DNA from: a virus | Direction: 5' to 3' (one strand) | Length of the DNA stretch: 41,548 nucleotides | Virus record (IMG/VR): IMGVR_UViG_3300035698_005497 | Span: 1 to 41,548 of that record | Shown: piece by piece, positions 1-41,548 of the stretch | Layout: every line of letters begins with the position of its first letter | Position numbering within the stretch: position 1 is the stretch's first letter | The notes under the pieces: model-generated | The model's database searches: none | The model's input: the letters and a program-made list of their open reading frames with translations, nothing else | What the model was told of the DNA's origin: nothing | Translations under genes and position numbers: made by a program

Positions 1-1
1 A

Positions 2-274
2 GATTACAATAGGTTTCATCAAGTTAGAGATTCAGTAGATGCAATGTTAATACATCCACGGAATATGTTGATGCAAGATCCATCGCACCCACGTAATGGT
101 AGTTGGGGTATTCATAATAAAAAAGTAAATGAATCTTGTAGAGAAGCCTATGATATCATTCAAGTGATTCGACATGAATTTTGGAAAGCAGATGAAACAA
201 GGAGTAATATAACAGTTGACTCAAGCGTTCATTTAGTAACAAAAGATACAGGTAATATAAAAGTAACATTATGA
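2..274 (+). CDS. Partial hypothetical protein (5' end outside window)
   Basis: The reading frame is open from the first bases of the window, so the gene starts upstream; the first internal ATG is at 44. About 90 residues of the C-terminus are visible. They are hydrophilic and rich in Asn, His and Arg, with no motif I recognise. The stop overlaps the next gene's start (ATGA at 271-274), so the two are probably translationally coupled. A short RHEFWK segment resembles KHNFWRK in the next protein, but the similarity is too short to argue homology. No function is proposed. Confidence 0.6.
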   Translation, partial: DYNRFHQVRDSVDAMLIHPRNMLMQDPSHPRNGSWGIHNKKVNESCREAYDIIQVIRHEFWKADETRSNITVDSSVHLVTKDTGNIKVTL

Positions 275-486
275 AAGCAATACTAGAATTTGACTTAGAT
301 AACGAGGACGATAAAATATCTCATAAGGAATGCATAAAAGCATCTGACATGGCTGGATTTATTTGGGAACTTAAACATAATTTTTGGAGAAAATGGAAGC
401 ATGATGAAACTGATTTCACTTTAGAGAGTTATAAAGAAGCAATGTATGATTTACTTGAAGAACATAAACTTAATACAGATGACTAA
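271..486 (+). CDS. Small conserved phage-type hypothetical protein
   Basis: This 71-aa acidic protein starts with MKAILEFDL, a start typical of small phage accessory proteins that keep a short beta strand followed by helices. A Trp/Phe-rich middle (FIWELKHNFWRKW) suggests a compact helical core. It overlaps the previous gene by 4 nt and the next by 8 nt, which supports it as a real member of the early operon. No catalytic motif or membrane segment is visible, and its function is unknown. Confidence 0.6.
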   Translation: MKAILEFDLDNEDDKISHKECIKASDMAGFIWELKHNFWRKWKHDETDFTLESYKEAMYDLLEEHKLNTDD

Positions 487-802
487 GATAAACCAAATAA
501 CAATACCTGTTGATATCAGAGATAACTGGACGCTAGTTAGAGAACATGACAAACTGGTTAAAGAATCTAAAGATATCACATGGTTGGAATGGAATAAGGA
601 TGGTACTTTTAAAAAAGAACGAGATGAGCCTAGGATAGGGTTTAGCCTGCTAATGTCACCATTCGATAGGTTCTTCACGTGGCGAACAACTTTTATTACA
701 GAAATAATTAAACAAACTCCTACTTACGTGGAGTTCAAAACAACAAACAGCACTTATAAATTAACAAAGTATGATAACAAAGACAGAGACAAGGAAAGAT
801 AA
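479..802 (+). CDS. Conserved hypothetical protein, 107 aa
   Basis: I chose the ATG at 479, which overlaps the upstream stop by 8 nt, rather than an in-frame ATG at 446 that would lie deep inside the previous gene. The protein has a WLEWNKDGTF segment, then GFSLLMSP and FFTWRTTFITEI, then FKTTNSTYKL. This looks like a small mixed alpha/beta fold. I recognise the general pattern from uncharacterised phage early proteins but know no function. The tail is basic. Confidence 0.6.
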   Translation: MTKINQITIPVDIRDNWTLVREHDKLVKESKDITWLEWNKDGTFKKERDEPRIGFSLLMSPFDRFFTWRTTFITEIIKQTPTYVEFKTTNSTYKLTKYDNKDRDKER

Positions 803-875
803 AACTAAAGAAAGGATTCAAAAGAGACCAAAAGTAACGCTAGGACAGGCATTAAGAACAAGAAGAACAACTTAA
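771..875 (+). CDS. Possible tiny basic protein, 34 aa
   Basis: An ATG at 771, inside the end of the previous gene, opens a 34-codon frame ending in TAA. The product is strongly basic (many Lys, Arg and Thr, no acidic cluster) and could bind nucleic acid. It fills the 123-nt gap between two better-supported genes. The only support is position and overlap, so it could be a chance frame. Confidence 0.3.
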   Translation: MITKTETRKDKTKERIQKRPKVTLGQALRTRRTT

Positions 876-925
876 TCGCAAATAAAATACGAACGCTAAT
901 TGATAATATATTAAATGAAACAAAT

Positions 926-1189
926 ATGAAGATCGACGACAACTATAGAATACTAAGTGATGATAACAACGTAGTGCTGCAGTATCACGAGGACCGAATT
1001 AAGACAAAACTAGACGGTTCTAAGGAGACTTATGAGTTCACAAATAACTATTATTACCACAACCTAAAATATGCTTTAAAAGGATATCTAAACAAGTCAC
1101 TTAAACACAATGAGTTGTTAATAGATGTACTGGTAGAGATCAAAAGAGTGGAAGATAAAATAGATAAACTATATGGCGGACAAGTTTAA
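926..1189 (+). CDS. Small conserved hypothetical protein, 87 aa
   Basis: The N-terminus (DDNYRILSDDNNVVLQ) followed by a Tyr-rich stretch and two helices matches the look of a widespread family of small phage early proteins of unknown role. The C-terminal half (HNELLIDVLVEIKRVEDKIDKLY) is probably helical or coiled coil. It overlaps the next small gene by 17 nt. No enzymatic motif is visible. Confidence 0.6.
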   Translation: MKIDDNYRILSDDNNVVLQYHEDRIKTKLDGSKETYEFTNNYYYHNLKYALKGYLNKSLKHNELLIDVLVEIKRVEDKIDKLYGGQV

Positions 1190-1283
1190 CAAGTGGATGG
1201 CTAGTATAGGTAATATATACTACGCTGATGATGAAAAAATGGCAAGAGCTTTTAAAATAATAGAAGACTATGAAAAACTATAA
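1173..1283 (+). CDS. Tiny hypothetical protein, 36 aa, coupled to sigma factor gene
   Basis: An ATG at 1173 opens a 36-codon frame that overlaps the preceding gene by 17 nt and the sigma factor gene by 14 nt. It bridges an otherwise non-coding gap exactly, which is the same overlap style used throughout this arm. The product starts MADKFNKWMAS and ends IIEDYEKL, and is probably helical. Its function is unknown. Overlap on both sides is the main support. Confidence 0.5.
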   Translation: MADKFNKWMASIGNIYYADDEKMARAFKIIEDYEKL

Positions 1284-2046
1284 TGTACAGAATTATATCA
1301 GGTATAAAGAAGATTTAAAAAAATCTATATCTAATATAAAACAATCAAAATGGAATGAGTATACTAGAGACGAACTGATTATAAAGTTTTTACCTTTAGT
1401 AGAAAACTTAAGCCGTAAATTCTCTACAACACAGCAAGCTTCCGGTGTATTAAGTATCAACGACATAATACAGATTGGTTCTGAGGGACTAATACGGGCT
1501 GTGGATAAGTTAGACTGGAAAGTTTTAGAAAACTCCTTAGATGTAGAACGTACGCTTAAATCTTTCTTTAGCAAACGCATCAAAGGTCTTATAAGACGCA
1601 GGATAGATATGGTTAGAGGAGATATGAGAATACCAGAGCATAAGTTAAATGAAATACGTAGTAACCCTAAAGATGAAAAAATGGTTGCGTTGTTTTTTAA
1701 CTCTATATTTACAAGTATAGATACGTCTTTCAATGCTGGTGAAAAATCTAACGAAGACCATAGTTCTTGGGCTGAATCTATAAGAGATGAATCAGAGCCG
1801 TATAATATGGAGTTATTAAATTCTTATCTAAAGAGTTTAATGAAAAAACATTTAGTAGGTAACGAATATGAAGTTCTAAGATTGTCTTATGGTTTAGACT
1901 GTGATAAAAAATCAGCCAAACATATAGCCGATGCTTTAAACATTGAAGGAGTAAGTTCTTACGTTCGCGTATCAGAACTAAAAAGACAAGCAATACAAAG
2001 ATTAATAGATAACGTAGATCACTCGCAAGTGATTGATTATCTGTAA
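1270..2046 (+). CDS. Sigma-70-family RNA polymerase sigma factor
   Basis: This 258-aa protein should bind host core RNA polymerase and direct it to phage promoters. Residues about 38-112 read as sigma region 2: LPLVENLSRKF, then DIIQIGSEGLIRAVDKLD, then SKRIKGLIRRRI. Residues 149-158 (SIDTSFNAGE) resemble the linker before region 4. Residues 183-246 form a region 4-like helix-turn-helix: LRLSYGLD, SAKHIADALNI and RVSELKRQAIQRL. It lacks sigma region 1.1, as expected for an alternative sigma factor. It sits early on the plus strand, upstream of the replication genes, so control of middle or late genes is a reasonable inference. The intergenic space after it carries a 15-bp repeat found again after nrdA. 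Confidence 0.85.
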   Translation: MKNYNVQNYIRYKEDLKKSISNIKQSKWNEYTRDELIIKFLPLVENLSRKFSTTQQASGVLSINDIIQIGSEGLIRAVDKLDWKVLENSLDVERTLKSFFSKRIKGLIRRRIDMVRGDMRIPEHKLNEIRSNPKDEKMVALFFNSIFTSIDTSFNAGEKSNEDHSSWAESIRDESEPYNMELLNSYLKSLMKKHLVGNEYEVLRLSYGLDCDKKSAKHIADALNIEGVSSYVRVSELKRQAIQRLIDNVDHSQVIDYL

Positions 2047-2050
2047 ATTA

Positions 2051-2065
2051 AGCTATGCTATACAC
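2051..2065 (+). repeat. 15-bp direct repeat, copy 1 (AGCTATGCTATACAC)
   Basis: The 15-mer lies 5 nt after the sigma factor stop codon and 35 nt before the ERF gene. An identical copy occurs at 11892-11906, directly after nrdA. The TGCTATAC core looks like an extended -10 element, so a promoter for the recombination and replication genes is possible at this copy. A processing or replication signal is also possible. I saw no further full copy by eye. Confidence 0.7.
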
Positions 2066-2099
2066 GTAAATCAACCAATAAATATGTAATTATATAAGT

Positions 2100-2630
2100 A
2101 TGAAAATAAACGAAAAACTTTCAAAAATTCAATCAAGCTTAAAAGCTAAAAAAAGCAAGTATAATTCTTTCGGTAAATACAATTATCGTTCAGCTGAAGA
2201 CATTCTAGAGGCTCTAAAGCCTTTTTTAATAGAATACAACGTAACTGTAGTTATCAACGAAACTATCCAAGACATCAGCGGTAATTTAATAATGGAATCT
2301 CATGCGAAGATATCTGACGGGTTAGAATACATAACTGCTATAGCTTTAGTTGCTGTTGACATGGACCAAAAAGGTATGAACGCGCCACAGAAGTTTGGTA
2401 GCGCGTCTTCTTATGGTAAGAAATATGCTCTTGGTAATTTATTTTTAATAGATGACACAGCTGACAGCGACGCAACTAACACGCATGATAAAGTGGTTGC
2501 TAAAAAACCTTTATTAAGTGGAGAAGCGTTAATCAAAGCTAAAGCAGCAATTAAAAGCGGTAAGTTTTCTATAGCTGACGTTAAAAGCAAGTATGAAATA
2601 TCTCCAGATATCTTAAAAACTCTAGAATAA
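2100..2630 (+). CDS. erf: ERF-family single-strand annealing protein
   Basis: This 176-aa protein matches the ERF (essential recombination function) superfamily, which anneals complementary single strands in phage recombination. The N-terminal region has the family pattern: KYNSFGKYNYRSAEDILEALKP, then a conserved core ending in QKFGSASSYGKKYALGNLFLI followed by DDTADSDA. The C-terminal about 45 residues form a helical LexA/HTH-like tail (SGEALIKAKAAIKSG). The next gene, 1 nt away, encodes a RecE-like exonuclease, so the two form a recombination pair. It has its own 53-nt leader carrying the 15-bp repeat. Confidence 0.85.
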   Translation: MKINEKLSKIQSSLKAKKSKYNSFGKYNYRSAEDILEALKPFLIEYNVTVVINETIQDISGNLIMESHAKISDGLEYITAIALVAVDMDQKGMNAPQKFGSASSYGKKYALGNLFLIDDTADSDATNTHDKVVAKKPLLSGEALIKAKAAIKSGKFSIADVKSKYEISPDILKTLE

Positions 2631-2631
2631 T

Positions 2632-3369
2632 ATGACAGATGAAAAGAAAGATGATATTTTAAAAAAGCTTAGAGACGACTCGAACTACTATGGTGAGTTT
2701 GGACAGCAGTTCTTAAGTAACTCCAACATAAGGGTTTTAGATAAAGATCCTTTGAATTTTGGAAAAAAAACAGAACCTCATATAAACTTAGTAAAAGGAC
2801 AATTCTTTCATAACTTAGTCTTAGAACCAGAAAAAGTAATTAATTTTAAAATTATAGAAGCTTCATCTAGGAATACAAAGATATATAAAGAAGAGTCAAA
2901 CGGGGAAATATGTTTATTAAAAAACGAAGAGAGGGAATTGCGAGACTTAGTTAATATTATGTTAAGCAACCCGACAGCTAGGGATCTTGTTCAAGATGTA
3001 GATGTTGAGTACGAGGTTCCTGGATTAATAAAGCTATCAGGTGCTTGGTGGAAGTTAAAAGCTGACATTAAAAACAATACTCAAAGATTCATAGTGGATC
3101 TTAAAACAACTGGTGATATAGATAGATTTGCTAGTTCAGCTAAAGAGTATAATTACGACTCACAAGCATATATCTATTCAGAATATTTTAAAATGGATTT
3201 TATTTTTGTAGTTCTTTGTAAAAAAAGTAAAAGATTAGGTATATTTGACTGCTCTCCATCTTTTTTAGCTAGAGGCAAGGAAAAAGTAGAGCAAGCTGTG
3301 TTAAATTATAAAAAATACACAGACAAATCATTTGATCCTAAAGCTTATTTTATAGATAAAACACTTTGA
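2632..3369 (+). CDS. RecE-like PD-(D/E)XK exonuclease
   Basis: This 245-aa protein resembles the exodeoxyribonuclease VIII-like PD-(D/E)XK family, which resects duplex ends for the annealing protein. Visible motifs are GQFFHNLVLEP (His60), a Glu in VEYEVPG near 127, KADI (Asp145) and VDLKTT (Asp156, Lys158), followed by the Tyr-Asp-x-Gln-Ala motif near 175-179. The order and spacing fit the family. It sits between the ERF and SSB genes, which supports a role in recombination-dependent replication. Confidence 0.8.
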   Translation: MTDEKKDDILKKLRDDSNYYGEFGQQFLSNSNIRVLDKDPLNFGKKTEPHINLVKGQFFHNLVLEPEKVINFKIIEASSRNTKIYKEESNGEICLLKNEERELRDLVNIMLSNPTARDLVQDVDVEYEVPGLIKLSGAWWKLKADIKNNTQRFIVDLKTTGDIDRFASSAKEYNYDSQAYIYSEYFKMDFIFVVLCKKSKRLGIFDCSPSFLARGKEKVEQAVLNYKKYTDKSFDPKAYFIDKTL

Positions 3370-3442
3370 CAAATAAAATACGATCAACTAAAGATAATAT
3401 TATTAAAATTAAATTAAATTAATCAATTAAAACAGTAAAATT

Positions 3443-3763
3443 ATGGCAAGTATTATTAAAGCAAACATTAACTTAAACGACATTCCTAAAGACAAGATCT
3501 ACAAAGGAAAAAAAGGATCGTATTTACCAATCACAATTACAATAAACGATGAAGTTGACAACTATGGAAATCAAGGTCCAGTTACAGTGGAACAATCTAA
3601 AGAAGAACGTGAAGCGAAAGCTCCTAAGGTTTATCTTGGCAACATCAAAGTCGTATGGACAAACGGTACAAACGTACAGACCGCACCTAGGGATGAAAAT
3701 GGTGGTAACGGACAATATCAGCAAGCAAGTGTAAGCGCTGTCGATGATGATCTACCGTTTTAA
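3443..3763 (+). CDS. ssb: Single-stranded DNA-binding protein-like
   Basis: This 106-aa protein has a beta-rich N-terminal part, a Gln/Gly/Asn-rich linker and an acidic C-terminal tip, DDDLPF. That tip is the hallmark of bacterial and phage SSB proteins, where it recruits partner proteins. The OB domain is shorter than in bacterial SSB and not recognisable by residue. The call therefore rests on the tip, the small size and the position between exonuclease and primase-helicase. A 73-nt AT-rich leader with an A-rich stretch before the ATG suggests strong independent expression. Confidence 0.65.
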   Translation: MASIIKANINLNDIPKDKIYKGKKGSYLPITITINDEVDNYGNQGPVTVEQSKEEREAKAPKVYLGNIKVVWTNGTNVQTAPRDENGGNGQYQQASVSAVDDDLPF

Positions 3764-3783
3764 TTATATTCAAATGAATATAA
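3764..3783 (+). promoter_or_regulatory. Perfect 9-bp inverted repeat after SSB gene
   Basis: Immediately after the SSB stop codon, the arms TTATATTCA and TGAATATAA form a perfect inverted repeat around a 2-nt centre. It is AT-only except one G-C pair per arm, with no U-run typical of a strong terminator. A related but degenerate 18-mer lies at 3805-3822 just before the primase start. It could be an operator or a weak hairpin. Confidence 0.45.
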
Positions 3784-3822
3784 AACACTGAAATATTAAC
3801 AAATCATATTCAATTAGATATA

Positions 3823-5544
3823 ATGCAAGTAGAACATACGGAAGTTAATGGCTTTCAGATAGATGAATTTAATATTCACAAATTAGAAGAGGGGAAGAAA
3901 CAAGGAGTTTGTCCCCTCTGTTCGTCTGATAGAAAAGCTAAAAATCAAAAAGCACAATGTGCTTCTTACGATTGGCAGAGAGGTTTAGGCACATGTCACA
4001 ATTGCAATACAAGTTTTCAATTGAATACTTACAAGCGTAAAGGTGAATCTGAAAAAGTTTACATAAGACCAGATGTTGAAGCTTTAAAATCCATTAAGCC
4101 TCCTAGTTCTAAGGTAGTTGATTGGTTTAATGTTAGAGGTATATCTGAACAAACGCTCAAAGATCTTAATGTTTCTGAAGGCCCTGAATGGATGCCACAG
4201 ACTCAGAAGACAGAGAACGTTATAAAGTTTAATTATATAATAGGTGATCAATTAGTAAATGTTAAATACCGTGATGGTAGAAAAAACTTTAAGCTATATA
4301 AAGGAGCTGAAAAAGTATTTTACAATATAAATAGTATAGTTGGTTTTGATCACTGTATTATAGTTGAAGGCGAGATGGATGTATTAGCTTTACATGAGGC
4401 CGGTGTAAAAAACGTTATATCAGTTCCTAATGGAGCTACGTTGAACTCTAACAATTTAGATTACTTAGATAACTGTATTGATTATTTTGAAGGCAAAGAT
4501 AAAATTATTTTAGCATGCGACTCAGATGAAGCTGGTCAGGCTTTGCAAGCAGAATTAATACGTAGACTAGGGTCTGAAGTTTGTTACATAGCTACCTTTG
4601 AAGACTGTAAAGATGCTAACGAATACTTAATTAAATATGGAAAAGAAAAGTTATCAGAAAGAGTATCAAGCGCAAAGCCGGTACCTATGGAGAATGTTAC
4701 GACTTTCAGAGATATTGAAGGAGAGATTACCGACTTTGTTCGTAACGGGTTCAAGCCAGGATTTCAAGTTGGTCTTGAGCATTTTGATAGTATATTTTCA
4801 ACTTACACTGGTCAATTCATTACTGTTACTGGTATTCCGTCTTCCGGAAAAAGTGATTTTGTCGACCAAATGGTTGTTGGGTATAATGCTAATTACGGCT
4901 GGAAAACGGCGTTTGCTTCACCAGAGAATCAACCGACTTATTTACACGCTCATAAGTTAATGCGTAAAGTTTGGCAAGGTATGCCAACTAAAGATGATAT
5001 TGGTGGTGATCGATGGAATCAAATAGCAGATCATTGTAACTCTAATTTCTTTCACATAGATATGGAGCGTTACACATTAGACTCGGTTCTACGTAAAGGA
5101 GCTGAGCTTGTTAAACGTAAAGGTATTAAGTGTTTAGTTATTGATCCATTTAATAAAGTTAGAGACGTTGGTGGTTCTGACGATGTGAATAGGTACACTA
5201 TGGAGTACTTAGCTAAGATAGAGATATTTGCTAAAAAGTATGATGTGTTAGTCTTTATTGTAGCTCATCCAACTAAAATGTATAAAGACAAAGACGGTAA
5301 AATAGAAGAACCAACTATGTACAACATTAAAGGAGGAGGAGAGTGGTATGATGCTAGTTACCATGGTATATTAGTTCACAGGGATTATGACAAGAAAACA
5401 GTTAAAGCTAAAGTCTTGAAAGTTAAGTTTCAAAACTTAGGCGAAAATGGCGCTGAGTCTCATTTTAAATGGGAGCCAGCCTCAGGTTGTTTTATACCTC
5501 ACCAACAACTAGATATAAGTGGTGATAAAATGCCTTGGGAGTAG
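3823..5544 (+). CDS. T7 gp4-like primase-helicase
   Basis: This 573-aa protein combines primer synthesis and DNA unwinding at the phage fork. Residues 30-61 hold a zinc ribbon (Cys30, Cys33, Cys58, Cys61). A Toprim domain follows with VEGEMD (Glu182, Asp186) and ACDSDEAG (Asp233, Asp235). The C-terminal part is a RecA/DnaB-type helicase with Walker A GIPSSGKS (337-344), Walker B LVIDP (Asp441) and an AHPTK motif near 481. Length and domain order match T7 gp4 and Twinkle. It ends in TAG, 2 nt before the next ATG. No DNA polymerase gene accompanies it in this window. Confidence 0.92.
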   Translation: MQVEHTEVNGFQIDEFNIHKLEEGKKQGVCPLCSSDRKAKNQKAQCASYDWQRGLGTCHNCNTSFQLNTYKRKGESEKVYIRPDVEALKSIKPPSSKVVDWFNVRGISEQTLKDLNVSEGPEWMPQTQKTENVIKFNYIIGDQLVNVKYRDGRKNFKLYKGAEKVFYNINSIVGFDHCIIVEGEMDVLALHEAGVKNVISVPNGATLNSNNLDYLDNCIDYFEGKDKIILACDSDEAGQALQAELIRRLGSEVCYIATFEDCKDANEYLIKYGKEKLSERVSSAKPVPMENVTTFRDIEGEITDFVRNGFKPGFQVGLEHFDSIFSTYTGQFITVTGIPSSGKSDFVDQMVVGYNANYGWKTAFASPENQPTYLHAHKLMRKVWQGMPTKDDIGGDRWNQIADHCNSNFFHIDMERYTLDSVLRKGAELVKRKGIKCLVIDPFNKVRDVGGSDDVNRYTMEYLAKIEIFAKKYDVLVFIVAHPTKMYKDKDGKIEEPTMYNIKGGGEWYDASYHGILVHRDYDKKTVKAKVLKVKFQNLGENGAESHFKWEPASGCFIPHQQLDISGDKMPWE

Positions 5545-5546
5545 GT

Positions 5547-5801
5547 ATGGCAGCTAGAAAAAGTCCTTTTGATATGGGTGATTACACCCCTAACAAAACA
5601 GATACTGAAGCCTGGTTGTGGTGTATGCGTAACGATATACTTATTAGCCCTTTCGCTATATCTGAAGGTAGATGGGGTATGGTTATTAAAAACAAAGGGG
5701 TAAGTAATAAAGACCCTAAAACATATATCAAAGGTAGTGTATGGCCTAAAATGTACGAATACTATAAATATTATTTTAATAAATATGAAAACAAAGTTTA
5801 A
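5547..5801 (+). CDS. Small conserved hypothetical protein, 84 aa
   Basis: I chose the ATG at 5547 (MAARKSPFDMGDY); a TTG 12 nt earlier would overlap the primase stop. The protein has a Trp-rich first half (TEAWLWCMRNDILISPFA, then GRWGM) and a conserved-looking YIKGSVWPKMYEYYKYYF end. It has no membrane segment and no recognisable motif. It overlaps the following thymidylate-synthase-like gene by 17 nt. Small proteins of this shape are common between primase and nucleotide genes in marine phages, but their role is unknown. Confidence 0.6.
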   Translation: MAARKSPFDMGDYTPNKTDTEAWLWCMRNDILISPFAISEGRWGMVIKNKGVSNKDPKTYIKGSVWPKMYEYYKYYFNKYENKV

Positions 5802-6426
5802 AAATGCAAACGAAGCGTATGAGTACTTTCACGACAAGATTATTACTGATGGTGTTAATTTTAGTAACACTAAGGCTTTATTCAATGTAGGATTTACATT
5901 AGAAAACCCAATGGATAATGCTATACATAACGTTGAGCGTAAATTCAATATAGACTACGCGAAAGCAGAATGGGCCTGGTATGTATCTGGTGATCCTAAT
6001 ATAAAGAAGCTTGGAGAAATATACGGTAAAATACCTCCTATATGGAAACGTATGGCCGATGAATTTGGTGATGTTAATTCTAATTATGGATATCAATGGA
6101 TGAGAAACGATCAAATAGGTTACGTAGCTAAAAAACTGAGACAAAACCCAAGCACTAGACAAGCAACTATTAGTATTTACGATGGTAAAGAGCATGACAA
6201 ATACACTAACGACACGCCTTGTACTTATGCTGTTCAGTTCACGGTTGTAGATAACAAACTAAATATGTCAGTCTATATGCGTTCTAATGACCTCTGGTAC
6301 GGTTTCTGTATTGATCAGTATTGTTTTTCACGTCTACAGGTTTTAATGTCTAAGATGACAGGTTTCAACGTTGGTACGTATTATCACCACGCGCATAACT
6401 TGCATTTGTATAACGATAAAATATAA
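5785..6426 (+). CDS. Thymidylate synthase-family protein, probable dCMP hydroxymethylase or methylase
   Basis: I chose the ATG at 5785; an upstream ATG at 5737 lies inside the previous gene. The 213-aa product keeps the thymidylate synthase core: VNSNYGYQW at 97-105, Arg125, nucleophile Cys146 in DTPCTYAVQF, MRSND with Arg166 and Asp169, and LHLY with His207 and Tyr209. These match the E. coli ThyA positions. ThyA has Asn177, which recognises dUMP, but this protein has Asp177 (CIDQY). Asp at this site is the signature of T4 gp42 dCMP hydroxymethylase, and the wider MRSND-GF-D pattern resembles T4 more than ThyA. It stops about 50 residues short of ThyA, so the C-terminal lid is missing. MazG-type hydrolases follow. 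Confidence 0.8.
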   Translation: MKTKFKNANEAYEYFHDKIITDGVNFSNTKALFNVGFTLENPMDNAIHNVERKFNIDYAKAEWAWYVSGDPNIKKLGEIYGKIPPIWKRMADEFGDVNSNYGYQWMRNDQIGYVAKKLRQNPSTRQATISIYDGKEHDKYTNDTPCTYAVQFTVVDNKLNMSVYMRSNDLWYGFCIDQYCFSRLQVLMSKMTGFNVGTYYHHAHNLHLYNDKI

Positions 6427-6430
6427 TAAA

Positions 6431-7201
6431 ATGTACAACATCTATCACATATTCGGTAAAAAAATAGGAGTAACACGTGATCTTATTAACAGGGTTACGA
6501 AGCAACAAGGTTACGCTTTAGACGAATACGAAGTTCTACTTACTAGCGACGATATAGATTATATATCAACTATGGAGATAGAACTTCAAAAGTCTTATGG
6601 CTACAAAGTAGACCGACAATCTTATAAAAATTTAATCAATAAAAACAAAAAAATGGACATTAACATAACAGAACAAACAACTACATTTCCAGTTCCACTT
6701 AATAAATTAAAAGGCAGATTACTAGATGCTTTGGGTTTAAAGTGGAGTACGGCTCATGGTGAATTCACTATAACAAAAGACAACATTAAATCAATAGTAG
6801 CTAATGCTAAAACTTCCATGTACAACAGTGGTAGATCATATGTGTATAACAAGGCTATGGCCAATGAATTTAAGAGTGAAAAACCTTTCTATGAGGAAAA
6901 CGAAAGAAACGTTTATGATTTAATAAGGACTTGGGCTAAAGAAAAAGGTATATACGCTAAAGGTGATTCAAAAACTCAATATCTAAAACTAATGGAAGAA
7001 GCTGGCGAACTAGCTGAGGCTTTGCTTAAGAATGATAAAGCAGAGATTATAGATGCTATTGGTGATATTGTTGTTGTTTTAACAAACTTAGCTGCTTTAG
7101 AAAATCTAAGAATAGAAGACTGCGTCACAAGTGCTTATGACGTTATTAAAGGTAGAAAAGGCGAGATGATTAACGGAACATTTGTAAAACAAACATTATA
7201 A
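6431..7201 (+). CDS. GIY-YIG-like domain fused to MazG-type nucleotide pyrophosphohydrolase
   Basis: The start at 6431 gives 256 aa, 4 nt after the upstream stop. Residues 1-65 resemble a degenerate GIY-YIG domain: NIYHIFGKKIGVTRDLINRV, then Glu51 in a TMEIELQ helix. YIG is changed to KIG, so nuclease activity is doubtful. Residues 75-150 form a linker with no clear family. Residues 180-250 are a MazG-like all-alpha NTP pyrophosphohydrolase: LMEEAGELAEAL (Glu189, Glu190, Glu193), then EIIDAIGDIVVVLTNL (Glu205, Asp208, Asp212), ending GRKGEMINGTFVK. It would hydrolyse a (d)NTP to the monophosphate. The upstream dCMP-type enzyme suggests dCTP as substrate, which is inference. Confidence 0.75.
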   Translation: MYNIYHIFGKKIGVTRDLINRVTKQQGYALDEYEVLLTSDDIDYISTMEIELQKSYGYKVDRQSYKNLINKNKKMDINITEQTTTFPVPLNKLKGRLLDALGLKWSTAHGEFTITKDNIKSIVANAKTSMYNSGRSYVYNKAMANEFKSEKPFYEENERNVYDLIRTWAKEKGIYAKGDSKTQYLKLMEEAGELAEALLKNDKAEIIDAIGDIVVVLTNLAALENLRIEDCVTSAYDVIKGRKGEMINGTFVKQTL

Positions 7202-7202
7202 A

Positions 7203-7547
7203 ATGAGTATAGAGAAAATAGAATTTAGAGATCCAGTCGTTAGACGGGTAGTTAATAAGTTTGTAGAAAGATCCAACGTGGGCTTTGCTAAATACGGTAG
7301 AACGTTAGATAGCGAAAGAACCGGTGGTCATAAAAACCTATTTGGGTATCTAAACGATGTGCAAGAAGAGTTAATGGACGCAATACTTTATCTTCAAGCA
7401 GCTAAAGAAGAGTTGTCTGATTTATCTGAAGACATAGAACTTAAACGTATAAATATAATAGCTCAAAATGGTAACAACGGGGAGCACTACGTTAAGAAGC
7501 CCCGTGGTTGTCACGATAAAAAAAATAAAGATGCAGAAGCCTTATAA
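7203..7547 (+). CDS. Small MazG/dNTP pyrophosphohydrolase-like protein
   Basis: This 114-aa protein starts 1 nt after the MazG-fusion stop. Residues 22-70 (ERSNVGFAKYGRTL, then a Gly/His segment, then YLNDVQEELMDAILYLQ) match the look of short phage all-alpha nucleotide pyrophosphohydrolases. Glu55, Glu56 and Asp59 are candidate metal ligands. The second ExxD half of a full MazG motif is not clear, so it may be incomplete or act as an oligomer. The C-terminal 30 residues are basic and unstructured and overlap the next gene by 17 nt. Substrate is unknown. Confidence 0.55.
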   Translation: MSIEKIEFRDPVVRRVVNKFVERSNVGFAKYGRTLDSERTGGHKNLFGYLNDVQEELMDAILYLQAAKEELSDLSEDIELKRINIIAQNGNNGEHYVKKPRGCHDKKNKDAEAL

Positions 7548-7989
7548 AAGAGGTAGCGCTAAAAAAGGTCCAGTTAGAGCAAAGAAGGTATCATTTGATG
7601 GTATCGACTTTGCTTCGGGTCTTGAAAAGCATATGTACATGGCTTTAAAAGAGGCTAAAATAAAGTCTAAATACGAAGGAGAAACTTTTGTTCTGCTTAG
7701 TGGGTTTCATTTCGAGAACGAAGTGTACGAAAGACAAGCTAATGGAAAAGGTGATTACATTAATAGAGGAGGTAAAAGAATACTACCTATTAAGTATACG
7801 CCAGATTTTATTGGTGAGGACTTTATAATTGAAACAAAAGGAAGAGCTAATGATAGCTTTCCTATGAGATGGAAGTTGTTTAAACTATTAATAGTTAATG
7901 AGTTTCCTGGTGTAACCTTATATAAACCACAAAGTCAAGCTGAATGCAACGAGACCGTAAGATTAATCCTTTTGAAAAGAAAAGGTTAG
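7531..7989 (+). CDS. T7 endonuclease I-like Holliday junction resolvase
   Basis: I chose the ATG at 7531 (MQKPYKRG), inside the end of the previous gene. The 152-aa product has a basic N-terminus and a PD-(D/E)XK core: DFASGLEKHMY (Glu32), KYTPDF (Asp92) and IIETKGR (Glu101, Lys103), then SFPMRWKLFK. Order and spacing resemble T7 gp3, which cuts branched DNA before packaging. It fits beside the recombination genes. It ends in TAG, and a small gene starts inside its 3' end. Confidence 0.8.
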   Translation: MQKPYKRGSAKKGPVRAKKVSFDGIDFASGLEKHMYMALKEAKIKSKYEGETFVLLSGFHFENEVYERQANGKGDYINRGGKRILPIKYTPDFIGEDFIIETKGRANDSFPMRWKLFKLLIVNEFPGVTLYKPQSQAECNETVRLILLKRKG

Positions 7990-8114
7990 CTGAGCAAAAA
8001 TATGCTGAGCGACAAATAGAGAGGTTCATAAAATGGAGCTGGGAAACAAAGGGTATAGTAAAATACAAGGAATTAGTTAAACAACAAGATAAATACGGAA
8101 TACAATGTTTATAG
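7944..8114 (+). CDS. Small basic helical protein, 56 aa
   Basis: A 56-codon frame from ATG 7944 to TAG 8114 overlaps the resolvase gene by 46 nt and the next small gene by 10 nt. The product is rich in Lys, Arg and Gln (MQRDRKINPFEKKRLAEQ and so on) and probably one or two helices. No family is recognised. The chain of overlaps from here to 8439 supports real coding. Confidence 0.5.
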   Translation: MQRDRKINPFEKKRLAEQKYAERQIERFIKWSWETKGIVKYKELVKQQDKYGIQCL

Positions 8115-8275
8115 AAGAAAACGAAGAAAACGAACAAAATGAAGTAGCTTGGTCAATTGAGGTAGGCTCATACCCAGGGGTGTGTATTGGTATTAGAAGT
8201 TATCCCGAGCATGACTACACTATCCATGTGCTATACATACCGTTCTTTGATATTGCTTTAACCATTTATAAATGA
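8105..8275 (+). CDS. Small acidic hypothetical protein, 56 aa
   Basis: A 56-codon frame starts at ATG 8105 inside the previous gene and ends in TGA. An acidic head (FIEENEENEQNE) is followed by a beta-like body (WSIEVGSYPGVCIGIRSY, then IHVLYIPFFDIALTIY). It overlaps the next start by 4 nt (ATGA). The beta-rich body could be a small protein-protein interaction module, but no family is recognised. Confidence 0.5.
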   Translation: MFIEENEENEQNEVAWSIEVGSYPGVCIGIRSYPEHDYTIHVLYIPFFDIALTIYK

Positions 8276-8439
8276 CCCCTGAAGAATACGAATCTAAAGT
8301 GGAGCTCGCTAAAATGTACGTAGGTAATGTACTTAGTGATATGAAAAACGTTAGCAAATCTACTACAAAAGGAGATATGTTAGCTTATATATCCGCATGG
8401 GAAAATGAATTACAAACAGTAACATACTTAATAGAATAA
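8272..8439 (+). CDS. Small hypothetical protein, 55 aa
   Basis: A 55-codon frame from ATG 8272, in the ATGA overlap with the previous stop, to TAA 8439. The product (MTPEEYESKVELAKMYVG to ELQTVTYLIE) is predicted to be helical and mildly acidic. No motif is recognised. It is the last gene before a strong hairpin at 8454-8490. Confidence 0.5.
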   Translation: MTPEEYESKVELAKMYVGNVLSDMKNVSKSTTKGDMLAYISAWENELQTVTYLIE

Positions 8440-8453
8440 ATAGTTACCTTTCA

Positions 8454-8490
8454 TAGTAACATAGTGACTTTAAACATCACTATGTTGCTA
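8454..8490 (+). terminator. 14-bp stem hairpin before nrdB block
   Basis: The arms at 8454-8467 (TAGTAACATAGTGA) and 8477-8490 (TCACTATGTTGCTA) pair over 14 bp with one G-U wobble around a 9-nt loop. The following sequence has only a short broken T-run, so termination would be weak; an mRNA-stability or attenuator element is as likely. A short upstream GTTAC (8443-8447) can pair with GTAAC inside the 5' arm, giving an alternative but much weaker fold. Confidence 0.55.
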
Positions 8491-8515
8491 CAAAGTATAA
8501 CTTTTAATAAGCTAA

Positions 8516-8596
8516 ATGATAGAAATAACAATTATAATACTATGGATTTTCATATCCATAAAATTAGGTTTAAAATGGTATAAACAATATAGATAA
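8516..8596 (+). CDS. Possible 26-aa membrane peptide
   Basis: ATG 8516 opens a 26-codon frame that is almost entirely one hydrophobic stretch (IEITIIILWIFISIKLG) with a basic end (KWYKQYR). This is the layout of a single-pass membrane microprotein. It lies between the hairpin and the next small gene, with 3 nt spacing to that gene. The short length keeps confidence low. Confidence 0.35.
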   Translation: MIEITIIILWIFISIKLGLKWYKQYR

Positions 8597-8599
8597 CAT

Positions 8600-8755
8600 A
8601 TGGGATTATTTGATGAGAGAGTAGCTTTTGAAGAGTTTCTAACAAACTTCTTTAAAAACGAGGTTATAATAATATTTAATAGTTGCACAGGAGAGAAAAT
8701 AGATTACCAAGAATTGGTTGGTAAGTACAAAATCACTAATAAAATAAATAAATAA
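8600..8755 (+). CDS. Small hypothetical protein, 51 aa
   Basis: ATG 8600 to TAA 8755 encodes 51 residues. An acidic/aromatic N-terminal helix (LFDERVAFEEFLTNFF) is followed by a mixed tail ending in a Lys/Asn/Ile-rich stretch. It sits 3 nt before the nrdB start and is probably co-transcribed with it. No family is recognised. Confidence 0.45.
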   Translation: MGLFDERVAFEEFLTNFFKNEVIIIFNSCTGEKIDYQELVGKYKITNKINK

Positions 8756-8758
8756 AAT

Positions 8759-9727
8759 ATGTCATTATTTACACCACGAGTTGCTTACAAACCCTTTGAG
8801 CACCCAGAGTATTACACTGAAGGTTGGCTTAAACAAGCTCAGGCTTTTTGGTTACACACAGAGATATCAATGCAAAGCGATATCAAAGACTGGAATGAAA
8901 AGCTAGATGAAAAAGAAAAAAACTTAGTTGGGAATATACTTCTTGGCTTTGCTCAAACAGAATGTGCAGTGTCGGATTACTGGACCCAGAAAGTTGTTAG
9001 TTGGTTCCCTAAACACGAGATACAACAAATGGCTATGATGTTTGGATCACAAGAAACAGTCCACGCGGTAGCTTACAGTTATTTAAACGAAACATTAAAA
9101 TTAGAAGACTATGAGGCTTTTTTACACGAACCAGCAACTGCTGAAAGGTTTAATAACCTGGTTGCATATAGTGGTACAAGCCGCACTGGTATCGCTAAAT
9201 CTTTGGCTGTCTTTTCAGCCTTCGCTGAGGGCGTATCTCTCTATTCCGCTTTTGCAGTTCTGTATTCTTTTCAGTTGCGTAATTTACTTAAGGGTATCGG
9301 ACAACAGATGAAATGGTCTGTGAGAGATGAATCTCTTCATAGTAAAATGGGTTGTCAATTGTTTAGACATATGTGTGAAGAAGATAATCAATTACTAAAT
9401 CTTTGTAGAGAGGATATTATAACATCTGCAGAGGCAATGGTAAAACTAGAAACAAATTATATTGACAAAATGTTTGAAATGGGTGACATAGAAGGTATCT
9501 CATCAAACGACCTTAAACACTTTATAAAGAAGAGAACAAATGAAAAACTTGTGGAATTGGGTTATGTCGACCTTGGAAACTATTTCGCTTATGACGTTAA
9601 AGCAGCAAATAATCTTAATTGGTTCTATCATCTTACCGGGGGGGTCACTCATACTGATTTTTTCGCTATTAGGTCGACAGATTATTCAAAAGCTGGGGAA
9701 AATGAAGACTACGATAATATATGGTAA
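8759..9727 (+). CDS. nrdB: Class I ribonucleotide reductase, small (beta) subunit
   Basis: This 322-aa protein holds the dimetal centre that generates the radical for NrdA. Aligned on E. coli NrdB, the candidate metal ligands are all present: Glu68 (QTECAVSDYW), Glu99 and His102 (QETVH), Glu157 (AFAEGVSLY), and Glu191 and His194 (RDESLH). Tyr106, four residues after His102, fits the radical tyrosine. The C-terminus (YDNIW) fits the flexible tail that docks on the large subunit. Glu rather than Asp as first ligand, with the VSDYW context, is common in Bacteroidota and phage enzymes. It pairs with nrdA at 10139. Confidence 0.93.
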   Translation: MSLFTPRVAYKPFEHPEYYTEGWLKQAQAFWLHTEISMQSDIKDWNEKLDEKEKNLVGNILLGFAQTECAVSDYWTQKVVSWFPKHEIQQMAMMFGSQETVHAVAYSYLNETLKLEDYEAFLHEPATAERFNNLVAYSGTSRTGIAKSLAVFSAFAEGVSLYSAFAVLYSFQLRNLLKGIGQQMKWSVRDESLHSKMGCQLFRHMCEEDNQLLNLCREDIITSAEAMVKLETNYIDKMFEMGDIEGISSNDLKHFIKKRTNEKLVELGYVDLGNYFAYDVKAANNLNWFYHLTGGVTHTDFFAIRSTDYSKAGENEDYDNIW

Positions 9728-9779
9728 ATATAATGTCAGACCCGTCTCGAATGAAGAAATATATAAACACTTAAATTAA
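9702..9779 (+). CDS. Possible 25-aa peptide overlapping nrdB end
   Basis: ATG 9702, inside the end of nrdB, opens a 25-codon frame (MKTTIIYGKYNVRPVSNEEIYKHLN). The first residues resemble the opening strand of a glutaredoxin (TIIYGK), but no CPYC site is present and the frame stops at once. It may be a remnant of a redoxin often linked to phage RNR genes, or chance. Confidence 0.2.
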   Translation: MKTTIIYGKYNVRPVSNEEIYKHLN

Positions 9780-9785
9780 TAATAA

Positions 9786-10010
9786 ATGACTAAATTAAAA
9801 CAAAGTAGATCTGATCTACAAGATAAAAAAACACAAGCACTAATAGCTGTAGTGCAGAGATTATTAAATGAAAACTCACATCTTAGAGATTTAGCTGTAG
9901 GTACGCTTGAAACTGTTAAGTTAATGCCTGGTTATGATAAAGCTATAAAAGCTATCACAAATAAAGCTAAAGAGATTGATGAAGTTGAAAACAAAAAGCT
10001 AGAAATATAA
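9786..10010 (+). CDS. Small helical hypothetical protein, 74 aa
   Basis: A 74-aa, Lys/Leu/Ala-rich protein (TQALIAVVQRLLNENSHL, then AIKAITNKAKEIDEVENKK) predicted to be mostly alpha-helical, perhaps coiled coil. It lies between nrdB and nrdA, 1 nt before another small gene. No motif is visible. Presence in the RNR operon does not by itself imply a role in reduction. Confidence 0.5.
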   Translation: MTKLKQSRSDLQDKKTQALIAVVQRLLNENSHLRDLAVGTLETVKLMPGYDKAIKAITNKAKEIDEVENKKLEI

Positions 10011-10011
10011 T

Positions 10012-10152
10012 ATGGACACTAATGATTTTACGCCTGGTTTATTAAGGTGGGAAGGAGATATGTGGATATTAAATAGAGATGAGTCTTTAGACTTAGAGGT
10101 AGATAAGGAAATAATGAATGAAATACAAAAAATAAATAATGACTGGAAATGA
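10012..10152 (+). CDS. Small acidic hypothetical protein, 46 aa
   Basis: ATG 10012 to TGA 10152 encodes 46 residues, acidic, with MDTNDFTPGLLRWEGDMWIL and an amphipathic C-terminal helix. It overlaps the nrdA start by 14 nt, so it is probably translationally coupled to nrdA. No family is recognised. Confidence 0.5.
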   Translation: MDTNDFTPGLLRWEGDMWILNRDESLDLEVDKEIMNEIQKINNDWK

Positions 10153-11890
10153 AATCAAGAATAAATCAGGATGGGACCCGAACTGGATCAAGGGAGAAGA
10201 TTTTCCAACGTGGGGTGATAACGACGTATACAAGAAGACAATATCCGGGGGATATCTACATAACGGAGAAACGCCCAAAGAAGCATACCGTAGAGTCGCT
10301 GAAGCGGTTGCTAAAAGATTATATAAACCTGAAATGGCTAATAAGTTTTTCGATTATATCTGGAATGGTTGGTTGTGCCTTGCTAGTCCTGTACTCTCAA
10401 ACACTGGGACTGATCGCGGCTTACCTATTAGTTGTTTTGGTATTGACGTTGCTGATTCGATACAAGATATCGGAACTAAAAATCTAGAGATGATGCTACT
10501 CGCTAAACACGGCGGTGGAGTTGGTATCGGTATAAATCAAATTAGAGCCGCTGGAACTAAAATAACAGGCAATGGAACATCAGATGGAGTCGTACCATTT
10601 TGTAAAATCTACGATTCAACTATCTTGGCCACTAATCAAGGATCAGTTAGACGAGGAGCTGCTTCGATTAATATTAATATCGAGCATGACGATTTCGAAG
10701 ACTGGCTTGAAATCAGAGAACCTAAGGGAGATGTCAATAGACAGTCGCTTAATCTTCACCAATGCGCTGTTGTTGGAGATAAGTTTATGCGTAGACTGGA
10801 ATCCGGTGACGCAGAGGCAAGAACTAGATGGAGCAAACTTCTTAGAAAAAGAAAAGCAACTGGTGAACCATACATTATGTTTAAGGGAAACGTTAACAAA
10901 GCGAATCCTCAAGCATATAAACACAACGGATTAAAAGTTCATATGACTAACATATGTTCTGAAATCACATTACACACCGATGAAAATCACAGCTTTGTTT
11001 GTTGTTTATCATCATTAAATTTAGCAAAATATGAAGAATGGAAAGACACTAACCTTATATATGACTCTATCTACTTTCTTGATGGAGTTATGGAAGAATT
11101 TATTCAACGAGCCAAAGGGTTACGAGGCTTCGAGAATTCGATTCGTTCCGCCCAGAAAGGGAGAGCATTGGGATTGGGAGTTCTTGGATGGCACACGTAT
11201 CTCCAAGAAAAAGGAATTCCCTTTGAAGGTTTACTGGCTCAGTTTGAAACTAGGAAGATTTTTTCGCAAATTAAAATCGAAAGCGAACGCGCTTCAATGG
11301 CTCTTGCCGAGATATATGGTGAACCTCTTTGGTGTGTTGGTACAGGTATGCGTAATACTCATCTTCGCGCTATTGCTCCTACCGTTAGTAATAGTAAGCT
11401 TAGCGGGAATGTTTCACCAGGAGTAGAACCTTGGGCCGCGAATGTTTTTACCGAACAGTCAGCAAAAGGAACTTTTATACGTAAAAACCCTACATTAGTT
11501 AAATTATTAAAAAAACACAAAATAAACAATGAAAAAATCTGGAATAAAATACTGGCTGACGGAGGCTCTGTTGAGGATATTATGGAGCTTGACGATGTTA
11601 CTGTGGGTATGCATTCTATCCCCGCTAAAGAAGTGTATCGAACTTTCAAAGAGATTAACCAATTGGAATTAGTTAATCAAGCTGGAATACGCCAACAGTA
11701 TATTGATCAATCCGTTAGTTTAAACCTTGCTTTTCCTAGTGAAGCTACGCCAAAATGGATCAACAAAGTTCACATGGAAGCCTGGAAAAAAGGTGTTAAA
11801 ACTTTATATTACACTAGAACAGAAAGCGTTTTACGTGGCGATATCGCAGCTGCTGCTATGAGCGAGGATTGTATAAGTTGTGATGGCTAA
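10139..11890 (+). CDS. nrdA: Class I ribonucleotide reductase, large (alpha) subunit
   Basis: This 583-aa protein is the catalytic subunit that reduces ribonucleotides to deoxyribonucleotides. Family residues by position: Cys99 (LPISCFG), the NICSE triad with Asn271, Cys273 and Glu275, Cys288/Cys289 (FVCCLSSLNL), the radical-transfer tyrosines Tyr557-Tyr558 (LYYTRTE) and the C-terminal redox pair CISC (Cys578, Cys581). It starts close to the barrel and has no N-terminal ATP cone, so dATP feedback inhibition is probably absent, as in many phage enzymes. It lies downstream of nrdB and is the last plus-strand gene before the terminator. Confidence 0.93.
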   Translation: MTGNEIKNKSGWDPNWIKGEDFPTWGDNDVYKKTISGGYLHNGETPKEAYRRVAEAVAKRLYKPEMANKFFDYIWNGWLCLASPVLSNTGTDRGLPISCFGIDVADSIQDIGTKNLEMMLLAKHGGGVGIGINQIRAAGTKITGNGTSDGVVPFCKIYDSTILATNQGSVRRGAASININIEHDDFEDWLEIREPKGDVNRQSLNLHQCAVVGDKFMRRLESGDAEARTRWSKLLRKRKATGEPYIMFKGNVNKANPQAYKHNGLKVHMTNICSEITLHTDENHSFVCCLSSLNLAKYEEWKDTNLIYDSIYFLDGVMEEFIQRAKGLRGFENSIRSAQKGRALGLGVLGWHTYLQEKGIPFEGLLAQFETRKIFSQIKIESERASMALAEIYGEPLWCVGTGMRNTHLRAIAPTVSNSKLSGNVSPGVEPWAANVFTEQSAKGTFIRKNPTLVKLLKKHKINNEKIWNKILADGGSVEDIMELDDVTVGMHSIPAKEVYRTFKEINQLELVNQAGIRQQYIDQSVSLNLAFPSEATPKWINKVHMEAWKKGVKTLYYTRTESVLRGDIAAAAMSEDCISCDG

Positions 11891-11891
11891 G

Positions 11892-11906
11892 AGCTATGCT
11901 ATACAC
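11892..11906 (+). repeat. 15-bp direct repeat, copy 2 (AGCTATGCTATACAC)
   Basis: Identical to 2051-2065 and 1 nt after the nrdA stop codon. The terminator begins 10 nt downstream, so a plus-strand promoter here would make only a very short RNA. That argues for a signal acting on transcripts or DNA, or on the minus strand, rather than a simple gene promoter. Confidence 0.7.
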
Positions 11907-11916
11907 TTTTCTAATT

Positions 11917-11950
11917 AAAAAAGAGGACCTCAATCGAGATCCTCTTTTTT
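11917..11950. terminator. Bidirectional rho-independent terminator
   Basis: Arms at 11917-11931 (A6 then GAGGACCTC) and 11936-11950 (GAGATCCTC then T6) pair over 15 bp with one C-A mismatch around a 4-nt loop. T-runs follow on both strands (T8 on plus, A6 read as T6 on minus). It lies between the convergent nrdA gene (plus) and the last late gene (minus), the expected place to stop both transcripts. Confidence 0.92.
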
Positions 11951-11990
11951 TTAGGAATTTTAGGTATGGTACGCCTATTTAATTTATCCC

Positions 11991-12263
11991 TTAACTTACG
12001 TTGCTACTTGAAGATCTTCTTTTACCCATTCCAACCTTCTTTTTAGCGCTAACAACTTTACTTTTTTCTAAAGAAGTCATTTCATTCCATGACTTTGGAG
12101 AGTCTTTAGTGACTCTTTTAGATGGTCTACATACTTTAGTTCCTTTTCTATCAGATGATCCACAAGTATTTCCTTTTTCATCTTTCCACTCTTCTGCAAA
12201 CCATCTTTTTAACGATGCCCCTTTCTCGGTTTTACGAACTTTATTTAATGGTGAGTTATACAT
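11991..12263 (-). CDS. DUF5872-like basic protein, 90 aa
   Basis: The first half has LKRWFAEEWKDEKGNTCGSS, then a Lys/Arg-rich stretch with VCRPSKRVTKDSPKSW. This matches my memory of DUF5872, a small Cys-containing family found in phages and giant viruses with unknown role. The C-terminus is very basic and Ser-rich, fitting a DNA-associated or virion protein. It overlaps the preceding gene's stop by 1 nt and is the last gene of the late operon. Confidence 0.7.
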   Translation of the reverse strand: MYNSPLNKVRKTEKGASLKRWFAEEWKDEKGNTCGSSDRKGTKVCRPSKRVTKDSPKSWNEMTSLEKSKVVSAKKKVGMGKRRSSSSNVS

Positions 12264-12460
12264 TATTTGCTACTTTTATTTTTTCTACATTTAGCTATTG
12301 CACCACTAGCGTATGCGGATGGAAAAACATCGTATTGTTTCTTTACTTTGTAATAACAAGCGTCTTTTAAGTTTAAAGGACTGTTCATACCTTTACCTAC
12401 AGCTTTTAATCTAGCCTCGTTATCCCAAAATGATCTATCCTCTGGTCCTGGTTTCCTCAT
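12263..12460 (-). CDS. Small conserved phage protein with DACYYKVK motif, 65 aa
   Basis: The 65-aa protein carries KDACYYKVKKQYDVFPSAY followed by ASGAIAKCRK. Short proteins with this DACYxKVKxxYxVxPSAYASGAxxKCRK pattern recur in phage and giant-virus genomes, usually near the DUF5872-like protein found directly downstream here. Its two cysteines and basic character suggest a small metal- or nucleic-acid-binding unit, but function is unknown. It begins 2 nt after the giant gene's TAG stop. Confidence 0.65.
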   Translation of the reverse strand: MRKPGPEDRSFWDNEARLKAVGKGMNSPLNLKDACYYKVKKQYDVFPSAYASGAIAKCRKNKSSK

Positions 12461-12462
12461 AT

Positions 12463-15400
12463 CTATCTTTCTATCTTAGTTTTTAAGTTTAAGTTATTTT
12501 TTGTTTTTTTCTTCTTTTTTTCCTCTTCTTTTTTTATATCTAATTCCCAAGCTGACCAACCACCTATTAAAGCTAATCTCTTATACGTCTCTATCTCGCT
12601 ATTAGATGCGTCAACTAGGTTTTCTACTTTTTGTATAATTCTATCTGATGGAAAATTAAAAGCAGCAGATACAACTTTACCACCTGCTTTAACAGCTGGG
12701 CTAGATAAGCTAACTCCTTGTTCTTTAATTTCATCCATCTCCCAAGACATTGTTCTACCAGCTGCTCTAAACTTTTGAATCTTAGAAGATATTGGAGGTG
12801 CTATCTTTAATAACTCTAAAAAACCATCTTCATATTTAGGGTTTTTCTTTTCACTGTCTCTATATAGCTTTAAAGCTGTGTTTTTAACAACTGAAAATAT
12901 AGCTCCACCGATACCCGTACCTCTAGCTATACCGTCTATCATACTATTAACTACATCCACTGTTTTCTTGTCTTCCTCTTCTTCGTCTCCAAATGTCATA
13001 GCAAAAACAGCCTGTTGCAGCGTTGTAAATATAATATTTTGAACAACCCCATAGTAAAGTATCTTAGATATGTTAGACTTAGCGTCTCCTCTGCCGTTTT
13101 TAAGATCGCTAGCGGCTTTTTTAATAAGTCTAGCATACTGGGCTGGTGTGTTAGCAAAAGCTAGTATAATACGCCCTAAAGGACCTGCTTGTTGTTGACT
13201 TATTTTATCTGGTCTACTAGATTGTTGAGATTCTTCAGCTGTCTCTATAAAATCCCTCATAGCTAGTTTTTCTGCTGCTAATGGATCCATTCCTTTTTTA
13301 ATTAAAGAATTAATTCTGTTTCTATAGAAAGTAGAACCACCTGATGCAATAGCAAAGCTATCAGCTACCTGCGTTGGCGTAAAGCCTAGTTTTAACAAAT
13401 AGTTTAAAGCTCCTCTAGCGCCTTTTTCTTTAGCTATATCCGCTATATCAGCTTCGTTTACATTTACTTTCAAACCATCTCTCCTGTCAATCAAGTATTC
13501 AGATTTAAAAAGAGTTGAAAAATCACTCCAGTACTGCTTTTGATTAGCTAGAGCTTTACCAGCGGCTAAAACGTTATTATCTGTAAAGTTTATAAAGTTT
13601 ATAGCAGATATTGTTTGTAAAACTGCTGATCTAGTATTTAAGAACATTATAGCGCCAACAGAGCCATTTACCCAGTCTGTAACTCTACCTGTTAGAGTAT
13701 CGGTACCGTAATCTCTGTTCTTACCGGTTTTCATTCTCCTTAACGTGTTTTCCATTGCTTTACGGTACTGTGTCCCATAAGAAGCTTCTAACTTGTTTAG
13801 GTTTTCTACTGAGAAAATAGCATCAACGTTTTTTTGCCATTGCTCTAAATGCATTTTTCTTCTAGTTGTGTTTAACACCTCTAGTAGATCAGTTGTTATG
13901 TTACCTGTTATCCACGTGTCACTAGGTGAAAGATATTTTTTACCTGGGTTCAACCTCATTACTTGAGCAGCGAATTCAGATAAATTTGCGTCAGCATCGA
14001 CGTATTTAACCAATTCACTAATATCTGTTTTACTTAAACCTGGAGCTTCTATCCCTATGCTATTCCATATCCAAACACGAGCAGCTTGCTCTCTAGTAAA
14101 TAGTCCATCTGGAGTTTTTTCTTTAAGGTCTTTCGGTGTAACTTTGAATTCTTTTTTTATCTCTTTAAATCTTCTACCAAAGGCATTCCTATCTCTTGAT
14201 ATGGCTTGATTCGCTCTAGCATATGGGTCTAGTAATGTTCTTTTGTAAAACTGCATCTGCTGATCACCAATTTTACCTTTACCTAGTGTGTAGTACAATA
14301 GCCCAACAAAATCTTCAGCCGATGGTGGTATAAATATATTGAAACGACGTTGGCTATCTGCTATCATTTTAGCTTTTACTTCAGATATTGTCTCCGTAGC
14401 TAGTATGCCGGTTTTATTTTCTATTATCTTGTTAAATTCTCTACTTAAGTTTTTACTGAATCGCGCGTCGCTATTAACTTCTTCGTTATATTTTCCTAAA
14501 CCCGTGTTGACAGGAGCTATTTGAAGTATTTTATTTTCTTTAATAGCTTTGCTAATTATCGACTGAGCTTCTGTGTTAGAGTATCTTGAAGCATCTGCCT
14601 CTTGTAGATTACTCTTAGAGAGAACGCTGTTTAGTTCTTTAGATATAAGGTTAACATAAACTCCTTTCAAATAACTTCTCAAAGAAGCTTCATTGCCTTT
14701 TTCGCCAAACTCTAGTAGTTGTTTTTTAATCTTTAGAACTGTTGTAGCGTGTTCTAAATACATGTCTTTAGGTTTTACGCCTTGCATTTGCGCTCCAGGT
14801 TTAGAAAGCTTACGTATTGGACCTCTTTGATCTAAAGAAAGAAAAGCTATAACTGATTTTATTTTATTAATATCACCATTTTGGTCTGATATAGCTTTAA
14901 TAATGTAATTAACAGATGCCGCTGCTTGAGCCTCAATTTCAATAACAGTAGCTGGAGTGAAACCAGTTTTTTTAATCTCGTTAGTAATATCCAACATGCC
15001 TCTTAGCAATTCGTCTTTATAGTAAATAAATGACTTACCATCTTCTCTTTTTACTTTAAAACCTAAATCTACAGCTATTTTTATAGGTTTTATATACTTA
15101 TTAAAGAAATCATAATTACTAGGAACTTTCTCTAACTTACTTGACTTAGCTGATCTAGAAGCAAAGTATAGAAATTCTTTTATTAATTCCGCTCTATTTT
15201 CGTCACTGCTATTTGTTTTACTTAAATTAGATTTCAAGTCTGAATAAACTACACTAAGTCCAAACCGCTCATACTCTTTAATATATGTATCTCTATAATT
15301 ACTAAACGCTTTTAGTATTATAGATTGATCACTAGGTCTATAAGAAGACACTAGGTTGTTTACACTTTCTGCTTGAAATTCTCTACGGTCTTTTTCTGTA

Positions 15401-18400
15401 ATCTCTACTTTAGCTATTTGATCTATTGCTTTTAAAACATCTATTATATTGCTATTTCCTTCTTCGATGACACTAGATAATGCTTCTTTGGTTTCATCAC
15501 TTAGTAGTTGGTTATTTACTGTATTAGTAAGAATTTTCACATCTGACTTGTCAAACGCTTTAGAAAACCTAACTTCAAGATTCTTGCTGAATTTTATATC
15601 ACCTTTTTTATCTGTATAGTTAGCTTCAATTAACTCATCTGTGTTTTTGAACGCGGCATCCATACGGTCCCACCAAAACTTATCGTTTCCGTCTCTAAGA
15701 GATACTAGCTTATTGTTTGGTGTAAAAGCTATTTTATAGCCATTACCATCAGAGTTATAACTTTCAAACAATCTAAATGAATTATCTAATTCATTTAGAT
15801 TACTTAAAATAGATTTAGCTTCAGTCTCTTTCTCTTTAAAGAAAACATTTTTAATAGGGTGTTTTTTACTTTTGTTGAAATCTCTTCGCATTACAACAGT
15901 TCCGCTTTCCTCCTTGTAATAAGTTAGTATGTAAACTTTACCAAGCTTTGTTTGAAGTCCTGGTAGTTCTACAACTGGCTTAAACATGAATCCTAGTTCT
16001 TTTAGTTTAGCTTTTTCTTTATTCAAAGAATCTAAAGAAATAAACTGCTTACTGGACTCGTCGTACTCTACCTCAGAAGTTACTGTTATTTTTTCGTACT
16101 CACCACTTTTTTCGTATTTACTAGCAGCTTTACGAGCTTCTTTAATAGAACTAAAATCTTCAAAATCATACCAACCAACACCTTGTTCTCCCCATAAATC
16201 AAGAATCTTTTGGTTTAAACTGTCTTTACTTTTTATAGTTCTAGCTATTAAGCACCAAGGGTTAGACTTTACACCCCAAGTACTATCTACAGCAGCTCTA
16301 ACATCAAGCTGACCTTGCTTGTCGTCCTTAACATCGTAAACAACTAAACCATTTTCTAATACTTTTTTATTGCTAAATGAATTTACTTCATCAGGGTTAA
16401 TTTTCATTGGCTTAATCTCACCTGAGAACTGTTCTAGTATTTCGTTAGGGTTTTTATAGCTATATGGGTCTATTTTCTTTATAGAAGATATTCTTTCAGC
16501 TTGTATCACTTTGTAGCCATCTTCTGGAAGTATTACAAAACCATTGTTCATATAGTAAAAAGCTAGCTTTTCAAATTTACTTTTTTTATTTTTAGGTACG
16601 TTTAAATTATCCACCCATAAAAACAGTTTATCTACTTGTCCAGCAGCGTCTTTCATTGAGGGTCTATTCTTAGCTAAGCTAGTTTCGTAGGACTTTTTAG
16701 CGTTCTTGCTAAACATTACCCTGGATTTACCCCCGCCAATATCAGCTAATACTTTTTCTGTAGGTTTTTTATCAGATGTGATACCTTTTTCTACAATATC
16801 TTTTCTAATTATAGTGTTAGCTACGTTCGCGGCATATATCTTGGTTAAACCCTGTAAAGCCGTACCAAATTTAGTTCTGTTAACACCTTTCATTGGTATA
16901 AAAGCCTCACCAGCTTCTGTAATACCTATTGTTTTCTGTAATTCTTTTACTGCTTCTTTAGATACTCTACCTCTATATTTGTCCTTTAATCTATATACTT
17001 TAGCTACTTGAGAAGTTTTACCTTTACCTCTACCAGATGGAGAAGTTATAGCTCTATTTTTAACGTCTTTGTCGCTGCTTTTAGACTTAGGATCAACGTA
17101 CACGTCGTATAATTGGTTCAATAAAACACTTGAAGTCCCTACACTGTAACCTTTAGCGTCTGTAGTTAAATCTATAGATTTCCCCTGTTTATCCACTGTT
17201 GTCTCAAACGGAGCTATATTAAACTCAGGTATAGTTTTTATGAATTTAACAGCGTCGTTATAGTTTAAAAACAGTTTTTGCATAGCTCTAACCTCTGCTT
17301 CACCTCCGGTGTCTTTACCGTAGTTAAGCGTTCTAGTGCCATCTATTCTCTCAGCTAACTTCTTGTTCATGTCTACATCAAAAGCGTTGTTAGGATCAGT
17401 GCTATACACTCCTAAGATAGCTGCTCCAACTGGTCCAGCATATTGATCAACAACTTTTTTGTAAGTTAAATTAGCTATGTCTATATTCTCTGTTTTTACT
17501 ATGTCTTTTATTGTACCTATCTTGTCTTTTACGTTATTAAAAGTAGTTACGTCAATTAGTTCACCAGCTGGTAAACCTCTTTCAGCGCTAGTGTAGGCGT
17601 CGAAATCTCTAGATCCTTCATCCGCTAGTTCTCTAGTTGACCCTACTGATCCAGCCTCTAAGTCTAGGCTTTGTGTGTTTTGTATTTTACCTTTTAAGGC
17701 TTTGTCTAGTATTTGCCCGTATCTTAAGCTTAAGTTTTTCTTCATGTAAGCACCGAAAGGAACTTTCTTACCGTCTACTAACACTTTATACGTGTTAATA
17801 AGAGCAGATAACTCTTCACTGAATCCAGAAAAGAATTCATCATAACCAACCTTAAGACCACTATCTATAGCTAAGTCTTTTCCTACAGCTGCCGCTTTTT
17901 TAGCTAGATTAGTTACAGCACCTAGATTGTTTTCACCTAGCCTGTTGACTATAGCTTTACGCTTCTCAGGGTCTTTTATGTCAGAAACGCTATTAGCTTT
18001 TAACTCTAGTATTTCGTTAGAAATATCTTCATTTTTTTTAGATATGTCCTTGTTTTTATCTGATACTTCTGTTTCTTTAAATACTTTTTCAGAGGCTTTT
18101 TTAATAACCTCTTCTGTGTTGTTTTTGTTATCTAATGTACTTGGCTTAGAAACAACTTTCTCTTCAATAGGCGCTCTTTTAGCAGCTTCTAATTTAGATT
18201 CTAAGTTACCTAATTCTTGCTCGTACTCGATGTCGTCCATCTCGCCGTTGTAGTATCGATCTGTAAGATCCTCTATTTTAGTTTCAATATCAGCAATACT
18301 TTTACTCTCTGATATAGTTTGTTTTGCTATTTTTTCATCTACATTTGCACTTTTCTTAATAACAAATTCTTTTCCAATTTTTCCTTTTTGAAAAGCTTTA

Positions 18401-21400
18401 TTATAATCTTCTATGAAATTAACGACAGAGTTTTCGCTTTCATTGAACTTAATTTTAATTAATCCGACGTCTTGAAATTGTCTTCTAAAATAATCTTTTA
18501 TCTTAGTGTAGGTAGATTTATCAGGTTTTACATCTTCACGAGATAGAGCTTCTGAAAATAAAGTTATATATTCTTCGTAAAAATTATCTTTAGTTATTTT
18601 TTTGTCTTCGTAGTCTTTTTCGTAAGAAGATAGTCTATCTTTAAATTCTACACCTTGGCTTTCTGGTAAAGATTGTATTACATTTTTAAGTAATTCAACA
18701 CCTTCATTTAAAGACTTAGAATCTTCAGCAAAGTTATATCTTAGTAATTTATGTAAAAACTCGTGTTGACCTGTTGTAACAACGCTTTCTTTTATAGCAA
18801 CGGTTTTATTTATAACTAAAATCTCCTTACCTTCTTTGTTAGTAATAAAAACACCTAGGTTGCCTTTACTTTCTTCAGATCGTTCTTCGCTTAAACCAGA
18901 GTCTAAGAGTATTTTTTTCATTTTATCAGCAGAGCTTTCATTAACATCATCTTCAAGCGCTATAACTTCACCTATATTAACACCAATTTTAGCGGCATTT
19001 TTTTGTACGTTTTCAATGTCTTTTTCTATTTTAGATAAAATATCTCTTTTTACACCTCCCTGCTTTATGTCTTTATCTATTTTATTTATTTTTTCATCAA
19101 TTTCGCTATAAAAAGCTGGATCTGTTTTTTCTTTTTCTTGTATTAATTTGCTTTTTTCAACTAACAAGTCTATCTGTTCAGATGTAACGTTTTCTGGAGA
19201 AGATTCTATAGCTTTTTTAATATCTCTAGAAAACACTATAGCGTCGTTTATCTTTTCTTTAGATTCGCTGTCTTTCGTGTATTTGTACATGGTCATCAAG
19301 TGAAGTTCTAGACCATTTATGTTTTCTGATATTTGATTGTATATTAATTTTTTTTGGTTACTAAACGTATTTTTTGCTCCAACCGTACCCATAGAACCAC
19401 TAAGCATTAAAGTACCCATTGTCAATTCTATTTGTTGATTTAAAAACTCACTAGCTTTAGGTAGTGCTAAACCAAAAGAAGCGTCTGTAAGAATGTTAGC
19501 ACCCAAAGTTATCTCTTCTTCCGCGTATTCTTTTAAAATTCCAGTACTAAATTCTTTAACAGCAGACTTAACGCCTTCTTTGTTTGCGGCGGTTTTTAAC
19601 GTGCCAGCAAAAGCTTCTTTTATTGTTTTACCTCCAACTCCTTTTAGAAATTGAGCATCTGGCATTATACTTTGTACTAAAGCCTCAGTGCTTGATATAG
19701 CTGTAGCGTAAGCCGTAGCTTGCAACCCGTTTAAACCTAGTAGTTCTGCTTGTTTTTGATTATCTATTATGGTGGCCCTGAAAGTAGCATCAACCATTAT
19801 TATATTATCTTTAAGTTTTTGTGAAGCCTGTGGAAGCACTTTTCCTTTAGCTCCTAGATTTATATATGTTTTACCTAAAGCGTCTTTTAAACCAGTGTAA
19901 TTACCTTTTCTAACTTCAGATATTAGATAACCAGTAAAAGGAACCATACTAACACCTAGTTTAGCGTAGTTTCTGGCTTCAAAACCTTTAAAACCACCTT
20001 CTTCTTTTGTTATACTAAATTTTTCATCAGTTGATTGAGGTACCATAGTGTTGTTTGTCCAGTTACCAACAATGTCTCTAAAAGCGTCAAAACTAGAGTA
20101 ATTATCTTGGTCTTGAAACATATCACCGAAACTAGATAAAACCCAAGAACCTGACCCTACTGTTGCTTTTTTAACAGTTTGATACAAGCCTTGTACTAAA
20201 TCACCACCAACTATGTCTTTCGTAGCGTTCCAAAAACCATCACCTGCGTATTTTTCTCTAAAACTATCAGCGTCGCTACTTAGTTTAAAGTTGTTATTCA
20301 TAGTCTGCTTAGCTAGGTCAACACCTAGTTCACCTTGATATGAATTAAATTTGTTAGCAGCGTCTTTCTTGAAGTAATCATAGTTTTCTGCAGTGGACCT
20401 TATCTTGCTATTTGTGTTTTCGTATTTACTAACTAAAATATTATAGGCGCTAGAGTCTTCTTCGTTTAAAATATACCTACCCTGCTCGTCTTTTTGTTTA
20501 CCACTTACTACGTCTTTTATTAATGCATTTATGTTATTTATTTCTTTAGAATAATTATACATTTTACTCTCAGTTTCTATAGTTAGTTTTTCAACTGCAG
20601 TAGAAATCTCTTTTTCTTTTTCTTTAATTAAAGGTATTTTTACGTTATTAATCAAGTTTTCTTTTTCTTGTAAAGTGTAAAAACCGCCTGCTAGTTTCTG
20701 TAAAGACCTTTCGTCTAAATTATTAATTACTGCATCTTCAACCTCGTCGTTTAATTTTATTGTCTCTGTTGACTCTAGGTTCTTATAGTAACTTTTTCCT
20801 TTGAATAAATTCAAAACACCAGCCTCACTAGATAGGTCAGAAGCAACGTCGCCAGTCGCTCTATTGTTATTTGAGTTTCTAGATAACTGAATAATAGCAT
20901 CGTTTCTTAGTTTAAAGTCAGGATTAAGATTCATTACTTTTACCTCGTTGGCTACGGTTTCATCAAAATCTTTCATGGTTTTCTTAACGTAATTTACGCT
21001 TTCCATTGGATCCATAGTCTCGTAAGAAGTAACTTCAGCTTTTTTTCTTAACTTATCTTTTTCTAGTTGAAGCTCGTTTAATCTATTTCTATTTCTTTTA
21101 TATGTTTCTAATTTATCTACTGGTTTAAATTTCTGCAACTGAGGCGGAGCACCGTAATCGCTATCTGTTAAGTCCATTATAGAGCTAGCCTTTTGACCAG
21201 TTCTTTGTTCAAAATTAAACAAAGCTTGATCAGTGCTTATTTTTTTTACTGAAGCTTCTTTGGTTTTATCTAACTGCCTGCTGTTTTTAGCTTTTAAATC
21301 TCTTTCGGCTGTTAATCTTTGTCTATCACTGAAATTTAATTTTCTTTTTTGATCAAGAGACATTTTCTCAAATTGATCTAAAGTTGGTTTTTTAAGTTCA

Positions 21401-21669
21401 GTATCAGAATCTTGTAATGCCGAAGAAGTGTTTCCCGAACCTAAAACCGTATCTGTTGCTACTCCTTGTTTCGCTGTTGCATTTGCAACCGGTCCCACAA
21501 CAGCGTTTGTCTTTACTTCTTCACCAAAAAAACCACCAACTGGTGATTCTTGTTTTATTTCTTTTATAGTAGGGTTTTTTGAAAGTAATTCTTCAAACGT
21601 ATAACCTTTTTCATTAGCTATAGCTTGTAGTTGATCTAGTGAGTATTGTTTTCCGTTAAATTCGAACAT
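12463..21669 (-). CDS. Giant polyvalent virion/ejection protein, 3068 aa
   Basis: This 9.2-kb gene encodes 22% of the window. The N-terminus (YSLDQLQAIANEKGYTFEELL) is a helical start seen in phage ejected proteins. Long helical segments follow, then hydrophobic stretches near residues 565-580 and 640. HEFLH at 969-973 is a zincin HExxH motif, with Glu-rich helices after it. NPWCL at 1803-1807 lies in a separate alpha/beta-looking region. FSK motifs at 1653, 2027, 2035 and 2404 mark likely module boundaries. The C-terminal part (AFANTPAQYARLIKK near 2820-2850, then hydrophobic helices) resembles the LPD38-type region of polyvalent proteins. Position after gp14-like and 489-aa genes fits a T7 gp16-like internal protein that crosses the host envelope. 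No T7- or N4-type RNA polymerase motif was found. Confidence 0.85.
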   Translation of the reverse strand: MFEFNGKQYSLDQLQAIANEKGYTFEELLSKNPTIKEIKQESPVGGFFGEEVKTNAVVGPVANATAKQGVATDTVLGSGNTSSALQDSDTELKKPTLDQFEKMSLDQKRKLNFSDRQRLTAERDLKAKNSRQLDKTKEASVKKISTDQALFNFEQRTGQKASSIMDLTDSDYGAPPQLQKFKPVDKLETYKRNRNRLNELQLEKDKLRKKAEVTSYETMDPMESVNYVKKTMKDFDETVANEVKVMNLNPDFKLRNDAIIQLSRNSNNNRATGDVASDLSSEAGVLNLFKGKSYYKNLESTETIKLNDEVEDAVINNLDERSLQKLAGGFYTLQEKENLINNVKIPLIKEKEKEISTAVEKLTIETESKMYNYSKEINNINALIKDVVSGKQKDEQGRYILNEEDSSAYNILVSKYENTNSKIRSTAENYDYFKKDAANKFNSYQGELGVDLAKQTMNNNFKLSSDADSFREKYAGDGFWNATKDIVGGDLVQGLYQTVKKATVGSGSWVLSSFGDMFQDQDNYSSFDAFRDIVGNWTNNTMVPQSTDEKFSITKEEGGFKGFEARNYAKLGVSMVPFTGYLISEVRKGNYTGLKDALGKTYINLGAKGKVLPQASQKLKDNIIMVDATFRATIIDNQKQAELLGLNGLQATAYATAISSTEALVQSIMPDAQFLKGVGGKTIKEAFAGTLKTAANKEGVKSAVKEFSTGILKEYAEEEITLGANILTDASFGLALPKASEFLNQQIELTMGTLMLSGSMGTVGAKNTFSNQKKLIYNQISENINGLELHLMTMYKYTKDSESKEKINDAIVFSRDIKKAIESSPENVTSEQIDLLVEKSKLIQEKEKTDPAFYSEIDEKINKIDKDIKQGGVKRDILSKIEKDIENVQKNAAKIGVNIGEVIALEDDVNESSADKMKKILLDSGLSEERSEESKGNLGVFITNKEGKEILVINKTVAIKESVVTTGQHEFLHKLLRYNFAEDSKSLNEGVELLKNVIQSLPESQGVEFKDRLSSYEKDYEDKKITKDNFYEEYITLFSEALSREDVKPDKSTYTKIKDYFRRQFQDVGLIKIKFNESENSVVNFIEDYNKAFQKGKIGKEFVIKKSANVDEKIAKQTISESKSIADIETKIEDLTDRYYNGEMDDIEYEQELGNLESKLEAAKRAPIEEKVVSKPSTLDNKNNTEEVIKKASEKVFKETEVSDKNKDISKKNEDISNEILELKANSVSDIKDPEKRKAIVNRLGENNLGAVTNLAKKAAAVGKDLAIDSGLKVGYDEFFSGFSEELSALINTYKVLVDGKKVPFGAYMKKNLSLRYGQILDKALKGKIQNTQSLDLEAGSVGSTRELADEGSRDFDAYTSAERGLPAGELIDVTTFNNVKDKIGTIKDIVKTENIDIANLTYKKVVDQYAGPVGAAILGVYSTDPNNAFDVDMNKKLAERIDGTRTLNYGKDTGGEAEVRAMQKLFLNYNDAVKFIKTIPEFNIAPFETTVDKQGKSIDLTTDAKGYSVGTSSVLLNQLYDVYVDPKSKSSDKDVKNRAITSPSGRGKGKTSQVAKVYRLKDKYRGRVSKEAVKELQKTIGITEAGEAFIPMKGVNRTKFGTALQGLTKIYAANVANTIIRKDIVEKGITSDKKPTEKVLADIGGGKSRVMFSKNAKKSYETSLAKNRPSMKDAAGQVDKLFLWVDNLNVPKNKKSKFEKLAFYYMNNGFVILPEDGYKVIQAERISSIKKIDPYSYKNPNEILEQFSGEIKPMKINPDEVNSFSNKKVLENGLVVYDVKDDKQGQLDVRAAVDSTWGVKSNPWCLIARTIKSKDSLNQKILDLWGEQGVGWYDFEDFSSIKEARKAASKYEKSGEYEKITVTSEVEYDESSKQFISLDSLNKEKAKLKELGFMFKPVVELPGLQTKLGKVYILTYYKEESGTVVMRRDFNKSKKHPIKNVFFKEKETEAKSILSNLNELDNSFRLFESYNSDGNGYKIAFTPNNKLVSLRDGNDKFWWDRMDAAFKNTDELIEANYTDKKGDIKFSKNLEVRFSKAFDKSDVKILTNTVNNQLLSDETKEALSSVIEEGNSNIIDVLKAIDQIAKVEITEKDRREFQAESVNNLVSSYRPSDQSIILKAFSNYRDTYIKEYERFGLSVVYSDLKSNLSKTNSSDENRAELIKEFLYFASRSAKSSKLEKVPSNYDFFNKYIKPIKIAVDLGFKVKREDGKSFIYYKDELLRGMLDITNEIKKTGFTPATVIEIEAQAAASVNYIIKAISDQNGDINKIKSVIAFLSLDQRGPIRKLSKPGAQMQGVKPKDMYLEHATTVLKIKKQLLEFGEKGNEASLRSYLKGVYVNLISKELNSVLSKSNLQEADASRYSNTEAQSIISKAIKENKILQIAPVNTGLGKYNEEVNSDARFSKNLSREFNKIIENKTGILATETISEVKAKMIADSQRRFNIFIPPSAEDFVGLLYYTLGKGKIGDQQMQFYKRTLLDPYARANQAISRDRNAFGRRFKEIKKEFKVTPKDLKEKTPDGLFTREQAARVWIWNSIGIEAPGLSKTDISELVKYVDADANLSEFAAQVMRLNPGKKYLSPSDTWITGNITTDLLEVLNTTRRKMHLEQWQKNVDAIFSVENLNKLEASYGTQYRKAMENTLRRMKTGKNRDYGTDTLTGRVTDWVNGSVGAIMFLNTRSAVLQTISAINFINFTDNNVLAAGKALANQKQYWSDFSTLFKSEYLIDRRDGLKVNVNEADIADIAKEKGARGALNYLLKLGFTPTQVADSFAIASGGSTFYRNRINSLIKKGMDPLAAEKLAMRDFIETAEESQQSSRPDKISQQQAGPLGRIILAFANTPAQYARLIKKAASDLKNGRGDAKSNISKILYYGVVQNIIFTTLQQAVFAMTFGDEEEEDKKTVDVVNSMIDGIARGTGIGGAIFSVVKNTALKLYRDSEKKNPKYEDGFLELLKIAPPISSKIQKFRAAGRTMSWEMDEIKEQGVSLSSPAVKAGGKVVSAAFNFPSDRIIQKVENLVDASNSEIETYKRLALIGGWSAWELDIKKEEEKKKKKTKNNLNLKTKIER

Positions 21670-21718
21670 TATAATAAATATGTTTAAGTTGTTTATCTGG
21701 GTTTACAGCGGCGTGTAA

Positions 21719-23188
21719 TTATTGAAAATCATCACCTAGTTTTTTTGAAGTACCTTTCTTTAAAGTTGCCTCAAAGTTACTTCTAAAAGATCTAGCGTAT
21801 TCTGAGGTTCCTTTAGCGTTGCTAGTGTAATCTAGTAGCTTTTTATAAAATCTATTCCTTTGCGAAGCTATATTCATGTCATATCTAATCTCTTCGTTTT
21901 CCTCTTCTGTTTCACCAGGTACATCTATTGTTATAACATTTTTACCTCTGTTATATTTAGGAGTTACTCCAGTTAAAAACTCATAGGTGCCTACTGGGTC
22001 TTTTTTGTATTCTTCATAAGTGGCAATTGCGTCTTCTTTCACTTGATCTTTAGCAACAAAATCTTTGTCTATTTTTTCAGTTGTTTGCTTTTCTTTAGTT
22101 GTTTTACTTATAGACACCTCGTATCCATTAAATCTCTTAACGTACTCGTCAACATATAAAGCCGCTATATCTTTTTTTAGTTTATCACCTTTTTCTTTAT
22201 CTATAAAGTCATCTGTGCTAATTTTTTCTCCATTAGGGTTTAATATATTATTATAATACGATGCCAGCTCAATTGGTTTCATTGATTGTATATCAGAATT
22301 TAAAGAAGTGTAAACTTGCTCTTTAACTTTATTGATATCAATAACCTCAACCAACTCTACATATGCTCCTCTATCTACTGTTTTTCTAGTTAAAAAGTCT
22401 TTTTTGTATATTTTTTTATCTGTAATTGGTTCTTTAGTCATAAGCATCTCGTTGGCGCTTTCTAAAGATTTTGTTTTGTCTGGCACTGTAACTATAGCTC
22501 CTTCTACTTTTCCTGCTATTAGATCTTTAAGATACGCTTGCGGGTATCTTCTAGCTTCTCCAATAGAATTTCCTTTTTCATCAGTTGAATGTATTAAGTA
22601 GTCTACATTTATGTTACCATTATAATCCTCACTTATATCTATTTTTCTTGTTCCAGGAGAGTTATTCATAAATATATTAACATCTTCAAGTAGTTTCGGA
22701 TCAGTTAAAGTAACATCAATACCTCCTTGTTTATTTAATTTACCAAAAGCATCCTTACGTGTTAACTCAAATTCAGAAAAAGCTTTTATACCATTAACAA
22801 TTTGTTCTGGTAAAGTCCTTAGTTTAGCTAACCTATCTCTCAATCTAGACTGCTCTTTAGGATCTGTAATTGTACCTAAATCTAGTGAGTTTTTTATATC
22901 ACTATATTCATCGATAAAAGCAGGTAAAACTTCGGGTAAATTTAAAGCTGGATTGTCAGCTCTATACTTTTGATAATTATACCTTATTGAATCTTCTTCA
23001 GATTGACTATTCTTTATTATTTGTTCGTTCTTAAGCTGTCTTTCTTTAAACTGCTTTTGTTTATTTTTATTTTCCTCAGCATATCTACTAGCCACATTAG
23101 AAAATGCACCAGAAACAGTCTGTTGTAGGTTAGCTATATGTTGAGCAGATTGTGTATCTACTACTTGTTGTGGATTTCTATAACTCAT
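21719..23188 (-). CDS. Probable internal virion protein (T7 gp15-like by position), 489 aa
   Basis: A 489-aa charged, mostly helical protein without recognised domain. The N-terminal 60 residues are Gln/Asn/Lys-rich (QQVVDTQSAQHIANLQQTV) and could be coiled coil; the rest is Asp/Lys/Glu-rich with few cysteines. It lies between the gp14-like gene (7 nt away) and the giant ejected protein, matching the gp14-gp15-gp16 order of T7. The assignment rests on this synteny and the helical make-up. A role in moving DNA through the cell wall is inferred. Confidence 0.6.
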   Translation of the reverse strand: MSYRNPQQVVDTQSAQHIANLQQTVSGAFSNVASRYAEENKNKQKQFKERQLKNEQIIKNSQSEEDSIRYNYQKYRADNPALNLPEVLPAFIDEYSDIKNSLDLGTITDPKEQSRLRDRLAKLRTLPEQIVNGIKAFSEFELTRKDAFGKLNKQGGIDVTLTDPKLLEDVNIFMNNSPGTRKIDISEDYNGNINVDYLIHSTDEKGNSIGEARRYPQAYLKDLIAGKVEGAIVTVPDKTKSLESANEMLMTKEPITDKKIYKKDFLTRKTVDRGAYVELVEVIDINKVKEQVYTSLNSDIQSMKPIELASYYNNILNPNGEKISTDDFIDKEKGDKLKKDIAALYVDEYVKRFNGYEVSISKTTKEKQTTEKIDKDFVAKDQVKEDAIATYEEYKKDPVGTYEFLTGVTPKYNRGKNVITIDVPGETEEENEEIRYDMNIASQRNRFYKKLLDYTSNAKGTSEYARSFRSNFEATLKKGTSKKLGDDFQ

Positions 23189-23195
23189 TTTATAA

Positions 23196-23939
23196 TTATA
23201 TTACGTTTTGTACACCAAGTGCATTTAATCCTAATGTTCTAGCAACTGGTCTTTGGGTGTTAGAACTAAAAGCTCCTGCTGAGTACATGTTCCCAACAAC
23301 GCTGGTCACACCTCCTATAGCTCCGGTTATTGCTCCTGTTACATCTGACTGAGCTTGTGTTTGTCTAGCTTCTGACCCTGCTATTTGAGACGATACCCTG
23401 TCTAGCTGTTCCACTTGTCTATTTTCTCTAACTCCAAATTGAAACTGTTGACCAGCTACATCTGCTTGTTGTAGTCTAATAGCTTCACCCATTTTCACTT
23501 GTTCTAAAGCTTGTTGTCCTTGTGCTCTTAGTTTTTCGTTTTGAGCTTCTTGCATTTCTATACTTGCTGAAATACCTTTCTTTGATTGCAAAGCCGCTTG
23601 AGCTAAAGCTGTTGCTCCACCAGCGCTTGCCCCTGTAGATCTAATAGCGTCTAACGTGTTAGCTAAGGCTATATCAGCTTCTTCAGCTTGCATTTCTGCT
23701 GCTTGAGTAGCTACTCCCAAATTAGCAAAAGGGTTTGTAATCATAGAGGAAGTGTCGCTTACATTAGAGTATGGATTTATTATCTCTTGCCTACTGTTTT
23801 CAAGTGATTCTAGTTTTTTAACTAAATCTCTTTTTTCGTTTGCAGCAGCTTTTGCTCTTCTGTTAGCGCTAGCAGCTCCGAAAAGCCCACTAACAATATT
23901 TAAGCCACCTGTTATCAGACCTGCGGTTACCATGCTCAT
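23196..23939 (-). CDS. Internal virion protein, T7 gp14-like, 247 aa
   Basis: The N-terminus (TAGLITGGLNIVSGLFGAA) and the region near 200-220 (GAITGAIGGVTSVVG) are Gly/Ala-rich hydrophobic segments typical of small ejected proteins that insert in the outer membrane. Between them lies a long Gln/Ala-rich helix (MQEAQNEKLRAQGQQALEQV). Size and position match T7 gp14. It is in the same frame as the cupin-like gene upstream, with only a TAG and one codon between them. Confidence 0.7.
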   Translation of the reverse strand: MSMVTAGLITGGLNIVSGLFGAASANRRAKAAANEKRDLVKKLESLENSRQEIINPYSNVSDTSSMITNPFANLGVATQAAEMQAEEADIALANTLDAIRSTGASAGGATALAQAALQSKKGISASIEMQEAQNEKLRAQGQQALEQVKMGEAIRLQQADVAGQQFQFGVRENRQVEQLDRVSSQIAGSEARQTQAQSDVTGAITGAIGGVTSVVGNMYSAGAFSSNTQRPVARTLGLNALGVQNVI

Positions 23940-23942
23940 AAT

Positions 23943-24419
23943 CTATATTTTTTTTAATTTATACTGCTCATACGCTTCGTAGCTTTTGCAAGTGAGCATA
24001 TCCTCTAATTTTTTAATGTCCGTTATATTGCCAGGGTTTGGATGCACGTTAACGAAAACGGAATCTTCCATAGCTATTATAATCCTTTTAGCGCCGGCTT
24101 TAGCGTTTACGTACGTAGGAGCAGAGTACGTTACTACCTCTTCTTCTGTTGCTACTTTTATTTTACCCTTCATTAAAAACCAAGTATGGCTTTTATTATG
24201 TATCTTACCTATAACAACACCGTCTTTAAGCATCGACATTTCTCTAATATAAACCCCCTCTGAAAACGAATGAGTTAAAGGGAATGATTCTGAGTTACCT
24301 TTTACGATGTTTTTGTCACTGGATAAAAGCATAGTATTCTCTAAGCTTGTTATTTTGTTTCTAAAATCTTCTGCTCTAGCTAATTTGTTATACTTTATTG
24401 TTTCTAGTTTATTGCTCAT
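23943..24419 (-). CDS. Cupin-like virion-associated protein, 158 aa
   Basis: Residues about 55-140 look like a small beta-barrel of cupin type: SFSEGVYIREMSML, GVVIGKIHNKSHTWFLMKG, KIKVATEEEVVTYSAPTYVNAKAG and VHPNP. HNKSHTW and the later VHPN could form a metal-binding set, but the full cupin motif is not intact. Cupin-like proteins of this size occur beside tail genes in flavobacterial and crAss-like phages. It ends in TAG two codons upstream of the next start in the same frame. Confidence 0.6.
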   Translation of the reverse strand: MSNKLETIKYNKLARAEDFRNKITSLENTMLLSSDKNIVKGNSESFPLTHSFSEGVYIREMSMLKDGVVIGKIHNKSHTWFLMKGKIKVATEEEVVTYSAPTYVNAKAGAKRIIIAMEDSVFVNVHPNPGNITDIKKLEDMLTCKSYEAYEQYKLKKI

Positions 24420-24421
24420 AT

Positions 24422-25867
24422 TTAATATGATGATTCAATGTAGTTAGATGAAACCGCAAATAGTTCTTTTAAACCTCCTAAATTAGTAGTTTGATCTGTT
24501 GATAATGTAACTGTAGCAAAGTAGCCTTTTATACCTGACATACTATTGCCCCATAAAATTTCTCCCCCTGTAGGTATACTGTTGTTTACTATAACCGCGT
24601 GATACTTATTTTCTTTTCTATCAAAACCAACTCTGTAAGTTACACCACCATCTACATAAACACCTTCACTGTAACTGTATATAGGGTTTGCTTTATCACT
24701 TGTAAATATGTAATTTCCACCTTGCAATGTTTTACCTGTAGGATCTGATTCAAAACTGTCAACTTTCCAACCATTACTACCTTCGTAATTTATTGTTTTA
24801 AATACCTTAGACAAACTAACACTAGGATTGAATATAAAAGTTATTGATGTTTTTGTAGAGTCGTAATCATTATTCCCATAGAAACTACCTCTTTTTATTG
24901 GTAGCGATTCGTTATTTGTTTCTTGATAATGTTTCCAAATTTTACCATTTTTTAAACTATAAAAACCATTCCTCAAACTAAATAATTGGTCAGGCTTATA
25001 CGTAAAGAAACTAGTAAAACCTAAAACGCTTTCATCGAAAGATAAAGTATTGTAGGTTGGGTTTGAAAATATAGGGTTTTGCTGTGTTGATAAAACATAT
25101 TGCTTATTGTATATATCCCAGCCAGCAGTTATAATACCAGGAGCCGAGTTTATATCCATATTAGCAAATTCATCTCTAAAGTAATCACTCATACCGTAGT
25201 TTGATATTTCTGTCAAACCGTCCATAGATAACCTTAAAACAGCGTTTCTATTTTTATCTGTAAAGTATTTTCTATAACCGTAAGTAGCAAAACTTCCTGG
25301 GTCTCTACTTATACCAAAATTTCCACCATAAGGTTGTATTGTTCCTATAGTCGTGTTTACGTTTGTAATACTACCACCGCCTTCAGCTGTGTATATAGCG
25401 TCTTTATCTATTAAAGCTCTAGATACTTTAGCTTCTTGAAATATTATTAAATTAGTGTCTTCAGCATATAGTTTTTGAATAGTACCGTTAGCTGGATCTG
25501 CTGACTTAGTTATTTCTTCAGCTACTGAAAACACATTTGTATTGTTAATACCAGTTCTTGAATTGAATATTCCAGAGTATATTAAAGAATTACCTCTAAC
25601 TGATCCCTTTGCTTCTTCATCAACTAAATACGCTCTAACACCATAATCAACGTTAGTGTTATTAAAACCACCTCTTATTCTAGACTCTTCTATAATCCAA
25701 TTATTACCTGTTGTTGAAACTGGATCTATTTGAGGATAACCACCTAAAGTAGGAGGCACGCCAAAAGAACCATTCCAAGCGGGAGCTTGATCTGTTTCTT
25801 CTATAACCGTATTTGTTTTTCTTAGTAAAAAAGTATTAAAATATTTTACTTCTATAACTGCTCCCAT
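24422..25867 (-). CDS. Tail structural protein, nozzle/beta-propeller-like, 481 aa
   Basis: This beta-rich protein has several short repeated-looking blades (NGFYSLKNGKIWKHY, SITFIFNPSVSLSKVFKTI, GKTLQGGNYIFTSDK). The WIIEESRIRGGFNN start and the FKTINYEG core resemble a conserved tail protein of crAss-like and marine flavobacterial podoviruses, placed after the nozzle. It starts 27 nt after the nozzle gene stop. It probably forms part of the tail tip or a nozzle hub. Exact location in the virion is not shown by sequence. Confidence 0.65.
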   Translation of the reverse strand: MGAVIEVKYFNTFLLRKTNTVIEETDQAPAWNGSFGVPPTLGGYPQIDPVSTTGNNWIIEESRIRGGFNNTNVDYGVRAYLVDEEAKGSVRGNSLIYSGIFNSRTGINNTNVFSVAEEITKSADPANGTIQKLYAEDTNLIIFQEAKVSRALIDKDAIYTAEGGGSITNVNTTIGTIQPYGGNFGISRDPGSFATYGYRKYFTDKNRNAVLRLSMDGLTEISNYGMSDYFRDEFANMDINSAPGIITAGWDIYNKQYVLSTQQNPIFSNPTYNTLSFDESVLGFTSFFTYKPDQLFSLRNGFYSLKNGKIWKHYQETNNESLPIKRGSFYGNNDYDSTKTSITFIFNPSVSLSKVFKTINYEGSNGWKVDSFESDPTGKTLQGGNYIFTSDKANPIYSYSEGVYVDGGVTYRVGFDRKENKYHAVIVNNSIPTGGEILWGNSMSGIKGYFATVTLSTDQTTNLGGLKELFAVSSNYIESSY

Positions 25868-25894
25868 ATAATTATCACTTATTTTTGTATTTTA

Positions 25895-28800
25895 TTACAC
25901 TATTTCAAAGCCGTATCCAGAGAAATCAATATTTGTAACAGTAGGTAATTCAAACGTAAAACCATATACACATTCTATCGCTTGATTAATAGCTGTGTTT
26001 TCTGAATGTTTAAAAATCCATTTGTTTGGAAAGGTAGGGCAACCAATTTTAGCACTACTAGTATAATCTAGAAGAATTGTAAAGCCGCCATTATTGATCA
26101 CGAGATCACTCCAGGTATCTAACCAAACGTAAAATCCTTGTTTATCTAAATCTGTTGGATAATTTGCTTCTACTATTGTAAATAAATAGCTTTCAAAATC
26201 TACTGTTAAATTATATTCTTTAACAGAAAGAACTTCAACTGAATTACTGACAGTTATAGTAATTTCATCAAAAGCGCCACCAGCGTCCTGAACTCTTAAA
26301 ACCACTTCATAATTATCTGCTGGTAAAGTATCTACTAAATTATTCCTTAATCTACATGTTGACAAGTCGCTTGTATCTGTTACACTTAAATAAAAATATT
26401 CACCACTACCTCCAGCTGCTCCAATTTGAGAAACTATTGTCCAGTTTAAATCTCTACCTTTATTTGGACTTTCTGTATTAGCTCCGTTTAAAGCTGTCAA
26501 TGTAGTTAAAGTTACGTCTGAACTTAATATATTTATTGAAAAATTAGTTGTAGGATCCATTACCGGAGCTACATTGTTTAAAGTTATACGTTTGTTTACA
26601 ATAGATGTAATATCGTTTATTACAGCTGTAAATTTAAAGTCCCAAACTCTAACACCTAAACTACTTCCAAAATAAACGTTTTCAATAAAGTCGCTGTTAA
26701 CTTTTATATTATAAAAACCACTTACACCAGTTTCGTATAAAGTAAAGTAACTTGAAACGTTTTGTGGTGTAGTTTGAGTATTAAATACTGAAGTTAAAAC
26801 AAAACTATCTATATTAGCTGTTGGCACATCAAATCCCCCTGAGTCAACTAAAGTAAAATCAAAACTAGAAATATCTTCATCTATAGATATAGACTCGTTA
26901 AATCCAGAAACATTGAATACGCTACTAAAACCACTAGCTATATTAACACCATCTGTAACAGCAGTGTTGATTTCTGATATAACGCCAGAAGTGGATGTTT
27001 CCCAAAAAATATCTAATCTAGATGTTTCTGGATTTGTTTCAAAAACAGACAAATTACTCATAGGTCCTCCGCCAACCATGCCATCATATACTATACCAAA
27101 CTGTTTATCTATATTTTGAGAAGTGGTTAGTTGTGTTGTTATAGGATTTGAACCTGCGTTTTGCATGATATATAGTTCTGCGAAACCACCAACAGGAGGG
27201 TTTGCTCTATCTACACCAAATAATTCAAATAAATTTTGTATGGCTGTAGATGTAAAAAATGTTTTACCTGGGTAAAATTGCTCGTTACCAATATTAGTAG
27301 CGCTTCTTTCTGTTATTTCAACTCTACCAAATAGTCTTATAGAACTTCTAAATTGATCCTGCATTGGTCCAACTTCAGATAAGTCTCTAGGAACTTTATT
27401 TATATTATCATTTAATAGTGACAAGTACGTGAAAGATAAATCTTGAGTAGGGGCAAATGGATCACCTTTTAAAGCTCCAGCAGTATATACATTATAATAC
27501 TCTTGTTCTGTTTGCTTAACAACCACCTTGTAAGAATACCAACCTAAAGGATTATATGACTCTGAATTTATATTATTGTTATAAATATTGTCAGTTATAG
27601 GGTCTCTTAACAATACTTTTATAGAACTACCTCTCCAAGTATCGACAACGCTACCAATTACTTCATTAAAGTATGGTTGATAAAATGTTGATCCTGAATA
27701 ATTAACACCTTCAATTTTAATACCATCTTTATTGTTTGATAGTATAACTGTAGATTGTCTACCAAATTTATCAGCTAAAACAAAGCCAACTTGATAGTTT
27801 CTATTCATTTTTAAACTACTACTAGGGTACTCTATAGAACTAGTAAAATTATTTAACAAGTTGAATTCAGATTTTTGAGTGGCTGCTACGTTGTAATTTA
27901 AAAAACTAGGAGGATCTTGTTTGTTGAGGTAATTACCGTAAACAACCCTATTACTTATTATTTCTTGTGCTAAAGCTTTGACTGGTATTTTATCGTAAAC
28001 TCTAGTTATTTCGCTTGATGGTAATGTCTTATATGGTTTTTTTGCAGAATAAACATACTCAAAAACATTTTCAGCTATTGTTATATCTTCTACTGGTATT
28101 GTTTCAACAACTTGTAAAGCTAGCCCATTTGATTCTTTGTATATTATATCTATATCAGTAATATGAAAATAAGTTAACAAGTCTTCACCAGGACAAGGCA
28201 ATGGTACTTGTAAGTATATTTTGTTTACTTTATTTTCCATAAACTTAACTATAGTAGATTCAAAAGTTTCTTTCTCATCGCCTTTTAGTTCTGTTGTATT
28301 AAGAAAGTAACCATCTTGCCTTGGTATAAAGCAAACTTGAGTAAATGGAGCTATTAAAGAATACTCTCCATCATCAAATCTAAATCTATAACTAAATCTA
28401 ACAAATTTATCTTCTAAAAAAGTATCATCACCAGAGTAATCACTTTCATAATAAGGGTTTATGTTAAATACTAATTCAGTTGCTGTGCCTACCAAAGGTA
28501 TAGTCACATCGCCAGTTAAAGTTACTTCAAGAGTTGCGACATTGTAAGACACTACAGTTTCTTCTAAATCTATTATTTCACTATTACTATTAACATAACC
28601 TATAGTAAATCCTTGCTGTGGTGCATTTGGATATATTTGTATAGAAAGAGAAAAATCATTTATTGAAAACGTACTTGAACTTATGACACTTGAGCAAGTG
28701 GCAGAACCACCATTAGGTAAGTTTTTACTAACAACATCTTTCATTGTTGATTCATATTCATCAGCAACTAAAGCGCTTTCTGAATATAAATCAATAGCTC

Positions 28801-29323
28801 TATATGGATAATATTTAGCAACAGATATATGCTCTTCTATAGTATAATAACCTAATGGATTTTGTACATTTATTTTCCTAGGTTGATTTCTATTGTCTGT
28901 CCAAAATAACAATTTTTCTAATAAGTTTACACCAAATATTGGGTTTAATTTACTGAAGTTTAAAAAAGCTCCTTCAACTAACTTTGTTACAACATTATTA
29001 TTTATATTGTAACTAAATATAAAGTGGTTAGAACCAGTTCCAGTTGGAATATAAGAACTACTAGTGTTATCTGTTAAAAATATATAAACATTACCACTAA
29101 ATTCGTCGGCAAAATATCCTATAGAAGATACGTTAGCGACGCCATTAGTTAAGTTGGCAACTTCTTTATTTCCAAGTACATTTTCTAAAGCACCAACATC
29201 TGAGCCTTCGGATTTACTGACCTGAGCATTTATAGCGTTTCTATATTCACCTGACGGTATCAATCTGTCGTCAAGGTCTTTGTTCATTTTAGACTTTATA
29301 AAAGCGTTTTTAACTTCTCCCAT
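25895..29323 (-). CDS. Tail nozzle protein with C-terminal Ig/cadherin-like extension, 1142 aa
   Basis: The N-terminal start (KNAFIKSKMNKDLDDRLIPS, then EYRNAINAQVSKSEGSDVG) is the conserved opening of tail nozzle proteins (T7 gp12/P22 gp10-like) in marine phages. The next about 750 residues are beta-rich and fit a propeller. From about 780 the protein shows Ig or cadherin-like modules, clearest at YEVVLRVQDAGGAFDEITITV, and ends in a short Cys-containing domain. Such extensions usually decorate surfaces or bind receptors, so this protein may double as the adhesin, since no separate fibre is visible. It starts 6 nt after the adaptor gene stop. Confidence 0.75.
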   Translation of the reverse strand: MGEVKNAFIKSKMNKDLDDRLIPSGEYRNAINAQVSKSEGSDVGALENVLGNKEVANLTNGVANVSSIGYFADEFSGNVYIFLTDNTSSSYIPTGTGSNHFIFSYNINNNVVTKLVEGAFLNFSKLNPIFGVNLLEKLLFWTDNRNQPRKINVQNPLGYYTIEEHISVAKYYPYRAIDLYSESALVADEYESTMKDVVSKNLPNGGSATCSSVISSSTFSINDFSLSIQIYPNAPQQGFTIGYVNSNSEIIDLEETVVSYNVATLEVTLTGDVTIPLVGTATELVFNINPYYESDYSGDDTFLEDKFVRFSYRFRFDDGEYSLIAPFTQVCFIPRQDGYFLNTTELKGDEKETFESTIVKFMENKVNKIYLQVPLPCPGEDLLTYFHITDIDIIYKESNGLALQVVETIPVEDITIAENVFEYVYSAKKPYKTLPSSEITRVYDKIPVKALAQEIISNRVVYGNYLNKQDPPSFLNYNVAATQKSEFNLLNNFTSSIEYPSSSLKMNRNYQVGFVLADKFGRQSTVILSNNKDGIKIEGVNYSGSTFYQPYFNEVIGSVVDTWRGSSIKVLLRDPITDNIYNNNINSESYNPLGWYSYKVVVKQTEQEYYNVYTAGALKGDPFAPTQDLSFTYLSLLNDNINKVPRDLSEVGPMQDQFRSSIRLFGRVEITERSATNIGNEQFYPGKTFFTSTAIQNLFELFGVDRANPPVGGFAELYIMQNAGSNPITTQLTTSQNIDKQFGIVYDGMVGGGPMSNLSVFETNPETSRLDIFWETSTSGVISEINTAVTDGVNIASGFSSVFNVSGFNESISIDEDISSFDFTLVDSGGFDVPTANIDSFVLTSVFNTQTTPQNVSSYFTLYETGVSGFYNIKVNSDFIENVYFGSSLGVRVWDFKFTAVINDITSIVNKRITLNNVAPVMDPTTNFSINILSSDVTLTTLTALNGANTESPNKGRDLNWTIVSQIGAAGGSGEYFYLSVTDTSDLSTCRLRNNLVDTLPADNYEVVLRVQDAGGAFDEITITVSNSVEVLSVKEYNLTVDFESYLFTIVEANYPTDLDKQGFYVWLDTWSDLVINNGGFTILLDYTSSAKIGCPTFPNKWIFKHSENTAINQAIECVYGFTFELPTVTNIDFSGYGFEIV

Positions 29324-29329
29324 TTAATT

Positions 29330-30535
29330 TTAATGTTTTATCCACTTAGATTTACCTCGCATAACCTGAGTTATTTCGCTAATTTTGATATTTGATAATC
29401 TTATTTTAGCGTTTCTAAGTTTAGCGCTTTTCTCTCTCTTTAATCTATTAACAACGTATTCTGGTTGATTTATTCTTGAAGCAATTATAGCATGGCTGAT
29501 ATAAGCGTACATAGCCTCTTCGGCCAGCTTAGGGACTCTAGTGTCTAGGCTTGTTGATAAACCATCAGAAAGGTACTCTAAAATGATTACTTTGTCAACT
29601 AAATCAGATGAGAACGAAAACTTGTTTTCTCTTTCGTTTATAGTGTAAGATCCGTTGGCATTAGAATTTTCTGGGTCTAAACCATATAGTTGACCAGTTC
29701 TTGAATTACCTAAACCATAATAAGATTCCCAATACAAAGAAGAGTCGCTACTTGTGTTTATGTTGTTGTTTTTCCATCTATCTTCTGTTATGGATGTCAC
29801 TTCGAGGTTGTCCCCGAAATCATCCTGAACTGGGGAGCCGCTATTTGCTTGTAATGGCACTTCCGTTGGATTACTGGTCAACCTAGTTGGCATTATGACA
29901 TGCTTAACACCTCTAGTATCTACCCAATACAAGTTTACATAGTTAACATAATCCTGAGGTATAGCTAAGCTTAGATTACTTGGTATAGTTAACTCTTGAG
30001 AGTTTACACTTTTTAAAGTATCATAGCTGAACTCCTGCATCGCTCTTTTAGCGTGGAATATAACATCAGTTCTTTTAACGCTAGGTATTAATTTACCGAC
30101 ACCAACGTATGCTACTATAAAGTTATTTATAATGTCATTTAATTTAGTGTAGGCGTACGATCCATAGTTTTTTTCAACCGTGTCTCCATGAGCTTTTTCA
30201 AAATATGTTGAACCATAGTTACCGCCGTCTAGTTTTTTTAACTGGACAACAATACTATCGTTTTCGTTCAAGTCTTCATCTATGGTTATTGTATTTCCAC
30301 TTACAGAGTAAGGAAGTATAAATTCAGTATATTGCAAAACCCCTGCACCTGCAAAGTATATTTTAAAGTTATTTAAAGCGTAGTTTGTATCTGTTGGGCT
30401 CCAAGCAGTGCTTCCTCCAAAAACCAATTCTGTATTAAAGGTAGTTGTAAATTTTTGATACGGGCTATCTCCAGGTACTAAAAATTTTTGAGCTCCTTCG
30501 TAGTACTGTTGATTTGTTTCTTTTATCAATGACAT
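29330..30535 (-). CDS. Head-tail adaptor (T7 gp11/P22 gp4-like), 401 aa
   Basis: The N-terminal 120 residues are beta-rich (YQKFTTTFNTELVFGG, then DLNENDSIVVQLKKLDGG). The middle has the adaptor-type helical core: VIFHAKRAMQEFSYDTLKS, then SLAIPQDYVNYVNLYWVD. The C-terminus is basic and helical (VVNRLKREKSAKLRNAKIRL), a region that packs around the portal. Length exceeds T7 gp11 because of the added N-terminal domain, as in crAss-like ring proteins. Position between connector and nozzle agrees. Confidence 0.8.
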   Translation of the reverse strand: MSLIKETNQQYYEGAQKFLVPGDSPYQKFTTTFNTELVFGGSTAWSPTDTNYALNNFKIYFAGAGVLQYTEFILPYSVSGNTITIDEDLNENDSIVVQLKKLDGGNYGSTYFEKAHGDTVEKNYGSYAYTKLNDIINNFIVAYVGVGKLIPSVKRTDVIFHAKRAMQEFSYDTLKSVNSQELTIPSNLSLAIPQDYVNYVNLYWVDTRGVKHVIMPTRLTSNPTEVPLQANSGSPVQDDFGDNLEVTSITEDRWKNNNINTSSDSSLYWESYYGLGNSRTGQLYGLDPENSNANGSYTINERENKFSFSSDLVDKVIILEYLSDGLSTSLDTRVPKLAEEAMYAYISHAIIASRINQPEYVVNRLKREKSAKLRNAKIRLSNIKISEITQVMRGKSKWIKH

Positions 30536-30538
30536 TTA

Positions 30539-31300
30539 TTAGCTTTTTTTATTTTGTTCGTTTTGTTGAATTTCCGAAGCAGCAACTTGAATTATTTGAG
30601 GGTCCTTAACTATAACGCCTGAGTATAGTAACACTCTAAGTATAACATTAACTTGTTCTGAAGCATTTAGTTCAAACTGTTCCGAAGCTGAGCTATTGTA
30701 TAAATACTGCCCAACGGTACCAATGGTATATGACCATAAAACGTTTTTAGGTTTCCTTAAGAAACTAGCTGAAACGCTTGAAGTTATACTAACCGGTCTT
30801 ACTGTCAGCTTATTACCCTCGTATAAAAACGTAGGGAAATCTTTTGTAGATGCCGTTAATGGCGATCTTTCTATATTGTAAAAATCATTACGTTGTAATA
30901 TTTGTATTTCTGTAGGAAAACCAATTACCGGAGAATACACAACAGCTCCTAACTTGTAAAAAGCAACTTGCCCTGTTAATGGTTCTGACCCTGAATTGAT
31001 AACTACATTACCACTAATATCTATTACTGGTAGATTAAATTTACCAGAAGAATAAACGCAATTACCCTCTGTCTTAAAAGGTGATATTTTTTCATCGATA
31101 CTCATCTGTCTATCAGAGTAGTCGTAATCTGATTGTGGCACCCGTAGTTGCTGGTTTATATCTTCAAAATACTGCTCAAATATATCGAGCTGCACTTGAG
31201 TAGCTGTTTTATTAAATTCATCCGGAGTCATTAAGCCCCGTTGTTCTTTATTTAATATCAACAGAACTGTTTTATATACTGTATCTACGTTTATTGCCAT
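30539..31300 (-). CDS. Head-tail connector/ring-type structural protein, 253 aa
   Basis: I chose the ATG at 31300 (MAINVDTVYKTV); an ATG 36 nt upstream would put a hydrophobic, poorly conserved extension in front. The N-terminus VDTVYKTVLLILNKEQRG, then MTPDEFNKTATQVQLDIF, is a recognisable signature of an uncharacterised structural protein of crAss-like and marine phages lying between capsid and adaptor. The rest is beta-rich. It probably forms a connector ring. A terminator-like hairpin precedes it. Confidence 0.7.
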   Translation of the reverse strand: MAINVDTVYKTVLLILNKEQRGLMTPDEFNKTATQVQLDIFEQYFEDINQQLRVPQSDYDYSDRQMSIDEKISPFKTEGNCVYSSGKFNLPVIDISGNVVINSGSEPLTGQVAFYKLGAVVYSPVIGFPTEIQILQRNDFYNIERSPLTASTKDFPTFLYEGNKLTVRPVSITSSVSASFLRKPKNVLWSYTIGTVGQYLYNSSASEQFELNASEQVNVILRVLLYSGVIVKDPQIIQVAASEIQQNEQNKKS

Positions 31301-31323
31301 TACTATTTTTATTATAATGTAAT

Positions 31324-31346
31324 GGAGGTCACACAAAGCAACCTCC
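31324..31346 (-). terminator. Hairpin between 277-aa gene and connector gene
   Basis: Read on the minus strand, GGAGGT (31346-31341) pairs with ACCTCC (31329-31324) around an 11-nt loop, followed by a weak A/T-rich tail. The stem is only 6 bp with a bulged extension, so it may attenuate rather than stop late transcription. Confidence 0.4.
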
Positions 31347-31367
31347 TTATTACATAATTATCACACA

Positions 31368-32201
31368 CTATTTTAATTTTTTCTCTACAGACTTGAAGAT
31401 TTCAATACCTTCGTCAGTCTTAAAGAATGCTGCCATTGCAGAGTAAGGGTTTTCATCAAAAGGTACATTCATTAATTTACGACCCGTAGACGCCCAAGTA
31501 AAAGTTCTTTGGTCTTGAGATAAAAGTATAATCCTATCTTCAACCGCTCGAACAGCAATGTTTCTTAACTGTACATTATCGTCATTAGCTAGCTCTAAGA
31601 ACAAAATAGGGTTTCTCTTAGCAAACAACAATAAATCTCTTTTAAGCTCTTTAGAACTCATATTAGATACCCTAGAGCCAACCTCTACGCGTAATATTGC
31701 TTCAGCTTGATCTAATTCCATTTCTCTAGCTGCATTTAAAGCGTCTAATTGTAATTCTAAAGCATCTAGTTCATCAATAGCTACCTCAATTGCACTAAAT
31801 TCCTCATAAACTTTTTCTTTTAAAGGATGGTACATTGATAATAACTTTTGTAAGTTTTGTTTTTCTTTAGGAACAGATAAAGTTCCGTTTTTGAACATAA
31901 TGTGTCCAAGTGTAACTTCGCCTTTTTGTTTACTAACTAATGGCGATGTTTGATTTGTTGCATACCTTAACTCTTCTTGTTCGTTAGTCTCGCTGTCGAA
32001 CCATAATAAAGAATATTTTCTAGTATGCTTAGAAGGTATTGTATGTGTTAACGGTGATTTACCACCTAGTAAAAAATAAGTTCTATCTTTAATTTCCCAA
32101 CTTGGTACGATTGGTTGTTTTATTTCTTTTAAAGTTACTTGCTTTATACTCTCTTCTTGAGGCGCAACCTCAGTTGTTTTTGCTAAGACTTGTTTAGCCA
32201 T
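31368..32201 (-). CDS. Capsid-adjacent conserved protein, 277 aa
   Basis: A 277-aa protein with a beta-rich N-terminal half (KDRTYFLLGGKSPLTHTIPS, then RKYSLLWFDSETNEQEELR and ATNQTSPLVS) and a helical C-terminal half with a coiled-coil stretch (IDELDALELQLDALNAAREM). The ...KSPLTHTIPSKHTR... segment is familiar from uncharacterised proteins next to the capsid gene in crAss-like and flavobacterial phages. Head decoration or head-completion roles are possible; none is shown. It lies downstream of the MCP terminator-like hairpin. Confidence 0.6.
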   Translation of the reverse strand: MAKQVLAKTTEVAPQEESIKQVTLKEIKQPIVPSWEIKDRTYFLLGGKSPLTHTIPSKHTRKYSLLWFDSETNEQEELRYATNQTSPLVSKQKGEVTLGHIMFKNGTLSVPKEKQNLQKLLSMYHPLKEKVYEEFSAIEVAIDELDALELQLDALNAAREMELDQAEAILRVEVGSRVSNMSSKELKRDLLLFAKRNPILFLELANDDNVQLRNIAVRAVEDRIILLSQDQRTFTWASTGRKLMNVPFDENPYSAMAAFFKTDEGIEIFKSVEKKLK

Positions 32202-32244
32202 GATATAATAAGATTAAAAATTTATAAAATAATAAGAGTAACAA

Positions 32245-32271
32245 TTACCCCCGTAAATTTAACGAGGGTAA
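32245..32271 (-). terminator. Hairpin downstream of major capsid gene
   Basis: On the minus strand, TTACCCTCGT (32271-32262) pairs with ACGGGGGTAA (32254-32245) over 10 bp with one U-G wobble and a 7-nt loop, then a T-rich stretch. It would give a capsid transcript that partly stops here, letting capsid be made in excess of downstream tail proteins. The T-run is broken, so leaky termination is likely. Confidence 0.65.
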
Positions 32272-32289
32272 CTATCACACTTGTAATTA

Positions 32290-33756
32290 CTATGCTCCTT
32301 TAAAGATAACAAAGTTGTTTGCTCCTTGTACACATAAACATCTTTCAGATAAGAAGTTAACCTCCATAGCATCTAAATCAGATGTCATTGCTCCACCAGC
32401 AGAACCAGTTAACCAAGACTTCATTTTACGGTCGTCAGCTTGAGAAGCTCTATAACGAACATGTAAGAAAGGACGTCTAATGTTAGTTCCTAAGATTTGA
32501 TCATATACAGTTGAAGTTCCAGCAGGAATTAATACTCCTTCAATACCTTGGATTGTATAATCTAAACCACCTCTTGTAGAAGCATCATTTAAGTATTTCC
32601 AGTCAGTTTTATAGAAATCATAAGAACCTCTTCTGAATCCAGAGAAACCTAAGTTCAAAGCCATATCTTCAGAGTTTTCAAATAAACCATAACCAGTACC
32701 TCCAGCAGCTCCAGAAGAAACTTCAGATAACATATCGTCAAAATCTAAAGATGTTTGTCTGTTTAAGAATAACATGTTCTCTTCAATAGCCCCTTGAGTA
32801 TCTAAGTTTTTCAAAATAGCGTCAAAATCACCTAACCCAGTAGCAGCTGTAAATCCAGTTTGAACATTACCTCTATCTTCAATAGCTTCAAATAAACCTT
32901 GAGTACCAGATAGATTTGCGTTATAACCGCTAACACCATCAGCAGCAACTACTTTTTTAGCCTCAACTACAGACATTTCTAAGTAGTCTTCAAAACGTAG
33001 TCTAGTTTCAGACTCAGCTTTTAAATACCACAAATATCCACCAGTTCCGTCTTCAGTCCCAACATTAACCCAACCAATTTGAGCCATGTCAGATCCAGAT
33101 ACAGTGTACTTGTTTCTAATTATGATTGGTGAATTAGAGTATTGAGTGAAAGAAGGCTCGATACTAGTATACTCGCTATTTGGAGTTTGAGAACCTTTAG
33201 CATATTCAGATCCATAAACGAAGATCTTAACTGCGTCACCCGCGATAAAAGGCGCAGGGTTTCCAGCTCCGTTAGCAACTGTTAAACTAGCAGAACCATA
33301 AGTAGCAACATCAATAGTAGATGCAGATCCATTTGCAGGTTGTGCTTTCACAATAACCTTAGCTTCTTTCCCAGTGACAGGGTTGATAACAACTAAAGTT
33401 TGATTTTTAGATACTACGTTTTGAACAAAACCAGCACCAGGTGTAGCGCTAATGTTGTTGATTGTTAAAGTATCTCCATCAGTTACAGTTACATCATCGT
33501 AAGACACGTGTAATCTATTTTGCTCTGACCAGATAATTTGATCTGAAGTCATAGGCATTTCAGCTCCAACCATACGTAAGAATCCAGATAAAGTTCTGTT
33601 TCCATAGCGCTCTATTTCTTGTTCATAGATCTCAGGTAGATACTGTTGTGCGAAAGTTCCTCCGCCTGAAGCAGAGTCAAATGATAAATAATTGTCAACT
33701 AATGTTTGTTGAGCTTGAGACGGTTTAATTGAACCGTATGCAGGACTTATTGCCAT
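32290..33756 (-). CDS. Major capsid protein, HK97-fold, crAss-like type
   Basis: The 488-aa protein starts MAISPAYGSIKPSQAQQTLV, then FAQQYLPEIYEQEIERYGNRT, SGFLRMVGAEMP and IWSEQNRLHVSY. This is the conserved opening of crAss-like and related marine phage major capsid proteins. Length and position (scaffold upstream, connector genes downstream) fit. The central part is beta-rich and the C-terminus ends FVIFKGA, with tandem TAG-TAA stops. The 12-nt A-rich leader before its ATG suggests very strong translation in a Bacteroidota host. Confidence 0.88.
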   Translation of the reverse strand: MAISPAYGSIKPSQAQQTLVDNYLSFDSASGGGTFAQQYLPEIYEQEIERYGNRTLSGFLRMVGAEMPMTSDQIIWSEQNRLHVSYDDVTVTDGDTLTINNISATPGAGFVQNVVSKNQTLVVINPVTGKEAKVIVKAQPANGSASTIDVATYGSASLTVANGAGNPAPFIAGDAVKIFVYGSEYAKGSQTPNSEYTSIEPSFTQYSNSPIIIRNKYTVSGSDMAQIGWVNVGTEDGTGGYLWYLKAESETRLRFEDYLEMSVVEAKKVVAADGVSGYNANLSGTQGLFEAIEDRGNVQTGFTAATGLGDFDAILKNLDTQGAIEENMLFLNRQTSLDFDDMLSEVSSGAAGGTGYGLFENSEDMALNLGFSGFRRGSYDFYKTDWKYLNDASTRGGLDYTIQGIEGVLIPAGTSTVYDQILGTNIRRPFLHVRYRASQADDRKMKSWLTGSAGGAMTSDLDAMEVNFLSERCLCVQGANNFVIFKGA

Positions 33757-33770
33757 AATTTTTTTGTTTT
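33757..33770 (-). promoter_or_regulatory. A-rich translation leader of capsid gene
   Basis: On the minus strand the bases before the capsid ATG read AAAACAAAAAAATT, with no Shine-Dalgarno sequence. Adenine-rich leaders of this type drive strong translation in Bacteroidota, which supports that host assignment. The scaffold gene's stop codon lies within this stretch. Confidence 0.6.
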
Positions 33771-34929
33771 AGTTAAATTTTTTTGTTTTAATTTTAAGTT
33801 TTGAAGAATCAAGACCACTAATAGCTTTAACCTGTAAACCATTAACAAATACATTACCTGCTGACGTCTGCCTTGGTTCTGTGGTTATGTTTTTTGATTT
33901 AGCTACTACCTCTTTAATGGCATCTGCTTTACCTTGCTCATAAAAATGCTGAGCCATAGTGTCTGCGTTTCTAGCAGCATACAAAGCTTTATGATAACCT
34001 ACGTGATCTGATACTCCTCCACTTTTGTCAAGGAACTTTCCTATAAAGTTTGAGATGTCAGATTGCGCTTCGGCTACCTCGTTTGGGTTTTTAACATTAT
34101 ACCTAAACTTTTTTTCACCAACGTTGAAATCAAAACCTTTGAAATCGTTGTTAAACATTTGTTTAGTTTTACTTAAAAACTCTCCGTGCTTCTGTTCTGC
34201 TTCTACTTGATTTTCGTTGTGTCTATTGAAAAAGTCAACCGCTTTTTGTTGCTCTTGAGTTACGCCTGGTCTCAACTTGATCTCGTCGTAGTATTTACTC
34301 TTTGTTTGCTCTAAAAAACTTTTTGCTTTTGCAACTTCCTCTTTTAACGCAATTTTTGTTTTGCGTATTTCTCTGTCATCGTCCAAGTCTTCGTCATATG
34401 AAAAATCCTCTAAGATGATATCTATATCCTCAGCATCTAAGTGAGGTTTTGTTTTTTTGTAATACTCTCTCAAAAGAGTTTCTTCATTTACGTTAGAGTA
34501 ATCAGAATTCAATCTAACGTAGTCTTCTAAAGTGCCCCCGGTATCTTGCATGAAAGAAACTAATTTTTCTATGTTTTCCGGTAAAGGTTTCCCAATTGGT
34601 TTGTCTTCAGCAATAACTGGCTGTAGCTCTTTAATTGTAGATACAGATTCTTGCTCTGTAATCTCTTGCATTACTTGCTCTACATCGCTAACGTCAGGAA
34701 AAACTTCCTCTTCTTCTTTTAGACTTAATGGCTCTACTTTTTGTTCTTGTATAACACTAGCGTCTTCTTTTTTTATTACAATCTGAGTCACCTCTGGCAC
34801 TACAATACCTTGACTTTCTTCAGCTACGTTATTTATTTTAACCTCAGCTATTTCGTTAGGCTTGTTTAGTTTTTTTGGCGTTCTTGGTTTTGATTTCATT
34901 TTGAAATCTCCTTCTTGCTTTACTTCCAT
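33769..34929 (-). CDS. Probable head scaffolding protein, 386 aa
   Basis: The 386-aa protein is highly charged and acidic in the first half (VEPLSLKEEEEVFPDVSD), with a helical coiled-coil middle (REIRKTKIALKEEVAKAKSFL) and a basic C-terminal tail (SSKLKIKTKKFN). That make-up and its place between portal and capsid genes match phage scaffolding proteins. An internal ATG at codon 11 is an alternative start. A protease fusion was looked for and not seen. Confidence 0.75.
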   Translation of the reverse strand: MEVKQEGDFKMKSKPRTPKKLNKPNEIAEVKINNVAEESQGIVVPEVTQIVIKKEDASVIQEQKVEPLSLKEEEEVFPDVSDVEQVMQEITEQESVSTIKELQPVIAEDKPIGKPLPENIEKLVSFMQDTGGTLEDYVRLNSDYSNVNEETLLREYYKKTKPHLDAEDIDIILEDFSYDEDLDDDREIRKTKIALKEEVAKAKSFLEQTKSKYYDEIKLRPGVTQEQQKAVDFFNRHNENQVEAEQKHGEFLSKTKQMFNNDFKGFDFNVGEKKFRYNVKNPNEVAEAQSDISNFIGKFLDKSGGVSDHVGYHKALYAARNADTMAQHFYEQGKADAIKEVVAKSKNITTEPRQTSAGNVFVNGLQVKAISGLDSSKLKIKTKKFN

Positions 34930-34957
34930 AATATAATATAATTAAATAGTTAAAATT

Positions 34958-37375
34958 TTATCTAGGTTCAAAACCTCCTAGACCAAAACCACCTAGTACA
35001 TCATTACTAGATGATTCAAAGTTTTTTGGTACAGAGTCCTTTTTCCTTTGATCGATCAACTCTGATTGTTGAGTTGCTTGTATTTTTGTTCTTTGATCTT
35101 TACGGTCTTCTTTTTCTTTTTCTTTTCCATACTCAGCATTTGCTCTTATCTGAGCTAATTGCATGTTGTAATTAAACTCCTCTGCCATTAATTGTTTCTT
35201 TATTTCTGCCTCCTGCTGCATCTGCTGTACTCTGAACTGAGACTTTCCTTGCTCTATTTGTAATTCTGTTTGAGCTAAAGCCTGCTGTTTCTGCACTTCT
35301 GCCAGAGCCGCTCTTTCAGCTGTCTCTGAGTTTGCTTGAGCTTGAGCTTGAATATTTTCTAGTTGAGCTTTTCTAACTTCTTCTTTCTTTATTTTTTGCC
35401 TATGTTTTAGAAATTGGTTTGCTAACTTTAAATTCCTTATTTCTCTGATGTCTATAGCGTCGCTTAGATCAATACTCTGAGTCTGTAAAGCTATTTGAAT
35501 ATTTCTTTCTAACTGAGCTTTCTCTTCTTCGTCTGGTTCTAGTTCTAAAAATATACCAAACTCGTGCATGTTTAATTTAGATATTTCTTCTAAACTAGCA
35601 GTGTTAACTGCATTGATACTATTCATTAACGCGTTTTTAGTTAGAGGGAAATCTAACATATCAGCAACCCTTAAACTTATATTTTCACACGTTCTAATGG
35701 TAACGTACATTAATGACTGTAGTATATGTTTTGTAGCTACGTTTGAATTAGCTGCCGCTAGCTTTTGTAAACCAACTAAAGAATCTTTTGCAGGCATGCT
35801 ACCATCTCGAGCTTCGTTCAATCCCGTGACATCTCTTATCATTTGTAAATAGTATTGATAAGTCTGTATTAGCGCTTGTATTTTATTTATACCTGAAGAC
35901 GACTGTAGCTCTTGGATTGGTATTTTACCTCTGTTAGGATCACCATCTTGCGTTAAAGATCTACCAACTATACTACCTGTTTGAAAGTACATATTTAAAG
36001 CTTCTTGAGGGTTGTAAGAAGTTCCATTACCTAAGTCTACCTCAGCTAAACCATCTACGTCTATAAATATACCGTCAGGAACCATTTTAGATAATACCTG
36101 TTGTATTTTAAGATGTGTTATTTGAATCATATCAGCGAAACCAATACATTTACTAACTAAACTATCTATTCTGCCTTTATACATTCTAGGAGCAGATATA
36201 GCGTAATTCATTTCTACTTTAGTTTGATCACTATACGGTCTAGTCATGTTTTCAGCCAGCTCCCACTTTAACATTTTATCGTGGCCTAATATCTTAGCTC
36301 CACTATAAATAACTTCTATAGATCTAGAAACTTTACTAAAGTTATCATTAACCGGTGGATCAAAACCATCATTCTTTTCTATTGCTTTCTCTAACCCGTA
36401 TTCTGTTTGCTTTATTTTAAATACTTGATTTGTGTAAGTTTTGTATTCAAAATATAAAACCTGTACCGTATCATAGTTACCATCTTGATTTCCTTGTTGT
36501 CTAATATTATTCTGTGAGCCTGGATATTTTTGTATTTCCTCTAGCTCTTCATTAGTTAAGTGAGAAAACTGTTTCTTAAGCTCAGACAAAGAAACCCCTT
36601 TGACTTCGCCTACATAATATATGTCTTCAAAATTAGGGTCTTCGGTGTAAGAGTAAACTAAATTAGCTGGGTCCACATAACTAACGGTAACACCTTCTGA
36701 TAAATTGAAACCTGTTTTAACGCAAGCAATACCCAATATAGTTAAATCTTGTGCTAATCTTTTTTTTGTCTCTTCGTATCTATTAAATTCTAACACGTTG
36801 TCAATAACTTCTTCTTCAGCTATTTCAATGCTTTGCTTGTAATTTAATTGTATATATAAATCTAGTTCATCTCTTGATTGAGGTAAATTGGATGGATCAT
36901 TTGTACTATATAAATCAACTCCTAAAGTTTGCTTAAATTCCTCAATAAGCTCTCTAGCGTTCATGTCTCTTAACACATTTGCAGCGTAATCAGTTCTAGC
37001 TTTTAAAGCGTAAGGATCTGTAGCGAACGATTTTATTTTATAACCTTTATCAGTCATACCGTTAATAACGATATCTACGAACTTAGATAAAACAGCAACC
37101 GGCTGCCAATCTAAATTAAGGTAAGATAAATCCCCGTTAACAGATAACTCGTCTTTGTATTTTTGTACAGATTGTTCTCCTCTTGCATATAACCTTAGTC
37201 TATGAAAGCTCTGCCAGTTGCTACCAAACCTTCCTCCTGAACCAGCTCCACGATCACCGCGGAACCATTCGTTTTCTATACCATTACCAACAGCTCTTCC
37301 GTATTCGTAGCTTTGCTTCTCTGAATCGGGTACTACCTGACTTGGAAATGTACTATTTACAGTTTTGTAAATCAT
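34958..37375 (-). CDS. Portal protein, crAss-like type, 805 aa
   Basis: The portal forms the dodecameric ring for DNA entry and exit. The N-terminus (YEYGRAVGNGIENEWF, then RFGSNWQSFHRLRLYARGEQ) and the core (LAQDLTILGIACVKTGFN, YVDPANLVYSY, IRDVTGLNEARDGS) match crAss-like portals. From about residue 660 a long Gln/Ala/Glu-rich coiled-coil runs almost to the end, fitting the barrel helix, with a glycine-rich tip. It starts immediately after the TerL stop, as expected for the packaging module. Confidence 0.88.
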   Translation of the reverse strand: MIYKTVNSTFPSQVVPDSEKQSYEYGRAVGNGIENEWFRGDRGAGSGGRFGSNWQSFHRLRLYARGEQSVQKYKDELSVNGDLSYLNLDWQPVAVLSKFVDIVINGMTDKGYKIKSFATDPYALKARTDYAANVLRDMNARELIEEFKQTLGVDLYSTNDPSNLPQSRDELDLYIQLNYKQSIEIAEEEVIDNVLEFNRYEETKKRLAQDLTILGIACVKTGFNLSEGVTVSYVDPANLVYSYTEDPNFEDIYYVGEVKGVSLSELKKQFSHLTNEELEEIQKYPGSQNNIRQQGNQDGNYDTVQVLYFEYKTYTNQVFKIKQTEYGLEKAIEKNDGFDPPVNDNFSKVSRSIEVIYSGAKILGHDKMLKWELAENMTRPYSDQTKVEMNYAISAPRMYKGRIDSLVSKCIGFADMIQITHLKIQQVLSKMVPDGIFIDVDGLAEVDLGNGTSYNPQEALNMYFQTGSIVGRSLTQDGDPNRGKIPIQELQSSSGINKIQALIQTYQYYLQMIRDVTGLNEARDGSMPAKDSLVGLQKLAAANSNVATKHILQSLMYVTIRTCENISLRVADMLDFPLTKNALMNSINAVNTASLEEISKLNMHEFGIFLELEPDEEEKAQLERNIQIALQTQSIDLSDAIDIREIRNLKLANQFLKHRQKIKKEEVRKAQLENIQAQAQANSETAERAALAEVQKQQALAQTELQIEQGKSQFRVQQMQQEAEIKKQLMAEEFNYNMQLAQIRANAEYGKEKEKEDRKDQRTKIQATQQSELIDQRKKDSVPKNFESSSNDVLGGFGLGGFEPR

Positions 37376-39604
37376 TTATGTTATTATTTTTGAGGTATTA
37401 CCTGAATTGTTATATCTACCAAAAGATATTGAAACCGGTGTTTTATCTTGTTTAAAAACTGGTGTATATCTGTTTTTGTTACAAGCCATTATAGCTAATC
37501 CTGAGCTTATAGTAGCATCAAACTTTGTTCTATTGTTTATATCAAATCTAGACCAATCTTCTAAGGTTTCTTGAAAATACATATTTCCATAACCTCTTTC
37601 TGTTGCTCCCACAAAATCATTAATGTAAGATTCAATAGCGGAAGCGTGTGCTTGTTTTACATCTTCACTAGAGTTAGGTATACCACCTATTTCTTTTTCT
37701 GTAACTGATAAGTTGCTCCAAATTTTATCAGGTCTGTTCATAGAGAAACCTCTATAACCTCTTCGTTTAAAATGATATAATAACCTAGGTTTATTATTCT
37801 CGCAAAGTATAGGCATACCGTAGAATACACAAGCCATCAAAACTTCTTCAAAAAATATCTCTGCAGTTTGAGGCCTAGCTATATACTCTAAAAAAAACAT
37901 ATTAACAGGAGCTTCATCCATACTGTACTTAGTTAAACCAGCTAAAGCGCCATTAGAACCTCTTTTATCAACTGTTCCAGATATATCGTAACTATCACAA
38001 CCAAAAGCACCTAAGTGTTCGTTTCCAGGGTGTTTAACGCCGTTTTTTACTATAACTCTATTCTGCAAATTAGCAGGTGGAACCCAACTAATCAAAAATC
38101 TACCATCTTTATTAGGAACAAACTGAACTAAAGTATCCCTTATTCCGTTCTGCCACTGAAAAGATCCTCTAGTAACCATTTTACTGTTTGCTAAATCTTC
38201 GTTATAATCTATCTGTTCATATATTTTAGTTAGATTAAAAAGAGATAATTTAGCTTCATCTCTAAAAGCGTGTTTTTCTGTTCTGGGAAACTGACGATAG
38301 TATTCATTTAAACCATCTTGATCATTCTTTAAACCATCAACTTCATTCTCCCAATGTTCTATAACTCCGTATTCTATAGCTTGACCGCTCGCATCTATAA
38401 CGTTTTTCTTTGGTTTATCGAATACAGGTAGCCCATGAGAATCAATGAATCCTTCGTAGTTCCATTCCATAGGTATGAACAAAGAATATAATCCCGAGCT
38501 AGTTTGACCATTGCGGTTTCTGTTTGTGACATTTGAAGACTCATATAGTTTTTTAAAATTCTTACCACCTTTGTCTAACGCGTTAGATGTTGAACCCATC
38601 ATGCATTTACCAACAATCCTGCTACCTAATCTTAAACAGGTTTTAGTAACTCTCCAGTTATTTAATATGTTATCGGGTCTCTCCCATTTACCGCTTTCAT
38701 CGTGTACTAACATCTTAAGTTTTTCACCATCGTAAGAGTTGTCCCCTGTGTTTTTCCAGTCAATAGTGGTATCTAGCCCAGCAACTTCTTCGTCCATAGT
38801 CCCTTCATTGAACTTTTTCCTAGTTAGTTTCGATGCCGGTATTCTATAAGCAAGCTCTGTTTTAGGTCTATCCATACCATCCTGTATAGGTTTAAAAAAG
38901 AAAGGATAGTTAATAGATATAGGTACAACCTTATCCGTAAACATTTTCTTTGCATCGCCTCCAGATTTTGATAATATACCAAACCTAGAGTCACTTGATA
39001 TAGTCGCTTGGTTGACCACTTCACCTGAAGCCATAAAAGAAAAACCGGATCGTCTATTCTTGAGGTAACACATTCCATAGCATCTATTATCAACTTTGCA
39101 AGCTTCCCAGAATATATAAAATACTCTATTAGATTCCCTGTAGTCAGCAGCTCCAACGTCTATCTTAGACCATTGAAGATACATATAATGTGTTCCTGTT
39201 ATATAAGTTGGCTCCCCATTGTTGTAAAACCAAAAGCCCTCTTCTCTCTTTTTGAATTCGCTATCGATATAGTCGTACCATTTTTCTTTAAATTGGTTTG
39301 TACATCTATCCCAGTCAAATACACTTTTTATTTTTTCTAATTCTTTAGGGCACTCTAGCTTGTCCCACTTTTGCTCCTTTTTACTATCAGAGCATTTGTA
39401 AACTTTTTTTGGTTTTAAAGGTAAAGCTATCTTAAGGTTTTGTATTTCTATAACCTCGCCAATAGTGCCGTCATTACTTATTACTATAGCGTCTATATCA
39501 GAGTTGTATCCTCTAGCCCATTTCTTGTATCTATTATTTTTTTCTAATAGATTTGGTTTTATATAATTTTCTAGCTTTTTTACTAGTGTTTGTTGGTATA
39601 TCAT
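37376..39604 (-). CDS. terL: Terminase large subunit, crAss-like type, 742 aa
   Basis: This is the DNA-packaging motor ATPase and nuclease. The ATPase half has a deviant Walker A (KNRRSGFSF, 182-190) without the usual GKT lysine-threonine, and Walker B MLVHDE (Asp302, Glu303). The nuclease half has FGCDSYD (Asp537) and ILCENNK (Glu602). Length is above the usual 500-600 aa because of a long N-terminal extension. It overlaps the preceding small gene by 4 nt (ATGA) and is followed directly by the portal. Confidence 0.88.
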   Translation of the reverse strand: MIYQQTLVKKLENYIKPNLLEKNNRYKKWARGYNSDIDAIVISNDGTIGEVIEIQNLKIALPLKPKKVYKCSDSKKEQKWDKLECPKELEKIKSVFDWDRCTNQFKEKWYDYIDSEFKKREEGFWFYNNGEPTYITGTHYMYLQWSKIDVGAADYRESNRVFYIFWEACKVDNRCYGMCYLKNRRSGFSFMASGEVVNQATISSDSRFGILSKSGGDAKKMFTDKVVPISINYPFFFKPIQDGMDRPKTELAYRIPASKLTRKKFNEGTMDEEVAGLDTTIDWKNTGDNSYDGEKLKMLVHDESGKWERPDNILNNWRVTKTCLRLGSRIVGKCMMGSTSNALDKGGKNFKKLYESSNVTNRNRNGQTSSGLYSLFIPMEWNYEGFIDSHGLPVFDKPKKNVIDASGQAIEYGVIEHWENEVDGLKNDQDGLNEYYRQFPRTEKHAFRDEAKLSLFNLTKIYEQIDYNEDLANSKMVTRGSFQWQNGIRDTLVQFVPNKDGRFLISWVPPANLQNRVIVKNGVKHPGNEHLGAFGCDSYDISGTVDKRGSNGALAGLTKYSMDEAPVNMFFLEYIARPQTAEIFFEEVLMACVFYGMPILCENNKPRLLYHFKRRGYRGFSMNRPDKIWSNLSVTEKEIGGIPNSSEDVKQAHASAIESYINDFVGATERGYGNMYFQETLEDWSRFDINNRTKFDATISSGLAIMACNKNRYTPVFKQDKTPVSISFGRYNNSGNTSKIIT

Positions 39605-39876
39605 TTAGATCTTCCTTCAGCAAAGCCTTTAAAAGGTTTTTCTTGTTTAAATTCTTTTAAACCATCCTCTAAGATATTGCTCTCCAATTCTATTCTGTTA
39701 AGTATTTCAAAAGCATCAAATATAGCTAGCTTTTTTGTAGCAGCAGCGTTTTTAAGCCTATCCGCGGTAATATCCTCACCTGAATCAAGTATCTTTTCTT
39801 CAGCTACTTTTATCAACTCTTCAACTGCTTTTTGCCCAGCTGCTATTATGTTCTTTTTCGTTTCTCTCGTATCCAT
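39601..39876 (-). CDS. Possible terminase small subunit, 91 aa
   Basis: A 91-aa helical, charged protein: KKNIIAAGQKAVEELIKVA, then DITADRLKNAAATKKLAIFD and EILNRIELES. It sits directly upstream of terL with a 4-nt overlap, the usual place for terS. The DITADRLKNAAATKKLAIFDAF segment is seen in small proteins before terL in flavobacterial phages. A helix-turn-helix is not clear, so TerS is a position-based guess. Confidence 0.5.
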   Translation of the reverse strand: MDTRETKKNIIAAGQKAVEELIKVAEEKILDSGEDITADRLKNAAATKKLAIFDAFEILNRIELESNILEDGLKEFKQEKPFKGFAEGRSK

Positions 39877-40426
39877 AATTTAATAAAATATCATTTGATT
39901 CCATGCAATACAGCTTACTGTCATTTACAATAAACTCGAATTCTCTACCTGATTTAAAACCAACTAAACAACCTTTTTTTACACCAAGCGATCGTAACGA
40001 GTTATTACTAATCTTTACTATACCAACGCCTTTTCTTTCAGTATCTAAAGACAACTCATCTAAATTTTTAACGGGAGAAACAAAGCATCTTTCTCCTAAG
40101 GCAATCCATTCGTTATCTTTTTTGTAAAGATAAACCTGGTCTAGCTGACAAAAAAATAAATTTTCAGCAAACATCTTACTACTATCTACCGCTTCGCCTT
40201 TTTGATTGTAATAACGTCTAAAAACATTGTGATGTATAATTATTTTATCACCAGGTTTTATTGGCGTATCATAAACCAACGGTGTTGATATTACAATAGC
40301 TTCTTTACTTATAAATTTAAACTCTTCTATACTCGTATTAAGTATTAGTTTTTTACCGTTAATATCTTTCTCGTTTTCATATCTACTTTTTACAGGTTTA
40401 ACTATAAAATCATACAGACTTCTCAT
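39821..40426 (-). CDS. Possible GroES-like tandem-barrel protein, 201 aa
   Basis: Two halves look alike. Residues 1-102 contain AIVISTPLVYD, then IKPGDKIIIHHNVFRRYY and a strand DQVYLYK. Residues 103-187 contain GVGIVKISNN, LGVKKGCLVGFKSGREFEF and KLYCMESNDILL. Both follow the GroES pattern of a strand, a loop ending in v-x-x-G-D-x-V-x-F, and a final LY-x-M/V-x-x-x-D-I strand. A phage co-chaperonin for capsid folding, like T4 gp31, is a reasonable idea, but the mobile loop is not recognisable. It overlaps the possible small terminase gene by 56 nt. Confidence 0.5.
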   Translation of the reverse strand: MRSLYDFIVKPVKSRYENEKDINGKKLILNTSIEEFKFISKEAIVISTPLVYDTPIKPGDKIIIHHNVFRRYYNQKGEAVDSSKMFAENLFFCQLDQVYLYKKDNEWIALGERCFVSPVKNLDELSLDTERKGVGIVKISNNSLRSLGVKKGCLVGFKSGREFEFIVNDSKLYCMESNDILLNYGYERNEKEHNSSWAKSS

Positions 40427-40653
40427 TAATACTCAAGATCGTATTCAACAGCTATTGCCATGTTAGAGTTAAACTTTTTCCATGGCATTACTTCGTCATT
40501 TTTTTTAATATATATACTGTAAGAGTTTGGCTCTTCATCGTGTATAATAGCTGATATAATGTGGCCTCCATAAACACTTTGACCAACAGCATAGTGCATT
40601 GCATCGTTTTTGTAATCAGACCCTATACTTATTTTCCTTATAATAGAGCTCAT
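40426..40653 (-). CDS. Small conserved late protein, 75 aa
   Basis: A 75-aa beta-rich protein with YAVGQSVYGGHIISAII, then YSIYIKKNDEVMPWKKFN and IAVEYDLEY. Small proteins with this Y-AVGQ-V-GG-I and W-K-FN pattern occur in flavobacterial and crAss-like phages near the terminase block. It overlaps its neighbours by 1 nt on each side. Function is unknown. Confidence 0.55.
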   Translation of the reverse strand: MSSIIRKISIGSDYKNDAMHYAVGQSVYGGHIISAIIHDEEPNSYSIYIKKNDEVMPWKKFNSNMAIAVEYDLEY

Positions 40654-40919
40654 TATACTTTTTCTAGATTGTTTAACAATTCTTTTTCCTCTATAAAAGT
40701 ATAGCTTCCATCAGTTAAATCAATATTAACCTTACCGTATACATTTTCTAACTCTCTTTTTGTTTCTTCTAGATTTCTAGTTGCTTCTACATAAACACTT
40801 ATTGCTTCGTGTTTTTTAGTTTCAATAAATCCAATATCGATTAATGATATCTGTAGCTTAGCCTGCTGTTGTTTAATTGACTCCAGTTCTTCTTTTGTAA
40901 TTTTTTTTAAATCACTCAT
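40653..40919 (-). CDS. Small coiled-coil late protein, 88 aa
   Basis: A helical 88-aa protein (LKKITKEELESIKQQQAKLQ, then ATRNLEETKRELENVYGKV) ending in a short beta segment (NIDLTDGSYTFI). Coiled-coil proteins of this kind recur before the terminase block in flavobacterial phages, without known role. It is separated from the membrane protein gene upstream by 52 nt of AT-rich DNA that contains the palindrome ATTGTTTTATAACAAT (40937-40952). Confidence 0.5.
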   Translation of the reverse strand: MSDLKKITKEELESIKQQQAKLQISLIDIGFIETKKHEAISVYVEATRNLEETKRELENVYGKVNIDLTDGSYTFIEEKELLNNLEKV

Positions 40920-40971
40920 AATTTTTATTTAATTTGATTGTTTTATAACAATATAGTTACACTTTTTATTT

Positions 40972-41160
40972 TTAAGTTACTTCAGCTATTTTAATCAAAT
41001 CGATTAACGTTTCATTTTTAAACAGGAATAAAGCTACACCAATTACAACCAATGAAGTTATAAAAGTTATAGAAGGCTCTAAGTAGCTTGCATCTTTAAC
41101 AGCAAACCCCCAAAATATTAATCCTAAAATATTTGTAATTATATTTTTAAAACAATTCAT
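40972..41160 (-). CDS. Small two-pass membrane protein, possible holin
   Basis: A 62-aa protein with two hydrophobic stretches: residues about 6-22 (NIITNILGLIFWGFAV) and about 31-48 (ITFITSLVVIGVALFLF). A short basic start and a charged end fit a two-pass membrane protein. Size, topology and position next to another membrane protein suggest a holin, but no endolysin is visible. It overlaps the neighbouring membrane protein gene by 4 nt. Confidence 0.5.
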   Translation of the reverse strand: MNCFKNIITNILGLIFWGFAVKDASYLEPSITFITSLVVIGVALFLFKNETLIDLIKIAEVT

Positions 41161-41405
41161 AAATTATATAATATTAAATATTGAAAAACAGGGATGCTAT
41201 TCCACCACCAATCAAAGAAATCCATTTCTCCTTTGCCTAAAATTTTGTCGTGTACAATTTCCTTTAAAGCGTAAATTATAAGAGCAATTAAACCGCCTAT
41301 ATTTCCGAATAATAACACTAAAGGAAATCCAGTAATAGCACCTAAAATAAAGTGTGCTTTATGGTCAGCTCTTATGTTATGAATGAAATCTGCAAGTTTG
41401 CTCAT
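41157..41405 (-). CDS. Membrane protein, lysis-cassette-like, 82 aa
   Basis: An 82-aa protein with a basic N-terminus (IHNIRADHKAHFILGAITG), two hydrophobic segments (ITGFPLVLLFGNIGGLIALI and VFQYLILYNL) and a charged middle (KEIVHDKILGKGEMDFFDWW). The AHF-x-x-G start and the KEI-x-x-D...DFFDW pattern resemble a small membrane family often found beside phage lysis genes. It overlaps the next gene by 4 nt. Holin or accessory lysis protein is inferred. Confidence 0.5.
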   Translation of the reverse strand: MSKLADFIHNIRADHKAHFILGAITGFPLVLLFGNIGGLIALIIYALKEIVHDKILGKGEMDFFDWWWNSIPVFQYLILYNL

Positions 41406-41420
41406 TAAAATTTATGCGTT

Positions 41421-41437
41421 TGATAATCTATGCCCAT
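41421..41437. repeat. Imperfect 17-bp direct repeat, right edge, copy 1
   Basis: TGATAATCTATGCCCAT matches TGATAATCTGTACCCAT at 41529-41545 at 15 of 17 positions. Both lie in the same frame of the interrupted small gene and encode MG-x-DY, so they could be an ancient internal duplication. No third copy was seen. Confidence 0.5.
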
Positions 41438-41528
41438 AAAAGAATGTATTCCTTGTCCTTCTATATCTACTGAATAAATTTTCCAACCGTAAGGATGCGT
41501 TTCTAATTCATCCTAAGCCATATAACAA

Positions 41529-41545
41529 TGATAATCTGTACCCAT
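41529..41545. repeat. Imperfect 17-bp direct repeat, right edge, copy 2
   Basis: TGATAATCTGTACCCAT, the partner of 41421-41437. It contains the apparent start codon of the interrupted small gene (minus-strand ATG at 41545-41543). Confidence 0.5.
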
Positions 41546-41548
41546 AAT

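Follow-up and report, generated by a model that had tools for sequence, protein, structure and literature searches.

Several enzymes of the thymidylate synthase (TS) superfamily that act on cytosine nucleotides have been described. In the ternary complex of the phage T4 dCMP hydroxymethylase gp42 (PDB 1b5d/1b5e, 6a9a), Asp179 is the residue for cytosine, Asp145 and Ser94 hold and activate a water molecule and, compared to TS, Val85 replaces Trp83 and the C-terminal tail is missing (PMC6400193). The CMP hydroxymethylase MilA (5b6d) also has an Asp at the base site. Its Ala176 and Lys133 serve the use of ribose, whereas Ser and Arg mark the use of deoxyribose (PMC5175136). A further type is the flavin-dependent dCMP hydroxylase (5-hodCMP synthase) of phage HY126 (9iqc, 9iqu), and ORF48 of RB69 is nearly identical to 9iqc; the biosynthesis of 5-hydroxycytosine in phages is treated in PMC13390438. 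The MetaGPA study (PMC8670742) ranks Asp177 and position 147 highest among the residues that mark phage contigs with modified cytosine, and finds TS together with PRA-PH domains on these contigs.

A close relative is WAX06796.1 of Bacteroides phage BF486P2, annotated as deoxycytidylate 5-hydroxymethyltransferase. In the BF486P2 cluster (L002:6653-12681), a carbamoyltransferase (PF16861, 1.3e-34) and an AAA kinase-like gene are accompanied by a dUTPase and a pair of TS-like genes; the cluster resembles the 5-carbamoyloxymethylcytosine arrangement in the MetaGPA paper. The catalytic Glu58 of the second TS-like protein is replaced by Leu.

The window analyzed here is the whole of a 41.5-kb virus record (IMG/VR record IMGVR_UViG_3300035698_005497; 41,548 nt), of which 41,234 b recur at 99.98% within G001, a contig of 59.6 kb. 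Two related contigs, of approximately 63.4 and 66.2 kb, are complete as judged by end overlap. A related terminase was found in 89 cultured-phage records, essentially all from Flavobacteriia phages (Flavobacterium (Elemovirus), Cellulophaga, Tenacibaculum and Maribacter phages), which supports the Bacteroidota host proposed in the original prediction. The best reading is that the window phage is a marine Flavobacteriia-type podovirus. At the end of its structural module lies a giant ORF of 3068 aa (12463-21669, minus strand), probably an internal virion protein, and homologous ORFs of 2084-2849 aa occupy the matching place in other genomes of the group. The relevant features of the window are:

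3823-5544, plus strand: TOPRIM primase-helicase, the constant upstream neighbour and the basis of the slot census and the swap tree
5547-5801, plus strand: conserved small ORF of 84 aa between primase-helicase and enzyme, the upstream border of the swappable slot
5785-6426, plus strand: predicted dCMP 5-hydroxymethylase, a compact TS-superfamily enzyme of 213 aa with Asp177
6310-6318, plus strand: codons 176-178 (Ile-Asp-Gln), with the base-specificity residue Asp177 at 6313-6315 (Asp in 81/81 relatives)
6431-7201, plus strand: MazG / PRA-PH-domain pyrophosphohydrolase (Pfam PF01503, 3.9e-07; PF03819, 8.3e-07), candidate dCTP-to-dCMP supplier
7203-7547, plus strand: conserved ORF of 114 aa with no named family, matching PHROGs of unknown function
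8759-9727, plus strand: class I ribonucleotide reductase small subunit (Pfam PF00268, 6.9e-55), dNDP supply
10139-11890, plus strand: ribonucleotide reductase large subunit (Pfam PF02867, 2.7e-93)

The ORF at 5785-6426 starts with ATG, and its stop codon is followed immediately by a second one. It matches Pfam PF00303 (thymidylate synthase, 3.8e-29) and PHROG 160 (8.5e-44), far above chance, and by this sequence similarity it is a TS-superfamily protein. A scan of IMG/VR with the window enzyme returned 382 relatives, the best 80 of which show 64-100% identity across essentially the full length, measure 212-218 aa and end in the common motif HNLHLYNDKI. Truncation or frameshift as the source of the short ORF was rejected, as the relatives share the same end point. 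The gene is under purifying selection, with an NG86 dN/dS of about 0.04-0.17 (dS being partly saturated). A single TS-family place was found in 32 of 33 long contigs, and two in the remaining one (G007).

For the comparison of residues, 81 family members were aligned to E. coli ThyA and T4 gp42. The numbering of the window enzyme coincides with that of ThyA at Cys146, Arg166, Ser167, Asp169, His207 and Tyr209. These residues and Thr147 are invariant in all 81 members, as are Glu62, Ser99, Tyr101 and Asp143. The E. coli Asn177 aligns with an Asp that is equally invariant (81/81), so that the originally predicted exchange at this site, with the catalytic residues at their ThyA positions, is found throughout the family. 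Furthermore, the window enzyme carries Met90 at the Trp83 position, Asp143 at the Leu143 position and Ser99 at the position of T4 Ser94, and it stops four residues past Tyr209, without a C-terminal tail. The T4 determinants are thus all present and invariant in the family (equivalents of Asp179, Asp145, Ser94, Tyr96, Glu60, Ile81 and Trp82, a non-Trp residue at Val85, no tail).

In a panel of 22 reference proteins, TS was characterized by Asn177/His147/Leu143/Trp83, the dUMP hydroxymethylases by Asn177/Asn147 and the RB69 type by Asp177 together with Phe58/Glu143/Asn169/Val173. The T4-like enzymes and the window family share Asp177/Thr147/Asp143/Asp169/Gly173 with a Glu at position 58. The window enzyme therefore differs from ThyA (Asn177, His147, Trp83, C-terminal tail) in having Asp, Thr, Met and no tail, and from SPO1 gp29 and the Vi01 enzyme in the Asn177 and Asn147 of these dUMP hydroxymethylases. 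A dUMP enzyme, either a thymidylate synthase or a dUMP hydroxymethylase, that tolerates Asp177 would be compatible with the superfamily membership, and SPO1 and Vi01 do make hmU with TS-like enzymes. Since Asn177 is present in all TS and dUMP-hydroxymethylase rows of the panel, which form other clades, and Asp177 in 81/81 relatives and in every readable slot occupant (see below), this reading is highly improbable, and dUMP was rejected as substrate on residues. CMP, the substrate of MilA, was rejected as well, the deoxyribose pair Ser167 and Arg125 standing in place of Ala and Lys at the ribose site.

Similar genes were observed in three other phages. In Maribacter phage Molly_1 (L112:2890-3969), a TS-like gene with Asn177 but Asp143/Thr147 adjoins a beta-glucosyltransferase and UDP-sugar enzymes, which may point to a pathway for glucosylated hmU in this flavobacterial phage. 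In Lactobacillus phage ATCCB (L108:4995-6899) and Enterococcus phage VPE25 (L109:3995-6353), genes with Asp177 and the hydroxymethylase signature lie beside or near beta-glucosyltransferase genes; their annotation as thymidylate synthase is probably wrong.

The AlphaFold2 model of the window enzyme (mean pLDDT 93.6) matched CMP/dCMP hydroxymethylases and a dCMP hydroxylase with VIA Z values of 22-24, slightly ahead of TS with about 21. Values within 1 were treated as ties, and the top match is accordingly tied between MilA and 9iqc/9iqu (24.4 and 23.8), followed by the T4 enzyme with 22. T4 gp42 shares 25% identity with the window enzyme and is longer (246 vs. 213 aa). In the sequence profile comparison, MilA was the best match in PDB (2.9e-25). 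In the tree of TS-family proteins, the window family lies outside the TS (100/100), dUMP-hydroxymethylase (99/98) and RB69-type (99/97) clades and joins BF486P2, whose protein shows 46% identity and the same residue signature, as sister group at 94/92. The join with T4 gp42 was not robust, the deep branches being weak and the T4 row very long. Alignment, tree, structure model and literature thus agree with the original prediction in supporting Asp177 as the mark of dCMP specificity.

The match to 9iqc/9iqu brings in a product beyond those originally predicted, namely 5-hydroxycytosine made by a flavin-dependent dCMP 5-hydroxylase (5-hydroxy-dCMP synthase) of the RB69/HY126 type. Both structures are among the best matches, and the fold, Cys146, Thr147 and Asp177 are common to both enzymes. 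However, according to the signature derived in this analysis from RB69 ORF48 (RB69_48) and OLIVR6, the RB69 type alone has Phe58, Glu143, Asn169 and Val173, where the window family has Glu, Asp, Asp and Gly. In addition, this type forms the separate clade named above and is the far weaker sequence match (profile E of 2e-14, compared to 3e-25 for MilA), which makes a 5-hydroxylase very unlikely.

The original prediction had left hydroxymethyl- and methylcytosine side by side as products. For the window enzyme, the hydroxymethyl product is clearly favoured on sequence grounds (no tail, Trp83 to Met, Leu143 to Asp, Ser at the position of T4 Ser94), and the methyl product is not upheld. Methylation of dCMP to 5-methyl-dCMP, giving 5mC DNA like that of Xanthomonas phage XP12, could draw on Asn-to-Asp mutants of bacterial TS that methylate dCMP (Liu and Santi 1992, as cited in PMC8670742) and on the ThyA-type enzymes, full-length and with Asp177, that sibling phages carry in this slot. 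But the window enzyme ends without the C-terminal tail by which TS closes its site for hydride transfer; Met replaces Trp83, Asp replaces Leu143, and methylation is quite unlikely here.

The window gene is therefore best read as a minimal dCMP 5-hydroxymethylase of the T4 gp42 type paired with the downstream MazG, a reading to which we assign a probability of roughly 83%. It is based directly on homology, residues, predicted fold and operon conservation, from which we infer substrate and product of the enzyme. Cys146 would add to C6 of dCMP, while Asp177 would recognise and protonate N3 and thereby select cytosine. Glu62 would activate methylene-tetrahydrofolate, Tyr101 would act at the C5 proton, and a water held by Ser99 and Asp143 would attack the exocyclic methylene. 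With neither a C-terminal lid nor Trp83, hydride transfer would be disfavoured. Taken alone, the window enzyme adds an expected, though unusually small, new member to the dCMP hydroxymethylases.

Of the 75 loci long enough to show it, 74 have a MazG gene directly downstream of the enzyme gene, at a median gap of 8 nt, followed by the conserved 114-aa ORF, a DUF1064/Holliday-resolvase-like gene and ribonucleotide reductase. In T4, gp56 turns dCTP into dCMP. The MazG of the window probably does the same, and we infer a dCTPase. MazG alone is not diagnostic, since a PRA-PH gene is also annotated in a TS-less elemovirus relative. By eye, the N-terminal ~70 aa of the window MazG (MYNIYHIFGKKIGVTRDL..., 6431-6650) resemble a GIY-YIG-type fold, though with no Pfam match; this would be an unusual fusion if real.

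The T4-type dNMP kinase DNMK (PF21448) was not found in five genomes of the group, and ThyX was not found in the group contigs searched. Glycos_transf_2 (GT2), T4-Gluco-transf and Carbam_trans_N gave no match in 21 group contigs; as PF00535 scores nothing on T4 itself and misses the T4 glucosyltransferases, PF09198 was searched as well. Nor did any sugar or carbamoyl transferase appear when 44 mostly early ORFs were scanned with Pfam. Decoration of hmC with a sugar or carbamoyl group was thus rejected for transferases of the families searched in the group contigs. The steps that usually come after hydroxymethylation are therefore lacking in these searches, a point against the hydroxymethylase reading, as is the lack of a T4-type dNMP kinase. 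The window group differs in these respects from T4, with its dNMP kinase and glucosyltransferase, from BF486P2, with its second TS-like gene and carbamoyltransferase, and from the MetaGPA Asp177 TS group (available part of PMC8670742), with which it shares the predicted specificity and the PRA-PH co-occurrence but in which carbamoyltransferases occur. A family A or B DNA polymerase was detected in only 1 of the 21 group contigs, a family A enzyme at G009:C1:9583-10635 (7e-74), and in none of the other 20 searched. Given the absence of a transferase and a T4-type dNMP kinase from these searches, bare 5hmC is predicted from sequence for the virion DNA. 5hmC would enter the phage DNA through host kinases and, for most of these genomes, the host DNA polymerase, and would there block restriction.

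The hm-dCMP made by the same enzyme could instead serve solely to shift nucleotide pools, such as by depleting dCTP, with the DNA left unmodified; the searches are consistent with this, having turned up neither a kinase nor a transferase for hm-dCMP. Such a role is unlikely, since the strict retention of dCMP specificity across enzyme swaps (see below) fits DNA protection better, as does the lack of restriction-site avoidance, although the latter is confounded. Avoidance of 4-base palindromes was seen in 2 of 39 enzyme-bearing sequences vs. 5 of 6 TS-less relatives; the TS-less members checked are MW202828, an elemovirus, Panino, phi19:3, phi38:1 and Gundel. BF486P2, also predicted to be C-modified, strongly avoids GATC and CTAG. 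Because of this avoidance and the different hosts, site avoidance was not relied on as a proxy for modified DNA.

Among the TS-less phages, MW202828, which carries ThyX, the elemovirus (L105) and Panino (L205) have totally or nearly lost some 4-base palindromes (MW202828, L104 and L124: GATC 0/193, CCGG 0/26; L105: CATG 1/119), and the enzyme-bearing contigs mostly have not.

In sister contigs with a primase-helicase 77% identical to that of the window and equal gene order, the slot holds a full-length ThyA-type protein with about 27% identity to the window enzyme, again with Asp177. A search identified 24 such contigs that share this synteny; the slot protein of every one has Asp177, Tyr147, Leu143 and Trp83, and its AKVAI-type tail is intact. 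For a census independent of the TS gene, the primase-helicase of the window was used as query, and 76 of 80 contigs could be classified: 48 slots contained the hydroxymethylase type, 28 the ThyA type, and none was empty. ThyA-type occupants occur among contigs L220-L242, L250 and L251-L330. Asp was present at position 177 in all 75 readable occupants. The 28 ThyA-type proteins form two families of about 38% identity to each other, with Tyr147/Trp83 (10) and His147/Asp83 (18). By analogy with the N-to-D mutants of TS, the full-length ThyA-type enzymes are predicted to be dCMP methylases, with more doubt over the product of the His147/Asp83 family, which has Asp in place of Trp83. In two contigs reached through MazG (L362, L363), the slot holds no enzyme and is a gap of just 256 nt.

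At least about 10 changes of slot type are needed on the primase-helicase tree, at least seven of them forced by well-supported branches; the bootstrap behind this count is not fully settled, and recombination within the primase-helicase could inflate it. L258 and L260, for example, match at about 84-87% DNA identity on either flank and are unalignable across the slot. Such alignable flanks around an unalignable slot in matched pairs show that the change is a local gene replacement. Four changes are needed for Asp177 on the TS tree. Independent N-to-D changes among the ThyA-type slot enzymes are likely, with a single origin not rejected (AU p 0.073).

On balance it is probable, with clearly less confidence than for the window enzyme itself, that the operon slot (primase-helicase, 84-aa ORF, [enzyme], MazG) is a swap site for cytosine-modifying chemistry in a large group of aquatic Flavobacteriia phages. 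At least three mutually distant Asp177 TS-superfamily enzymes, one the compact hydroxymethylase and two probable dCMP methylases of the full-length ThyA type, would interchange there, and close relatives would then contain 5hmC or 5mC. The strongest sign that the slot serves C5-modified dCMP is that dCMP specificity is kept while the enzyme body is swapped.

dCMP hydroxymethylases are already known, and Asp177 is a published sign of modified cytosine; slot-swapping between enzyme types is not part of the MetaGPA description in the available part of PMC8670742, and the swap is what would matter. If the prediction of bare 5hmC holds, these would be very simple 5hmC phages that have a single enzyme, do not glucosylate and for the most part show no DNA polymerase gene in the searches. 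The siblings with about 75-87% identical DNA around the slot are natural matched pairs (for example L258/L260, L254/L275), suited to comparing the effect of 5hmC and 5mC on sensitivity to type IV restriction and to other defences that depend on DNA modification. Close relatives with 5hmC and 5mC genomes, if confirmed, would fit modification-dependent restriction selecting for a changed modification, and the repeated swap would show selection both for some cytosine modification and for changing which one.

Follow-up and report, generated by a model that had tools for sequence, protein, structure and literature searches.

Giant multidomain phage proteins that carry one HExxH domain among exchangeable effectors are known from the work on polyvalent MPTase proteins (Iyer et al. 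2017, PMC5512222), where delivery with the virion is predicted and processing by the zincin is put forward; since 2017, such processing of polyvalent phage proteins has been only a proposal. The vRNAP of N4 (gp50; PMC12633501) is an ejected protein of 3500 aa with one HExxH (HELVH at residue 2228) and a large helical C-terminal region. In crAss001, the cargo proteins gp45 to gp50 were detected in virions by mass spectrometry (PMC10172136), and Cellulophaga phage phi14:2 has a structural protein, S0A048. Two cultured phages encode giant proteins annotated as structural, elemo gp21 (3694 aa) and Tenacibaculum phage Gundel_1 gp74 (2482 aa).

The giant protein analyzed here, P0001, shares with the polyvalent proteins the large multidomain build, the single HExxH domain, the exchangeable effectors, and the predicted virion delivery and self-processing (PMC5512222). 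It differs in having no match to the Pfam polyvalent MPTase or LPD models at the thresholds used, in having a C-terminal domain (CTD) family of its own, and in carrying a repeated [ILV]KFSK peptide at its module joints, of which we found no mention in the passages of PMC5512222 consulted. A limited literature search found no earlier description of [ILV]KFSK[SNTA] either. Polyvalent ejected proteins with an MPTase are already known; the P0001 family and its joint signal appear to be a new variation on them. The zincin of N4 gp50 sits after its payload, whereas that of P0001 sits before, and no RNAP motif was seen in P0001; neither the zincin nor the CTD of the P0001 family has detectable sequence similarity to N4 vRNAP, which we rejected as a sequence relative. 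P0001 resembles crAss001 gp45 to gp50 in its position after the muzzle and in a CTD fold match to a crAss protein, and phi14:2 S0A048 also in a CTD fold match, but its payload differs from these and contains no recognized RNA polymerase motif. Both elemo gp21 and Gundel_1 gp74 have a zincin that matches the P0001 profile (probabilities of 96% and 87%, respectively). The elemo gene follows the tail genes, in the slot that P0001 also occupies; the Gundel_1 gene lies beside the terminase, and its product also has CTD homology (30.7 bits) and a weak GNAT match in its payload. Unlike P0001, these two proteins show no [KR]FSK enrichment.

Gene neighborhood and extent of P0001

The window is the whole 41,548-nucleotide stretch that was analyzed, and it is a fragment: the 20.7 kb compared of a 59.6-kb IMG/VR contig (L001) was 100% identical to it. 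The terminase and portal proteins have 41 to 64% identity to those of the uncultured podovirus MW202828 and of Flavobacterium elemo phages, and the portal protein is about 35% identical to that of Cellulophaga phi38:1. We assign the source to a crAss-like marine podovirus of Bacteroidota. The genes around P0001 are as follows.

37376..39604, minus strand: large terminase (phrog_6681)
34958..37375, minus strand: portal protein (phrog_6547)
25895..29323, minus strand: muzzle/virion structural protein, N-terminal part (phrog_14478)
24422..25867, minus strand: crassvirus muzzle, C-terminal part (PF25729, E 2.4e-9; PF25731, E 6.3e-7)
23196..23939, minus strand: 247-aa Ala/Gln-rich protein upstream of P0001, possible cargo (in 130 of 183 related loci)
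21719..23188, minus strand: 489-aa protein upstream of P0001, possible second cargo by its position only (in 21 of 183 related loci)
12463..21669, minus strand: giant open reading frame (ORF), proposed ejected cargo polyprotein (3068 aa, 344 kDa)

Two ORFs together make up the crassvirus muzzle, one encoding its N-terminal part and the next its C-terminal domains, and a muzzle gene is found in 134 of the 183 related loci. A gene for an RNA polymerase sigma factor (phrog_351, E 1e-16) is at positions 1270 to 2046 of the window; no virion RNAP was recognized in this phage. A co-chaperonin GroES-like gene (39821 to 40426) adjoins the terminase; MW202828 also encodes GroEL.

The initial annotation had described a single 9.2-kb gene without giving its strand. 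We found one unbroken frame of 3068 codons plus a stop on the minus strand, while the plus-strand reading of the same interval contains many stops. The gene lies downstream of the muzzle and small virion genes, as expected of Crassvirales-type cargo. P0001 had no usable hit when its sequence was compared with Pfam, PHROGs, NCBIfam, and PDB, and tblastn of GenBank phages with residues 69 to 3068 or with the CTD gave zero matches. Conservation across relatives is highest in the zincin and in the final 660 residues, and the order of parts is N terminus, zincin, conserved middle, swappable payload, and helical CTD, as listed here from the N terminus.

19123..21669, minus strand: N-terminal region, aa 1-849, differing from relative to relative
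18340..19122, minus strand: zincin (metallopeptidase-like) domain, about aa 850-1110, from alignment and predicted fold
18751..18765, minus strand: HEFLH, aa 969-973, with H969 and H973 as predicted zinc ligands and E970 as predicted catalytic residue
18571..18576, minus strand: E1032-E1033, with the invariant distal Glu of EExLxxFSxA, which alignments predict to be the third zinc ligand
16735..17982, minus strand: conserved middle module MID1, about aa 1230-1645
16702..16719, minus strand: peptide copy 1, VMFSKN, aa 1651-1656, at the MID1 end
15598..16701, minus strand: payload module a, aa 1657-2024
15580..15597, minus strand: peptide copy 2, IKFSKN, aa 2025-2030
15556..15573, minus strand: peptide copy 3, VRFSKA, aa 2033-2038
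14467..15555, minus strand: payload module b, aa 2039-2401, for the most part helical at low confidence (AlphaFold)
14449..14466, minus strand: peptide copy 4, ARFSKN, aa 2402-2407, at the N-terminal edge of the CTD
12466..14448, minus strand: conserved all-helical CTD (AlphaFold), aa 2408-3068, proposed packaging/ejection module

No clear transmembrane helix was found in residues 1 to 849. The description of P0001 as a polyvalent virion-type protein with a zincin held up: it is supported by the position after the muzzle, by relatives annotated as structural proteins, by a CTD fold shared with polyvalent and crAss-like virion proteins, and by a near-universal HExxH and distal Glu in a family whose members were mostly collected independently of these residues. 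From this evidence, including the annotated relatives, we infer that P0001 is probably carried in the virion and injected into the bacterium.

Conservation and predicted fold of the zincin

P0001 contains 6 His residues in total and a single HExxH, the HEFLH at 969 to 973 that had been noticed earlier; any HExxH occurs in 0.14% of composition shuffles. A search with the zincin region recovered 20 loci, all with HEFLH, a motif that was itself part of the seed. Because of this, we ran two scans with the CTD only, which found at least 552 and at least 593 loci, respectively; 80 were read from each, with a few overlaps. After removal of sequences more than 45% identical, we had a set of 55 proteins (set 1) and an independent set of 45 (set 2), nearly all gathered by the CTD, with a few of the 55 coming from the zincin-seeded search. 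Exactly one HExxH was present in 52 of 55 and 44 of 45 proteins, respectively, or 96 of 100, compared to 0.25% of shuffles. In an alignment of 38 zincin-to-CTD regions with a mean column identity of 13%, the invariant residues are the Glu and second His of HExxH and a distal Glu 60 to 64 residues past HExxH, within EExLTxFSxA or EExLxxFSxA. This combination is the gluzincin ligand pattern, and it strengthens the prediction of a zincin.

The domain is also diverse, with 26 different HExxH pentamers among the 96 proteins, and 33 of the 96 zincins were missed by a hidden Markov model (HMM) built from that of the window. Its position is broadly constant, 774 to 1588 residues before the CTD. In the giant encoded by MW202828 (L021, 741 to 12320; 3859 aa), HEFGH occurs twice, at 1615 and at 2500, so that this protein perhaps has two zincin domains. 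Eight full-length giants have no HExxH, and in seven of them the first His is replaced in an otherwise normal protein, by EELFH in six (L029, L030, L038, L039, L043, and L091) and by QEVGH in one (L092); we regard the zincins of these seven as putative pseudo-peptidases. No zincin remnant was seen in the eighth, L161. Since the first His alone was lost in three of the four representatives without HExxH, a zincin domain can apparently outlive its predicted activity.

An AlphaFold model of residues 840 to 1130, made from 17 aligned sequences, had a pLDDT of 72.7. In model numbering, strands 100 to 104 and 110 to 115 are followed by a helix, 127 to 142, that bears HEFLH, and the distal Glu pair is on a later helix, 188 to 204. 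Foldseek of the model against PDB gave zero matches below 1e-3, and searching PDB by profile from the zincin alignment gave no relevant match. In a realigned structure list (VIA), the best rows were the N-terminal domain of anthrax lethal factor, edema factor, and Certhrax, with Z scores of 4.5 to 6.3 over 159 to 192 residues; unrelated rows reached 4.3, MATCAP 3.2, and the zincin-like structure 3e11 2.6. That N-terminal domain is itself zincin-like, but the match is weak, with no sequence relation, and it is to this domain and not to the catalytic domain of the lethal factor family. The predicted fold around 969 to 973 is compatible with a zincin, but none of the matches (Z ≤6.3) is decisive.

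Exchanged modules, the joint peptide, and the CTD

The interval between the zincin and the CTD is exchanged among relatives, while its ends are conserved, so that multiple exchangeable effector domains reside in one giant chain, as described for polyvalent proteins (Iyer et al. 2017). P0001 has two modules in this interval. In many relatives, a HAD-phosphatase-like domain is found just before the CTD (14 of 38 by PHROG and 43 of 100 by motif); this payload, with DFDD...LTAR, is polynucleotide-kinase-like, lies about 200 residues before the CTD, and occurs in the group of locus L008 and many others. We rejected a crAss-type RNAP payload for P0001, which has no DxDxD, the catalytic motif of the crAss virion RNAP. 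The PF00940 (single-subunit RNAP) profile was silent on four related contigs and on the control alike.

The edges of the P0001 modules are occupied by four copies of a short peptide. We spotted this motif by eye in P0001, and because it had been noticed post hoc we retested it in set 2. In set 1, counted up to the CTD edge, there were 36 occurrences of [KR]FSK compared to 4.3 expected, and three proteins had at least three copies compared to 0.0 expected; in set 2, there were 26 compared to 2.6 expected, or 17 compared to 3.0 with the CTD edge left out. The peptide [ILV]KFSK[SNTA] is about tenfold above chance, and the excess is replicated in the independent set. Among control patterns, the near misses F[KR]S[KR], [KR][FY]T[KR], and S[KR][FY][KR] were at expectation in set 1, and [KR]LSK-type and [DE][FY]S[KR] patterns were at about 2 to 2.5 times expectation; in set 2, [KR]LSK and the other control patterns were at expectation. 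We also found that ends of pairwise homology fall within 15 residues of motif copies more often than at random places (429 compared to 141 ± 38), an excess partly due to the motif itself being conserved, while [KR][FY][^S]K control sites showed no excess. The 62 copies are encoded by 21 different DNA words, so we rejected a DNA recombination word; the codons differ between copies, and conservation is therefore at the level of the peptide. In the P0001 model, two copies are in a low-confidence stretch, to which the thin alignment contributes, and one is at the CTD edge. The motif is carried by 50 of 100 relatives and shows no association with zincin subtype (Fisher p 0.39), and we rejected a coupling between the two. 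L030 and L038 have lost the first His of the zincin and kept the motif, while L092 and L161 lack both HExxH and motif. The motif thus lies at the joints between modules, where it may serve for cutting or for docking.

AlphaFold predicts that the CTD is all-helical, with pLDDT mostly 70 to 94 and lower confidence in loops, in agreement with the helical C terminus proposed in the initial annotation. Its further identification there as LPD38-like is unsupported by sequence, and we rejected it at that level: Pfam LPD38 (PF18857) matched neither P0001 nor 15 relatives, and a profile-profile comparison (hhalign) with seven LPD38 domains from bacterial genomes gave a probability of 0.24%. Against viral models, the CTD has four close homologues (35 to 42% identity), one of them annotated as a UDP-N-acetylglucosamine kinase. 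Further viral fold matches include many giants, several of which are annotated as polyvalent, the phi14:2 structural protein, and a crAss protein annotated as an RNAP subunit. Against PDB structures there was no reliable match, with the PhiM1 T7-like ejectosome protein (8vb2_A) only at Z 3.8. CTD relatives L109 to L115 are in metagenome-assembled genomes (MAGs) from bacteria and archaea (Aliivibrio, Woesearchaeota, and Maricaulis); these MAG contigs look like misbinned phage rather than genuine cellular sequences.

Possible roles of the zincin and the joint peptide

The reading that we prefer, to which we give about even chances, is that P0001 belongs to the polyvalent type of ejected cargo, is built of modules, and has a gluzincin that cuts the linkers between them. 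The helical CTD would be the constant packaging and ejection module and the middle would hold swappable effector payloads. The gluzincin, as the most likely processing peptidase, would cut during head maturation or after entry, freeing payloads of about 43 and 41 kDa and a 74-kDa CTD from a 184-kDa N-terminal part. The cut sites would be the joints, perhaps the peptide itself. Processing of polyvalent proteins by a zincin is proposed in PMC5512222, and the same paper counts against self-processing in reporting that N4 vRNAP, also with an HExxH, is packaged unprocessed. Other points against are that the motif is present in only 50 of 100 relatives, that the zincin model has no PDB match at E < 0.001, and that its VIA Z scores are at most 6.3. 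Cleavage by the zincin in cis at [ILV]KFSK[SNTA] would be an appealing mechanism; a strict form of it is disfavored by the independence of motif and zincin subtype and by the retention of the motif with inactivated zincins. A more specific version, in which the built-in zincin of crAss-related marine podoviruses cuts the [ILV]KFSK[SNTA] peptides that bracket interchangeable effectors, new payloads can be plugged in by copying a joint, and lineages with a dead zincin need another protease, is rather doubtful as it stands. Because the joints can be read from sequence and were replicated in an independent sample, cut sites and fragment sizes are predictable and testable. With at least several hundred related IMG/VR loci, the answer would hold for marine phages that are abundant, and it may extend to crAss-like cargo proteins more widely.

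The zincin might instead be injected as an effector and cut a protein of the host during entry, with the peptide as only a linker or docking element. A host target was one of the two roles put forward in the initial annotation, beside self-processing; we consider this possible but on the unlikely side. The slot is filled by divergent subtypes (26 pentamers among 96 proteins, a third of them missed by the HMM), as for diversifying effectors, the motif is independent of subtype, and PMC5512222 allows such a role. However, 96% of the proteins have a single zincin, at a broadly constant place, which looks more like a core function than like an effector that can be dispensed with; the other payloads are gained and lost. 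The peptide-marked joints also somewhat favor self-processing over a host target. That the domain is mainly structural, acting in packaging or ejection with catalysis dispensable, seems improbable to us. Its retention in recognizable form, with the first His replaced, in all but one of the eight full-length proteins that lack HExxH would fit, as would N4 vRNAP, in which, according to PMC5512222, the HExxH-containing region is needed for encapsidation of a protein that is packaged whole, but HExxH is kept in 96 of 100 representatives and the distal Glu is invariant.

For the peptide itself, the alternative to a cut site is a docking or packaging signal on each module that is read by a scaffold or portal protein, which we regard as a tentative and somewhat unlikely explanation. 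It agrees with the occurrence of the motif alongside intact and dead zincins alike and with the binding of the crAss001 C1 cargo to the portal and tail barrel via defined segments (PMC10172136). In contrast, half of the family lacks the motif, even members whose CTDs are clearly homologous, and the motif is located where modules were exchanged.
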